DNA from: Bryoerythrophyllum caledonicum
Taxonomy: Eukaryota; Streptophyta; Bryopsida; Pottiales; Pottiaceae
Length of the DNA stretch: 64,000 nucleotides
NCBI GenBank assembly: GCA_963971425.1
Contig: OZ020522.1
Coordinates: 2,330,168-2,394,167, forward strand
Direction of reading: 5' to 3'
The notes beneath the pieces were generated by a model that did not search any database, was not told the origin of the DNA, and was given only the letters and a program-made list of their open reading frames with translations. Numbering within the stretch: the first letter of the stretch is position 1; each line of letters opens with the position of its first letter. This document shows positions 1-64,000 of the stretch, piece by piece. Both the position numbers and the translations under genes were made by a program.

Positions 1-1430
1 TCTAAAAGGGGCGCCAGCATCGGCCGCCCTTTATAGGGCCTCTTTGATGTTCATTAAGGGAACCATTAAAAGGAGAGCCGACATCGGCACCCCCTGGAGT
101 ATGCAACCACGCTCTTGGAAATTTCAAGAGAATTCTGAAATTATATTACACTTTATCATCGGACGTTGTACGGATGAGTAATATGCGGATGAAGTTATAA
201 AATTTGGAACTTCATCCGTTGATAACTCATCTTTAGAGTGGCAGATGGTGAAATGTGATACGGTTTTGGAATTCCCTTATGTTTTCCTAGGTTGTGGAAT
301 TAAGTTACAGGGAGTGCCAATGTTGGAACCCCTTTTGGAGATCCTTTTTATACATTCAAAGAGCCCTTTAGAGGGGTGCCGATGTCAGCATCCCTTTTGG
401 AGGTTCCCTTAATTAACATTGGAGGAGCCCTCTAAAAGGGTGCCGGTGTCAACACCCCTTTTGGACATTCCCTTTTTAAACATTGAAAGGACCCTCTAGA
501 AGTATGTTGATGTCAGCAGCTCCTTTGGAAGTTCCATATTTAAATATTGGAGGATATTTTTAGAGAGGTGCCGATGTAGGAATCTCTTTTAGAGGGGTTT
601 TTTTTTAAAATAGAAAGGGTCATGGTCTGCTAAGGTTACTCACCTTTGCGCAAAAATAGAGAGATCAATAAAAATTGGAAAAGAAAGTTTTTAACATTTC
701 AGTTGGTTGGTGGTAAAAGTTAACTTGATTTTAGATGTACGACTAATTTTTTCGTTATTTAATCCCTTCTACAAAGAATCTTTTAGGAATGTTGAACTAG
801 AAAAGAGAGACATTGTGACACTAAAAATTCCTAATATTGAGTTGATAGTTATTTCAACAACGAACTAATTAAACAAAAATTAGCCCTACTTGTACAACCT
901 TGTTAATTTAATCTTTCAATCAACAAAAGTGAAAAAAATCATTTCAATTTTTTAATGGAATTCCCCATTTCTTAGTGATTTTAGTGAATAAAATCAAATA
1001 TTGATTACAAATGGCAAATTGCCCTTGGACCCTAGGATACATTAGTAATGTCAATCATTCCTTCAAATTCAATAATGTAATTTTCCTCATTTGTATACCC
1101 TCAAAAGAAATAAGTAGTGTCTTTTCCGACTTAGTTACACTGTGACATAAAAAACGGGGTACCTTGTAGACTGTCTCAAAAGGGGCCTCCTAAGTGGTGT
1201 TGATGTCGGCATTTCTTTTGTAAGTTCCCTTTTAAAACATTGGAGGCATCCTCTAGAGGGATGTTGATGTTGGCATCCCCTTTCAAAGTTTTTTTCTATA
1301 TTTATGAAAGGTCCTCGAGAAGAATGCCAATGTCAAAGACATCTTCTCGTAATTCTTTCTAAGAAGACGTCAATATCGGAGACCTCTTCTCGAACTTCCT
1401 TCCACCATTGGAGAAGTATCCGCCGTTAAA
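1..1430. repeat. Degenerate ~60-bp satellite with internal dyad
   Basis: About ten diverged units are seen at 1-115, 300-600 and 1170-1430. Each has a core like AGGGGTGCCGATGTCGGCA followed by CCCCTTTTGGAGGTTCCC and an A/T-rich link containing ACATTGGAGG. The core is itself an imperfect inverted repeat around GCCGATGTCGGC. The blocks at 116-299 and 601-1169 between them are AT-rich and show nothing recognisable. No coding capacity is visible. Confidence 0.6.
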
Positions 1431-1439
1431 TAAGGTTGG

Positions 1440-3460
1440 GCAGCTGCACGGAATGGATAAGAAAGATGACGGCTACGCATGGACTGAAACATTACAACGC
1501 ACATCCAATATGAGTTTTACCTTTTTTTAATAATTTTGGTTTATTTGGAGCACATGCGGTGTACCTATTATCTATAGTTCTTGCGACTATCTGCGGCGTC
1601 TCCATTGCATGTCACCTATAAATGAGATTGAATGGAAGGATACTGCAACATCTCTCTTCGTTCTTAATTGTGACTCTCCTCCCCATTCTACTATTGTCAT
1701 TTCATTCTGTCAAATTCAACCGACATGTATTGGAAGTTGCCCCACAAGGATCTCTTACGTACATGGAAACAATCACTAAACACGTGCTTGTGTGCATCTT
1801 GGTATCCATGGTCAAGTTGTAAAGAAAGGAAATTATAGAGACTCATCAACTAAGCTCAGTACCATAATTGACGAACAAGTAGAGATGACTCTATTTGCGA
1901 CAAGGTTAGCTATTGTCCTTGAAGCAATCAAGAAATACCTCAGTAAATTACGATTATACCCGGAACATGTTCCCTAGGAAACACTTGCATTTGAAGAACT
2001 TGTCCCCGTCTTGGACATGTTTAAACAAATGTCTTCCTCTAATATTCGCAACAAGATAGCTACTTTTTGATATTTGCAATATTTTGGAATAATAGATAGC
2101 ATCATCAACATGAGAGGTTCTAGTAAGTGGGCCTTCATCCAAAAGAACCATTTTCTGGAAGAAGGAACAAAGTTCGATAAGATTTTCTCTTTTAGGATGG
2201 ATGAGGTGGGTTCTCAGAGTGGGGTTGATTGAATAAAGCCATGTAGAAATAAAAAACAGTTAAAAGGTAAAGTAGATGCAACTTAGAGGTGACTTGGACG
2301 CTTAGATAATATCTGACCATGTCAAATGCATCAAGTCTTGGAACACTATGGCCTACCATGTGTACAATTTTACTTCCAGCCGCATCATAACTATTGGTAT
2401 TTGCAATATGTCGTCCAAAGATGTGGTAGCCCAATAGGAGTTCACAAAGAATCTGAATGCAATTTTGAGTGTGCATAGCATTCCAAATCCGAATTTCAAA
2501 GGATTGATGGATAACAATGCATAAGCCAATTTGAATGTTGTGCGTATCTTGTATGGTAATGGGATTCACTGTTAGTGCTACAAAGTTCATGACGAAACAA
2601 TGTCTAGAATGGCACTCTCTCTTGAGAGCTACCATTCGTATCTAATTGCATTATTCTTTGTTGCTATAGGCGGTCCTTCATATCCTAGTACATTTATCAG
2701 TCTACTTTGTCCTATCCAGTGCCAACTTCACTATAAGTATTTCTTTGCAAGATCTATTTAAATATGAATTGGCTGAGATGTCGTCATGTATTTTGGCGGA
2801 ATCAACCTTTAACAATTAGCTGCAAGAGTCAAATGGAAGGAACAATGATTTGTATGTTGTGGCCATCAATGACATGGTTTGAGCATTCATGCAAGTTGTT
2901 GCCTTCTACCAATTTCTAAAAGATAAAAAGTCGGAAACTAGTTTTAGGAAGGAATAATTTGTCTACATACTACCCATTGCACCAATCAACGCTTTGGAAA
3001 GGCGAAGATCCTTTATGGGCCCTCTCCAGCATGCCTGGTGTTGGCGACTATTGCACACATGAACCTCACTTGGAATGTAAAGAAGTTTTTGATGCCTCTC
3101 TAAAATAAATAATAGATCTTCCACCTCATTCAAAAATTGACTCACATCGCCCTGACAAGACGTGTGTCTCACGTGCTTGGCTCAAGGCAAGTCAAATTGA
3201 TTCTACAATTGTTGACCTCACAGTAAAAGATTTGTCATCTCATTCCAAATATGTGCTTGTAGAAGCCAAAGATCTTCCACCAAAGTCACCTACAACTACA
3301 ACTAGGTTGCAACACATCAAATCTATTTGATGCGCTTATCAAAGCTGTTTGGAGAAGATATTTCCGTAAACTTGGGTGATTATCCTCATCCCTCCAATTC
3401 TACGGAACGTCCCACTAAGAGGTACGGGAAGAACATGTTCGACAAAACCCTTCACCTCTA
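1440..3460 (+). pseudogene. Decayed Mutator-like transposase, relative of the one at 46.5-50.1 kb
   Basis: Read across stops and frameshifts, this stretch matches the transposase on the minus strand at 46.5-50.1 kb in the same order. At 1452-1520 the GCM/WRKY-type start reads MDKKDDGYAWTETLQ (relative: MDKRHDGHAWTRT). At 2104-2230 RGSSKWAFIQKN matches RGSSKWAYLQNN. At 2745-2890 LAEMSSCILAE and NDLYVVAINDMV match LVEMPSCNLAE and NDLYVATVDDYV. At 3055-3170 THEPHLECKEVF and DSHRPDKTCVSRA match REPHLEGEEVF and DSHRPDKISVSRP. The DDE core between about 2250 and 2640 is badly eroded and the SWIM end is missing. Many stops (for example TAG at 1975) make it a pseudogene. The transposase points towards the terminal-repeat remnant at 4047-4114, the same polarity as in the intact element. 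Confidence 0.85.
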
Positions 3461-4046
3461 ACACAAAATATCATAATAGTTCTTTTGTTGTTCCTCTCCC
3501 TAACTCAACTTGATTTTGTTGTTCCTCTCCCTAACTTTCCTTCCAATTGACCCTCTCTACAAATCCTTACTTATTTTGTCTCCAATTGTCCTTTTCCATA
3601 AGCCTCTCTAACTCTCCTTAGCTTTCTATGTCCCTCTTCCGACTCTCCCTAACCTCTCTCATCTCCTAAACTTTATAACTCTCTCATTGCAACTGCCTCT
3701 TTCCTAGCCCTAAACCAACACCCATTGTCCCTCTCCCAAACTCTCTCTAATTGACCTTCTCTAACTTTCCATTTGCTTTATATTTACAACCTCAAAAGAT
3801 TAGATCCTGCCATCATTGAAAACACTAATCACCACGGTGATAGGCCTTTCTATTTGAAAATGCAACTTTTCTCTACCTTGAGGTACATGTACTACCAAAA
3901 CCAACCTTTTCTACGCAAGATTCATGCATCCTACTCCACAGTCATAGGTCCATCATTTTTACTAATATTAGTATTTTCCATCTAAAAATATTTTAAAACT
4001 TTTACTTTATCACACAATTTCCAAAAAATAACTTACTTTTTGGGCT
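3461..4046. other. CT-rich low-complexity stretch, no gene seen
   Basis: From 3480 to 3770 the plus strand is a run of CTCTCC/CTAACTCTCC-like words. The rest is AT-rich. It probably represents the eroded 3' part of the old Mutator-like element, because a terminal-repeat remnant follows. I see no gene. Confidence 0.4.
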
Positions 4047-4114
4047 CTACGCTCACAAACAAATGCTCATTGCTCACTGCTCACCACTCTACGCACGCAA
4101 AATAGCAATCCCCT
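4047..4114. repeat. Remnant terminal inverted repeat of the old Mutator-like copy
   Basis: The stretch contains GCTCATTGCTCACTGCTCACC and then AAAATAGCAATCCCC. This is close to the right terminal repeat of the 15-kb element (61,008-61,064: CTGCTCACTGCTCACCGCTC, then AAAATAGCATTCCCC). Its outer edge lies at about 4114. The partner repeat would lie before the start of the window or has been lost. Confidence 0.75.
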
Positions 4115-5084
4115 ACTAAACTTCATCCTAGACTACAAAGAAGTGCACAATCATGATCCACAATGAGGCCCAACAACTCTCATTGTCATTATGACTTGCA
4201 TTTGTGTCTAGCACCCAAACCCCTCCTCACCAAGAAATGCAGAGCCACTCGTCACCCATCACGCGATTGACCATCCTGCATTAGATCACCAATCATCCAA
4301 ACATTCTTTCTCTTGAAAAATCAAGCAAAAGTCTACTTTAAAAGCACATTCACGGAGTTCCTCTTAGAACCCTCACTTTTGGAACAAACATGGCTACAAG
4401 AAATCCAAAATAACACAAGAATCAATCAACACCTCTTCCAAAACTTTGACAATTTTTTTTTTCAATAAACATTACCGACTTAAAACAAATCACACTACCA
4501 AACGGAACAAACATTATGAACCACAATGACTTCAAAAATATTTCATGCCACACCATCCAAATTAGTAAAAAGCACCCTTGATATTGCCAACGACTATTTT
4601 GCTACCTTCCATGCCCTAGTACATGCGCCTCACCATGCTCTACACACCCAAACCTCTATACACTCAGAAACACATATGTGACCAGTGACAATAACATCTA
4701 TTCCAGAAACAACCCCCGCCAATCCACCCCCCCAACTCGCCGCACCTATCCAACCCTCCCTCCCCCCAACACACATCCTTAAAAACCCATCAACATACCC
4801 CATAAATCTCATTATCAACCATAAACATAGAAACATATTGACTCAAACAAAATTATAAAAAATGATACCAAATATTTATGCCAATGACAACACAATAACA
4901 ATACTTACAACAAATGGTTACCCCAAAAGAACCTCTTCCCATGGCATGACCAAAAGACCTCTACCCAAACTCCACACAACTAATACAATATTATCAAAAC
5001 ACCCAAAATAAATTTTACTTGGAAATCATTCCAGCACACCATCTTCAAGAGCAATCTCGTGACTCAAGATCCGTTACCGCATCC
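4115..5084. other. No gene recognised
   Basis: AT-rich sequence with scattered short reading frames. Nothing resembles a domain, a spliced gene or an RNA gene. Confidence 0.3.
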
Positions 5085-6028
5085 TTAACCCCTAAGGTAC
5101 CGTGACAGTTTTACACCAAAAACACTTCAAAATTAATGGATTCTAGTGCAATGAATAAAGAAGGTAACAAAAACTTTGATTTTTAGTTTTGACCGTAGGA
5201 TCTCAATAAAGGCTTATTAAGTAATACATGTACAAAATTTCATAAACTTCGATCGCACGGATTGAAAGATTATAGTGTTTGAAGTCAAGCAAATGGTTCA
5301 TTTTCTTCCGTGCATTTAGTGGATCAGCAGACTTTGACTTCACTTGGTGTCAAAAAATTTCACCACACAAGGTCTAAATCTATTACCATCTTGTTAAGCA
5401 TGATGTTAGCTCGTTACACACCAATTTTTAGAGGTAGAGACGGGGTGTAGCATATTCAAAACAAGTGTGCAAGGAGTGGAGGCTTGAAATTTGTTAATTC
5501 ACACTTTAATTTTTTTTGAACTTATATGTTTTTGATTGATAATCCGAATGGTTAATAAGAAGGTTTACATTACATATTGTTGTGGAAAAAATAAAAAGTG
5601 AAAAATATAAAGATCTCTAGGTTTTATGTGGAAAAGAAGAAGTTTTTTTGGTACCTTGCCCGACAATGAGTGACAATGTGTGAAAATGTTTGACTTGGGT
5701 TGGTGTGCTATTTTTCACTAAAGACAAGAACTTTTTTTTCACAACATGAAGGGAAATAATATTACTTGCGAGTACTGAAAATCTCACTTTCAATAGAGTG
5801 TCCTATCAAAAGTTTTTGGAGGTGCCCGAGGTGCCCGCCCTCCCCATTTAAAATTCAAAACCCTATAACTTTTTCATCAAATGTCCAATTTAGGAAAAAA
5901 TTGTTTTCCCACTACTGTCTTGGTAATGTCTTTCTATAGTAAAAATTTCAAAGAAGAATGTTGGAAATTGATACCATAGGAACCTGACCGAACTTTCAAA
6001 AAGCCCTTTTTGGACACTTGGGGGTTAA
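5085..6028 (+). mobile_element. 936-bp non-autonomous element flanked by TTAA (family R1, copy A)
   Basis: The unit is bounded by TTAA at 5085-5088 and 6025-6028. Just inside are inverted ends CCCCTAAGGTACC and, read on the other strand, CCCCCAAGTGTCC. Related copies occur at 19,967-20,657 (minus), 27,615-28,365 (minus), 41,850-42,540 (plus) and 51,490-52,143 (minus). Shared words include GAAGTCAAAGTCTGCTGAT and TTTTGAATATGCTAC in either orientation. It has no coding capacity. A TTAA target with C-rich termini is the signature of the piggyBac superfamily; that assignment is inference without a transposase. Confidence 0.7.
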
Positions 6029-7870
6029 TCATTCCCCTCCTCAATATACACACTAATAAGATCTGCATGTGTGGACTTCCCTATGTCTTCATGCTGTACC
6101 ATGCTAGCCCTCCCATCCACACATTGCCAACTTCCAATCCGGCAACACTGCATCACATGGCCTGCTTGGTGTGTAACCTCTCAAAATTTGATTGCACATA
6201 CCGAGGTCTGGGTTTCCTATACCATTCAGATTTCACCTCCTCCATCCCCAGGAAGCTGCATGCAGCCAACCATGAAATTGAAATTGTAATTCATATCCAC
6301 CCAACTCGCATGAACCCACAGAGAGTGAACATTGAAGTTTCTATTGAAAAAAGAAAAAGAAAACTTCTTGTATCCTACATTTTATAAAAGTAACCGAATT
6401 TACACACCATTCCATCCCATTATTGCATCGTTATCTAAAGAGTGTTGTGCATTTTGTCACCACTTGATGTTACATTGAGAGGTTACCTATCTATCCAAAG
6501 TTTGGATGTTACTTCTCACCCTTTATTGTGTTACCTTTTTTATTTCCTTGAAAATTATGAACTTTAATATCACATTAGAATAATAAAAATGTTTTTTTAA
6601 GTGCCATTCTGTTGCAAGTGGTTGCATTCTACTATCATCTAAACCTAAGTGCTTTATGTAATAGAATCCTTAGAGCTTGTGCAACCTAGCACCAATTTCT
6701 TGTAGGTATTTTGTAAATAACAAGAGTTTGGTGCTAAAAAGGTTACTTTTGTAATTCCTATGCAATAATAATTCACTACAAGTTGATACTATTTAATTGC
6801 AAATTCTTTTGCATCTGCATAGCTACCTATTTTTTTTGGTTTTTCACTGGGTGAGTGCTTCACACAAAATCAAAGATTTTAAATTGGAATGGCATTTTAT
6901 TGTGGTTGGCTTATCATAGAAAGGGAAGTTTTGAATGGAAGATTTCAGGTACAATTAGCAAGGGAATCCGACAAAGTCAAGCATGGCACAACTCAACATA
7001 AGGACTTGTTAACTTTTTGAGGTGGGCATGTGGACGCTGGACACTGGACACTGGGCATCCCTGAGCTAAGTTCCTGAGCTTCTCTGTCGTCCAATCTAAT
7101 CTTATCTAAGCTGAAAGCAGAAGTAGGGCAAAGTCTGATTGGCCAGGATTGGATGGATTCCTATATTCCAAAGTCCAAACCTCTAATGCAATTCTCACGA
7201 CCATCATCACTTGTACTTGGAATACATTGCACCCCTCGATCCATGGATCAAGTCTTTTGAATCAATGGAGCTCCATAATGCAGCATCTTCGCGCGCCCAC
7301 AAATCACGCAACGTCAAGTCCAAAATCCACCAATTCCATCAATTGCTTAACAACTTTTGCCCGAGAATCATACAACACATGTTTGTGGTCTTGGTCTTCC
7401 CCTGCCTTGGTTGAGCAACCCACCATGTCTGATGCAGACACCTGCAGAATAATTTTTGTCTTTCAATTTTTGTCTTTGGAAAGATAAACACCTCCATGCA
7501 GACCATCACTGCACACAACATCAAAATGTCCGGATGTGCAGCGACCACATGCCATAGTACCATACTCAAAAAGTCATCTTAGGAAGAAATATAAAATATG
7601 GAAAATTATGACTACAAGGATCCAGATTAGTATTAATGATTTTAGTTTTATTTCTGGAAAGCTGAGAGTGCCTAAGAAGTTTGAACTTTGGTAAGAACAC
7701 GGCCACCACTGGCTGGTCATGGTTTGCGGCCAATCTCTATGTTGCCGGGTATGAGCCCCACCTGCAGCTGACGGCGGACCATTGCAACAAAACTCCAGAG
7801 CAACATGACCTCCGAACTTGATGGAAAAGCAAGTTTTTAAAATAAAAAAAAGGTAGCCAATCTCCACAAA
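6029..7870. other. No gene recognised
   Basis: Mostly AT-rich. A slightly richer stretch at 7020-7490 (including TGGACGCTGGACACTGGACA, a short tandem repeat near 7032) contains short overlapping frames on both strands that I cannot connect to a family. Confidence 0.3.
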
Positions 7871-8045
7871 TCAGGAGGCCAACCCCGGCCCGCTACCCTT
7901 TTGGTAACGTAGTGGGTCGAGGGCGGCCTGGAGGTGTGCCTTGTACACTCGCCCAACCACTTCTACGACCGGTAAGGGTGAGCACATGGAGAAAACCCCA
8001 CACCATCCGCCTGGTCTTCGGACGGGTGGGGATACTCTAAGTTGT
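7871..8045 (-). other. GC-rich island, possible fragment of a coding sequence
   Basis: An abrupt GC-rich block in AT-rich surroundings. On the minus strand a frame without stops crosses it and contains GWCGVFSMCSPLPVV followed by VVGRVYKAHLQAALDPL. I do not recognise the protein. It could be a captured exon, a retro-element fragment or a structured repeat. Confidence 0.3.
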
Positions 8046-11000
8046 TAGCGCTGTCATGGTGCTGGCTATGTCAATTTTTAAGTGCTATAAGTTTATACTC
8101 TTCATGAATATTTTTACCAACTATGTTTAAAATGATCCCCCTCTTAAATAGTATAGATAGTTGTGCTCTCAGTAAAAAGTTGCATCAAAAGTAAAAAAAT
8201 ATAGCATTTCCAAATTAGTTAGTGTGGTTTTACTAAATGCAAATTTCAGTGTAGAGGACTTTTTCCATAGTTTAAATTCGCCTTTATAAGTTGAAAAAAA
8301 TCATAATACATTAAGGACATCTCAACTTTGGTTGCTCATTTTGATTCTCAATGATATGACCTCTTTCTCCTTAAGAATAAGAGGTCTCATTCTATGAAAA
8401 TTGGGAAAAACATTTTCTTCTCCTATATGTGAAAAATGGATTTGAGAATCAATAGTCTTCCTCTTTGAAAGTAAAATGGTCATTTGTCAACTATTTCAAT
8501 CATCAAAATTCTTATAGGGTGTCATAAAGTAAAGCAAAGAGAATAGCCTCAATATGACCCAGCAATCCTTCTTGTCCATTCTCAACATTCACATAATCTC
8601 CATGCCACCCTATAATTTAACATTAATTACCACTTCCACTTAAGTCCAAATGCAACAACAGAAGAGAAGCTAAAAAAGGACAAGAACATCAAGGCCCTAT
8701 CCATATAAAATAAATTATGGATTCCATAAAATGACTCCTTGCTATGTTCAACTTTAACTAAAGATAACTTCATAATAGAAATAGAATCATAGAAAACAGC
8801 TCAATTATCCCCCAAACTTGGTACCATCATAAAAGAGAAGGATTATCACACTACTGAATGTTATGACTCTCAAGAACATCCAATGGCTCAAGAAACCTTG
8901 TCCATTGTGGTGGTGGTAAATCTGGAATATATTTGAATTGTTTCCATGATATATTCTAATGAAGATTATCTTTAGAAAGAATTGAGCACAAGAAGAAGCG
9001 ATTTGATGGAGTCTCCAATTGATTCTTTTAAATAAGGCACTTGTCATCCTCTTCCCTTTTCTAACCTCTAAAGGACCAAGTGTTCGTTTTGTGGAATCAA
9101 TTTGTTCACTCTGATTGCAAATTTTTATATTTATATTTGATTTTATAAATATTGGGTGACTGTGACACCTATATTAAAAACCTATTGGTTCCTATGAAAG
9201 CCTTTTTACTACCAATCATATAAGTTTGTAATAGAAAGTTGCTCATTACATCAAGTCTTTACAATCTATTACATACACAATCTATTACCTAATTAAGTGT
9301 GAATTACTAAAACACACCTACCTCCTTGACACCTATTTTACCTATAGTTACTCATAGTTTAGTTCTTATTCTTAACCCGTAAAGGCCCAACCTCAGGTAA
9401 GGTCCCACAATCTCAAATTTTAGGCATGATTTAATGAGATTTTTTTATTGAATGAGCAACTTTTTGTTAGCTTCCCGTAGACCATAATTTTTGTAGGAAT
9501 CCTACTTACAATTCGAAAGTTATAATTTTTTCAGTAACATATACAAATATTGCAGCAGTTTAGTGTGACATATGACAAATAGTGTAGTAGTTTAGTTTGA
9601 TTAACTCTAAATTCAATAAAAATTCGAGTTTTTGTCTATTTTTAAAAAAAAGTTCTTCTTGGAAAGAAAATGGAAATCCTTGCATCTACCATACGTATTT
9701 TTGAATCTCATAATAATAGAAGGACATGATATATGCAAAACTTGAAGCGTATTGTTAATTCTCAAAACATAGTTGCATTGCATGATTGTTAAGGAGACCT
9801 TCAACCCCTCTTCTACTTCTAAAATTTGGTGCACATGTTCCTGTAATGATTTTTTTTAAATCAGAAAATCACAAACCGTAGTGCAAAAAGTTGCCATAGA
9901 AGGTGGTCACAAATTGTTGACGGTGTTTATTATGTCTCAAATCAAGGGCTGATATCTTTCAATTTGTGTGTTCAAACTGAGCAAAAAATTTACCACACAC
10001 ACTTGCGCAATCCTAGTACAAGATCGTATGATTAGATATGTAAAAACAATGTTTGTTTGCATTTTGTGTTGAATGCATTGAAATTGACATTTTTCAGTGA
10101 GTATGGATGCTGAAATGTTGCAGGCCTTTAGGTGTTAATTGGAACTTACCATAGAGTAAAGTTCAACTTTAACTTTAAAGTAATTGATTATGACCACTTT
10201 ATCTGAGGTTGTCTTCATCTAAGGGTCTAAAGTTGATTGGACTAATGAGACTCTTCACTTACAGATGGATTAGCAATGTTGTTCATTCTTAGAACTGTCC
10301 ATTTCACAAATAAGTTTATTTTTAGAGGCTATTCTTTGGGTATAAAATCAAGGTGATCTCTACCATATGTACTAACTTAATTGCCTTCCTTGCAAGTACT
10401 TCTAGTTTGCTACATGTGCAAGTACTGACTTTTATGTTTGTTGTGGTGTGGTGGTGGAGTTTCAGATATGAGATAAGTGCAACATGGTTGAATTAGGTGG
10501 AACTTTTAGCCACGTTGTCTAATTTTTAACGAATAGATTTATTCCCTTGATTTGATTGCATAACGGTGTAGATCTTGGCTTTTCTTGTGATTGCAATAAC
10601 AAGTTGTAGAGGTTTGTAAACACCTTGTCTACAAACATGATTTCCAACTTTGCTTTTGGTTGTTTTTATGGGGACATGTGAGGTCTTTTATCACTAGAAT
10701 TTTCTTTCTCCATCATTCAAGGGTTGAAGAGTACTTTTAGAATTTCCATCTATCTTTTATTATTGTGTATCTTGCTTTAGACAAACTTAGATTGGTTTGT
10801 CATTATCAAAATTATATGGTGACCGGACGCTTTTTGGTTATAAGTACCATGTAATCAATTGGTAATATATTGATACTAGAGAGTACATATACAAACCTTT
10901 CTTTTACATTTGGATTGATTTTGTTACTATGTGATTACTAAAATTTTCTTGGTGTTGATTACCATTTGATTGGTAATATGATGATACAAGAAAGTACATA

Positions 11001-11423
11001 CATCTTATAAGTTTTAAGAATGGATTGATTTAGAATGAATTTTGGTAAGAAACCAAGCAAAATCTGCTCTGAATAGGGATGTCCCAACCACCCACCTTTA
11101 GGAATAGGGAAGTTTTCCTGGCTATATTAGCAACTTGTGGCAATCCCATGAGGTGAAGCAAACATTTTACAGCCAAGGATGAAACCCGCAACTACTCGAG
11201 ACACATTACATTGGGTATCATCCACCCTTAATCCAAGTAGTTTAGGGTCATTTAGGACCATATTACAATTATCTTTCAATCAACATGGTTAAATTTCACA
11301 AATTTTTTACCACATCATCTCATATAAATTCAAAAGGAGATCCTAGTGTTACATTCTCAAATACTTCATCTTGGCATGTGTTTATCAATGGAGTAGAGAT
11401 TCCTCTAAGAACGCCTTGGTCTT
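8046..11423. other. No gene recognised; one TTAA-CCC end at 9372
   Basis: AT-rich with frequent stops in all frames. At 9372 the string TTAACCCGTAAAGGCCC resembles the terminus of the TTAA-flanked elements found elsewhere in the window, but I did not find its partner end. Confidence 0.3.
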
Positions 11424-11738
11424 TTAACCTTGTAAGGCCTAATGATCATATAGAAGCCGTTTTGGCAGAAAGTGCTACAATTATCTTTGTAGCAAGTGCT
11501 ACATGCCACCTCAAAGGAAAAAATACACCATGATGTAGAGGTAGAGGAAGATGGGCATCTATTCAGACCATCGCCATGACAATCAATGCAAGCATCAACA
11601 AGTTCCAATCATTACTGTAAAGTGGAATCGCAGATTTCGTGCTGAAATGTACCGAAGGCATAGATGCCATTATGCATGATCTAGAACAATCGTAGATTTA
11701 TCTCCGGCTAGAATACCTCATCGGCCTTAAAGGGTTAA
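11424..11738 (+). mobile_element. ~307-bp TTAA-flanked MITE (family R2, copy 1)
   Basis: TTAA at 11,424-11,427 and 11,735-11,738 bound a unit with inverted ends CCTTGTAAGGCCTAATGA and, on the other strand, CCCTTTAAGGCCGATGA. A second copy in opposite orientation lies at 40,265-40,568. Between them the words ACCTCAAAGGAAAAAATA and TAGATGCCATT and TCTAGAACA are shared. No transposase is present. Confidence 0.7.
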
Positions 11739-12444
11739 GGGTAAATTAATGTTATGGCAAGTTTTGTGACTGAGAGGGTAATAGTGAAAAGGAGAGAAAA
11801 ATAGTGTAACAACAAGGAAGGCCATGATCCGGAGAGGAAATATGTGGGGAGTGGTGGGGGAGGGGCAGCTAGGCGGCTGCCACGTGGCCGGAGCCTGAAC
11901 CACTATGCAGTTGCAGCCGGACCATCCTCTTCGTCTCCCTCTCTCCCTCTCTCCCTCTCTCCCTCTCTCCCTCTCTCCTATCTTCCCCACATCCTCCTCC
12001 TTAGCTCCATCTCTTTGCCAACTTTCTCATGCCAAACTCTCCCACACCGTGCTCGCCAACACCTGCACCCTCCCACACATACATTGACTCATGCATACAT
12101 ACATACATTGACTCATTGCAGCCCAGACAGCCCCGCCTGCTCACCATGGACTAGCTCGTGGGGACCATTCCACGGCCGCGCCACAGCTTGCTTGAATTGC
12201 TCGCTGCATCCGAGCACGGACGTGGGACGGCTTTCCAGGTTTGTCCAAACAACGCAATAACATATCACTGACCAATTTACCCTGGCACTGGGGGGTTATG
12301 TGAGTGGCGCATGTGATAGTGGGGTGGGGTGGTAATGTAGTTGGCGCGGGAGGGAAATGCTTGTTTGGTGTGGGGAGGGGGTTGGGTGTGTGACACTGCC
12401 TAGGTTCCAGTCAATTGGGTCCACAGGGAAATTAATTGTGCCGT
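11739..12444. other. Intergenic region upstream of the left zinc-finger gene, with CTCCCT microsatellite
   Basis: No gene is recognised. A tract of about 45 bases of repeated CTCTCCCT lies at 11,933-11,980, a common composition for plant promoters and 5' leaders. The remaining sequence is moderately GC-rich. Confidence 0.4.
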
Positions 12445-15400
12445 AATTTCAGTAAATGAGGGATGGGCAATGGAGGTGGGTACGAGAGTGTGATGGATTA
12501 GTGGTCGCACAGAACCAATGGTCCATGTAATGGGATGTGGCGATGAGGGATGATCGGGGCGGTCCATGCCTGCAGGTTGGGTTGACCAGAGGCATCCATT
12601 GGTGATGATATGAGGTCGGGGGACTGTCAGGGGGGCGTTGTGTGTGAGCACGAGTGTGGGATGGGATTAGTTGTTGTACGTTCTTAGATGTATGGTGGTG
12701 GGGAGGATTCCTCTGGCGGGCATTATGTGAACCGGCTGCTCAAGCACCCTCGTCTCTCTAGGTACCCCTCCATTGATTGCAGCAAAGGGGGGGAATTTAG
12801 AGCGAGGGAGGGGAGGGGGTGTTTGTGTGTGTGTGTGTGTGTTTGGGGGGGAGGAGTTTCTCCGCGTTGACCTAAATTGTGGGGGGGGGGAGTGGTGGAT
12901 TGGTGTGTCGGGCAATGAGTTGACGAGGTGGTTTGGGATGTTGATTGGGATGGCGTGCGTGGTGGGCCGCAGAATGCAGGGGCTGGCGGAGCAGATGAAC
13001 GGGGAAGCGGGGCTGCTGCAGCGGGGGAAGCAGCCGCGGCCCCTGGAGGACGGCAACTGGGTGTGCGATGAGCCGTCTTGCGGGAACGTGAATTACCCTC
13101 GCAGGACTGAGGTGAGGCTGCGCATCCATGGTCCCTTGGGACTGGCATCTTTGGAGGCGTGGACTCGAGGGTCATGAGGCGTGACGATGTGCTGTGAGGG
13201 GTATAACTGGTTGAATTGAGAGCGGCGAGTGCACGGTGGAGGTTGAATTGCTTTGCAGTAGGCGAGTGGGGATGGAGAGGAGTAGGGCCAGTCCAGTTAG
13301 GTGGTCGTGCAAGTGGGCAGGTCTTGTTGTGATGTGAATTGGTGGAATGGTGTGTTTTGATGGATATGGATTGTGTAGTGCAACAAGTGTGGGAAGCGGA
13401 GAGGGCCGCTCGGGGATGCGGTGGTGAAGGCGTACATCGACACGATAAAGATCGCGCGTGACATGGGCCCCGGATCAGGGTTGGCTCCGCATCTGGTGAG
13501 ACGAAGCGCCTCGCGTGCTCTTTGGTGGTGTGCGTTGAGAGTGGAAGTGGTTGTGTAGAGGTGGACGTTAGTGTGAGGGTGGTGAACGAAGGGCGGGAGT
13601 TTTGGGCGCAGATGGCTGGGGATCAGGGGGGACTACTGCCTCGGAGCATGATGTCGCACCTGGGAGGCGGCGAGAACCAGCAGTCTGGGATGTCGATCTC
13701 GCCGGGGTCGAGCCATGCGGACATGGAGCACTGGATGGGCGGAGGGTTCGACTCGCCTCTGCTGCCGTCGTTCGCGTCGCATTATGTGACGGGAGATGGC
13801 GGCATGTCTGGGCGTAGGTCCACTCTCAGGTATGAATCGAGTAACACACAGTTGGTCTGAGGTTGTGTTCCCCAGGTGCTGGATGTGGTCTGGGAGGGCA
13901 TTCATTGTGTTTCAGATGTGGAGTGATGTGGGGCAAGAAGTCGTTCCCTGGTGCCAAGGCACGTTGCTCTGATGTATCGAGAGGCTGTTGATTCGAACCG
14001 AGCGGTACCGACGGGTAGGGAGGTTTGAGTTGATGTAGTCAGAGGAGGTCAGAGAGGGTTGAGTGATAGCGTCGACGATTGAAACGTGAGCCTTCTGGCC
14101 CTTCTCTGTGGGTAGAAGAGCACGTCCCAGCACTGTGGAAGTTTCATACCTGACTGAGCGGTCGGAGATGAATTTTGCAGCTATGTGAGGGTATCAAGTC
14201 CAAGATGCGGTGTGAGCTGACCGGTTGATTGTGCAGCTGAGGAATGGTGGATCGGTCGTGGTTTCTGGTTGCAGAATGATAGATCTCCGAGTGACGGCGT
14301 TGTCGTGGTGGTGTGATGTTTGCAGTGCTGCGACCGAGGGGAAGCGGCTGGCGGAGCAGCTGGTGGCGTCGTTCGCAGCATCCACAGACCCACTCGGGGA
14401 CGCGGGCGAGTGCCTGGCGTCGGCAGCGCTGTGGTTGCAGACGATGAAGTCTCGAATGCAGACGGGCGAGTCAGGTCCAGGTGGTGTAGCAACGTCGCCC
14501 CTGTCGTGTCTAGGTTCTAGCGGCGGCCCTCTGGGGCTGAGTGGGTCCATGAACGGGCCGGTTAACATGCTGACGTCGCAATCTCATTCAGGTGGGAACT
14601 CGGGGCCGGGGGGGTTGGGGAGCCTGGCGATCAACTCGGGGCCCGGTCTGTCACACGGCAACAGCTTGGGGAACTATCTGGCGAGGGGCGGTCTGGCGGG
14701 CGCGGTGGGAAGCCCGTCGGGAGTGCGCGGAATCATGGGGCGGCCGGGTCTGCGGTTCGAGGATTACAAGGACCGGCCGAGCGACTTCCTGCGAGTAGGG
14801 CCCTGACTTGAATATACGCATGGGTGGAATCGTGGTTGAATCGGTGGAATAGTCTGTTGTGGGGTGATGGGAGTCGCAGGGGCGGTGGTTGCATGTGTGG
14901 TTTGGCGTGAGTGGTTGGGAGTGGTGTTGTGAGGTGTGTGGTGCCTTTGGCGTGGGTTATCACCAGCTGTTCGCTGATCGTGTACAGAGGTATGTGGGCT
15001 AGGAATTCGGGGACCCGGCAGCAGTGAATGCCACTGCGATGGGAGGCGGGCAGAAGCCGGAGCCCGGTGTGAATGGCAACTGGGAGTGCGAGGACTGCAA
15101 GAACGTGAACTTTCCCAGGAGGTGAGCTGCGCTGGAAGCTCATAGAGTCGGAGGTGTTTGTCGTGATGTGAGTGAGGTGTGTGCGTATATAGTCGGAGGA
15201 CATAGTGGCGAGGATCGTTGAATGGGTATGCGGCGTTGCGGTAGTTGATTTGTGTGAGGAGTATGGGCAGGTGCAGGTTTGTTGTTGTGTAGGATATGAT
15301 TGTGAGCGCGTGTTGGGAGGATGAGAGCGTCTCTTGAGGTTTTGGTTGAGGGGGTTTTGTGGAGTTTTTGTGCGGTTTGTTGGCTCCCAAGAGGTCGTGT

Positions 15401-16176
15401 GATGAAAGAGACCATGTTTGGTTTTTTTGCATTATGTGGTGGCATTCATTCAAGGGTGGGGGCTTCTTCATTAGGACCAACTGCTTCCAATGCCACAAGC
15501 GGCGGGGGCCCAAAGGAGATGAGATCGTTCGGAAGTATGTTCGGACTCTGATCGAGGACTCGGGGAGCATGCGGTCGTGAGAGAGCAAAAGCAGTGTGGT
15601 TGGTGCATGGCGAGGGTTGTCCGAGAGTACGTGTATGAAGGTTTTAGATGGAGGTGGGTGTGCAGAACGTGCAGTTTGTGGTGACAGGATGGCACATGGT
15701 ATGGGGAGTGGCGTAATGAGGTAGAGAGTGCGTGGTTGATTATGAGGCCAGAAAGAGTGCCTCGGGTTGTGTGTTTTATGATAGCATGGTTGGCGAAGAG
15801 AGTGGGTAGTGGAGTGTGGTGGGGGCTCTGTATAGTTGGATGACAAGCTGATGGGGCGATATGGCGAGGGTTGTGGCGTTTGGTTGGGGCGTTGGTGTGG
15901 AGGGTGGAGGGGATGATTGGAAGGGAGGGAGGAATGGTTTGGCAGACGTAGAGAGCTTATCAGAGCGATAAGCGTAGGTTGGTCAGGTTCATCAAAATCC
16001 GTCGATATCTCATGGTACTACATTCAGGTCGGTGAGCTATAGTTGAATGAAGGTGCACAAGGAAATGTGCAGAAGTGGGAAGAAGGTAGAGGAAGACATG
16101 GATGTAAAGATCAGAAAATCTAGTTATGGAATGGAAGGGGCGATTCAGTGGTTTGAACGCCCGACTTCTCGATATG
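12445..16176 (+). repeat. Left arm of a large inverted duplication
   Basis: Inverted counterpart of 22,439-26,195. From about 12,780 to 16,176 positions pair as x + y = 38,615 and I see no difference in the stretches compared, introns included. A 3-base length difference in a G run near 12,786 shifts the pairing to 38,618 up to about 12,673. Upstream, 12,445-12,672 matches the other arm only loosely, with many substitutions and indels, although blocks such as CCTGCAGGTTGGGTTGACCA are kept. The outer limit near the spacer is sharp, after GACTTCTCGATATG at 16,176. Confidence 0.92.
12688..15580 (+). CDS. Two-finger RanBP2-type zinc-finger protein, left copy
   Basis: Seven exons join in frame: 12688-12761, 12973-13111, 13379-13495, 13612-13829, 14326-14794, 15003-15121 and 15475-15580, all with GT-AG borders. 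They encode 413 residues starting MYGGGEDSSGG. Two RanBP2-type fingers are visible. The first is at about residues 51-81 (NWVCDEPSCGNVNYPRRTE, then CNKCGKRRGP); the second is at about 362-392 (NWECEDCKNVNFPRR, then TNCFQCHKRRGP). Each finger is split by an intron before its second cysteine pair. The linker is rich in Gly, Ser and Met and probably disordered. RanBP2 fingers of the NxxNF/NYxRR type bind single-stranded RNA or ubiquitin in known families; here an RNA-binding role is inference. The identical gene on the other arm is transcribed towards this one. Confidence 0.88.
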
Positions 16177-16959
16177 AATCCTAGTCTTGTATGTTTGTGT
16201 ATTCGTGGTTTTGACGTTTCGTTTATATTTTACTTTCGCTTGTTTTGTATCCCCCTGGATCTTTTGCAACGTTTAATGTTATTGCACATATTATTTGTGG
16301 CTTCTGATTCCAGTTTCTGGGGCAGACTTTGTCTGTCACGGTCGTTGATGCTCATGAATTGGTTTTGTGTACCCGCTTTTTTTCACCTGCTTCGTACAAT
16401 TTGGTTACCCTATGATTTCGTAAGTGGTGGAGATGTTTCAGAGTCTTCAGATAGTGGTGTTTTTTTTATCTTATTCTCATCACATTGTCTATGATGCAAC
16501 CCGTAGTCAAGAGTATGCATTAGTGTACTTACGGTTGCTTCTTTTGTCAGTTTTATTTGGTAGAAGCAGTCATGTTCCTTTCTCCTAGGACCTTCGTTTG
16601 GGAGGTCCTGCTCAGGTAATTTTGTCAGTCCGGAACACAATGAGATAATCATTGTAGGCATAAAAGTGTTCCGGACTGACAAAATTAACCCTTTTATGCC
16701 TACAATGCGTTGGTGGGGTCGACTTTGGTGCTTTTGCTCTTCTAACTCTTTCCACAATTGACCATAGTCTTAGGTTTTATTTACGCATTTCAAGCTCCAC
16801 GTCAGCTTTCCAATGAATCTCTCTAATCCCCAATCCATGTGGACATTGGCAAGCTGTAGTGATTTCCGTGAAGTGAGGCTATGCCAAAATGTACCCATTG
16901 TGTAAATATTCAATTGCCTATTATTTTAAGCTCTTAGATTCTCCCGGGGTGTTGCAGTT
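16177..16959. other. Start of the spacer; no gene, contains an interleaved hairpin
   Basis: No coding sequence is supported. The notable content is the pair of interleaved inverted repeats at 16,618-16,707, listed separately. TTAACCCTTTTATGCC at 16,685 resembles the end of a TTAA-flanked element. Confidence 0.4.
16618..16707. repeat. Two interleaved perfect inverted repeats
   Basis: A perfect 21-bp arm pair (16,618-16,638 with 16,666-16,686, containing GTCAGTCCGGAACAC) overlaps a perfect 17-bp pair (16,650-16,666 with 16,691-16,707, CATTGTAGGCATAAAAG). The two stems cannot form at the same time except as a pseudoknot-like cross. CAGTCCGGAAC also occurs just inside the MITE end at 39,411, so the structure may be two fused termini of TTAA-type elements. 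Confidence 0.8.
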
Positions 16960-18237
16960 CATAGGATCAATATTCCTCCGGACTACACTTACTCGTCATT
17001 AAATGCTTCCAAAATAAACCACTCCGGTTTCGTTCCCACAGAGATCTATTGTTCTTCTCAGAATATTCAACAAAACTAAACTACCAATCAATCGTTCATA
17101 GGCTAGCTATTCTCTTCATACGCTTACTACAGATCCGGATCCTTCCGAATTCCAGAATTTCATACAATGGCTTCGGAACTAGTTTCCGGACAACCGGAGG
17201 GTAGTTTAATTTATCTTTGTTCTTCCTCAGAGAATCTTCCGGAAGGTTTAAACGAGTGACCGGAAGGCCACTGATCCTATTTTGGGTAAGTGGCCGGATT
17301 CCCCACTGCCTTGTGACTTTAAGTGGCTAGACACCCACTGCCGCGGAACTTATAGTGGCTGGACACCCACTCTCCCTACTCCGCTAACCGGTGATTGATT
17401 CCTGCTACTAGACCTATGCTCTCACAACATCCGGATGGCCTTCCGGACCCGCTCACGCAGAGATAAGTCCGGACTACAACGACATTCCGGTAAGTATTGT
17501 TGTGATTCTCCGGAGTAAGTATTATAATTCACCAAGAGGACTCCTTCTAGACTCACACATCAGGCTTTTTCCTATCGCGGGGATAAATTTCGGCCTCGAC
17601 CGGAATCCGGGTTCACATGGATTCTTCCGCTCCCTAGAGATTACCAGGAACACCTCTGCAGTTCATCTCTTCCCCTCCGAGCTTCTTCCAGACCCTGGAG
17701 ACTACTAGGAACACCTCTGCAATACACCTCCAGCTCTTCCGGGCGTTCTCCCAATGCAAGTCCTAACCGGCTTCTTCTTAAATAAAACAAGATACCACTT
17801 ACTACCAAAGAACTTCTCCACAACAACTCTTACCACAATGGATCCATTTCCTCACAAAAACAACCCTCCTCGTCACAAGAACTAGGAATCAAATCTAGTA
17901 ATAGGTTCAAAATATATTCAGCGTAAGAAAACAAGATAATGAGTTTGAAAAAAACTCATTTACTTAGTACTAACTAAGTTTCCTGATCTTAATATTACCC
18001 AATCTCCGAGTAATCCGGAAAATCTTATCCTAAAGAAATTCTTATCTATATAGATCTAGAAATTCAAATCTGAGATCCGAAAATTATGGATCTCACATCC
18101 AGATTTTTCGCCGGTCAAAGAAGTTCAGGAATTATGTTAACCTAAAAGTTGGTAGCCGGGTGCAATCATGAGCTCCATCGTTTAATCGCTACAATACCTA
18201 AGCAACCGGAAATTCCTAACTTTAACCCTATCCCTAA
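16960..18237. other. CCGGA-rich non-coding stretch next to a retroelement fragment
   Basis: The words CCGGAA/TTCCGG and TCCGGA recur dozens of times, and a short tandem motif (AGTGGCTGGACACCCACT and variants) lies at 17,322-17,372. It is probably untranslated or long-terminal sequence of the same element as the gag-like frame that follows. No gene is recognised. Confidence 0.4.
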
Positions 18238-19937
18238 CTACGGGGTCTTTTTGTTCCGGCCGCTCCTGCGCATCGGAGATGTCTCCACCGTCTCCGTCTT
18301 CCTGTTGGTCTTCTCAGGAGTTGGATCCGGTACTTGTCTACTTCCCGAAGTTGGGGTTTCCGGCTCCGGCTGGTCCAATGTAGGTGCCGCCTGGGTGGCC
18401 TTCTCTGCCGTGCTGGTTGTGGTCCCCACCGCAGTCTTAGGATTGGAGATTTCTTCCGGATGACCCCTGGACACTCGGGAAGTTGTCTTCCGGCGGTTGG
18501 AGGAGGGGGAGGAAAGAGGTATCCGGAAGGCTAGAGGAGTCCCCTGAAACAGAGCTGCCGGAAGGGGAATCTTCATGGCCGTCTCCGGACTGTTGTGACG
18601 AGCCTTGCTCCACGGTTCGGGTGAAGCCACATCAGGTGTGCCCAAGGCCTCATCCATCGGCTGCAAACCTTTTCCGGCAGATTCCCACTCTTTCCTCGAT
18701 GACCCGGCTATATTTGGAGATGATTCCAGGTTAATGGGGGAATTTGGTGCCGTCCGTTCCTCCCGGACCACGATGCTTGCAGCATTGTTGGCCAACAGCT
18801 GCATCTACTCCCATGTCTTCTCCATCTTCCGGGCATGGTCCATAAGGAACCGGATGATCTGTCCGCGGTTCACTATACCTTCCTTCTCTAGGCGCTCGTT
18901 GAAGAGGAGGCTCTAGTTGACTGTGTCAACCGGAAAACTCAGGGCCTCCCGTACTTCCCCAAGTGCTTGAGGTGATGCGGTAGCCCTGACCTCCGCTTCC
19001 TTCCGGGCTGCTTGTGCCTACGTCAACGCGGCATTCACGACTGCCAGGTCTTGTTGCAGCTTCGTCCGGGCTTGGACTATTGGCAGTTGCTGCTCCTCCA
19101 TCTCATGTAGCCGGAAGTAGACATCTCGGAGATTCTTCAACCGGGGCATGATCTCCGTTACATCATCGAATCGGAGTTCATCCATGATTTTGTATATCAT
19201 CGCGGAGCTGTCGGCAAGGTGCTGATTGATCCGCGTGGCCCTCCAAGCTATGTGCTGGAGTAACTCCATGATGTCATCTATGTGCTTTCCGGTGAGCTCC
19301 GGAGGTTCGGGGGTCGGACATCGTTCCGGTCGTCTGGAGGGGCCTACAACATTCGGGTCTTCAGTAGCTGTGTCCATCTGTGTTGGTGGAGATTCCGCTG
19401 GTGCCGGTTCCGGTTGCACCGATCGACTTCGCTTCCGAGTCCAAGGGGTTTTGGCCGGAGGTGGCTCCGCATCTTCTATCTCCTCCTCCGAGTCGGTCTC
19501 CATCCCGCCGTACTTCTGAATGGTCAGAAGTTCCTCCTACTCGTCGTGCTCCTCCGGTTTCAGCAGTTCGTGCCGGAAGTAAAGGTGCGTCAGGTAGGCC
19601 GGAAGTGGTGACCCACCTTCCTGTTCCGGTGGAGGCTCTTGACCAACCTCTCCACCAGGTCTTGCATGAGCAACGACCAATCGACGGTGATCTTCTCCCG
19701 CATTGCTTCCAAGAAGATGCTCGCCCACTTGAGCACCAGTCGCTTGGACTTTTCCGGATGGAAGATTGGGTTTAGAAATCCTATCACAATCCGGGCTTGA
19801 GGGTCGGTGAGGTCGCTTGTTGTGTAGCCATCTTTCGAGTCGGCATGACCGTAGAACTCCCCGTCCACGAGGTCGTCTCTTTGCTCCGCCATTTTGACGT
19901 CTCCGTCCTGGAAGCCGTATGTCGCACCTGTACGCAC
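18238..19937 (-). pseudogene. Broken gag-like retroelement reading frame
   Basis: Reading down from 19,937, an N-terminal part (LTDPQARIVIGFLNPIF, then WASIFLEAMREKITVDWSLL) shifts frame near 19,595. It then continues in one frame to 18,238 through four stops, all TAG (19,537, 19,018, 18,913 and 18,805). The middle is acidic and proline-rich (METDSEEEIEDAEPPP) followed by a likely coiled-coil stretch (RLHEMEEQQLPIVQARTKL). The C-terminal part is Pro/Ser/Thr-rich and basic at the end. Such composition is typical of gag-like or accessory frames of plant LTR retroelements, but I see no protease, reverse transcriptase or integrase, so the class is uncertain. Confidence 0.5.
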
Positions 19938-19966
19938 TGATTATCTACAATGATTATCTCTGTTGA

Positions 19967-20657
19967 CATTGAGATTTTCCATTCATGTAGAGAATATTAC
20001 GTTCTTTGAAAATGTCGAAGAAAAATTCTTGTCTTTAATGTAAAAAAACATTTTAACTCAAGTCAAACATTTTTACACATTTCGGGCAAGCAGAGAAAAG
20101 CACTTCATCATTTCTACATAAAACCTAGAGATCTTCATATTTTTCACTTTTTATTTTTTCGACAATAAAATGTGGTGCAAACCTTCTTGTTGACCGTTTG
20201 GATTATCAATCTAAAACATATTCAATTCTCAAAAAATAAATCGTGAATCGACAGTTTTTGAACCTCCACTCCTTACACACTTGTTTTGAATATGCTATTC
20301 CCTTTTCTATCTCTAAAACTTGGTGTATATGGAACTAACATCATGCTTAAAACAATGGTAAAAGATTTAGATCTTAAGTAGTGCAAAAATTTGATACCAA
20401 GTGAAGTCAAAGTTTGCTAATCCACTCAATACAGGGAAGAAAATGAACCATTTTCTTGACTTCAAACACTTTAATCTTTCAATCCGTATGGTCAAGGTGT
20501 ATGAATTTCTGTGAGTATGTTACTTAATAAGTCTTTATGGAGATACTATGGTCAAAAGGATAAATATAAGGTTTTATTTCCTTCCTTATTTATTGCCTAG
20601 AATCAACAATTTCGAAGTGTTTTTGGTGTGAAATTGTCACAGGCCTTCAAAGGTTAA
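19967..20657 (-). mobile_element. R1 repeat, copy B (truncated)
   Basis: This is the inverted relative of 5085-5900. It ends at TTAA (20,654-20,657) preceded by GGCCTTCAAAGG and GTGTGAAATTGTCAC. The other end is truncated and abuts the gag-like pseudogene. It is non-coding. Confidence 0.75.
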
Positions 20658-22438
20658 AGAGTAAATTTGATACTTGTCCTATAGAGATTGCAAAATTTGT
20701 TGTTTCATAGCTACGATGGGCCTCACGTCATCTTTTTAGAGCAGATACATCACTTCGCCTTGGTGATAAATTTATGCTGCTCACATTCAGAGCAACATAA
20801 CTTGCTCTGTACAGTGGGGTGACACCCATATTGGCGTTTTGGCAATTTCGGGAATGGTGTCCACACTGCTGGCAACTTTGACCCCTTCCCGAGGACTGAA
20901 AAACTGTTACTTTACCATATAATTTTAGATACAAGATCACCTCTATTTCAACAAGATGTGTATTAAATTTCAAGGCGAAGAGATTTATTCAAAAAAAGAT
21001 ATTCAAGATTTACCAATAAGAGGTAGCTGTATGAAAAGTTTCACAATTGCCAACTTTAACACCCTCCCAAGGTTTGAAGATTTTTTTTTGCCCATGAAGC
21101 TTTGGAGTGAAACCATCTTTATGTTGATTATACGTGTGTAAATACTCAAGTCTAAAATATCCACACAAAAAAATAATATTCCAAATCTACCAACATGTGT
21201 AATGTGAGAAACAAAGGGGAAAACCGTTTACTACTTCCAACTTTGATACCCTCCCTAGGGCTGAGAATTTGTTATTTCAACATGAAATTTTTGTTACAAG
21301 ATCATTTTTAATTGTGTACAAGTAAAAAAAAAAAAACACCCATTTTTACTGCCATTCACATATAGTGTAATGTTTCACATTTAGTGTAATGTTGTGTCAT
21401 TACACTAATTGTAATTCTTACATTTAGTGTAAGGGTTCGTATTTAGTGTAGACGACACTAAATGCGATGTGTAGTGTACTATTTCTGCTTGCCACTGTAT
21501 GTGCGAAACAAAAAAATTTGGCTTCTTCACAACTGCCTTGTTTTAGATAATATTTCCTGATCTTGTTGCAATCGTGACAAACTTCGTCCCTTTTTGTTTT
21601 TGTCTGTAGGGACCACACTTGACTAAGGTGGAAGTTGGGCCCAACTTGAATTAGTCTATGACAACAAAGAGTTCCTACGTATACCGAGAGACATCCAAGG
21701 CCCACCATCCGGGAATCAACTTGCTCCACATGGCACTGGGGCGAATAAAACAGAGGCCAGACCAATGGCAAAGAGGGCATGGAATAAGCAGGCCATGGTG
21801 ACGCCATGCATCCCTGTTGGAGCGGATAAAGATGTGCATGTAATGGCCCCACTGTTACTGGGTGTTGTTGCCACACAATCAAGACGGCCATACAAACCCG
21901 AAGAAGGATGTCCAATCATTTGGAGAAGGAAGCAAGGGAAACATTTTGCAAGTTCACAATGCCACTTCGTCACCTTGCTGTGGGAAAATCATACCGGAGT
22001 GGCATGCATTGGATCATTTGACCAAGGCGGAGGAGTGACAAAGCCATAGTGGCCTTACATCCGAGAGGACAATGTTCACCAATAATCATAGTATACTTAT
22101 TCTATAAAATTATTTTATAGCACCTAATATATATATAAATAAATAAAACAAAATTCAAACGCATCAACTCACCAACTTCTATTTCGTTCATCTATACATC
22201 CAAAGGAACTTGAGAACTCTGCAGAGTAAAATGACTCATTGATCAATCATGTGCCAAGACATACTTTCAGAATTAAAAAATCCAACAAAAACAAGCTAGC
22301 TCACAACAAATACATTTAAGAGACCACAAATCTAACTTCATATTAACTCGATAAACACCACGACCTAGAAATGAAATCGAAATACTTCCTACCAAATATG
22401 ACCATACATATCAAGCCAACACATGTGAAGAAACACCA
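20658..22438. other. No gene recognised; short ATTTAGTGTAA repeats
   Basis: The spacer continues without a supported gene. At 21,361-21,480 the word ATTTAGTGTAA and close variants, partly inverted (TTACACTAA), recur about five times. Frames at 21,424-22,049 on both strands have no recognisable domain. Confidence 0.35.
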
Positions 22439-25400
22439 CATATCGAGAAGTCGGGCGTTCAAACCACTGAATCGCCCCTTCCATTCCATAACTAGATTTT
22501 CTGATCTTTACATCCATGTCTTCCTCTACCTTCTTCCCACTTCTGCACATTTCCTTGTGCACCTTCATTCAACTATAGCTCACCGACCTGAATGTAGTAC
22601 CATGAGATATCGACGGATTTTGATGAACCTGACCAACCTACGCTTATCGCTCTGATAAGCTCTCTACGTCTGCCAAACCATTCCTCCCTCCCTTCCAATC
22701 ATCCCCTCCACCCTCCACACCAACGCCCCAACCAAACGCCACAACCCTCGCCATATCGCCCCATCAGCTTGTCATCCAACTATACAGAGCCCCCACCACA
22801 CTCCACTACCCACTCTCTTCGCCAACCATGCTATCATAAAACACACAACCCGAGGCACTCTTTCTGGCCTCATAATCAACCACGCACTCTCTACCTCATT
22901 ACGCCACTCCCCATACCATGTGCCATCCTGTCACCACAAACTGCACGTTCTGCACACCCACCTCCATCTAAAACCTTCATACACGTACTCTCGGACAACC
23001 CTCGCCATGCACCAACCACACTGCTTTTGCTCTCTCACGACCGCATGCTCCCCGAGTCCTCGATCAGAGTCCGAACATACTTCCGAACGATCTCATCTCC
23101 TTTGGGCCCCCGCCGCTTGTGGCATTGGAAGCAGTTGGTCCTAATGAAGAAGCCCCCACCCTTGAATGAATGCCACCACATAATGCAAAAAAACCAAACA
23201 TGGTCTCTTTCATCACACGACCTCTTGGGAGCCAACAAACCGCACAAAAACTCCACAAAACCCCCTCAACCAAAACCTCAAGAGACGCTCTCATCCTCCC
23301 AACACGCGCTCACAATCATATCCTACACAACAACAAACCTGCACCTGCCCATACTCCTCACACAAATCAACTACCGCAACGCCGCATACCCATTCAACGA
23401 TCCTCGCCACTATGTCCTCCGACTATATACGCACACACCTCACTCACATCACGACAAACACCTCCGACTCTATGAGCTTCCAGCGCAGCTCACCTCCTGG
23501 GAAAGTTCACGTTCTTGCAGTCCTCGCACTCCCAGTTGCCATTCACACCGGGCTCCGGCTTCTGCCCGCCTCCCATCGCAGTGGCATTCACTGCTGCCGG
23601 GTCCCCGAATTCCTAGCCCACATACCTCTGTACACGATCAGCGAACAGCTGGTGATAACCCACGCCAAAGGCACCACACACCTCACAACACCACTCCCAA
23701 CCACTCACGCCAAACCACACATGCAACCACCGCCCCTGCGACTCCCATCACCCCACAACAGACTATTCCACCGATTCAACCACGATTCCACCCATGCGTA
23801 TATTCAAGTCAGGGCCCTACTCGCAGGAAGTCGCTCGGCCGGTCCTTGTAATCCTCGAACCGCAGACCCGGCCGCCCCATGATTCCGCGCACTCCCGACG
23901 GGCTTCCCACCGCGCCCGCCAGACCGCCCCTCGCCAGATAGTTCCCCAAGCTGTTGCCGTGTGACAGACCGGGCCCCGAGTTGATCGCCAGGCTCCCCAA
24001 CCCCCCCGGCCCCGAGTTCCCACCTGAATGAGATTGCGACGTCAGCATGTTAACCGGCCCGTTCATGGACCCACTCAGCCCCAGAGGGCCGCCGCTAGAA
24101 CCTAGACACGACAGGGGCGACGTTGCTACACCACCTGGACCTGACTCGCCCGTCTGCATTCGAGACTTCATCGTCTGCAACCACAGCGCTGCCGACGCCA
24201 GGCACTCGCCCGCGTCCCCGAGTGGGTCTGTGGATGCTGCGAACGACGCCACCAGCTGCTCCGCCAGCCGCTTCCCCTCGGTCGCAGCACTGCAAACATC
24301 ACACCACCACGACAACGCCGTCACTCGGAGATCTATCATTCTGCAACCAGAAACCACGACCGATCCACCATTCCTCAGCTGCACAATCAACCGGTCAGCT
24401 CACACCGCATCTTGGACTTGATACCCTCACATAGCTGCAAAATTCATCTCCGACCGCTCAGTCAGGTATGAAACTTCCACAGTGCTGGGACGTGCTCTTC
24501 TACCCACAGAGAAGGGCCAGAAGGCTCACGTTTCAATCGTCGACGCTATCACTCAACCCTCTCTGACCTCCTCTGACTACATCAACTCAAACCTCCCTAC
24601 CCGTCGGTACCGCTCGGTTCGAATCAACAGCCTCTCGATACATCAGAGCAACGTGCCTTGGCACCAGGGAACGACTTCTTGCCCCACATCACTCCACATC
24701 TGAAACACAATGAATGCCCTCCCAGACCACATCCAGCACCTGGGGAACACAACCTCAGACCAACTGTGTGTTACTCGATTCATACCTGAGAGTGGACCTA
24801 CGCCCAGACATGCCGCCATCTCCCGTCACATAATGCGACGCGAACGACGGCAGCAGAGGCGAGTCGAACCCTCCGCCCATCCAGTGCTCCATGTCCGCAT
24901 GGCTCGACCCCGGCGAGATCGACATCCCAGACTGCTGGTTCTCGCCGCCTCCCAGGTGCGACATCATGCTCCGAGGCAGTAGTCCCCCCTGATCCCCAGC
25001 CATCTGCGCCCAAAACTCCCGCCCTTCGTTCACCACCCTCACACTAACGTCCACCTCTACACAACCACTTCCACTCTCAACGCACACCACCAAAGAGCAC
25101 GCGAGGCGCTTCGTCTCACCAGATGCGGAGCCAACCCTGATCCGGGGCCCATGTCACGCGCGATCTTTATCGTGTCGATGTACGCCTTCACCACCGCATC
25201 CCCGAGCGGCCCTCTCCGCTTCCCACACTTGTTGCACTACACAATCCATATCCATCAAAACACACCATTCCACCAATTCACATCACAACAAGACCTGCCC
25301 ACTTGCACGACCACCTAACTGGACTGGCCCTACTCCTCTCCATCCCCACTCGCCTACTGCAAAGCAATTCAACCTCCACCGTGCACTCGCCGCTCTCAAT

Positions 25401-26195
25401 TCAACCAGTTATACCCCTCACAGCACATCGTCACGCCTCATGACCCTCGAGTCCACGCCTCCAAAGATGCCAGTCCCAAGGGACCATGGATGCGCAGCCT
25501 CACCTCAGTCCTGCGAGGGTAATTCACGTTCCCGCAAGACGGCTCATCGCACACCCAGTTGCCGTCCTCCAGGGGCCGCGGCTGCTTCCCCCGCTGCAGC
25601 AGCCCCGCTTCCCCGTTCATCTGCTCCGCCAGCCCCTGCATTCTGCGGCCCACCACGCACGCCATCCCAATCAACATCCCAAACCACCTCGTCAACTCAT
25701 TGCCCGACACACCAATCCACCACTCCCCCCCCCCACAATTTAGGTCAACGCGGAGAAACTCCTCCCCCCCAAACACACACACACACACACAAACACCCCC
25801 TCCCCTCCCTCGCTCTAAATTCCCCCCCCCCCTTGCTGCAATCAATGGAGGGGTACCTAGAGAGACGAGGGTGCTTGAGCAGCCGGTTCACATAATGCCC
25901 GCCAGAGGAATCCTCGCCACCACCATACATCTAAGAACCTACAAGACCTCCTCCAAAACTCCTCGCCCGCAACCTCATGTCATCACATAGTCCACCCTCC
26001 TGCAACCCCCAAAGAATAATCTCAAAGCTCAACATGGATGATGCCTCTGGTCAACCCAACCTGCAGGCATCGACCGCCACGATCACCCCTCATCGACCCA
26101 TCCCATCACCCGGACCGTCGGTTCTGTGCGGCCACTAATCCATCATCACACTCTCGCACATGCCCATCCGTCACACTCACTCATTTACTCAAAAT
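22439..26195 (-). repeat. Right arm of the large inverted duplication
   Basis: This is the reverse complement of 12,445-16,176. Near-perfect identity holds from 22,439 to about 25,945, close to the gene's start codon. From there to about 26,195 only diverged upstream blocks match (for example GAGAGTGTGATG and ATGGATTAGTGG on the reverse strand). The sharp change suggests conversion between arms or a recent partial copy. Confidence 0.92.
23035..25930 (-). CDS. Two-finger RanBP2-type zinc-finger protein, right copy
   Basis: Mirror image of the gene at 12,688-15,580. The exons, in coding order, are 25857-25930, 25504-25642, 25120-25236, 24786-25003, 23821-24289, 23494-23612 and 23035-23140. All splice sites are kept and the exon sequences compared are the same, so the predicted 413-residue product should be identical. 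The one length difference noted (three bases in a G run) falls in the first intron. The two copies are convergent, with stop codons about 7.5 kb apart. Their promoters differ, so expression could differ even though the proteins do not. Confidence 0.87.
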
Positions 26196-27614
26196 GCCTT
26201 CATTCCGCCCCGACAATGACTTGTGGGCCCCACCAAACCACTAGAAAACCTCTCAGGTTTTCTCCACATTCTCCCACCAAACAGCCATTCCCCTCCCACT
26301 CCAACCCCTAGAAATCGAAGCAACTGCGTTGCTCGGACGAACCTGGAATGGAGTGGCTCCGACCGACACACAACCGTCTTGGTCCCGAAGCGCTAATCCA
26401 TGGTGGCTGTCAACTTACGGACAGAATGTGTGAGTGTGGGTGTTTGCTTGTGTTGCTGCGAGGATGGCTTATTGTGGCCCATCTCTGTGGGGAAGATAGG
26501 GGTATAGGAAACACACACAGGCTGAGGGAGAAGATGGTCCCGGGTGCAACTGCACAAGCGCTGCGACATGTGCCACATGGCAGCGCCTCCATTGTTTTAA
26601 AATTTTTTTGGGACTTGCTCCAGTTTCAGCCCCAGGTTTCCTAATCTTTTTGGACGTGTTTCTGGGACATCTTCTCATTGACCACTCTCGGCTGTGTCTG
26701 CACCCGAGGACATTTGCTTTGGGGGACTTTCCATGCAGGCTCTCCTCCCCAGGTTGCGAATGCATGAAAACTGGGTAAGGTTGAGGTGCCTTCTTTGATG
26801 AGGGTTCTAAATCTGTCACCTACATATCCTTGTGAATGTAGTTAACCCCTAGAGGACCAAGAAATCTCCACTCCATTGATTAGAACGGCGAAGATTAACT
26901 TTTAGAGAATGTAACTGTGGGATCTTATTTTTAACTTAAATGAGATGATGTGGTCAAATTATTGTGGATTTTGACCCTCCGGATTGGAAGACATTTACAG
27001 TCAAAGTGGGAAAATTTATCCCGTGGATGGACACTTGGTGAAATGCCCTTTTGAATATAGAATAATTGTTGCATGCTTTAAAAACTAATGTGTTATCTTC
27101 ACCTACGATATAGCTTGAGAAACATCTTTGTTGATTTGTAATTATATTACACAAAGCAATGGTTTTGCATTGCTCTGGTTGTAATGACTTGTAGTCAATG
27201 TGTAATAACGTTACAGTAATTTGCATTATTGATTTGGCTATATCCAACCACCTTGATTTCATTTTCTAGTTATTGTGCAAAAAATTATAGTTATATTATA
27301 GTGATTCATAGTCTTTGAATTTTTGTTGTCTGATTTAAATGATGTATTTAGAGCTTTCAATTCAAAGATGATAGATGTGGTATAGTTGATGAATCCAAAG
27401 AGCCAAGCCCCCAAAAGTGGCTTTGGGTGCAGTAAGAGGTATATCAAAAGAGTGCAAGTTCCACTTTCAGAAAATTCCTAGTAGAAGGTTGACGTGAAGG
27501 AGGCGTATTGAGCAAATGCGGCCCTGGCCCTGGTATTGAGGATGTGGTGCAGCTGAAGGTTGCTCATACTATTGGGGATAACGCAATTTGGGACTCAAAG
27601 TACATGAAGTTTTA
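26196..27614. other. No gene recognised; one TTAA-CCC end at 26,842
   Basis: At 26,842 TTAACCCCTAGAGGACC matches the termini of the R1/R2 elements, but its partner is unclear. The segment 26,400-26,810 is richer in G+C and has overlapping short frames on both strands without a recognisable domain. Confidence 0.3.
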
Positions 27615-28365
27615 TTAACCCCCAGGAGCCCATCTAACCCTAAGGGGAAGTTTTTCATTTTGGGTAGGTTTCAAAATATAGAAGGGAAAAATTTATATTT
27701 GACAATTTCATACTAGATTATCTCTAAAAAAATCTTTGTGGAAATATTTTTAATTTTCTTGGATACATAATATGAAAGTCATTAGCCTTCAATGTCAAAT
27801 TGGGGACTTTGAGCAGCTCCAAAAACTTTGCTAGAAGTTTCTATTGACATTGAGATTTTCCAAACATTTAGAAAATGTTACCTTCTTTGAAGATGTCAAA
27901 AAATAATCCTTGTCTTTAGTGTTAAAAAACATTGTAACTCAAGTCAAACATTTTCACACATTGTGGGCAAGGTACCAAAAAAACTTCTTCTTTTCTACAT
28001 AAAACCTAGAGATCTTCATATTGTTCACTTTTTATTTCTTTGACAACAACATGTGGTGAAAACCTTCTTATTGACCATTTATTTCATCATTTTTAAACAA
28101 ATTAAGCGCACAATAAAATAAAATGTGAATTGGCAATTTTTGAAACTCCACTTCTTGCACACTTGTTTTGAATATGTTACCCCCCTTCTCTACCTTTAGA
28201 AATTAGTGTATAAGGAACTAACATCATGCTCAACATAATGGTGAAGGTTTAAAACCTTATTTGGTACAAAAATTTGACACCAAATGTTGTCAAAGTCTGT
28301 TGATTCACTCAACACACGGAAGAAAATGAACCATTTTCTTGACTTCAAATGCTATAATCTTCATA
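27615..28365 (-). mobile_element. R1 repeat, copy C
   Basis: It begins at TTAA (27,615) with CCCCCAGGAGCCC. It then follows the reverse strand of copy A (CTCCAAAAACTTT, ATTGAGATTTT, CAAGTCAAACATTTT, TCCACTTCTTGCACACTTG) and is cut off near 28,365 before the second terminus. Confidence 0.75.
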
Positions 28366-28774
28366 TATGTGTGGTGGATCGATGGTTTTTAATTGGCTTA
28401 AACCGTGAGCTCCAGGGATGGGTGTTGAGTAGCTCCGCATTTCCTGGTGAGGAGGGTTCAAAGTGTTAGACAAATTCTGTCCCACAAGGCAGTAAGAGGT
28501 GCTGGTCCTTACTCGCAAGCCCACTTGTGTGTGTCAAGGTTTGTCGAATGGTGTGGGAAGTACATACATGTGTTGGGATAGGGCTTATTGGATTTGAATT
28601 AGATTGGATCTTGCAAAAAGGTTGTTGGAAACTGGAGGTTATGATCTATGAGGTAGATCTGCAGCGGGCCCTGTGTTGGACTAGATCAGTAGCAACCGTT
28701 CCACGATCTTCACCGCAAGTTCCAAATCTAAGATCTAGATCTGAGTAGGGTAAAGGTACTTACACACTCTACAC
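28366..28774. other. No gene recognised
   Basis: Mixed sequence between the R1 copy and the long reading frame. It could belong to the 5' part of the retroelement downstream, but nothing proves this. Confidence 0.3.
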
Positions 28775-31381
28775 TTGAACCATCCGAACCAGTCCTCATT
28801 CAAGAAGATGCTGCACAAGTTCAAGCCGCCCAACCAACGACAACCAGATATTTTTTCCTTACCACACTCTTGCTTATCAGTTGTTCTCCTTTTTTTCGTT
28901 GCATATTACCTCCTTTCTAACAAACAGGTACATCAAAACGACACAATGAGATACACACAAAGGATACAATCAAATCACAAGAACAACACCTATCAACATA
29001 CAATGGCGTCCAAATCATTGCACGAGAATCACCGATCAAGACAGCACCGATCTCAATTTACAGGTACGTTCCTTCCAAACCTCACCCTTTCTACTTGCCT
29101 AGTTCTAGAACATGCTTACACTATTAGATTTCATACCATAAGATTGCCACAAATCACATCACTCTGTAGGCACACACAACTATTGGTACAGCAACAACCA
29201 CTGCAGGAACAACACAGCTGGTCCTACAAAGACGTTCCAGACTGCAACAACTTGAAGTGGCACCAAAACGACATGACAACAACAAACGCAGCAGGGTGCA
29301 AACAACGAAAACAGGAGAGTATATGCCATAGAAACTGCAACAGGGACAACAAGGAGCCTCGATTCTGCAACATGCAAGACAAGACCGTGAACAAGACAAA
29401 CAACTACACGACTATGCACACAAGAAGACCATGCAGCAGTAACAAGACATCAACAAACACGGAGGTAACATGCCCTGTCCACACTAATGATAAACTCGGA
29501 TCTTCACAGATGCAGCATATTGCAAGATATAGGTACATACGTTATACAAGCAGCAGCAGCAGCAGCCTAGGTGCCCAAGCTGGCAACAATACAAGTATGT
29601 GTGCCTTCACACATGTGAATTGGGTTCCCTTCATTCACCGAGGCGCCCCAACCAAGAACAAAGACAGGGAGCCCCAACCGCAAACTGCAACGACGTGGGT
29701 GCCACACGCAGGAAGAGGATGCAGAAAATCAAAAAACGAAGTTAAGGCAGCTTGCCCTGCCCACACATATGTGTATGGAAGCCTTCTACGTACGCAGCAG
29801 TGGAGAAGAGGCATGCACCGAAGACAAGAGAGAAGCAACACTCAGGAATCGGCCTGCACCATACACATCAAGATCAAAAAACCGCCGGGACAAACCACAA
29901 CACAACGCAATCAACAACCACTCGAGCTCCACAACAAAAAACAAGACCGAACTCAAGAGAACAGGTACGTACATTGCAAGGTAAGTCTTCTTACACCAAC
30001 TCCATGGTTTCCTTCATGCCCCCTTCTCCCACCTAGGTACCCTAACATCTGCAGAGGAAGGGCCACCATTATGGACACCATTTCGCCCCTCCTACAACAA
30101 GAGCAAACTATCAACGGCTCTAAACCACCATGCATCAAGACCAGAAGAAACCCTAATGTCGCTGCCCCAAAAAAAGACCAAGTGCAGAAATTTCCAAGCC
30201 TAGATCCAAAATCCAAAGATCTAATCGAGCGGCTTGCACCTCTTCACAACCCTAGCCGCCTGCAAGAAGTAAACAAGATGCATCCAACGTCAACAGACAT
30301 ATTCGTCACACCTCAAAGACACACAACAAGGTATATAACACTATACCTTCTCCCATTGAAATCCTCTTCTGCTCATTCAGTACATACTCCCTTCGCTTCT
30401 ACACCCTGTTCCTTCCGGGAGAGAGCGTCCTCAGCGCGAAGTGACGGAGACTACCTGGCAAGGCGAGCAAGCACACATTCAGGCGGCGAAGTCCCTCCTA
30501 GCAGCCTGACTGGGAAGTCCGCCGCAACCTTCTCCACCACCGATCCGGGATCTACACACAGTGGAGTAATTTTTACCCTCTTTTCTGCACTTAACATCAG
30601 AGTTTGTTGTTTCTATTGGTGTTATCAGCAAAAGATTAGGACTCGTATTAAATGTGTTTATAGATCTCATTGGGATTTACTATGTACATTACCTCCTGCG
30701 AATTTTAGTATCATCCATAACCTTCATGTGTACAAAATCTCGCCGTTACTAAGGATATTACAGGGAAAACTAGGACGTGTTGAGAACAGGAAAACAGAAT
30801 ACAAGACAAGAAGCAAGCGAGAACAAAACAAGCTGCTACCACTCAGCAAGACGCGGCACCTGCATACACTCAGTAAGACGCGGAACCTGATCTACAACCA
30901 ACCTGATCTCCAGCTAAGTTGCCGTCTGCTGGTCTTGAAGACAGGCCGAAAGAATCCACTTGCAGCCGACACAAGGAGGCTAACCCTGACCGCCGCAAGG
31001 ATTCACCTCTGTAAGCGATCCTCCTCATTGAAGGCGGAAGCCAACCCTCACGCACGGCCACAGCAAAACACCGCAACCCCACACGCTTCACGCCGAAGAT
31101 CGGTGAGCCGCACGAACCCCAACTTGTACAACTTGCGCGCGTATGCGCACAAGCGGCGCAGAAGACACAGAGGTACCCGGAAAAGACATGATGCGGGTGA
31201 AGGCGGAGAGTTCTGGGGCGGGCTCATAGGGTTGGGGCGAAAAGAGTACGATCTGGTGCATAACAAGTCTCTGGAGGAAAGAGCAAGGAGGCACGCGAAG
31301 TCTGAGGCGGAGGCTCGACATAACCCTGCCCACAAACGCTGGAGGACAGGCAAAGTTTTTGTACGCAAGGGTTACGCGTAG
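28775..31381 (+). CDS. Long open frame of unknown nature upstream of LINE ORF1
   Basis: The frame stays open for 868 codons, which is long for AT/GC-mixed plant DNA. The translation is rich in Thr, Gln, Asn, His and Arg, has no recognisable domain, and looks compositionally unlike the proteins around it. AG|GTA junction-like strings (AACAGGTAC, TACAGGTACG, ATAGGTAC, CTAGGTAC) recur at 28,926, 29,060, 29,531, 29,964 and 30,036. Intron-like pyrimidine tracts follow some of them, so part of it may be spliced. It may be the long 5' region of the LINE rather than a protein gene. Confidence 0.25.
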   Translation: MNHPNQSSFKKMLHKFKPPNQRQPDIFSLPHSCLSVVLLFFVAYYLLSNKQVHQNDTMRYTQRIQSNHKNNTYQHTMASKSLHENHRSRQHRSQFTGTFLPNLTLSTCLVLEHAYTIRFHTIRLPQITSLCRHTQLLVQQQPLQEQHSWSYKDVPDCNNLKWHQNDMTTTNAAGCKQRKQESICHRNCNRDNKEPRFCNMQDKTVNKTNNYTTMHTRRPCSSNKTSTNTEVTCPVHTNDKLGSSQMQHIARYRYIRYTSSSSSSLGAQAGNNTSMCAFTHVNWVPFIHRGAPTKNKDREPQPQTATTWVPHAGRGCRKSKNEVKAACPAHTYVYGSLLRTQQWRRGMHRRQERSNTQESACTIHIKIKKPPGQTTTQRNQQPLELHNKKQDRTQENRYVHCKVSLLTPTPWFPSCPLLPPRYPNICRGRATIMDTISPLLQQEQTINGSKPPCIKTRRNPNVAAPKKDQVQKFPSLDPKSKDLIERLAPLHNPSRLQEVNKMHPTSTDIFVTPQRHTTRYITLYLLPLKSSSAHSVHTPFASTPCSFRERASSARSDGDYLARRASTHSGGEVPPSSLTGKSAATFSTTDPGSTHSGVIFTLFSALNIRVCCFYWCYQQKIRTRIKCVYRSHWDLLCTLPPANFSIIHNLHVYKISPLLRILQGKLGRVENRKTEYKTRSKREQNKLLPLSKTRHLHTLSKTRNLIYNQPDLQLSCRLLVLKTGRKNPLAADTRRLTLTAARIHLCKRSSSLKAEANPHARPQQNTATPHASRRRSVSRTNPNLYNLRAYAHKRRRRHRGTRKRHDAGEGGEFWGGLIGLGRKEYDLVHNKSLEERARRHAKSEAEARHNPAHKRWRTGKVFVRKGYA

Positions 31382-31394
31382 CAAGAGTACCTGA

Positions 31395-31600
31395 AACTCA
31401 CTTGCGGGGGTGGGAGACTTCGAAGGAAGAACGGGAGATCTGAAGAGAAGACCGAACAACGTGAGCATCTGCAAACCATTCGAGAGGGTGGGAGGCCTGG
31501 AGTGAAGAACGGGAGACCTGAAGGGACGAGCGGGAGACCTGAAGGGAAGAGCGGGAAGCCTGGAGTGAAGAGCGGTAAAACAGTAAACAAGCAACGGACT
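31395..31600 (+). repeat. Short tandem repeats upstream of LINE ORF1
   Basis: Units close to GGGAGACCTGAAGGGAAGAG are repeated about seven times with spacing of 20-30 bases. Arrays like this are common in 5' untranslated regions of LINEs, where they can act as promoters; that role is inference. Confidence 0.55.
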
Positions 31601-32182
31601 CTTAGTAGAAACGAATGCCATAAGACGGTACAGACTTGGAGAACCTGCTGGCAAGGGAGCCAGTGCTTCAAGAACGGAAGGTCCAAACATTCAGGTCAAA
31701 ATCTTCTCTTACTCCCCCCATTAGTTAGACTCTATCATCATTGGGTTTATGCAAATCCATGTACTTTCGCACAAATCTTTTATAAATATTTATTTGCTTG
31801 GGGAGGTGACCTCTTTTTGGCCACCTCCCATGTGTGTATGTGTGCTGAAATTACTAGGCAACATAGTATCCCTCCATTTAACACCTTCTTCCATAAGATG
31901 GTGAAAATGGGCACAAATGAATGGTGTATACTCTACACAAGTTGTGATACTAAAAAGATTGTGGGTAAAGTTTGTAGGCAAATGGTTAGGAATGAATGGT
32001 GTCTATTGTATGCAAGCTATGTTGCCAATATTGTTGCAAGTATAAACTTCTTCTTAACTACAAACTCTCAAACAGGCCCACAACTTAATTTGTGGAATGA
32101 GGTTTTAGTTAAGATGATAAGAAGTTATTTGAAAGGCAAAAACAAAAACAAACTCCAATACCTTTTTCTTGCTTTGTTCAGA

Positions 32183-33823
32183 ATGGCGTCATCTTCAAGT
32201 GTTGCATCTGCCTCCAAGAAACTCTTCTCTGATTGTCAAATGGTTGAAGTAGAAGTCTTGAGTCAGAAAAGGGCTAGTGGCGTTCAAATCCTTTCAAGCC
32301 AAAAGAAGGTTAAGGGCAAAGAAATTCACGAATTTCAACGTCCTCCCTTTTGGCTAGGATTTCATGCACTAAACCTACTTGCCATGGACCAATCCCTCCC
32401 TATTGAACCAAATCATTCAGTGAGTCAATTGGTCAGAATGGGTATGAGTCATGAGGAAGCATTAGAATGTAATGAATCCATCCCCGCCTTCCCATATGTC
32501 ATTCAGGAAGAATGGCCTTCCAAAAGAAATGACAAGGATGGAGGAAATCATTACAATCTAACACAACTTCCCCACGAACTTGAGATTGATGAAAACGGGT
32601 TTGCACTTGATTATCATGTTGGCATCTTCTTTGAGCTTGGAGAATTAGTGATATTAAAAGATGATGTTATGGCTATGGTTGTTGCAAGATTGATGCACAT
32701 GAAAATTGAAGTGGGGGATATACTTGGTGAACCCATTGCAATCATGTGTTATCATGGCTCAAAAAGATGGAGTGGAGCAATCAAAGTACATCTTAAAAAT
32801 CCCAATACGGACGGGACGGGGCTCCCCAAAGGTATCCGCCCGGTCATCCTTAAATTGGATGAAAAAATTTGTAGGGGAAAAATATGCAAATCCTTTGACT
32901 CCATTGCCATTGCAAGTTTACTCTCTATAAGAGTAAATAGTGCAAACTTGAAGGGAAAAAAGTGGCATAACATGTTTGAGGAAGTTGTCAAAGATGGTTT
33001 CTCTAGAGGTCTAGATTTTGAAGTGACCAATATCCAGAAAAATGAAGGGGCGGATTTTGCTTGGATCAAAGCACCGTCACCGGATGAGGCAAAAAGGATT
33101 AGGTCACAAAAAATTTCCTTTTCCAATGAGCTCATGGAAGCAACATTTGCAAACAAGGAGAAAATGTCAGAAGATGACAAGGCCAAGAAAAATGCCATAG
33201 TCTTGATTGTCAAAAATCTGAACAAATCCAAATCCACTTCATCACTAGAAGAGGGTATCAAAGCATATATGGGTGAAAGAAATGTGGCGGGTGTCTTCTT
33301 CCGGTTGGAAAATAGTAAACATGTAGGGTCTTGCAATGTCCAATGTCTCAATGCCGCCGTATACAAAAAGTTTGTCAAACAAAATGCAAAAATACTAGGT
33401 AAATATGTCGAGTTTTGCCCCCATCCAAAAAGTTTGGATGGAATAAACGCACCAACATCCGAGGAGCTTGCACGGCTTGGCTTCACAGATGTGAATACCG
33501 CCCTTGCCAATACCGTGCAAGCTTTGGAGAATGCACCAACACAAAACTTCACCAAATCAGACCTCAACCGAATGGTTGAGGAAGCTGTAAACAAAGGTGC
33601 AGTAACAACATTGGGGGAAATAAGGAAAGAGATGAGCTTGCTCAAAAGTGAGATTGTGGAGGAAGCAAAGGTATATGCGGACAAGGTTCAAGCCGAATCA
33701 AATAGAAACTCAAGAGTCCAAATAGCCCTCCTCCAAAAACAAATGAGAATCACCTTGGAAACCCTTCAAGCCGACCATCCCGATACACTCGAAATTGAAG
33801 GCAATATGGACATGTCAAACTAG
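32183..33823 (+). CDS. LINE ORF1 protein (nucleic-acid-binding)
   Basis: I chose ATG 32,183 (MASSSSVASASKKLF), giving 546 residues; the frame is open upstream to 31,502 but that part has no protein character. The centre reads GSKRWSGAIKVHLKNP and GLPKGIRPVILKLDEK, the pattern of plant LINE ORF1 proteins. A later RRM-like fold is suggested by AIVLIVKNLNKS, then VGSCNVQCLNAAVYKKFVK and KYVEFCPHP. The C-terminus (KEMSLLKSEIVEEAKVYADK) looks like a coiled coil. ORF1 proteins bind the element RNA and assist target-primed reverse transcription. The frame is intact. The ORF2 start lies about 100 bases downstream in the same frame but is cut off. Confidence 0.7.
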   Translation: MASSSSVASASKKLFSDCQMVEVEVLSQKRASGVQILSSQKKVKGKEIHEFQRPPFWLGFHALNLLAMDQSLPIEPNHSVSQLVRMGMSHEEALECNESIPAFPYVIQEEWPSKRNDKDGGNHYNLTQLPHELEIDENGFALDYHVGIFFELGELVILKDDVMAMVVARLMHMKIEVGDILGEPIAIMCYHGSKRWSGAIKVHLKNPNTDGTGLPKGIRPVILKLDEKICRGKICKSFDSIAIASLLSIRVNSANLKGKKWHNMFEEVVKDGFSRGLDFEVTNIQKNEGADFAWIKAPSPDEAKRIRSQKISFSNELMEATFANKEKMSEDDKAKKNAIVLIVKNLNKSKSTSSLEEGIKAYMGERNVAGVFFRLENSKHVGSCNVQCLNAAVYKKFVKQNAKILGKYVEFCPHPKSLDGINAPTSEELARLGFTDVNTALANTVQALENAPTQNFTKSDLNRMVEEAVNKGAVTTLGEIRKEMSLLKSEIVEEAKVYADKVQAESNRNSRVQIALLQKQMRITLETLQADHPDTLEIEGNMDMSN

Positions 33824-33919
33824 TGTTGACTAATGTAGCGGCGGGAAAAACACCACTTAAAGTATATATATATACTAAAAACAAAAAACATAAAACAAAA
33901 ATAAATAAAGTATCCCTAG

Positions 33920-34040
33920 ATACAACAACAACAACAACACTCCACACCCATCCCAATAGCAACCATAAACACTACTCATTTCAAACTATTAATTGTACTT
34001 TGCGGAGACATAGAAACTAACCCCGGCCCTATGCCAAATA
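33920..34040 (+). pseudogene. Start of LINE ORF2 with a 2A-like peptide, truncated
   Basis: Downstream of TAG 33,917 the frame reads HFKLLIVLC, then GDIETNPGP at 34,004-34,030, then MPNI. The string fits the 2A consensus (D-x-E-x-N-P-G-P after a hydrophobic stretch). In several non-LTR retrotransposons of animals 2A-like sequences sit at exactly this place, at the start of ORF2. The frame then enters the (TTC)n tract. No endonuclease or reverse transcriptase follows. Confidence 0.65.
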
Positions 34041-34313
34041 TCTTCTTCTTCTTCTTCTTCTTCTTCTTCTTCTTCTTCTTCTTCTTCTTCTTCTTCTTCT
34101 TCTTCTTCTTCTTCTTCTTCTTCTTCTTCTTCTTCTTCTTCTTCTTCTTCTTCTTCTTCTTCTTCTTCTTCTTCTTCTTCTTCTTCTTCTTCTTCTTCTT
34201 CTTCTTCTTCTTCTTCTTCTTCTTCTTCTTCTTCTTCTTCTTCTTCTTCTTCTTCTTCTTCTTCTTCTTCTTCTTCTTCTTCTTCTTCTTCTTCTTCTTC
34301 TTCTTCTTCTTCT
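34041..34313. repeat. (TTC)n microsatellite, about 91 units
   Basis: Uninterrupted TTC triplets for about 273 bases, starting directly after the ORF2 beginning. It could be an expanded internal triplet, or the 3' tail of an ORF1-only LINE. The unusual homopolymeric frames on both strands are products of this repeat, not genes. Confidence 0.98.
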
Positions 34314-35307
34314 GTGGTGGATTGTAGTAAAAAATATGGTAAGTTCATGTAGAAGTCTTTCTAAAAACCTTATGGTTTTAAATCCAAAATCGTACTTCAA
34401 AATTATATTTTCTTGCCACTTGTTGATAGTGGCAGTTTTGGAGTGTTTCTTGAGGGAAAATGCCTTGGGCTCTTCGAGACTAAGTAGTGTTTGAGGTGTC
34501 ACTTCTAAACATATTATTAGGATGTAATGTTAGAATTATATGTTGTACATATGAAGACATAGGCATAGTTCAAGCATTGAAACACTAATGTATTACTATA
34601 ATGACCGACGTAATCAAAATCCTAGTGGCATGTGACTAAGGCATTACTATGTAAGTCATTGAGTCTCTTGAACATGAAAGTTTTATTGTATGAATTTTAT
34701 TCTGTGAATTTTTATAACTAAGATACCACAATAATAAGTACAAATTACAACAACATAACTTCACAATTACTATCAAATTATTGTAGAATCTCTGTAAAAA
34801 GCATTCATAATCCAAGCCAGTGTAGAATTGCCACATCAATATATTGGTTTGGAAGTTGATAGTTCAAGCTTTGTACTCAGTTCTTTGAGTCACAGTACAT
34901 TGTTTACTTCAGTTTCCATAATCCTTAAAACTGCTTTTGGTTGAATCATGCTCGTGCTAGGGCAGTCAAGTGAAATTTCTGCATCCAAATGACTGGTCCG
35001 TGGTCCAGGAACTAAGGATTTTCTTGTACCGTTCTAAACAAGGCGACATCCTGCAATCATGTTTTTGCTATTGCATGAAGCAATTTTGGTAATCACAAAA
35101 TAAAGGATTTACAATAGACTGACACCAAGATTTGATAATGCAGAACTGGAGCCATACATCACGACCTGCCAGAGTAGGAACAATAATTTATGCCGTACTC
35201 TTTCCCCACTATGTCGTGCAACTCCCAACTTTAACATAGATTAATGGTGAGATAATCATAGAACCTTTTGGTGCCCTTATCTGGAAAACTAAAAGAGGCA
35301 TCTCCAC
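34314..35307. other. Intergenic, downstream of the membrane-protein gene
   Basis: AT-rich. The part near 35,300 is probably the 3' untranslated region of the minus-strand gene. No other gene is recognised. Confidence 0.4.
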
Positions 35308-38300
35308 CTAATCTAATTTCAATCCTGAATAAAGCAGCGAGTCCCTCGTCAAAGGCATCGTAAACATGCAGCAAGTCTGCAACACCAACACACATTGCTT
35401 AGTCAAGAACCCAGCCTCTATGTTTCATGATTGCTACTCAACCCCACTTTAACTTAAAACCGCAATATTTCAATTGAGCAAAGAGACAAATGGAACATGC
35501 GGGATGCAATTAAAATGTGGTTGACAGAACATCAATCCAGTCTCAAGCTCGAAATGAAGTCGTGAAGAAGGTTACGGAAGATATTCATGTCATGCAAGTA
35601 AACCAGGCTTGCAACAGCGCCTCGAGTCAATCCCGAATAAAACAGAAGAAAGATTAAGTACCAAATTCGCTTCAGATAAAACGTACCGAGAGAATAAGAG
35701 CCAGCAGCAGAATAAGTACAGTGAAGAAGACAACAGCCTGGTTTCCCAAGTGCAAGGCCATCTGCTCAGGGTAAGTCTCATTTCCTGGACTTGACGTAGG
35801 TACAGCTACAGCTGCATCTGCATCTTGCAGGAACCGCGCTCGCCGTTCACTTACGGTAATCTCAAAATCGTTGGAACTCTTGGAGAAAGTAAAGACACCC
35901 ACAAGTTTATCTGCCCCATTGCAACAGTCAAGACGCACAATAAGAAAAGGTTATTGAATCACGACTGCTGACTACTAGAAGCCCGTTTCAAAATAAATTT
36001 ACTAGAAACAAGACTACAATGATGTATCCAGCATAATATCACACATGTCATTCCCACGGATACAAACATCAAAAGGACAAAAAATATATGGCTTTCCTGC
36101 ATCCTCGGTAACTGCAAAATAAACTCTCACCGTTGTAGTTATCCTGCAAATACTGTACGGCCTGGTTCACGGCGTACAGTACAAACTTGGAAGCAAGCTG
36201 AGTCTGATGTCCGCTTCCATAAGCTTTCCGCAACTCCTAAAATTTACAAAGAACAACCTCTTCAGTTATACAAAAAATCTTTGAGTCATACTGCGGTTCT
36301 ACCACCTACCATTCACCGGACAAATGATTCTATTATGTTCTCTAAACTGGACTGCTTACTATTTAGGCTTGGAAAAGCTCACCTCAATTCCGTTAAAATT
36401 TCCGAAATACAGGTTCGCTGGCTGTTCAAGGTCTACAGATTGCTGTGAAGAGACTGCCCGCTGCACGTTCCTGAATATGCCCATCAATTCTTTGAAGAAA
36501 ACTCGGTCAGCAGTCTGCACACAATTTTACCACTTGAGTCCCTCTAAAATAAAAGCCCTTAATTAACCCCCGGAATGATCGATGTGCACAAAAACACTGT
36601 GTTCATACTAGTAGATAAATGAGAAAAGTTAAGACCTACTCGAGCACCACTTGCTGGAGAAATAATCTGAACATGTAATAGGTCGACCTCAAAAGGCATC
36701 GAACGGAACATACCTTAGTAACATCTAGAGAGAAAGTTTCGCCATTGCTCATAACCCATGATACAGTAGTCACAGTCTTAGAGTCCCCATCCAAGTTGTA
36801 GGAGGGACTCATGAAAACAAACTCCTGAAAGACAAATAAAATTGATCATTGATTATCCAATCTGAATTCAGCCACAAAGTTGTACCTACATGCATGCCGC
36901 ACAGCATCCGCTTTCAAGATAGGAGGTGGAAAAATAAACCTACCCCCTGAAAGTCTTGCTCAGAAATCTCAGCATGTAAATCCACAGCATCCAAGTTGGT
37001 CAGTGTAAACACATTCAGACCATCGCCTGGCAAATCCAACCAGAGTACCGATTAAGGCAATAACTAGCAGCGGCTGAAAGTACCTCAAAAGATACCTCAC
37101 AAGAGAATCAGTGAGACAAAGAGTGAGAGTATGGAGCAAAGACAGTGAAACAAATAAGACCAGACTTATTCAGGGACAGTGTATAGGATTTACCAGAGAT
37201 TTGACTGACATGCGAATCTTTAGCCATGAAAGCCCGTTGTTGATATAGTTTAAGACCAAGCGAATCCACATTGTCGATTAAATCTGTTCACAACAAGAAT
37301 GTCAGTTTATAAATTGTTCATAATGGTATCAGAGAAAGAGATTCCCCCCAGACAAGATTTCTCAAAAACAAACGAGAGACTCATACCGGATTCAACTCCG
37401 CCAATGTTCAGAGAAAGTACAGCTCGGGGCCGCTGAAATGGGTTAGGTGCAACCACAGAGTCGACCTGCGATAAACTCGACTTGTTACTTGTGGTTAAAC
37501 CAAAGTCCAGGACCCCATTCAACATCAAGGGAAAATACGGAGCTTGATGGGCAGCAACTCAAATTTAAAAATAATAAAGGTCAAATTCATTTCAATCCTC
37601 GGAATTCTGGACCAAACAGGCATTCTCGCTCAATAGAAGCTATCAAATATCCATAAGAATGTTAACATGCAGTTGACCAAGAGATCAACCTTAGCGGCAA
37701 CTTTTTCGTCAATTACGACTCCTGGAACTACTCCAAGGAGTACTGCCAATGATGTCGCAACATCATCGTACGAGAATACCTGAATCAAATACAGATGCAT
37801 AGATTAAAAACCAAGAAATTCATGGAGCTAAATATGAGGACCGACAAACGCTTTACTTTCTACAAGACAAAAGACTTAGCAAGCAGCTTAATATCAAGTT
37901 TAATCTACTGCTAAAACATTCACAATCTCTGACTGATTTGGCATTTGACATATCTCGTTGTAATCAGAAGAGATCTATGTCTTGAATTCAGCAGAAACTG
38001 ATCAGCTTGAACTCGTTAATTTCTACTAGTTAGACCACTTAATTCTCATCAAAACCGAAGATAAATTCCATGCCGAACCATCCCTCATCTTTCGCTTCAC
38101 AAACGCCGTGCCAATGACCAAATACCTCTTTTGCGGTAGCTGAAGTTCTCCTTAAATACTCGGGCCTGACACTGCTGTCCACAAAGATGACTGCACCATC
38201 TCCCTGCAAAGTCCAGCAAGTAACATTAATTTGCAAAATTCCACTGCTCTGAACTTGAATCACAGTGCAATGATCACTAGACTAAACTCACATCACATAG

Positions 38301-38814
38301 TCTCGCAATACGACGAAGCCAAAAAAGAGATTCAAAATCACAAGTCGACAGCTGGAAACCTCGTGAAAAACCAACAGCAAGTCGCTGCAAAACACTCGGA
38401 AGAGAACCCTACATCCGCTTCTGGAATTGTCCGACATAAATCCAAACTCCAACCCTAACATCTCCGCCAGAGAAATTCACTCAACAGCAGCTCAGTCTCA
38501 TTACTACGTGTCAACAATGCGCGTGACAAACCTCCTCTAATAGAGATCAACGAGCTTCACGATCAACTGACATAAAAGTAGACTCAATCTACTCCACAGC
38601 AAAGCGTGCTCACTCCGCAAACCCTCCCTGCGTCTCAAATTCAGCCTCCGCCTCAAATCCAGAGTCTCATCACCAATTCCTTGAAAAAATCCCAAAGAAA
38701 AAACTCTCCCGAACAATTCGTCAGACCATTTACCTGGAAACTCGACGCGGCAATCAGAGGCGCGAAAAGGAGCGCCACGAACAAGACGCCGCTGCAACGC
38801 CTGAGACCGTCCAT
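35308..38814 (-). CDS. Type I membrane protein with signal peptide and single C-terminal TM segment
   Basis: Eleven exons with GT-AG borders join in frame: 38734-38814, 38126-38203, 37690-37779, 37387-37465, 37194-37283, 36944-37026, 36714-36824, 36383-36514, 36131-36236, 35687-35910 and 35308-35376. They give 380 residues. Exon 1 is a signal peptide (MDGLRRCSGVLFVALLFAPL). The lumenal part has GDGAVIFVDSSVRPEYL, SYDDVATSLAVLLGVVPGV and PNPFQRPRAVLSLNIGG. A hydrophobic segment at about 341-358 (AVVFFTVLILLLALILS) is followed by a short cytosolic tail ending PLTRDSLLYSGLKLD. The layout suggests a conserved plant secretory-pathway protein, possibly of the kind distantly compared with V-ATPase accessory proteins, but I cannot name a family with confidence. 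No damage is seen. Confidence 0.85.
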
Positions 38815-38989
38815 CTCGCCAAGTACCTAAACCGGCAGCAAATCTCAAACTCGAATGAATTCCTAGGGTTTCCTTCGATTGTGAGAAATCCGAAGCAACC
38901 GACCGCGAGTTTCTGGCGCAAAGTTCACGGAAATCGGCAGAAGCGCCGGCGCTTGAACGTGGCAAGCTACCTCACCGCTCCGATGAGCC

Positions 38990-39395
38990 GGTACAACAAG
39001 AGCCACTGTGCCGGAGATCGGCAAATGTCGTGAGCACAACGCCAAACTGACGAAAAACCTTTCGAGGTTTGGCCTTCGGTTCTGAACCGAGGGGACGGTG
39101 ACCGGATCGATCGGTGAAACCACGAGCCCCCTAAAGCCGTCACGAAAACCACCATCTCTATGAGATATGGACTTCAGGGTTTCCTGTTCTACGAATTTGG
39201 TAGATGGTATCAGTTTAGGGTGGAGTGACGGTTTCGGGAGTTTGGATCTGATTACCGGGTACATGCCGGTTGTGAGCAAATGTTGTGACCAACGCCAAAC
39301 TGAGGAAAAAACTCTCGAATCGGAGGGGAACGGTGACCGGATCGATCGGTGAAGCCCCGAGCCCCCTAAAACCGTCACAGAAACCACCATCTCTG
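38990..39395 (-). promoter_or_regulatory. Upstream region of the membrane-protein gene with a direct duplication
   Basis: Two related copies, 39,026-39,169 and 39,280-39,395, share GGTGACCGGATCGATCGGTG and AGCCCCCTAAA and ACCACCATCTCT. They lie 200-580 bases upstream of the start codon and are separated by about 110 bases of unrelated sequence. This is the likely promoter and 5' leader region; the duplicated block may contain regulatory sites, but none is identified. Confidence 0.5.
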
Positions 39396-39618
39396 TTAAC
39401 CCTTACACGTCAGTCCGGAACCGTGTATACACGACCATATTTTACTGAAAATGTATTAAAGTTTAGCAAGACTTACACCTTTGGATTGAAGAATTTTTCA
39501 ACTAACATCTTTCCTATGGGAGTCATTTCAATATCTAAACCTTATCATGTTCAAATACGACACCATACATGTAGAATACGGTGGCCACTAGCAGGACCTT
39601 TGAACGTTTAAGGGTTAA
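39396..39618. mobile_element. 215-bp TTAA-flanked MITE
   Basis: TTAA at 39,396-39,399 and 39,615-39,618 flank a unit with inverted ends CCCTTACACGT and, on the other strand, CCCTTAAACGT. It is non-coding. The ends resemble piggyBac-type termini. CAGTCCGGAAC just inside the left end is shared with the hairpin at 16.6 kb. Confidence 0.75.
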
Positions 39619-39930
39619 AGTAGAGGGATGCCCCTCATAAAAAGTAGAGGGATGACCCCCATAAAAAGTAGAGGGATGACCTCATTTTTCACCTCCTACT
39701 TTAGAGTCTTATGATAGGAATTGGAACCATAAGAGTAACGCAAGTCCAAAGTCTTGTATGAAATAAACTTTTGTTGGAAATAGTGCAATTAAATACGTTA
39801 TGAGGCCTACATAATTCCTTAATTTCCACCTTTTGAATTTGAATTCTGTAACTACTTTGCTCATTATTAAATACCTTAAGAAAAACAAAGATGTTCTTCC
39901 TCCCTAGGTCATTTTCAATGTATCTATACA

Positions 39931-40135
39931 ACAAGGTCTTAAGACCCTTACAATGGTTGAGGACCATTGTACTATCCACCGGTTGGCATAAGAATTCAAA
40001 CTTTGGTCATCCCAGTAGAGTGCAAAGGCCAACAAGGTCTTGAAACCCTTATAATGGTTAAGGACCATTGTACTATCCACCGGTTGGCATACAAATTCAA
40101 ACTTTGGTCACCCCATTCGAGTGCAAAGGCCAAAA
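39931..40135. repeat. Two tandem copies of a ~103-bp unit
   Basis: CAAGGTCTTAAGACCCTTA at 39,931 and CAAGGTCTTGAAACCCTTA at 40,034 start two units that share CCATTGTACTATCCACCGG and AATTCAAACTTTGGTCA. No function is apparent. Confidence 0.8.
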
Positions 40136-40264
40136 CTATTAAGTCAAGCCATTGGTTAAATTGAGCCCAATGAAATTTCCTATTTTTTCAAAATAATGAC
40201 TAGTTCAAAAATAACTACCATCCAAAAATTGATATTTAGGTTCTTATATATATACGTCAACTAT

Positions 40265-40568
40265 ATAATCCTTTTAGGCCAATGAGCATTTTTGGCCTCT
40301 GAGGGTCTACAAGTGTTCTAGATAATGCAGAATGGCATCTACGCAATGGATACATTTTAGCACTAAAATCTACAAACTAGTTTCACGGAAATTACTGTAG
40401 CTCGCTGATGCTTGCACCGATTGTGGTGGCAATGGTCTCAACAGATGCCTACCTTCCTCCACCTCTAACACATGGTCTATTTTTTCCTTTGAGGTCCCTT
40501 GTAGCGCTTTCTGTAAAGGTTTTTTTCCAAAACGATCCATGTATGGTCAATCGGCCTTAAAGGGTTAA
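40265..40568 (-). mobile_element. ~300-bp MITE (family R2, copy 2)
   Basis: This is the inverted relative of 11,424-11,738. The right end is GGCCTTAAAGGG followed by TTAA (40,565-40,568). The left end is CCTTTTAGGCCAATGA next to an imperfect ATAA. Shared internal words include TATTTTTTCCTTTGAGGT and TCTAGATAATGCAGAATGGC-type sequence. Confidence 0.7.
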
Positions 40569-41849
40569 GGTCGGTTTCACACGCAGACCGTGGACCAAAT
40601 TGTGTCGAGGACCAAACTATGTCGAGAGACCAAGTTTTGGAGTTGGAAAAAAATATAAAATATGTAATTTGCAAATTTTGGGTCCATGTAGTGTGAAAAC
40701 CCGAAGGACCAAGTTGAGAGGCCGTGGCCCATATCAGTTGGCAAGCCCCAAGTCAAATTTTACTTCTAGAAGGTCCTAATTTTTCTAAAACCTTCCTCTT
40801 TCATTTTCCTCTTGCCAAGTTGCCGTGGAGTCCACAAGGGAACAAATTTTAATGCTTCTTTCAATCTTTATGGTTATGAAATATATTATTGTGGTCATTT
40901 TGACATTCCGAAAGGTTGCAAATTTTCACCAAATTCGATTCCTAGCATCCAAACAATCCAAAATATGAAGAATTTGGCCAAAAATTGCATTGGAAAATAA
41001 TTCCAACACAAATATCTACAATGTAAACGTGATAAAAGATGAATGAACATGAATTCTGTCACCAAAGAGGATTTTGAATATTTTAATGAAAAAATGTTCG
41101 GCATCTTAGCAAGAGCTTGGGTTTCTATTCTCGTTTGGACCAAACTTCCTGAGAGAGACTAAACTCTTGGCACCAAAACCTCAAAAAAAAGTGTTGCCAT
41201 GGAGGCATTTAAGACGTCCTTGGCCTCTCGACCCTTGGTCCCTAAGTGAAAGCCAACAGGCCGACCAAGGCCAATTTTGAGGCTCTAGACCAATCAAATT
41301 GCAAGAAACACTTGGCCTATCAAACCTTGGTCCGCGTGTGAAACCCCCCTAAGAGTGTTGGAGAGTATAAAAACAAGATTTGTTCTTTAAACATGTTTTT
41401 AAATATGCAAATTTGCTCTTAGAAAGTAAACCAAAGATATCTATCCAGTAAGAATTTGAAATTAAGTACAATAAGAAGACATAACAAATTTGTAAACTTT
41501 GGCTAGGTGGATTGTAAGATACATACATTTGAAGGGTGCAATATAGTTTTTTCTACCTTGCTTAAGGCTAGATACTTTGACTCTAAAAAGTGGCATAACT
41601 TATCATCACAATTTGCATAAATTTTATGGAACTATGTTCCACGTTGTGTTAGTAAAAAATCATTGCATGTCAAAAATCACAAGTAATGGAGTGGGTTTAC
41701 AATGAGGAGAAAATTTGCACAATATCTTAGATTAAAAAACAAGGTCATTTTCTTAGAACATAAATCTTATTTTTGGCTTGAATAAATGATGGTTGAATCT
41801 AAAATCTGAATAGTGGATGAAATCATCACACCTTCTTCTAATAATCACA
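40569..41849. other. No gene recognised
   Basis: AT-rich. CTTTCACTTAGG-like and AAGCCAACAGG strings near 41,230-41,350 echo GGTCGGTTTCACACGCAGACC at 40,570, suggesting a further decayed repeat with similar ends, but I cannot define it. Confidence 0.3.
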
Positions 41850-42540
41850 AGATTTTACAAACTTTAACCTCACAGATTGAAAGATTATAGTGTTTGAAGT
41901 AAACAAAACGGTTCATTTTCTTCCCTGCATTGAGTGGAGCAACAGACCTTGATTTCACTTGGTATCAAATTTTTTGCACTACATAAGGTCTAATATCATT
42001 ACCATCATGTTAAGCATGATGTTAGTTCCTTGTACACCAATTATTAGAGGTAGAGAAGGGGTGTAGCATATTCAAAACAACTGTGCAAGGAGTGGAGGTT
42101 CAAAAGTTGTCAGTTCAAGTTTAAATTTGTTGTGAAATTAATATGTTTTAGATTGATTATCCAAATAGTCAATGAGAAGGTTTACACCACATATTGTTGT
42201 GAAAAAAATAAGAAGTAAAACTTATGGAGATCTCTAAGTTTTATATGGAAGAGAAGAAGTTTTTTAATACCTTGCCCAACAATATGTGACAATGTGTGAA
42301 AATGTTTGACATTGGTCTACATGCTATATTTTACTAAAGACAAGAACCTTTTTTTGACAATATGAAGGGAAATAATATTGTCTACTAGTATCAAAAATCT
42401 CACATTCAATAGAGTGTCCTAGTAAAACTTTTTGGAGGTGCCCGACTTGCCCACTCTCCCTGTTTAAAATTCAAAACCCTATAACTTTTTCACCAAATGT
42501 CAGATTTAGGAAAGAATTGTTCTCCCACTAAGGTCTTAGT
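41850..42540 (+). mobile_element. R1 repeat, copy D
   Basis: Same orientation as copy A, matching from its GATTGAAAGATTATAGTG region to CCCATTTAAAATTCAAAACC-type sequence. Neither TTAA terminus is recognisable, so it is truncated at both ends or decayed. Confidence 0.75.
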
Positions 42541-43063
42541 TAGCCTATTTTTCTATCTTTTATGAAGTGTCAAATGTGTGGCTCTGATCTTCTATGAGCC
42601 GCAGGATATGTGGCCAAAAGTTACTTCTTCATTTTTTTTTATTGGGCGATAATTGTATGTTGCTTTACAACTATTTTGCACCTAGCCTCTTTATAGTGGT
42701 CGCCCTAGATGGCAAAGAGTTTGCTCAGAGTTTATGTTGTTGTGGCATCACGATCCTTCAAACTATTCTAAATATGGCATGTATTCTAAAAAAATTTCCT
42801 CAATATGGCACCAACAAATCTAAATCAATGAAAATTCAACGAGTTCATCACAAGAGACATTAAAACTTCCATAGATAGACATTAATACGTGGAAGAAAAT
42901 GGTGCCTCTCTCATGGACTGCCTCTATCTCGTCAAGACAAAATCCAACCATGGTCACAATTCAAGACTCCGTGTTGTTGTATACAGAAAGATCAATAACC
43001 ACAACAAATTGAGAGTCCTAACCAACATCAAATGAGCAAAAAACATACACTAGAACAAGTATA
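42541..43063 (-). pseudogene. Possible small gypsy polyprotein fragment and unannotated sequence
   Basis: The stretch 42,988-43,050 is a diverged direct repeat of 45,538-45,602 (GAGAGTCCTAACCAACAT is shared). On the minus strand it reads DSQFVVVIDLS, resembling the beginning of a gypsy RNase H region. The rest has no recognisable content. Confidence 0.35.
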
Positions 43064-45013
43064 TGTTGTTGTGGGAGTCTGAAACTCCAACTTGGTTGCT
43101 TCTACCAAATAAATTAGTTAAAGTAGGATTTTTAGTCTTTATTAACAAGAAAAGTAGTAAGTATTGTGTAGAATTAGATTAGATAGCGGATAGTGAAAAT
43201 AGGGAATTGCTTAAGTAGTTAATTAGTTCATAGTGGTGATAAAATCGGGACTTAAATTCTCTAGTTTAGTCCCGGAAAACAATTTCAAGGAGTTCTGGAA
43301 GAGATTCCGAGATGTATTCCTTAAATCACCACTTAGCCTAAATTAATTAGTTAAGTTTAGAAGGCAGTTAGATTGATTGAGAAGTAGCTTTAGTTCTTTG
43401 TTTTTGTTTTTGATTGTTGTTGGCATAAATTCTTATTTGAAAGAATAAGAATTTAGTTATCTGAAACAAAATATATAAAGAAGAAACAAGAAATTAAAGA
43501 AAAAAATGAAAAAATGAAAAAAATAAAATAAAAAAAAATAATGATTAATTAATTAAACACACAACCTCAACTAGGGGCTGTGCCTTCCATTCTGGGGAGG
43601 GACATCAATAGCTGGCCGGCGGTGGGTTGAGTCCATCGGGTCAGATCCCGACACTCGGGCGCCGGCACTCACCCACCGGGCCTCAACCGGGCTGGACCGG
43701 GTCTCGCCTTCATTGGGCTTCCCCGAGCATGTTCCAAGCCCTCGCTATTTTCCGCCTGCTCTCCCCCCGAGCTCAGCCATTGCGGCCGTCTTCCTCCCCC
43801 TTGTCTTTTTTTCCTCTCTTCGTCCTTTCTCTTCCACTTCCTCCTCCTCATCTCCCTCTTTCTCTTCCTATCTCTCCCTTCTTTCTCTTCCTATCTCTCC
43901 CTTCTTTCTCTCTCCTTCTCTTTAGTCAATTTAGTTTCCTTGAAGAGTTGGGATTTTCAAAGAAGAAGAAGAGGAAGTGCAATTTCAAGAAAGAAGAAGA
44001 AGAGGTGGTTTTCAAGGAAGAAGAAGAGGTGGTTTTCAAGGAAGAAGAAGAGGTGGTTTTCAAAGAAAAATAAGAGGTGGCGCAGCTTCAACAAAGAAGA
44101 AGAAGAGGTGGTGCAACTCCAAGGGAGAGGAAGAATCTAGGGTTTTTGAAGCGGAGGTGGTGCAACAAGGAAGTGGCAAGACATTGAGGTGATTCTTGCC
44201 AAGTAATATCTTTTCTTATTTGCACAACTTCCTTGTTGAGTCTCCTCATTTTTCTCTCCCCGAGGTGATTCGGGTTATTTTCTTCCGATCTAGAGAAAAA
44301 GTCTCCCGGTGGACTCTATCTAGACCATATATGTCCTAGATTGCGACTTCTTATACGTGTGAGTCTTTGTTGGTGTCCTATCGTTTGTTTTCTATTGTCT
44401 TAGCCTTGTGGCAAGTCTTTCCTTTAGGTTTTCTCCATCCTCCCTAGGTCTTGCCCAAATTTTCTATCATTTTCCCGATCTCCGCTGTCAATTGGGAAAA
44501 TCTCTTTCTAAGTCATGTTCTCCCAAGTTCTCTCCTTGTAATGATCATATGTGATATTGTTTCGTTAGTATGTTGTTAGATACGTGAGATACGTACATCC
44601 ACATATTCTAGCAAAGTGTTCCGGAATAGTACACCGGTTAATCGGTATACTTATGTTTTCCGGGCCGGACCGGAATTTGTGATAAGTTGATAGGGAGATT
44701 TGTGAAAATATAAGGCACATTCGGAGGTAGTCCATCCCAGACAACATGACTCCACCGGTAACACGGACGCTTTCCAAGATTGACCCAAACAAGTGAGAAG
44801 GGATTGCGAAAGGAGAATATTGTGAGGAAGATGATTGAGTTTTTAAACTCAATCTTTTGGTCAATCCTTCCATGGATCTATCGGGAGATAATTCCACTCT
44901 TCTAGATGGATCTTTCGGTTGAGCCTTTGTTATATATTATGTGTAATTGTTGATTAAATGAGTTCGTCATACACCAAAATGTCCTAGGTCTTTGTGTATT
45001 TGCCGTATCAACA
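43064..45013. other. LTR-like block, TGTTG...CAACA, about 1.95 kb
   Basis: The block starts TGTTGTTGTGGGAG and ends CCGTATCAACA, the TG...CA form of a long terminal repeat. It interrupts a gypsy fragment. It holds a CT-rich tract (43,800-43,920), then a GA-rich tract with about four 24- to 27-bp units of AAGAAGAAGAGGTGGTTTTC (43,955-44,110). I found no matching target duplication (GTATA versus AAGCC), so a solo LTR is only a suggestion. Confidence 0.35.
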
Positions 45014-45602
45014 AAGCCCTTTGATCTGGCCTGGGAATTATGCGCCTGCTTCCATCCGGCCACACCCTAAATAGTTGGTTGTTCTCCTAACGATACTTAC
45101 TATTTGGTGCCCAACTCTATCACGCTCCATAGCAGAAAGAGCTGGGGGAAGTGTCCCATATTGTAGCTTGTGCAAGACTAGACCGTCTTCTTACACATCG
45201 CTAACAACTTGGGCCCTATTTGGTTTCTCATCCGTTGCCAAATCAAGCAACGTTGATGCAGAACCAGACATCAACGTGAGGTAAGCCGTTGCATGCCTCT
45301 TCGAGATTGACTCCCTAACACAATCTCCATGCCATCTGACATTAGTCAGATTCTCCTCTACAGGACTTGGACTGCGAGATAAACCATCTACATTCAAGTT
45401 TGTGATGTCTACTCAATGTACACCTCAAAGTCATATTTCTAAAGCAACAACGTCTACAAGGCAAGCTTGCCAGTAAGCTTGTCAGACTCCATGAGCTACT
45501 TCAAAGGCTGATAGTTGATCACCAATGTGAAACGTAAAGAAAGATTGATAATTACAACAGATCGAGAGTCCTAACCAACATTAAATAAACCAAAAACATA
45601 CA
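45014..45602 (-). pseudogene. Ty3/gypsy polyprotein fragment (RNase H end and zinc-binding region)
   Basis: Minus-strand translation contains degenerate RNase H tail sequence (FTFHIGDQLSAFE, then ITNLNVDGLSRSPSP) followed by NVRWHGDC and a later GRMEAG/GQIKG stretch. It corresponds to the WPDGSRR..PRPDQR zinc-binding region known in plant gypsy polyproteins. It has stops and frameshifts and is cut at 45,014 by the LTR-like block. It flanks the insertion site of the 15-kb Mutator-like element. Confidence 0.7.
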
Positions 45603-45676
45603 ATTTTGAAAACACAAAACAAACTTCTTTTGTTATCTCAGATGGCCTAGATGTCATTGCTCACAGATTTGGCGAC

Positions 45677-45685
45677 CTAGAATAT
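45677..45685. repeat. Left target-site duplication of the Mutator-like element
   Basis: CTAGAATAT directly precedes the left terminal repeat and recurs directly after the right one (61,065-61,073). Nine bases is the usual length for Mutator-like elements. The next base is G on both sides, so ten bases cannot be excluded. Confidence 0.88.
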
Positions 45686-45742
45686 GAGCGAAGCTATTTT
45701 GTGAGCAGAAAGCGGTGAGTGGTGAGCGGTGAGCAGAAAAGT
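45686..45742 (+). repeat. Left terminal inverted repeat
   Basis: It begins GAGCGAAGCTATTTTGTGAGC and continues with GGTGAGTGGTGAGCGGTGAG, a run of GGTGAGC-like hexamers/heptamers, to AGCAGAAAAG. It matches the reverse strand of 61,008-61,064 with a few gaps. Confidence 0.88.
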
Positions 45743-46483
45743 TAGGATTTTTGGCAGGATTTTTCTTAAAATACATGGATATTAGTTTCAAGAATTTGCT
45801 GATGTACATTAAAATAAGAAGTTTGACTATTTTGGGTTCATAATTTGGTTAGTATCGTGGAAAATGAATGAACCTATAACCGTGAAAAAGGAGATGGTAA
45901 AAACTTTGGCCTCATGTTGTGGAAGAATAGATGAACCTATAACCGTGGAAATGAATATATTTTTAATCAGTTACAGACATATAGAATGAAAGATCTTATG
46001 TATTCCTCCCGAATATACTTAAATCATGCATGTTTTAAATACATAAAGACTATCTTATTTAACATTGTACCATCAAAAACATAATTGTTCCAATAATAAG
46101 TTGAAGTTTGGCCATGTTGTTCCCACTCACAAGGTAGAAATATGCAATGCGGGGAAGATTGCATAAATGATGAACTTAACTTTTTGTTTACGACCTAATT
46201 CTCCCTTACCTTGATAGTATTAGAAGTGCAGACTAAAATTTGGGAACATATAGAATGACATCAATGGTAGATACAGAAGAAATATTTATCTAATTAGGTT
46301 TGAAATTAATTCATACATCATGCCTGGTTTTTTTATAAGAAGGATGATACTTTGTAAGAGAATATTGGTGATGATAATAATATAGTAGGAGAGACGCATG
46401 TACGACAATATTACACGGTGGCCTTTTCTGTCTCACCGCCATTTTAGTTAGAAAAGGAATAAGAAGTACAATAGAACTATTTG

Positions 46484-49400
46484 TCACGCTGTTTTTATAG
46501 TGTGACAGTGTGGTAGCAAGTTTTCTAACACGCGTTTGATCTCGTTGTAGCTGAAACTAGGTGCGTGGATAAACTGATCTACTTCAGGAAGCAGATTACA
46601 AAGCCGGGTAAAAACATAATACATATGTTTGCAATTTACCCATTGACCACGCTTACCTAATGACTTTGTTGCCATATCCTTAAAGAAAGGACAATCACAA
46701 CTTGGAAATTGACCGACAGTGATGAGATACTGGGATGATTTGGATCCTTGACGAGACTCAAATGATACAATTGAACCTAGTGCTGGAGAAGGAAGCAGAG
46801 TGGCTTTCAGAATTTTACCATTTATTGAAAGCGCTGATGCGTAGCTATTGGAATGCTTTGTTGTTGGTGCCTTGGAGTTGCGTCGAATGTTCTTCCCAAA
46901 TCTGCGCTTTGGATACTCGTCGGGGGAAATTGGTGCCGGAAAGTCATCAAAATTGATGAGACCATTGAAATCATTGAACTATTGGTGCGGTGCAAAGGCT
47001 GATCGTTCAGCCAAGCGAAATCCAGCATGTTCGAGAGCAAACACTTCTTCTTGTGTAAGATTAGTACCAAGCTTTACGGGCCAAATCTCTGGCACATGCG
47101 GTTTAGCAACAACCCACTTGCGCCTAGTGCCCTTCACACAACGCTCAATATCATCATTGCAAAAGAAAAACTGCATTTGTTCTACCTTGTTTTTCTTGTA
47201 TGACGTCATCATGCCTGTGTAAGTAGGAGCAGCAGTAGGTTTGTTGTACTGCAATTTTCGCCACGCATTTTCATTTTGTGATAGCATGTTGAGCAAAACA
47301 TGCTTTCGCTGAGGTCTTCAAAAGCCGTGCTATATGCCACTCCTTCTCATTACAAGGCGTCTCAAGAACTGCCTTCGTATGATATGGAATTGGGACGGTT
47401 GTTGTTGGCTCTTCATATGGACTACTCTGCACTTCAGGTGGATTCAATTGTACAGCAGGAGCAGGCACCTCTTCTGAAGTAAGATCGACAATGCTGGCGT
47501 AGGCACCGTAGCGTGTTCTCTTCATGGGTCGAGAGACGCTAATTTTGTCAGGGCGATGTGAGTCAAACTCTGATCCTATGGGAATATCTGCCTTCCGCTT
47601 TATAGAGAAGAAAACCTCTTCGCCTTCCAAGTGTGGCTCTCTAGTGCAAAATTTCGAAGCGCCTCTCATCTCTTCTAACGCCGCATGCAACTTCTTCGGA
47701 TCTCCGGAGCTTTTTGCATTTCGTTGGGCAAGTCGCAGACGAAGATCTTCCTTACTAGGTCTCGTGCCTGCACGCTCACCTTTGGAGAACTGATAGTATG
47801 CTAGAACTTGCGTAAAGGCTCGGACATAATCATCCACCGTTGCTACGTAAAGATCATTTCCTCGTTTTCCGGATTGTTGAAGCGACTTGTTGTGCACCGT
47901 CTCAGCCAGATTGCAGGAAGGCATTTCCACAAGTTCCTCCTCCGTTAGATCTTGACTCATGGACCAAAACGTTAGCCACAAAATCACCATAGCGATAACA
48001 ACTCTAATTATATAAAAAAAAAACGTGCAAAGAAGACATCACTTACAAGCTCAAGAAATCCACCCCATTGGCGGTAACGAAAGTGCCAAAATGCTAGCCA
48101 CAGGTCGAGGCGAAGAACACCTTCTTCGGTTGTAGCACCTGATGACAACCACCATGACCGGATGGCAAGGTACTTCCTCTCTGCATCTTCCAGCGAATCA
48201 GCATTCTTGTATTGTTTACATAGAGAGCGGTGCTGCTCTTGGAGGTCAGGTCGAATGTCGGCTTTTGTATGCTTCTCCAGAGATTGCGTCCAGTGAAATA
48301 GACACGTGCGTTCACGATTTTCCATTGGGGTCTTTGCATCACCGGAACCGTAGATGATCCTCACTGCATTCCAATTAGCTTGGGCACTGTCCGCCATAAA
48401 TCCTTTAAACTGAGGTTTCAAAATGCCATGTCGTTCTGCAACGCCATTCAAGTTCTTCCAAAATACAAGCTGGGCCTCAACATCCTCAGATTGCATGTTA
48501 CAAACAGCTATGGTCATGACACGACAATATGATGAGTCGTACACATGACAAGCCATCGTGGTCCAACCCTTCACACGCTTGACATGATCAAACATCATCC
48601 ATGATTTGCACAAATCTCCATCAGATTGCATTCGCCTAACAAGGTCAACACCACTCCCTGGGCCAACTTCAGACATCTTGAAAACAAATACCTTATCTGA
48701 TTGAGAACCTTGTCCAGGGAACATGTTATTTTGCAGGTACGCCCATTTGCTGGATCCTCTAAGCTTCGTAATACTGTCCATGACTCCATAACGCGTGAGG
48801 TACCGAAATGATGTAACCTGGTTGCACAGATTTGGAGATGTCAGGTTCTTGCAAGTCTCGAGGACGGGCAACAACTCCTCACATGATAGATTTTTCTCAG
48901 GCGCACCTTCAGGATTTAGCAGAATAGATGCTACAAAGTCCTTGCCGGCCTCTAAAATAATAGCTGAATTCGTGGCAGTGGGTGTTCTTTCCACCTGGTC
49001 ACTCAGTAGGGTCGTAAGACGGTCCGCGGACTCCTTGTCTACACCCTTCTTGACTGGATGCTTGTGATGACCAATATGGACACATGCACGAGACATCGGA
49101 GGGGGACTTAAAATATAGTATATTTTGGCTGAACAAACATTCAAACAAGTAGGAGGAGTCTGACAGATTTTGCAGACGACTGTAGAATTCTTGGGAGGAT
49201 TTGAGTCAATTTCAAATCGTAAATACGATGATCCATCCCACTCAGTCTCATTCGCAGGAGTTGGCCTATGAATTCTATCAAGGTATGCGCACTTATTATT
49301 GACACACTGTAGGTGCCCAAGACAAGATGACATTCTAAATGACAGACCCATGTCATTTAGAATGTGGGTTGTGACAGTACGAGTCCATGCATGACCATCA

Positions 49401-50075
49401 TGACGTTTGTCCATGCCCTGTAATAGCTTGGCTTGTGACTGCGAAGACAACATTGAAACTGGAGGCAAAACAAAAATGACATCCCCATCAAACTACTATG
49501 GAAGTTGGAGGGGATCTAGATGGTAGATGTGGAGGTTTTACATGAAGGGGTCGATTGTCAAGAGAGGTATCACGTACTGGAGAATCTACATTGACAAGCG
49601 ATGGAGTAGAATTTGGTTCCTCTACGTAAACGAGAACAGGGGTGTCTGTATCTGAGTCATCACTCAAAATGTGAATTGTTTTAGAACCTGGCTCAACTTT
49701 GATTGTCCGAGGACCACTATCGTGTTTGTTGCTTGTAATAGAGACACGAGATGCCAACATTTGGCTGGATGAACTGTGCGAATTATCTCTAACGCCGTAC
49801 ACTTTAAAAGTACCACACTTGAGCAGCCACGATTTTCCTTCGTTAGTAGTGATGGATTCCTGACCTATGGTGTCAGTAAGAACTCCGGACTCTACATCAC
49901 GTACTTCTTCATCAACATAAACTGAAGCCTCCAGTAAATGGAATCTAGAAGAAAGTCGACTCGCACTAACAGAGCAATGACCATCAAAAGACACATGGAA
50001 CGTAATCGGGATTTCTTGACCATCACCATGAATCAGAACTGTGCCTAGACTACCTACATCAGCGGACGACATCAC
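46484..50075 (-). CDS. Mutator-like transposase with WRKY/GCM1-type and SWIM zinc fingers
   Basis: The N-terminal part (50,075-49,574) is acidic and Ser/Thr-rich; a plausible intron (49,465-49,573) joins it to the main frame. That frame starts with a GCM/WRKY-type finger (KRHDGHAWTRT, SCLGHLQCVNNKCAYL, C..C and HIGHHKH). The catalytic core has a first Asp near MMFDHVKRVKG, a second in GFMADSAQANWNAV, and CLFHW as in Mutator transposases; the Glu is likely in LEDAERKYLAIRSW. A second block (47,990-47,271: DLTEEELVEMPSC, DSHRPDK) follows an intron near 48.0 kb. The frame changes near 47,285 through an unrecognised intron or a frameshift. The C-terminus carries a SWIM finger (CDCPF ... CKHMYYVF). 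An amber codon lies at 46,979-46,981. It is divergent from the ParB-like gene and about 620 bases from it. Confidence 0.82.
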
Positions 50076-50692
50076 GAAAAGTTTCAGAAGTTCAAGTATG
50101 AAATGAGAGAGTTAAACCAAGAGACCTAATTAGATTTATACTTCCAAATAATCAGTTATTATCTTTTTGTCAAATAATGGATGAAAAGCATAATAAGGAG
50201 TAGTCCAAAATTTTCGGCAAGTCCAGATCCGTTTTATGCGTCACGCTAGATTAAACACATAATGGAGACTGACAATGTTCAAAATGATGGCGTTCTTGAC
50301 ACAAACAACATCCCGGATCTACTTGACCACATAATAGAAAAATTTCTAGTTGGAAAGTGAAATGAGTGAGGTATTTTTAGTGTAAATCAGCGTGTAGTAG
50401 TCGAACTTTGGAATGTATGTACAAAATAGTGGTCGTGCATGTAAATACTATCTCACCAGGTCATAAAGGTTGTGCTAATCAATAATTTCTAATCATAAAT
50501 ATTGATAAATGACAGCGGGTGACAGCTAAATAGCTATGATAAGCTCTGACAAAATTTACACTATTGAATATAGCAATAATGAAGTGTACTGTCGACACTG
50601 GATTTCTGTGGATTTTTATGAGCTACATCTTCAATTCACAAATTGTTGAATTTTGATAAGTTGAGTGAGATGGAAAATCTGGCATATCTCAG
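50076..50692. promoter_or_regulatory. Intergenic region between the element's two divergent genes
   Basis: An AT-rich stretch of 617 bases lies between the start regions of two genes pointing away from each other. It must hold both promoters if the element is expressed. I see no clear TATA pair or operator-like palindrome. Confidence 0.5.
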
Positions 50693-53600
50693 ATGACTGG
50701 GAAGTGTAGCTACCAATCTCTTGTTCCATCGTGTGAGAAGAAGAGGAGACGAAGAAAGCGAGGTATTTTGTTTTCAAGTCGTAAGGAGTTGCAGAGATCT
50801 AGGATGGGAAAGCGAAAGGCATTTTGTAGTCAGGTGGACATTTCGGAAACAGCAAAGGTGTTGTCCTTTAACTCCACCGAGGGTGATAGTGATTGCGAAC
50901 TTCAAAACATTGAAGAAAATGAAGGAGAGTCATTCTCTCAGGTATTGGTAATAGTGTTGTTGAAAATATTCGACCAGTAGGGTCGGTTACATGCTAGCTC
51001 CAAAGTTGTCTTTGAATTTATTCTCAAATGTAATTCCATGCTATGTACGTGTGTACTCTGTGATTTCAAAGTGCTTTAAGCCTGTCTATTGAACTCCTTT
51101 GCATGGGTTTGTCAGGCAAAAGTTGCGGGAGGAAGCGAAGCACAATGCCACGATATTTCGGGTGGTATATCATCTCCACAAAGAAGGCCTTCGAGAGAAG
51201 AGGTTAGCTTTCACCATTCATACTCAAGTCAGATGTATTTTCACTTCACATTCATAACTAATATAGCACGGCCCTAATCTCAATACACCGATTTCCTAGA
51301 ACACGTAAATGAAAAAGTATTGATCATAGATACTCATCTGCATAAAATCCATGGGTCACAAGTTTAGGTTGACCTTTCACAATGAAGCAAGTGTGTGTTT
51401 GTATTTGGAACTTGTAAAGTCCTTACTCTATCAAGGTCCCAAATGGCATCTTCTCAAAGATATTGAATTAAGTCGTATCTCTTGTACAAATAAAGTCTCT
51501 TTTCTTTTGTGAAAAATAGCATACCAATCCAAGTCAAACATTTTCACACATTGTCCCTCATTGTCGGGCAGGGTACCAAAAAAACTTCTTCTTTTCCACA
51601 GAGAAACCTAGAAAAATTTATATTTTTCACCTTTTATCATGCCTACAACAATATGTGGTGTAAACCTTCTTATTGACCATTCGGATTACCAATCTAAAAA
51701 ATAATTAGTTCACAAAAAATTAAAGTGTGAATTGGCAAATTTTGAACCTCCACTCCTTGCACAGTTGTTTTGAATATGCTACTCCCGTCTTCTACCTCCA
51801 AAAATTGGAGTACAAGGAACTATCATCATGCTTAACAAGATGGTAATGGATTTAGACCTTGTGTAGTGCCAAATTTTGACTCCAAGTGAAGTCAAAGTCT
51901 GCTGATCCAGTTAACGCAGGAAAAAGAATGAATCGTGTGCTTGACTTCAAACACTATAATATTTCAATCCGTGCGGTCAAAGTTTATGAATTTTTTTGAG
52001 TATGTTACTGAATTAGTCTTAATTGAGATCCTACGGACAAAACTAGAAGTCAAAGTTTTTGTTTCCTTCTTTGTTCATTGCACTAGAATCCAACAATTTT
52101 GAAGTGTTTTAGTGTAAGACTGTCACGGTACCTTAGTGGATAAGTTATGTTGGACGGCCATCTCAATATGTTGGACTGTTCATATTCTTTGTGTGAACAA
52201 ACGAAGATGGATGATTTTTCTCCACGAGGATAGTTTGGTTTAGGGTAAACGCCCAGGCATACTTTTCTACGACGGCGGCTTCCTAACGTCTTCTCTTCGT
52301 CTCTTGCACTCACAGGCCGAAAAGTGATTGCTGTGAAGGTCTCTTGGTGAAGGTCTCTGTGCATGTTCTAACGCATTCTGTGGGTGTGGCAGGTGTCGGG
52401 AGGCACGAGCAAGGAAATGGCTGCACCGACAGTATCGTCACCAAGTGTTGAGGTATGAAAACTGACCTTTATTTGGACTTGCTTCGGGTTAGGGTTTGGA
52501 GTATATTGAAAAAGTGCAGAAATCTGTGACGTCGTTGGTTCGCGCTTCATTGCAATAATACCTGAAGCGCTCTCTCTCGACGCTTTACAAACTGTTGGGA
52601 ATCCCTCTCCAACTCTCTCGTCTACCTCTCCTGAAGTTTCATCTACTTAAACCGACATCCCGACTTCCATTCAACTTGAGCCGACTGGAAGAAGATTCTT
52701 GCCCGACATGACATGAAGAAGGTCGAAAGGAGACCTCGTGCACGAGGCCTCCTATTGGACTGTCTCGGTTACTGTCTATTCCGACTTTCTCACCGAATCT
52801 AGAGCCTCGTATACCTGTCTAGACTGTTCCGACTTACGGGTTCTACGGCGACGTATACCAAGTCCAGACTACTCCCGGTTACTGTTCAAGACTATTCCAA
52901 GTATCGGCGTGCAGATCTCAACACAACGTCCTAGTTCAGGTTTGAGTATCGGCGTGCAAGTATCACAACTTGCAAGTTCGAGTATCGGTGTGCAAGTTTG
53001 GGTTCGCTGAGGAAATCTCAACGTGCAGATTTCATCACGTGCGGATTTCAACTCAGGCAATCAGTCGACAAGAATCTCCACTCAGGCATATTACTATCGC
53101 CAAGAACCTCCATCCAGGCATTCAATCGCCTAGACCCTCCACTCAGGCATTCAGTTAGAAGAATATTGCACGGAATGATCATGAACTTCTGGTGATAGTG
53201 GTTATTGTGGTTCTGGATTCTGGTTATCGTGGTTCTGGATATAGTGCCGATTCGGGTACCAATTCTGGTTCTGATTCTAGTGATCTACTGATCTATCACC
53301 AGAAGTTCAAGATCATTCGGTGATACTTCTGGTGATAGTGGTTCTGGATATAGTTATTATGGTTATCGTGATTCTGGATATAGTGCGTACCGTGATAGTC
53401 TTGCACCAATATGGTTACCGTGGGTACTTTGGAACTTTAGAAATCAGTTCTTTAGAAAACGATAACCAGGTGATGAGGCCTCATGAACGATTCTGGTTAT
53501 ATTGGGTACCAATTCTGGTTATAGTGTTGGTACTGATTCTGGTTATAGAGGCCTCGTGAACGATTCAGGGTACCTCGTGTATGGGTACCGATTCTGGTTA

Positions 53601-56600
53601 TAGTGGTTGGTGCTGGTTCATGAGTGGTGATTCCGATGATAGTGGTACATGCACATGCTATTGATGCATGAGTCCAGATTCTGGTGTTTCCTGTCCCGAT
53701 ATTCCTTTCCTGTCCCGATATTCCTTCCTGTCTAAATATTCCATCTCCTGTCCCGACATCACCTGCTTGTCCCGATATTCCTTCCTGTCCCGACATGACA
53801 CTATCACCAGAAATGTTGGTGCATGAGTCCGATGGCAATGGTTGTACCGAACTTCTGGTTGGAGCATGTAAACCGATAGCAGGTGCATGAGTCCCGATGG
53901 CGACTCCCGACTCACGAGGGGCCGGCACCTATCCCGAATTCCTTTGTGTTCACCAGTCCCGACATCATCTGAACGAGGTCGGGAGGAGCCCTTGTTCACG
54001 AGGCCTCATCAGTGTTGGCGCATGTTGGTGCAGGAGTCGAGATGCTCGTGCATGAGCTACAAATCTGAACCCCTTCAGTGATTCGGATTCGCGACTCCTT
54101 CCTCTTGAACTCTATCTCCTGTCCGAATTCCTTCCTGTTCATGAGTCCCGACATCACCTGAAGACGGTCGGGAGTAGACCTCGTGGACGAGGCCTCATCC
54201 GTGTTGTTGCATGTTGGTGCAGAAGTCCAGATGCTCGTGCATGAGCTACAAATCTGATCCCCTATAGTGATTCGGGTTGGCGACTCCTTCCTCCCAAACT
54301 CTATCTCCTACCCGAATTCCTTCCCGTCCATGAGTCCCGACATCACCTGAAGACGATCGGGAGTAGACCTCGTGGACGAGGCCTCATCCTCGTGCATGTT
54401 GGTGCAGGTTCCTTCCAGGCCTCTCATCTCTTCCTGTCCCGATATCCTTTCTGTCCACCTATCCTGACATGACAGCATCGAGGTCGGAAGGAGACCTCGT
54501 GCACGAGGCCTCCTTCTATAGTGTGCCGATTACTGTGAACCACAGCTACAGTGTCCCGGTTACTGCTACAGTGTCCCTATTCCTGTCCCGATTACTGTTG
54601 ATGTCGTTGTGGTAACGCTGGAGTATGATGGCAGGATTTAAGTTAACCAATTGCAGTGTCCCAATTAGTGGCTTGGGGACGCACTTTCTCGGGTTTGCGA
54701 CGAGGACACCCGACTATCTTCTCTCTCACATATCTTCCTCTCCTCCTGTCTTGAAAATCTTCCTCTCCTTCTGCCCCGATAGGACTTGGAGAAGGTCAGA
54801 AGGAGACCTCGTGTACGAGACTTCCTTCTGTAGTGTCCCTATCACTATAAACCTATGCTACAAAGTCCCGATTATTGTGTACGTTATCGTGGCAATTCTG
54901 GAGTGGACTGGCGCAAATGCACTGGACCGATTGCAGTGTCCCGGATACTGGCTCGGGGAACCAGTCTTTCGGGTTCGCGACTTATCGTGGTGTCGCTGGA
55001 TTTCACTCGTCGCGAGCACCGTAAATGGTTTAGGGATTCATGGGAGAAATTATTTTTCAGCTTGAAATATTGAGCCGGGTAGCTCGAGGCAGTTTCTCTG
55101 CTTTCCTTATATCCGGAACGCTCTTATATTTATTAAGAGGAGGTCAATATTGATGATGGACTAAAGCCTCGTAGGCGAGGGCTTATTTATTGCATTACGT
55201 GTTCTTGGTTAAGCAACATGGTCAACTACTAAATTTTGGCAAGACCAACGCGGTTCATTAGCTCATTGTGGTCTTTGGCATCAGGAAGCAACCCTGCAGT
55301 TCAAAAATTCTGTGCCAGAGAGTTCAAGACACTAAAGCCTCGTATGCGAAGCCTATTCTCTCTTATATGTTTGCTAATTATTGTGGGTTTGGCAGGCTGA
55401 TCTTGGCGGATCGGGCGAAGATCTTCGGGACAACATATTAGATAGTTCACCATTGCTGACTACTACACCAAGTAATGAGGTGAATTCGAAGCCCTGAAAT
55501 TCTAGAATGATTGGATTTTTTATGCTCAAATCTGTCACAGCTACATATTCATGGTTAAATTTTGAGTTTAATCTTTTTTAGTTGAATTAGGTAGCTGCAG
55601 CAGTCCAATCACAAGTGACCTTGCATACGAGGCTTCTCAAATTCTTTCATTGTGGCTTGATTAGAGTGGCACTGCTAAGTTAAATCACTACCATCATGTA
55701 ATTTAGCAATGTTGTATACCTGGTTGATCTAGTAGTGAAGAGGCCTCGTAGACGAGGCCTCTCTTAAAGATGACAAAAACTAGAATATATAAAGTTCATG
55801 TAGATGGTGATATTATGTAAAGTTCATGTATTTTAACTCTGGATATAAGTTCTTGTGGACAGTTGCATATCTGAATGGATAATATTGCTTTCAGGAATAT
55901 ATTTTCTAAATATTGTATCGTCTGTTTTATAAAAGGGAGATCATGATGACACTCACGATGGCGATAATCATAGTCACAGCCCCCATATTCAGGTTAGCCA
56001 CTTCCTCTATTTCTTCCTAGCAATACTTGGGATTTATCATACCTTGTGATATTTCTTCTAAGTCACACATATTGCCTTTTGTAGAATGAGCCCACGAGCG
56101 ATTCTGAGGATTCGTCACCAAAGTGTCCGGATGGATTGGTCAGTTCCTTCGAGGGTGAAAGAGCAAGACGACTTCATCAGAAGTCTAATTTTGTGACCGT
56201 CCTGGAGAGCATGCGCGTTACGAAGGGTCCTTTTTATGCGCCACTTTGCAGGATGATTGCCATTCCACGAGTTCAGCCGATTCAAGAGATTGACGTGTGT
56301 GCGTTGCAGAAGAGATTTGAAGGCGGCTATATTGATGGAGATCGTGCATTCTATATATCCATCTATGATGACCAGGAAATGACACGTGATGTTTCCCCTA
56401 ATATAAAGTCAACGTGGGATTCACATTGGATTACAGCAAATGATAAGTTTGAGGAGATGTTGAACTCTACTCCAGAGTTAGCAGCATTCAGTGGCAAAAT
56501 GTTTTTTGTTTGGGACGGAAATCATAGGTACAATGCGTGGTGGCGTTTCATTTCAGAACAGCATGGCAATGACCCAAATTGGCATTATGATGTCCAGTGT

Positions 56601-59600
56601 ATTGTATTGAATCCGACAGGGCGGATATCTGTGTTATTGAACTGCATGCACGATGTCAACTGGTACATTCTCTAGCACTTATCATTTTTCTTATGAAATC
56701 ATTCAATTCTTTTTTGCTACTTAGAGCTAATTAGAACTTATTTTCTGCATGTGCCCATTCAGGTCAACACATAACGATTTTGTGAAGACCAGCCTTCCAG
56801 CAAAACTCCAACGTATACGATTTTATGGTGGGCTGAAATTAGAAGATTTTAAGGATCTCTTGACAGCTGAGGAATTCAAGATGTGCATGAAAGTTCGGCA
56901 GTCCCGTGCAGCATGGTTCCCGTTAACAGTTGATGTTTTTATATCATTCTTATATCGGATAGGGATTTGCACACGCTAATTTTTTGTAATGGTTGATTTT
57001 GCAACCACATTTGAGTTTGTTTCATATACCAATATTTTGAAACATGATTGCAGCAAGATATTTCTCGCGCTTCTGATGAAGCCGCCATTGAATACGAGAA
57101 GCGGACATCAGTTGAGGAGAGAAGCGCTGAAGGAGTGTGGAAGGTCATGAGCGATGCTGCAGCCAACACCGTGAAGGCAATTAAAGGCAAGGACTTTCAA
57201 AAGTACCTTGCAGTCGCCAATCCCAAGAACGGCGATGACTTCTTTGACGAGGTAAACAATAATGAACATAAATTGTTTGAAATATAAATCATGATTAGAA
57301 TTGATTAGAATCTTTTTTGTTAATACATAGTGATTTTAATTTATCTTCATTACTATTGGCAGATCAATTTTCATTTCAGTCATTTTAAAAAGACTGAAAT
57401 GACCATTGAAAAATTACAAAAGGTGGCAACGGCAGCGGTGGAGCCTCGTTTCAAAACAAGGTGGCTGCATTTTTGGAACTCTCCAGCAATGGTGAGGTTG
57501 GCATTCCGCTTTCCAGCTTCGCAAATCAAAGATGGCGCTCTTGATTCCTTTCTCAATCGTGCAACTTTTTGGGCACAGGTATTGAAATTTATTATCGGTT
57601 TCTCATGACTTATGTGATAGTTTTTGCATCTTGATCATTACGTATGAGTCCTGACTTTTCAAATTCATTATATCAGCTGGAGGACAAATTTATTGCCCAT
57701 TTTGAAGAAATTTGTGCAACGGGCACTATTTCAGTGAACTCGGACGCTTCTCCAAGTATTGAGAGGCCCTCCGAATATGTGGAAAAATGGCGCATGGTTT
57801 TATCGGAGAAGGCGTATATGGTCATTGTGCATCCAGGGTTAAAACCACCATTTCAGAAGAATATAAAGTTTGATGTGTTGCCTGGAACTGACCTCGCCAT
57901 CAAACGACTTCTATACAGGTATGTCTCTTGTGACTGTCCTAGTTCATTGTTGTTTTAATATCTTCTAATTCTAAGTCGCTTATTAAAGTCAAATTTTTTC
58001 TCTTTAGGTACATTGTGAGAGAGCTGATTCCAAAAAACGCTCTCCAGCAACCTGTATGCCCTTCATTTCTGTCAACCTGGATTCAGCCTTCATCAGACTT
58101 GTGCATCTTTACCGAGATTCAGAAGAAGAGGTATTCCACTCGAGTATTACACGGTGGTAGATGGTACCTGGAATGCTCTGTCAACTTCGTTCCAGATGCG
58201 GAGAAAGACCTCTTTAAAGGTCTTTTAGATATTTCAGAACTTCCCACATCAACAGCATTGGAAGAGCCAGAGGTAGAAATTGTGGAGCAGTCGTCATCTC
58301 CACCAGTTCTAGTCCAAGAGGAGACGTCGGGGAAGAAGAAGCGTCTTTCGAAGGCTGAGAAGGAAAAACTTATCGAAGACGCGGAGGTTGCAAAGAAGGC
58401 TGAGATAGATGCAGCTGTTGCAGCCGCCCTTGCTGAGAGAGATTCATTGAATCTTTCTTTCATGCCAGATCCAACAGATATGCCTAGGAACGAGGTCCAG
58501 GCATGGAACTCTCCTCCAATAATGGCGTCTTCTCAAGCTGCAGGATCAAGCCATGTTGAAGTTACAAGGATGGAAGTGCAACAACGCAAGCAACGCCAAT
58601 TTTTATTTTCTGAGTCATCCGTTGCGCCAGTGCTAGCTGTCTCATCAGAATGTTTCATCAAAAACATTTCACTGTTTTCTACCATGCAGTCTCTTTCAGA
58701 GATTGGAGGTCCACCGCAACTTTGGGAGGAGCTACATCAATTTATTTCGAAGGTTAGACTATGTTATCCTTCTTGATTTTAATTTCTGCAGAATCACATT
58801 TACACAGTTGTTGTACAATCATTGGTTTTTTTTGCTTGTAGGTTGGTGCAGGTAGATCGCGATCAGTTTCAAACGAAAATTGCAAACACACCGGATTGGA
58901 TCTTATAGTGGCTGATATTCCTGAGAGTTTGCCAGTTCCTGGGATTTCTCAATCTATTGATGTCATCCCTTCATGGAATTTGAGGCCGAAGAGTTATATT
59001 GATACGATTTTTGAGTTCGCTGACAACTATCTTCATGACAACGCTGTGTTGCTTCTACTTCATCCAAATGATCGGGAATTACAACTTGAGATTGATGATT
59101 GTGCTTCCACATATGATTTCAAACTCCTCATCGACTAGTGGGCTTTGAACGAGCTTCCTCTAGCTCTGCCTCGAGATCCTTCTGCAACAGTAAGCTGTAT
59201 TCCAATTGTCTTCATAGTTCTGAGCTATAGTTTTAAATATCCTCTTTGTCTTTCTAATCCACAATATCCTTTACTGTTATTCCTCAGGGAACACGTTTCT
59301 GTGTTCAGCTGTTTGTTCGTGACGCTCCCATCGTCTCGACATTCTCGGTTCGCTCTCCACTTCGAGAGCTCGACATCTTGTTCAATCCGGTGAATGTTGC
59401 TTCACAGCTCAAGCATGGCGACTCACCATGGCGGGGGGCTCGAGAGAAAGCGGTTGATCTCATGAAGACAGTTCTTGAATCCCTCACAAAAGTTGGGGAT
59501 ATTGTTTTAGATTGGAATGCCTCTATGGGTAAGCATTTGTTTAATATTATTGTATATTTAACTTTTTCATATACCTCACCTAAATTTTATCTTATCTAAT

Positions 59601-60121
59601 GCTATGTATTTTTTAGGACCAACTATTCGGGTGTGTCAATCATTGGGCCGTCACATATTGGCCTTTGAAGAAGACTCCGAGATTTTCCAAGCCTTGCTCG
59701 CTCCGCTAATTCCAAAGGCAAACGCGAAATTGACTTTGGAGAACAGGAGGAATGTGCGACGTTCTCAAGGAGAACCACCTCAGAAGAAGCAAAAAAGTAG
59801 TCGTATTCCTTCTTGTAAGTAAGTTCAAAACATTATTTTGTTTTCATCGTTGTTAACAAAATATGTGTACGGTTTTAATTTGAACCCTAAACCTCATTGA
59901 TTCTCTGTTTCCTTTGCAGAGCTATGCCGCTACCTTTATCTCCAAATTCTTTTTTTTCTCTCCCTACTTGGGCTCGAAGAACTGCAGAGATACAATCCAC
60001 TATGAAATCTCCTCCCCCAACACGTCAGCGGCAGAGGTATCACAAAGATGTTATCTGCTACATAGATGCAGAGGCAGAGGTTGGCAATGGAAGCAAGGGT
60101 AGTTCAGATGATACGGAGTAG
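50693..60121 (+). CDS. ParB-like / N4-N6 methyltransferase-like protein of the Mutator-like element
   Basis: Fifteen exons with GT-AG borders join without a frame break: 50693-50941, 51116-51202, 52393-52452, 55396-55479, 55936-55992, 56085-56662, 56763-56934, 57054-57251, 57363-57578, 57677-57918, 58008-58752, 58842-59189, 59288-59528, 59617-59814 and 59922-60121 (1,225 codons with stop). Exon 1 has a nuclear-import-like KKRRRRKR. Exons 6-7 contain a ParB/sulfiredoxin-like segment with FFVWDGNHRYNAWW. Exon 11 has a charged stretch (KKKRLSKAEKEKLIEDAE). Exons 12-14 follow the order of beta-class DNA methyltransferases: DLIVADIPE at the DPPY position, then WRGAREKAVDLM, then GDIVLDWNASMG and LGRHILAFEEDSEIF at the SAM-binding position. 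Both catalytic motifs are altered. One in-frame TAG (59,136-59,138) interrupts exon 12. The last intron's acceptor (GAG) is uncertain, and so is the exon 7 donor. Confidence 0.72.
51490..52143 (-). mobile_element. R1 repeat, copy E, inside intron 2 of the ParB-like gene
   Basis: This is the inverted relative of 5085-5800, ending with GTAAGACTGTCACGGTACCT next to an eroded terminus (GGATAA). It lies wholly within intron 2 (51,203-52,392), so it need not disturb the coding sequence. Confidence 0.75.
53200..53640 (+). repeat. Short degenerate repeats TTCTGGTTATAGTGG in intron 3
   Basis: Words such as GATTCTGGTTATAGTGG, GGTTATCGTGGTTCTGGAT and GGGTACCGATTCTGG recur at least twelve times. They give spurious Ser/Gly/Thr-rich frames on both strands. 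They form part of the repeat-rich third intron. Confidence 0.75.
53956..54520 (+). repeat. 189-bp tandem array in intron 3
   Basis: GTCCCGACATCA starts units at 53,956, 54,145 and 54,334. Each unit contains one CCTCGT palindrome, then CATGTTGGTGCAG and CTCGTGCATGAGCTACAAAT, then CTCCTTCCTC...CTATCTCCT. The third unit is incomplete. The array therefore multiplies the palindromic site. Confidence 0.85.
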
Positions 60122-61007
60122 TTGTTTGGTGTATTAATTTTCATTTCTGATTCAGTAAGATCTTATTTGCTAGTCCAACTAGGATCTACCAAAATTGGAT
60201 ATTGATCTTGTATTGGTTTTAATTATTCCTGAACAATTTTATATTGAAACATGCCCTTTAGTTTGTTTCCATCTTATTTGGTATTCGGACACGGAAAATT
60301 TCTAACCTGAATCAAAACTTATTTGAATTTGTAACTGCATACGAATTTGTCAAATAAATATGTATTCTACTGTCAAGCTAAGTATGCAATTCAATGGCAG
60401 ATGTTAAAAATTGAAGTTTTGGTTGTTATTCTACTTTGTCATTGAGTAATGAATTAGTATTTAGTACCACATAGAATGCAAGAGTGAATGATAGAATGTA
60501 CAAAGTATGGCGCACGGAATATTGCTAGGACCCTAAACCGTACATATAAAAATACATTCTAAGAAAATAAATGAGTTAATTTATGATGAGCAAATAGATA
60601 CATGTCTTTTCGAATACAAAATATTAAAATTAAAAATGGGCAAATAAACCAAGAAGAGGTAGTTTTTGAAGAGTTGTGTAAAAATTGTACAATACAGATA
60701 CAATCTTGCCTACCTAAACCCTAAACCCTAAATTCTAAGATTCTAAATCAACGTTCAAATACAGTACTATAGTCTCTAGATCATGCTAACACATCAAACT
60801 GTGTATTTTCCTCATAATATGAATGCGAGGCCTTTCATCCACGGCCATAGGGCATTTCATGAAACTATAATGATTCACCCTTTTGTTTTAAACCAAAGTT
60901 TCAATTATAGTGTATAATAATCCACGGCCATAGATCCTCTCCCAAGCTAAAAACTATTTCCCTAAACCGTAAACTTAAACCTAAACTCACTTTTTTTTCT
61001 GCTCAAA
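60122..61007. other. 3' end region of the Mutator-like element, no gene
   Basis: AT-rich. It contains a short plant telomere-type stretch (CCTAAACCCTAAACCCTAAA at 60,713) and related CCTAAAC words near 60,960. These are too short to suggest a former chromosome end. Confidence 0.5.
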
Positions 61008-61064
61008 CCCATTTTTTTTCTGCTCACTGCTCACCGCTCATTGCTCACAAAATAGCATTCCCCC
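61008..61064 (-). repeat. Right terminal inverted repeat
   Basis: Reverse strand reads GGGGGAATGCTATTTTGTGAG then GAGCGGTGAGCAGTGAGCAG, matching the left repeat from GCTATTTTG on. It is followed at once by the target duplication CTAGAATAT. Confidence 0.88.
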
Positions 61065-61073
61065 CTAGAATAT
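61065..61073. repeat. Right target-site duplication
   Basis: CTAGAATAT, identical to 45,677-45,685, is followed by host sequence GGAACAG. Confidence 0.88.
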
Positions 61074-61269
61074 GGAACAGAGAATGAACATCTATAGACT
61101 ACAATCACTACTCCACTGTAAGTCATGCAAACCTTGAAGAAGATCAAAACATGCAAAAATAGAAGTACATATCACAACAACAATAAATACTACAGACTAA
61201 ACAAAGGCATATGCTGGCAACAACCAAGAGACTCCATGACATGCCAAACTGTGAGCTCGGCTAATTCGG

Positions 61270-63985
61270 CCTCCTCACCATGGAGAAATTGTATGGTTCT
61301 TTAACTCTCCGTAGCCCGTTTCTTATCCTTTCTATAGGCATTGTATGCCTTGTCAAATGGGAAGCCATGAATCGTGCAGTAATTCTGGGAGTATACTCCA
61401 ACGACGCACTCCAAGTGCTCCTGTAGACGATTGCGGAGCTTCTCCTTAGAGAATGCCATGGCTCCGAAGGTCCATTCATCTTCAATGGAGCCAAGGACTT
61501 GCACCGCGGTGATCTCCGCAAGCTTCAATCACTTAGAGACTGCCCCACGCAACCATCCGGTCGTGCCAATATTCTTCCAGAGCTTGGTCTATGGATTGAC
61601 GAGTATCGGCTTCAACATCGCTTCAACAACATTGGACTTCATAATGTTCTTCTAGATCGAACATTGGTGGTTCAATCGGTCCTCGTTCAATAGTGCTCTG
61701 AGACTACCTTCCCACGCCGTCGTTCATAGCAGTAGTGCTCTTTCAAGACACTGGAGTTCCTCTCCAACAGCTCATCGGCGTTTGGTTGCAACCAATATTG
61801 GAGATACATTATCTCCATCGAGTCCATCAGTTTTGAAGCTAGAAATTGATTGGTTAATTCCAGGATAAGTTTGTTAGCCGCTTCAACACAGAGCGTGCCC
61901 CCATGTTCAAATCAACATGCAAAACATGAACATGCAAAACATTATTGAAATTCCTCAAAGCATCACAAATTGAACTTATCTGCACAAAGCGACTTGACAC
62001 ATGTCACCACCTCTGCAAAGTTCTCTCTCATCACTAGTTTCACTACCATGTGCTCGTTCCCTGTGAGAGCTTGAAACTTCAGCGGGCCAAATGTGAATGA
62101 AAATATGCTCCACTTCAAAAGTGTTCAAGTCGAAGTTGGAATACGCCTAACCCCACAACATGCTAACTTAGGTGACGGCCTACGATGAACTCCTTGAACT
62201 CACAAAATGAATCAGACAAAAAACAATTGATGGGATTAGAGTAGAGCTCATACAGTTGTGCTTGGCACACCTTCACAGCTGCAAAGTAATCACAGACAAA
62301 GATATCTTTCTGTTGAGAGAACTTAATAAGATAATTCACCATCTCCAAGAGAAGCAAGAAATAAGATAATGCAACAAGAACTAAAATGTCATAGAGGAGT
62401 TCAAAATTCTTCATGGCAGCTTCCTTCGCCGAAGGCTTTGAATCCTTGTCGACCTAATCCTATGCCATCTTTGCCATCAACGTCTTGTACTCCTCCATGA
62501 CTCTCTTCAAGGGAGAAAACATGCTCAACCTAAGTGTTTTGATCTGCTTATGCATGAGCAAACGTTTCCAGTCTTACAAAAAGATATACAAAGCATGGAA
62601 TTAGGAATCTTCCAGTGAAAAGCAGGTCATAAGAGACGGAAAGGAAAAACATATCAAATATCTCACGTGTAGGACAATCTTTAGATCCTTTGTGCGCATG
62701 AGCTCCAACAGCTTGTTGAACTCGAGATGCCTCTTTGGACTTGCAGAGAGATATGTGTGCAGAGTTTGCAACAGAGTCTCAATTTTTGAGATGACCGGTA
62801 AATGTGACAAAGTCTTCAGAGCAAGATTAGTCTTGTGACTAAAACGAGGTACGACCTCCATGTGCGGAGCGACATTGTCTTGCATGGGTTTTGTAGCCCC
62901 TTCTCTTGATCCCTACTCAAAACATGTTAGAAAACTTAGACAAAGCAACGGCAACAACAACAAAGAAGAGAACGTAATCAAGGTTGTCAAAACGGACGGC
63001 GTATTACTGTTCACGGACGTATATGTCCGATCAACGCTAACTAAACTACAAATGGCTGCCAATCTTTGGAGCCCCATAGCTTTCTCAAAAATTATCCAAA
63101 TCGGACATATGAGATGTTTTTCGGCATCTACATTTTCCAAAGGTTGGCAATCATTTGTACTTTAGTCATCATTAATTGGACATATATGTTTGTGAACAGT
63201 AACATGCAATCCGTCTTTACAACTATGAACGCAACACACAACATGTTAAAAAACTTAGACAAGGCATGGGCAGCAGTACTAGAGAAGTGAACGTAACATG
63301 GAGTAAAGTGAATATACCTGGAAGACTACAGTGTCATCAGCCTCGAATGACACCTACTTGAGCTGCATGTCTTCTCGAAAAACGTCACCCTTCTCTTTGA
63401 TTGCATCAATAATGCACATAGCCAACCTCACAACGCTACCTCTCTTCGTTATTCTCTCCAACAACAATAGGGACTCTGTAAAAATCATGGACGACATAAA
63501 CGTGTATGGATATCTATGACACACTGTCTACAGTGGTCACCTCGTCACAAGTGACAACGAAGAATCCATAGGCGCTCATGTTTTCCTTGGTCTTCTGCAC
63601 AATATCCTTGTGTAGTTATTCAGTCATCACCCACCCATCATTGTTTCTCTAATGTTTGTGACTGAAATTTGGAATCCTGAGAAATTTGAACAACTCTTGC
63701 AAGCTCTCATACTCTAACATTGGGCAACCCGTTGATAGCATGTGGAAGATGGTAGCAAACCGTTGGATTTTATGCGCCTTCTCTCCCTTCATCTCGACAA
63801 TCATCTACTGAGCTATGCTTGGCCGGTGGATGATCTGAGTGTTGAAGACCTCAACTGGATTCGGGTAATGGCATGCCTTATTGATGTAGACTTTGACCTT
63901 CTTGACTCCTAAGCGCAGAAGATCCTTGTCTGCAATGCGTTTTCCAGCGTGTTTCTCCGGAGTGTATCTCTTTGGGCCCATTCTG
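61270..63985 (-). pseudogene. Decayed hAT-like transposase (ZNF862/SCAND3-like group)
   Basis: Reading from 63,985 downwards: MGPKRYTPEKHAGKRI; then FFVVTCDEVTTVDS followed by SIHVYVVHDF (near 63,560-63,490); SHKTNLALKTLSHLPVISKI and ASPKRHLEFNKLLELMRTKD (62,840-62,680); DIFVCDYFAAVKVCQAQLYEL (about 62,300); and FGAMAFSKEKLRNRLQEHLE and YSQNYCTIHGFPFD (61,470-61,360). This order is that of domesticated-looking hAT-type proteins common in mosses and other early plants. There are many stops, frameshifts and missing segments. It runs off the window end, so the N-terminus may be outside. It lies beside the Mutator-like insertion but is unrelated to it. Confidence 0.7.
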
Positions 63986-64000
63986 AATACTCGGCCAATC

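Follow-up and report, generated by a model that had tools for sequence, protein, structure and literature searches.

Detailed knowledge of how transposons recognize themselves and escape silencing is available for few systems. The VANDAL elements of Arabidopsis are transposons of the MULE type. VANC21 binds a 9-base motif that forms tandem-repeat arrays, some of them in the VANB21 and VANC21 introns, and conservation is higher in the transposase VANA than in VANC (PMC5735166). The domains described for VANC are DUF1985 and DUF287, and the word 'methyltransferase' does not occur in the text of that article (PMC5735166). The giant DNA transposon Sola1-1_Ec32 of Ectocarpus carries, opposite its transposase, one gene for ParB-like and DNA methyltransferase domains, with a product of 1104 residues; the same report states that transposons of green and red algae are known to have similar proteins (its references 50 and 51) (PMC12477816). 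Giant EnSpm elements are mentioned as hosts in red algae. Retrotransposons of dinoflagellates and charophytes have taken up cytosine methyltransferases (PMC5890265).

Our analysis of a 64,000-nt window from the moss Bryoerythrophyllum caledonicum confirmed that it holds one 15.4-kb DNA transposon with a transposase gene and an accessory gene for a ParB-methyltransferase-like protein. Like the moss element, Sola1-1_Ec32 has its ParB-like and methyltransferase gene on the strand opposite the transposase, but by its published description it belongs to another transposase superfamily and to a distant host, a brown alga; the green and red algal transposon genes share the same domain pair according to the citing text (PMC12477816). 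An earlier note on this DNA had described such a partner as not known to it from plant Mutator-like elements. With the Ectocarpus precedent in print, the pair of transposase and accessory gene is not new in kind, so the label 'categorically new' was rejected and the claim narrowed. The part for which we found no published precedent is the family-specific dyad arrays in the accessory intron: our searches returned no published account of an array of such dyads in the accessory intron of a transposon, and neither 'palindrom' nor 'dyad' occurs in the main text of the Ectocarpus report (PMC12477816). VANDAL elements resemble the moss element in having an accessory protein and family-specific short motifs in introns and non-coding parts, in the change of both motif and protein between families and in the greater conservation of the transposase; however, VANC21 has demonstrated binding to a motif of 9 bases without dyad symmetry, whereas the moss dyads are candidate sites identified by sequence (PMC5735166). 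The dinoflagellate and charophyte retrotransposons likewise carry a DNA methyltransferase, although theirs are cytosine-C5 enzymes and the moss case concerns a beta-class-like domain in a DNA transposon (PMC5890265).

The transposon occupies positions 45685-61063, with limits set from the termini of its family. It is flanked by matching 9-bp target-site duplications (CCTAGAATA; 45676-45684 on the left and 61064-61072 on the right). The left terminal inverted repeat, at the transposase end (TGAGCGAAGCTATTTTGTGAGC..., 45685-45750, plus strand), and the right one, at the accessory-gene end (GGGGAATGCTATTTTGTGAGC..., 60999-61063, minus strand), were identified from their match to each other and from family copies; 45693-45727 and 61022-61056 agree over 35 nt at 86%. 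A 27-nt repeat pattern matched twice in the window and never in 100 shuffles, and genome-wide it matched 105 times (64 forward, 41 reverse) against 0 for a backward control; 100 of the 105 places entered further comparisons. The target duplication is 9/9 in the window copy and 8/9 in two further copies, designated C8 and C9. Among 10 further terminal repeat pairs, picked for exact repeats at both ends, the duplication was 9/9 in eight, 8/9 in one and 6/9 in one. Between these ends the transposase (minus strand) and the accessory gene (plus strand) are arranged back to back, and a whole-length copy with the same ends exists at about 98% identity. The repeats, duplications and copies bear out the earlier note's proposal of one transposon with both genes between matching ends, and its limits of 45,686-61,064 and 9-bp duplication also hold, with our coordinates one base off.

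The transposase gene of the window copy (46484-50073, minus strand) was delimited from reading frames and copies and is broken by stops and frame changes; it is also approximately 100 bp shorter near 49490 than in C9 and C8. Its main exon frame covers 482 residues (48047-49492, minus strand), and a C-terminal piece (46484-46978, minus strand) carries a SWIM-like CxC...CxH motif that is present in the window, C8, C9 and sister family A transposases. The transposase exon of C8 contains a stop as well. MULEs have a target duplication of about 9-11 bp and terminal inverted repeats, and both were found here; together with the conserved C-C-C-H motif these features fit a MULE-like element. The initial assignment to Mutator was supported to this extent, but no profile tied the transposase to MULE. 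Pfam searches of the window transposase and its relatives gave no credible match, none to MULE and none to a SWIM-type zinc finger, and the transposase was absent from the matches listed in a PF10551 profile search of the genome (best 150 of 384 candidates scored). Analysis by hhalign against MULE aligned the D...C-x-H core with a probability of 1.1 and an E value of 0.05, from shallow alignments.

The accessory gene was modelled as a GT-AG chain predicted from genomic sequence alone and read by hand. Its N-terminal exon (50693-50948, plus strand) is basic (KKRRRRKR) and has similar exons in sister families (50% over 38 residues in sister A, E 4e-8). The main part (55936-60122, plus strand) comprises 11 GT-AG exons at 55936-55992, 56085-56662, 56763-56934, 57054-57251, 57363-57578, 57677-57918, 58008-58752, 58842-59189, 59288-59528, 59617-59818 and 59920-60122. 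The earlier note had counted 15 exons, against these 11 and the N-terminal one in our reading. The chain is in frame, as had been claimed, apart from a single stop codon at 59136-59138 (plus strand), a point at which C8, C9 and sister A keep an open frame. Both the accessory gene and the transposase are broken in the window, and this copy of the element is decayed.

The second exon of the main part (56085-56662, plus strand) appears ParB-like by motif. It contains WDGNHR, which is unchanged in all 12 sequences aligned and fits the ParB/Srx motif D-G-x-H-R. The ParB-like label of the first reading keeps the support of this motif but gained none from profiles, as Pfam, PHROGs and PDB profile searches of the accessory protein returned no ParB match; the identity is plausible and rests on motif and architecture. 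Two structure predictions gave mean pLDDT values of 33.5 and 38.4 and were set aside. In protein searches the complete accessory protein produced no match and the ParB exon alone produced eight; the ParB exon searched against viral and prokaryote contigs produced none.

The region at 58842-59818 (plus strand) resembles beta-class methyltransferases, and reads DIPE at the position of motif IV and VLDWNASMG at that of motif I. Searched with X substituted at the in-frame stop, it matched PF01555 at 8.2e-7 and 29.6 bits (cut-off 26.7) over the C-terminal part only, and PHROG methyltransferases matched the accessory protein at 2.4e-7. Two phage methyltransferase genes considered as references for a ParB fusion are annotated at 768 and 804 bases and were rejected as too short for one. 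Beta-class enzymes have the consensus [DNS]PP[YFW] at motif IV and DPFxGxG at motif I. In 20 distinct accessory copies (two of 22 rows were dropped as second views of the same copies), motif IV is DIPE in 15 and the catalytic [DNS]PP[YFW] in none, and motif I reads DWNAS.G instead of DPFxGxG. Catalysis by this part is doubtful because motif IV reads DIPE and never DPPY in the 20 copies. The beta-class assignment proposed before stands for the C-terminal half by PF01555, and is weakened by the DIPE motif and by the broken gene of the window copy.

Searches of the genome established that the transposase and the ParB-methyltransferase-like gene are mobilized together as one element. The accessory list contains at least 51 copies including that of the window, 40 found by the ParB exon and 11 by another exon (55 of 4580 first-look candidates scored), and the transposase list contains at least 88 places (the best 88 of 2976 first-look candidates scored). 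Of the 51 listed accessory copies, 26 have one of the 88 listed transposases within 20 kb, in all 26 cases upstream and on the opposite strand, and 25 have no listed transposase within that distance. Conversely, 17 of 43 listed own-subfamily transposases and 45 of 45 listed sister transposases have no accessory gene among the matches listed. Many accessory copies contain stops. Sister A, examined in full, has the pair in the same layout, with a transposase 69.5% identical to that of the window family (0.71 by another comparison) and a 35-53% homologue of the accessory protein over residues 21-995 of 1066. The stretches of sisters B, C and D were examined in part: the ParB exon is present in B, where it has a stop codon, and in D, and the N-terminal accessory exon is present in C. 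The pairing of both genes, which the earlier note had drawn from one locus, recurs in this genome in 26 of 51 listed copies and in sister A.

Purifying selection acts on both genes. Comparison of C9 (98% identical to the window copy) with C8 (80%) gave a dN/dS of 0.14 in the accessory gene and of 0.10 in the transposase; within the accessory gene the ParB exon gave 0.10 and the methyltransferase part 0.24, the weakest constraint among the four parts compared. The corresponding values between the window and C9 were 0.70 and 0.42 for the two genes.

Each element region examined carries a family-specific dyad array in or near the long intron of its accessory gene. The window intron holds 11 sites of CCTCGTnnACGAGG with up to two mismatches (52734-55757), against a shuffle mean of 0.07; the C9 intron holds 10 and the C8 intron 8. 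The dyads are 14 bp with a core of 20-22 bp, the two central bases vary, and they are present in 12 of 12 element regions (those retrieved plus the window). Their sequence varies by family, with CCTCGTnnACGAGG, CTTCGTnnACGAAG, TCTCGGnnCCGAGA and others, and TGCCGCnnGCGGCA is grouped with these three as a candidate family site. The alignment of the C8 intron to the window intron consists of 23 pieces, each 13-37 nt long, and 20 lie at dyads. The motifs were named after the regions had been seen; only their transfer to other copies counts as independent support. In a blind palindrome search all 12 element regions, and none of nine hand-picked controls, scored above every one of 20 shuffles; in C8 the best motif of this search was a TGCATT repeat and not the CCTCG dyad. 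In a comparison that included eight hand-picked controls, each region had only the motif of its own family, apart from a variant differing by one base in sister B. Of the 12 dyad sites of sister D, 10 are situated behind the ParB exon. Certain arrays consist in part of tandem repeats (spacing 72-84 in one of them), and the sites are therefore not all independent. Genome-wide counts were 366 versus 23 for CCTCGTnnACGAGG and 980 versus 21 for TCTCGGnnCCGAGA. Among 50 distinct places listed of the 366 for the CCTCGT dyad, all on C1 and part of C2, 41 have a listed transposase or accessory place no more than 10 kb away and nine lie apart from listed copies; the listed places cover at most 0.64% of the genome.

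We lean slightly towards the reading that this MULE-like moss transposon encodes its own recognition protein, which would work like VANC. The ParB-like part together with the region behind it would bind the candidate dyads as a dimer, in the manner of ParB on palindromic parS or of VANC21 on its motif arrays. Such family-specific binding would load the accessory protein only on copies of its own family. The methyltransferase-like part, most likely a non-catalytic or altered domain, would then act on the loaded element: it would shield the intron and the regulatory region shared by the divergent genes from host silencing and might also tune the expression of both genes. We regard as evenly balanced the broader proposal of a ParB-parS-like system in which protein and site diverge together and each family recognizes, loads on and protects its own copies only. 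Bacterial ParB-parS resembles the moss element in its D-G-x-H-R-like motif and in having palindromic sites close to the gene, whereas the moss sites are many, intronic and family-specific and the accessory protein lacks a ParB profile match. For the earlier guess that the partner marks its own element or protects it, the dyad arrays provide indirect support.

Chance assembly from two adjoining transposons has nothing but the separate reading directions of the genes in its favor and is refuted by the copies, namely the whole-length copy at approximately 98% with the same ends and the perfect duplications at eight of ten terminal repeat pairs. Plant MULEs often carry captured fragments, and the gene could be a passively carried host or bacterial capture in the style of a Pack-MULE; this is strongly disfavored and very improbable, given that families with accessory proteins less than 50% identical retain the same pairing and orientation, and given the dN/dS of 0.14. 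That the accessory protein is an active methyltransferase, putting 6mA or 4mC on its own element to mark self or permissive chromatin, is quite unlikely despite a PF01555 score above the cut-off and a motif order that we take to be that of beta-class enzymes. The Ectocarpus protein, too, is described as a predicted 4mC or 6mA maker (PMC12477816). Against an active enzyme stand DIPE in 15 and DPP[YFW] in none of the 20 copies, DWNAS.G in place of DPFxGxG, and the position of the methyltransferase part as the least constrained of the four (dN/dS 0.24).

The remaining alternatives concern the dyads and the direction of control. It is rather unlikely that the dyads are sites of the transposase or of a host factor, or parts of an RNA hairpin, and that the accessory protein has another role. 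The sites lie between both genes, large parts of the transposase have no known domains, and a dyad can also form a hairpin; however, the dyad differs between sister A and the window family, where the transposases are about 70% and the accessory proteins 47-49% identical, the variable central bases would favor a DNA-bound dimer over a two-base hairpin loop, and the arrays lie within the accessory intron, away from the terminal repeats. Bacterial ParB proteins are able to repress their own operons, and a protein bound between the divergent genes could control both; the accessory gene might then repress the element or limit its copy number instead of countering silencing. We give this a small probability, as long-term purifying selection on a self-repressor in a mobile family would be harder to maintain.

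If the favored recognition reading is true, ParB-like site recognition, a principle of bacterial chromosome segregation, would extend to eukaryotic transposons, and a use would be shown for methyltransferase-like domains that may have lost methylation. Co-evolution of protein and site is directly testable because one genome holds several families with different candidate sites beside their accessory genes, and some copies look intact. Conservation between the window family and sister A is 0.71 for the transposase versus 0.49 for the accessory protein.

The genome examined comprises 437 Mb in 894 contigs, with the window at C10:2330168-2394167. Its chloroplast PsaB has its highest-scoring PDB matches in three photosystem I chains of Physcomitrium (8htu, 6l35/7xqp and 7ksq/7kux; 1695-1699 bits, versus 1666 for the chain ranked next), which makes a moss the most probable host. 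The window element is bounded by terminal inverted repeats (TIRs) and spans 45685-61063, with its ends set from the family termini TGAGCGAAGC and GCATTCCCC and a 9-bp target duplication CCTAGAATA. A copy on contig C9 is approximately 98% identical to 45685-61063, allowing for shifts within the repeat region. A copy on contig C8 conserves both ends and is approximately 80% identical across the genes; in each of these copies the 9-bp duplication matches at 8/9 positions. Ten further TIR pairs, selected for exact repeats at both ends and read at their ends only, demonstrated duplications matching at 9/9 positions in eight, 8/9 in one and 6/9 in one. The exact TIR pattern occurs at 105 places genome-wide versus 0 for a backward control. 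At C9:24708890-24718850 (L070), TIRs 9.5 kb apart enclose internally deleted remnants of both genes, with a 9-bp duplication CTAGAAGAG that matches as judged by eye; this stretch is a non-autonomous derivative. The TIRs of another five pairs are separated by a similar distance. About 0.5-1.6 kb beyond the left end of the C8 copy (692-1874 of the turned stretch L040+L039) lies a second, diverged transposase remnant of the same family, approximately 41% identical.

The transposase is encoded on the minus strand (approximately 50073 to 46484) and is broken in the window copy. Among the best 120 of 322 protein-database matches, relatives of its main exon reach 84% identity across the whole exon. 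This exon lies inside a 737-residue open frame without a stop in the C9 copy and has one stop in the C8 copy; the open frame of the second exon extends over 520 residues in C9 and 484 in C8. The accessory gene, read by hand on the plus strand, has a basic N-terminal exon (50693-50948) followed by a long intron and a main part of 11 exons (55936 to 60122). Pairing was counted between 51 listed accessory copies and 88 listed transposases. A listed transposase was present within 20 kb for 26/51 accessory copies and was upstream on the opposite strand in all 26. Own-subfamily transposases (at least 78% identity) had a listed accessory gene in 26 of 43 cases, and sister transposases (66-71%) in 0 of 45 among those listed. 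Four stretches from related families of the same genome (sisters A-D) were examined for the accessory gene. Sister A has a homologue that is 35-53% identical over residues 21-995 of 1066, with the layout of the window and a conserved N-terminal exon (50% over 38 residues, E 4e-8). The ParB exon was found in sisters B and D, that of sister B with a stop codon, and the N-terminal exon was present in the 6.2-kb stretch examined for sister C. These results demonstrate a mobile unit and a recurring divergent gene pair.

Seven sister-family transposase places (C1, C6, C8, C9 and C861), of which one was examined, have identical scores and open 730-residue frames, suggesting recent amplification of sister A. 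A small contig (L001, C340:146320-149604) carries an open 554-residue MULE (PF10551) frame that is 23-25% identical to four other MULE matches in the genome and may represent another family or a contaminant.

The ParB-like exon has eight relatives at 61-78% identity, all on contigs no longer than 7.7 kb, and in their alignment with further copies WDGNHR is invariant (12/12). In the window copy a stop codon (59136-59138) truncates the accessory gene before methyltransferase motif I; at this position the frame stays open in the C8, C9 and sister A copies, and stops are common in accessory copies, as expected of an old family. Comparison of the C9 and C8 copies gave a dN/dS of 0.10 for the transposase and 0.14 for the accessory gene overall, within which the ParB exon has 0.10, the middle and the linker 0.11 each and the methyltransferase part 0.24; the accessory protein is under selection. 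The window and C9 copies, separated by few changes, gave 0.70 for the accessory gene and 0.42 for the transposase; in the comparison with sister A, synonymous sites were saturated.

In the window copy, the long intron contains 11 sites of the 14-bp palindrome (dyad) CCTCGTnnACGAGG at up to 2 mismatches versus a shuffle mean of 0.07, and the whole window contains 14 versus 1.08 in shuffles. The C9 and C8 copies have 10 and 8 dyad sites. The C8 and window introns can be aligned in just 23 pieces, each 13-37 nt long, and 20 of these coincide with dyads. A motif-blind search for the commonest palindrome per region was performed on 12 element regions and 9 controls, with 20 shuffles each. Element regions held 6-16 sites, above the shuffle maximum in 12/12, and controls 1-5 sites, above shuffles in 0/9; in C8 the palindrome selected was a TGCATT repeat and not the dyad.

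The dyad motif depends on the transposon family: CCTCGTnnACGAGG is that of the element's own family and its 72-77% relatives, CTTCGTnnACGAAG that of the 66-67% subfamily, CTTCGGnnCCGAAG that of sister A, TCTCGGnnCCGAGA that of sisters B and C, and TGCCGCnnGCGGCA that of sister D. At no more than 1 mismatch each region was matched by its own motif alone (3 to 15 hits), except for 3 extra hits of a one-base motif variant in sister B, and with 1 mismatch allowed the family motifs had no match in 8 control stretches. Between the sites of one region a 22-bp core is 67-87% identical, compared with only 29-40% for the adjoining 60 nt (58% in L077, a tandem array); this better conservation of the core indicates that in most arrays the unit preserved is the dyad and not a larger repeat. 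Across the genome, exact CCTCGTnnACGAGG has 366 occurrences versus 23 for the backward pattern, and TCTCGGnnCCGAGA 980 versus 21. Forty-one of 50 listed CCTCGTnnACGAGG places have a listed gene copy no more than 10 kb away; such neighborhoods make up at most 0.64% of the genome. Family-specific dyads adjoin the accessory gene, and 10 of the 12 sites in sister D lie 3' of the ParB exon. Six CCTCGTATACGAGG sites within 1.7 kb at C1:17833910-17835597, away from listed transposase and accessory copies, possibly mark a diverged or deleted element.

In bacteria, ParB binds palindromic sites located close to the gene that encodes it, and the accessory protein, as a dimer, may bind the dyads of its own family. 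We favor a coupling of this recognition to anti-silencing or regulation. A less favored explanation is that the protein is an unusual enzyme methylating its own DNA; its C-terminal part does match Pfam N6_N4_Mtase above the cut-off and PHROG methyltransferases, with weak DpnA and CcrM matches (E 0.04-0.1). Active enzymes carry DPPY as motif IV, and the usual motif I is DPFxGxG. The motif IV position instead reads DIPE in 15/20 distinct copies and DPP[YFW] in 0/20, and the motif I position reads DWNAS.G. Sister A retains DIPE at approximately 50% identity, which marks this motif as a trait of the family rather than the decay of a single copy. Judged from its residues, the methyltransferase-like part is unlikely to be a normal enzyme, and the altered motifs IV and I favor recognition with anti-silencing or regulation over own-DNA methylation.

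The moss elements appear to follow the same logic as Arabidopsis VANDAL elements with unrelated-looking parts. According to PMC5735166, VANC21 binds a motif enriched in the non-coding parts of its own element and arrayed in tandem repeats, VANB21 and VANC21 introns included, and causes local methylation loss; VANC6 has motifs other than those of VANC21, and the VANA transposase is more conserved than VANC. A transposon with a ParB and methyltransferase gene is already a known kind; a term search of the main text on the Ectocarpus Sola1 element (PMC12477816) returned neither 'palindrom' nor 'dyad'. A term search of the available portion of a Mutator element survey (PMC6446971) found no mention of ParB or methyltransferase, and no paper turned up in an open-access literature search that combined ParB with Mutator-like, methyltransferase and transposon. 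A general rather than trait-by-trait search of the accessible open-access texts found no moss or MULE-like host described for such a gene, and no account of family-specific dyads or of the change in motif IV.

Elsewhere in the window, near-identical stretches at approximately 11805-16017 and 22598-25990 lie in opposite orientation and carry the same ORFs (one of 417 residues, for example) on opposing strands; they look like a large inverted duplication of one GC-rich gene. An 813-residue open frame at 31382-33823 may correspond to ORF1 of a putative LINE-type element, and a long trinucleotide microsatellite at approximately 34021-34494 produces poly-F, poly-L and poly-R frames.
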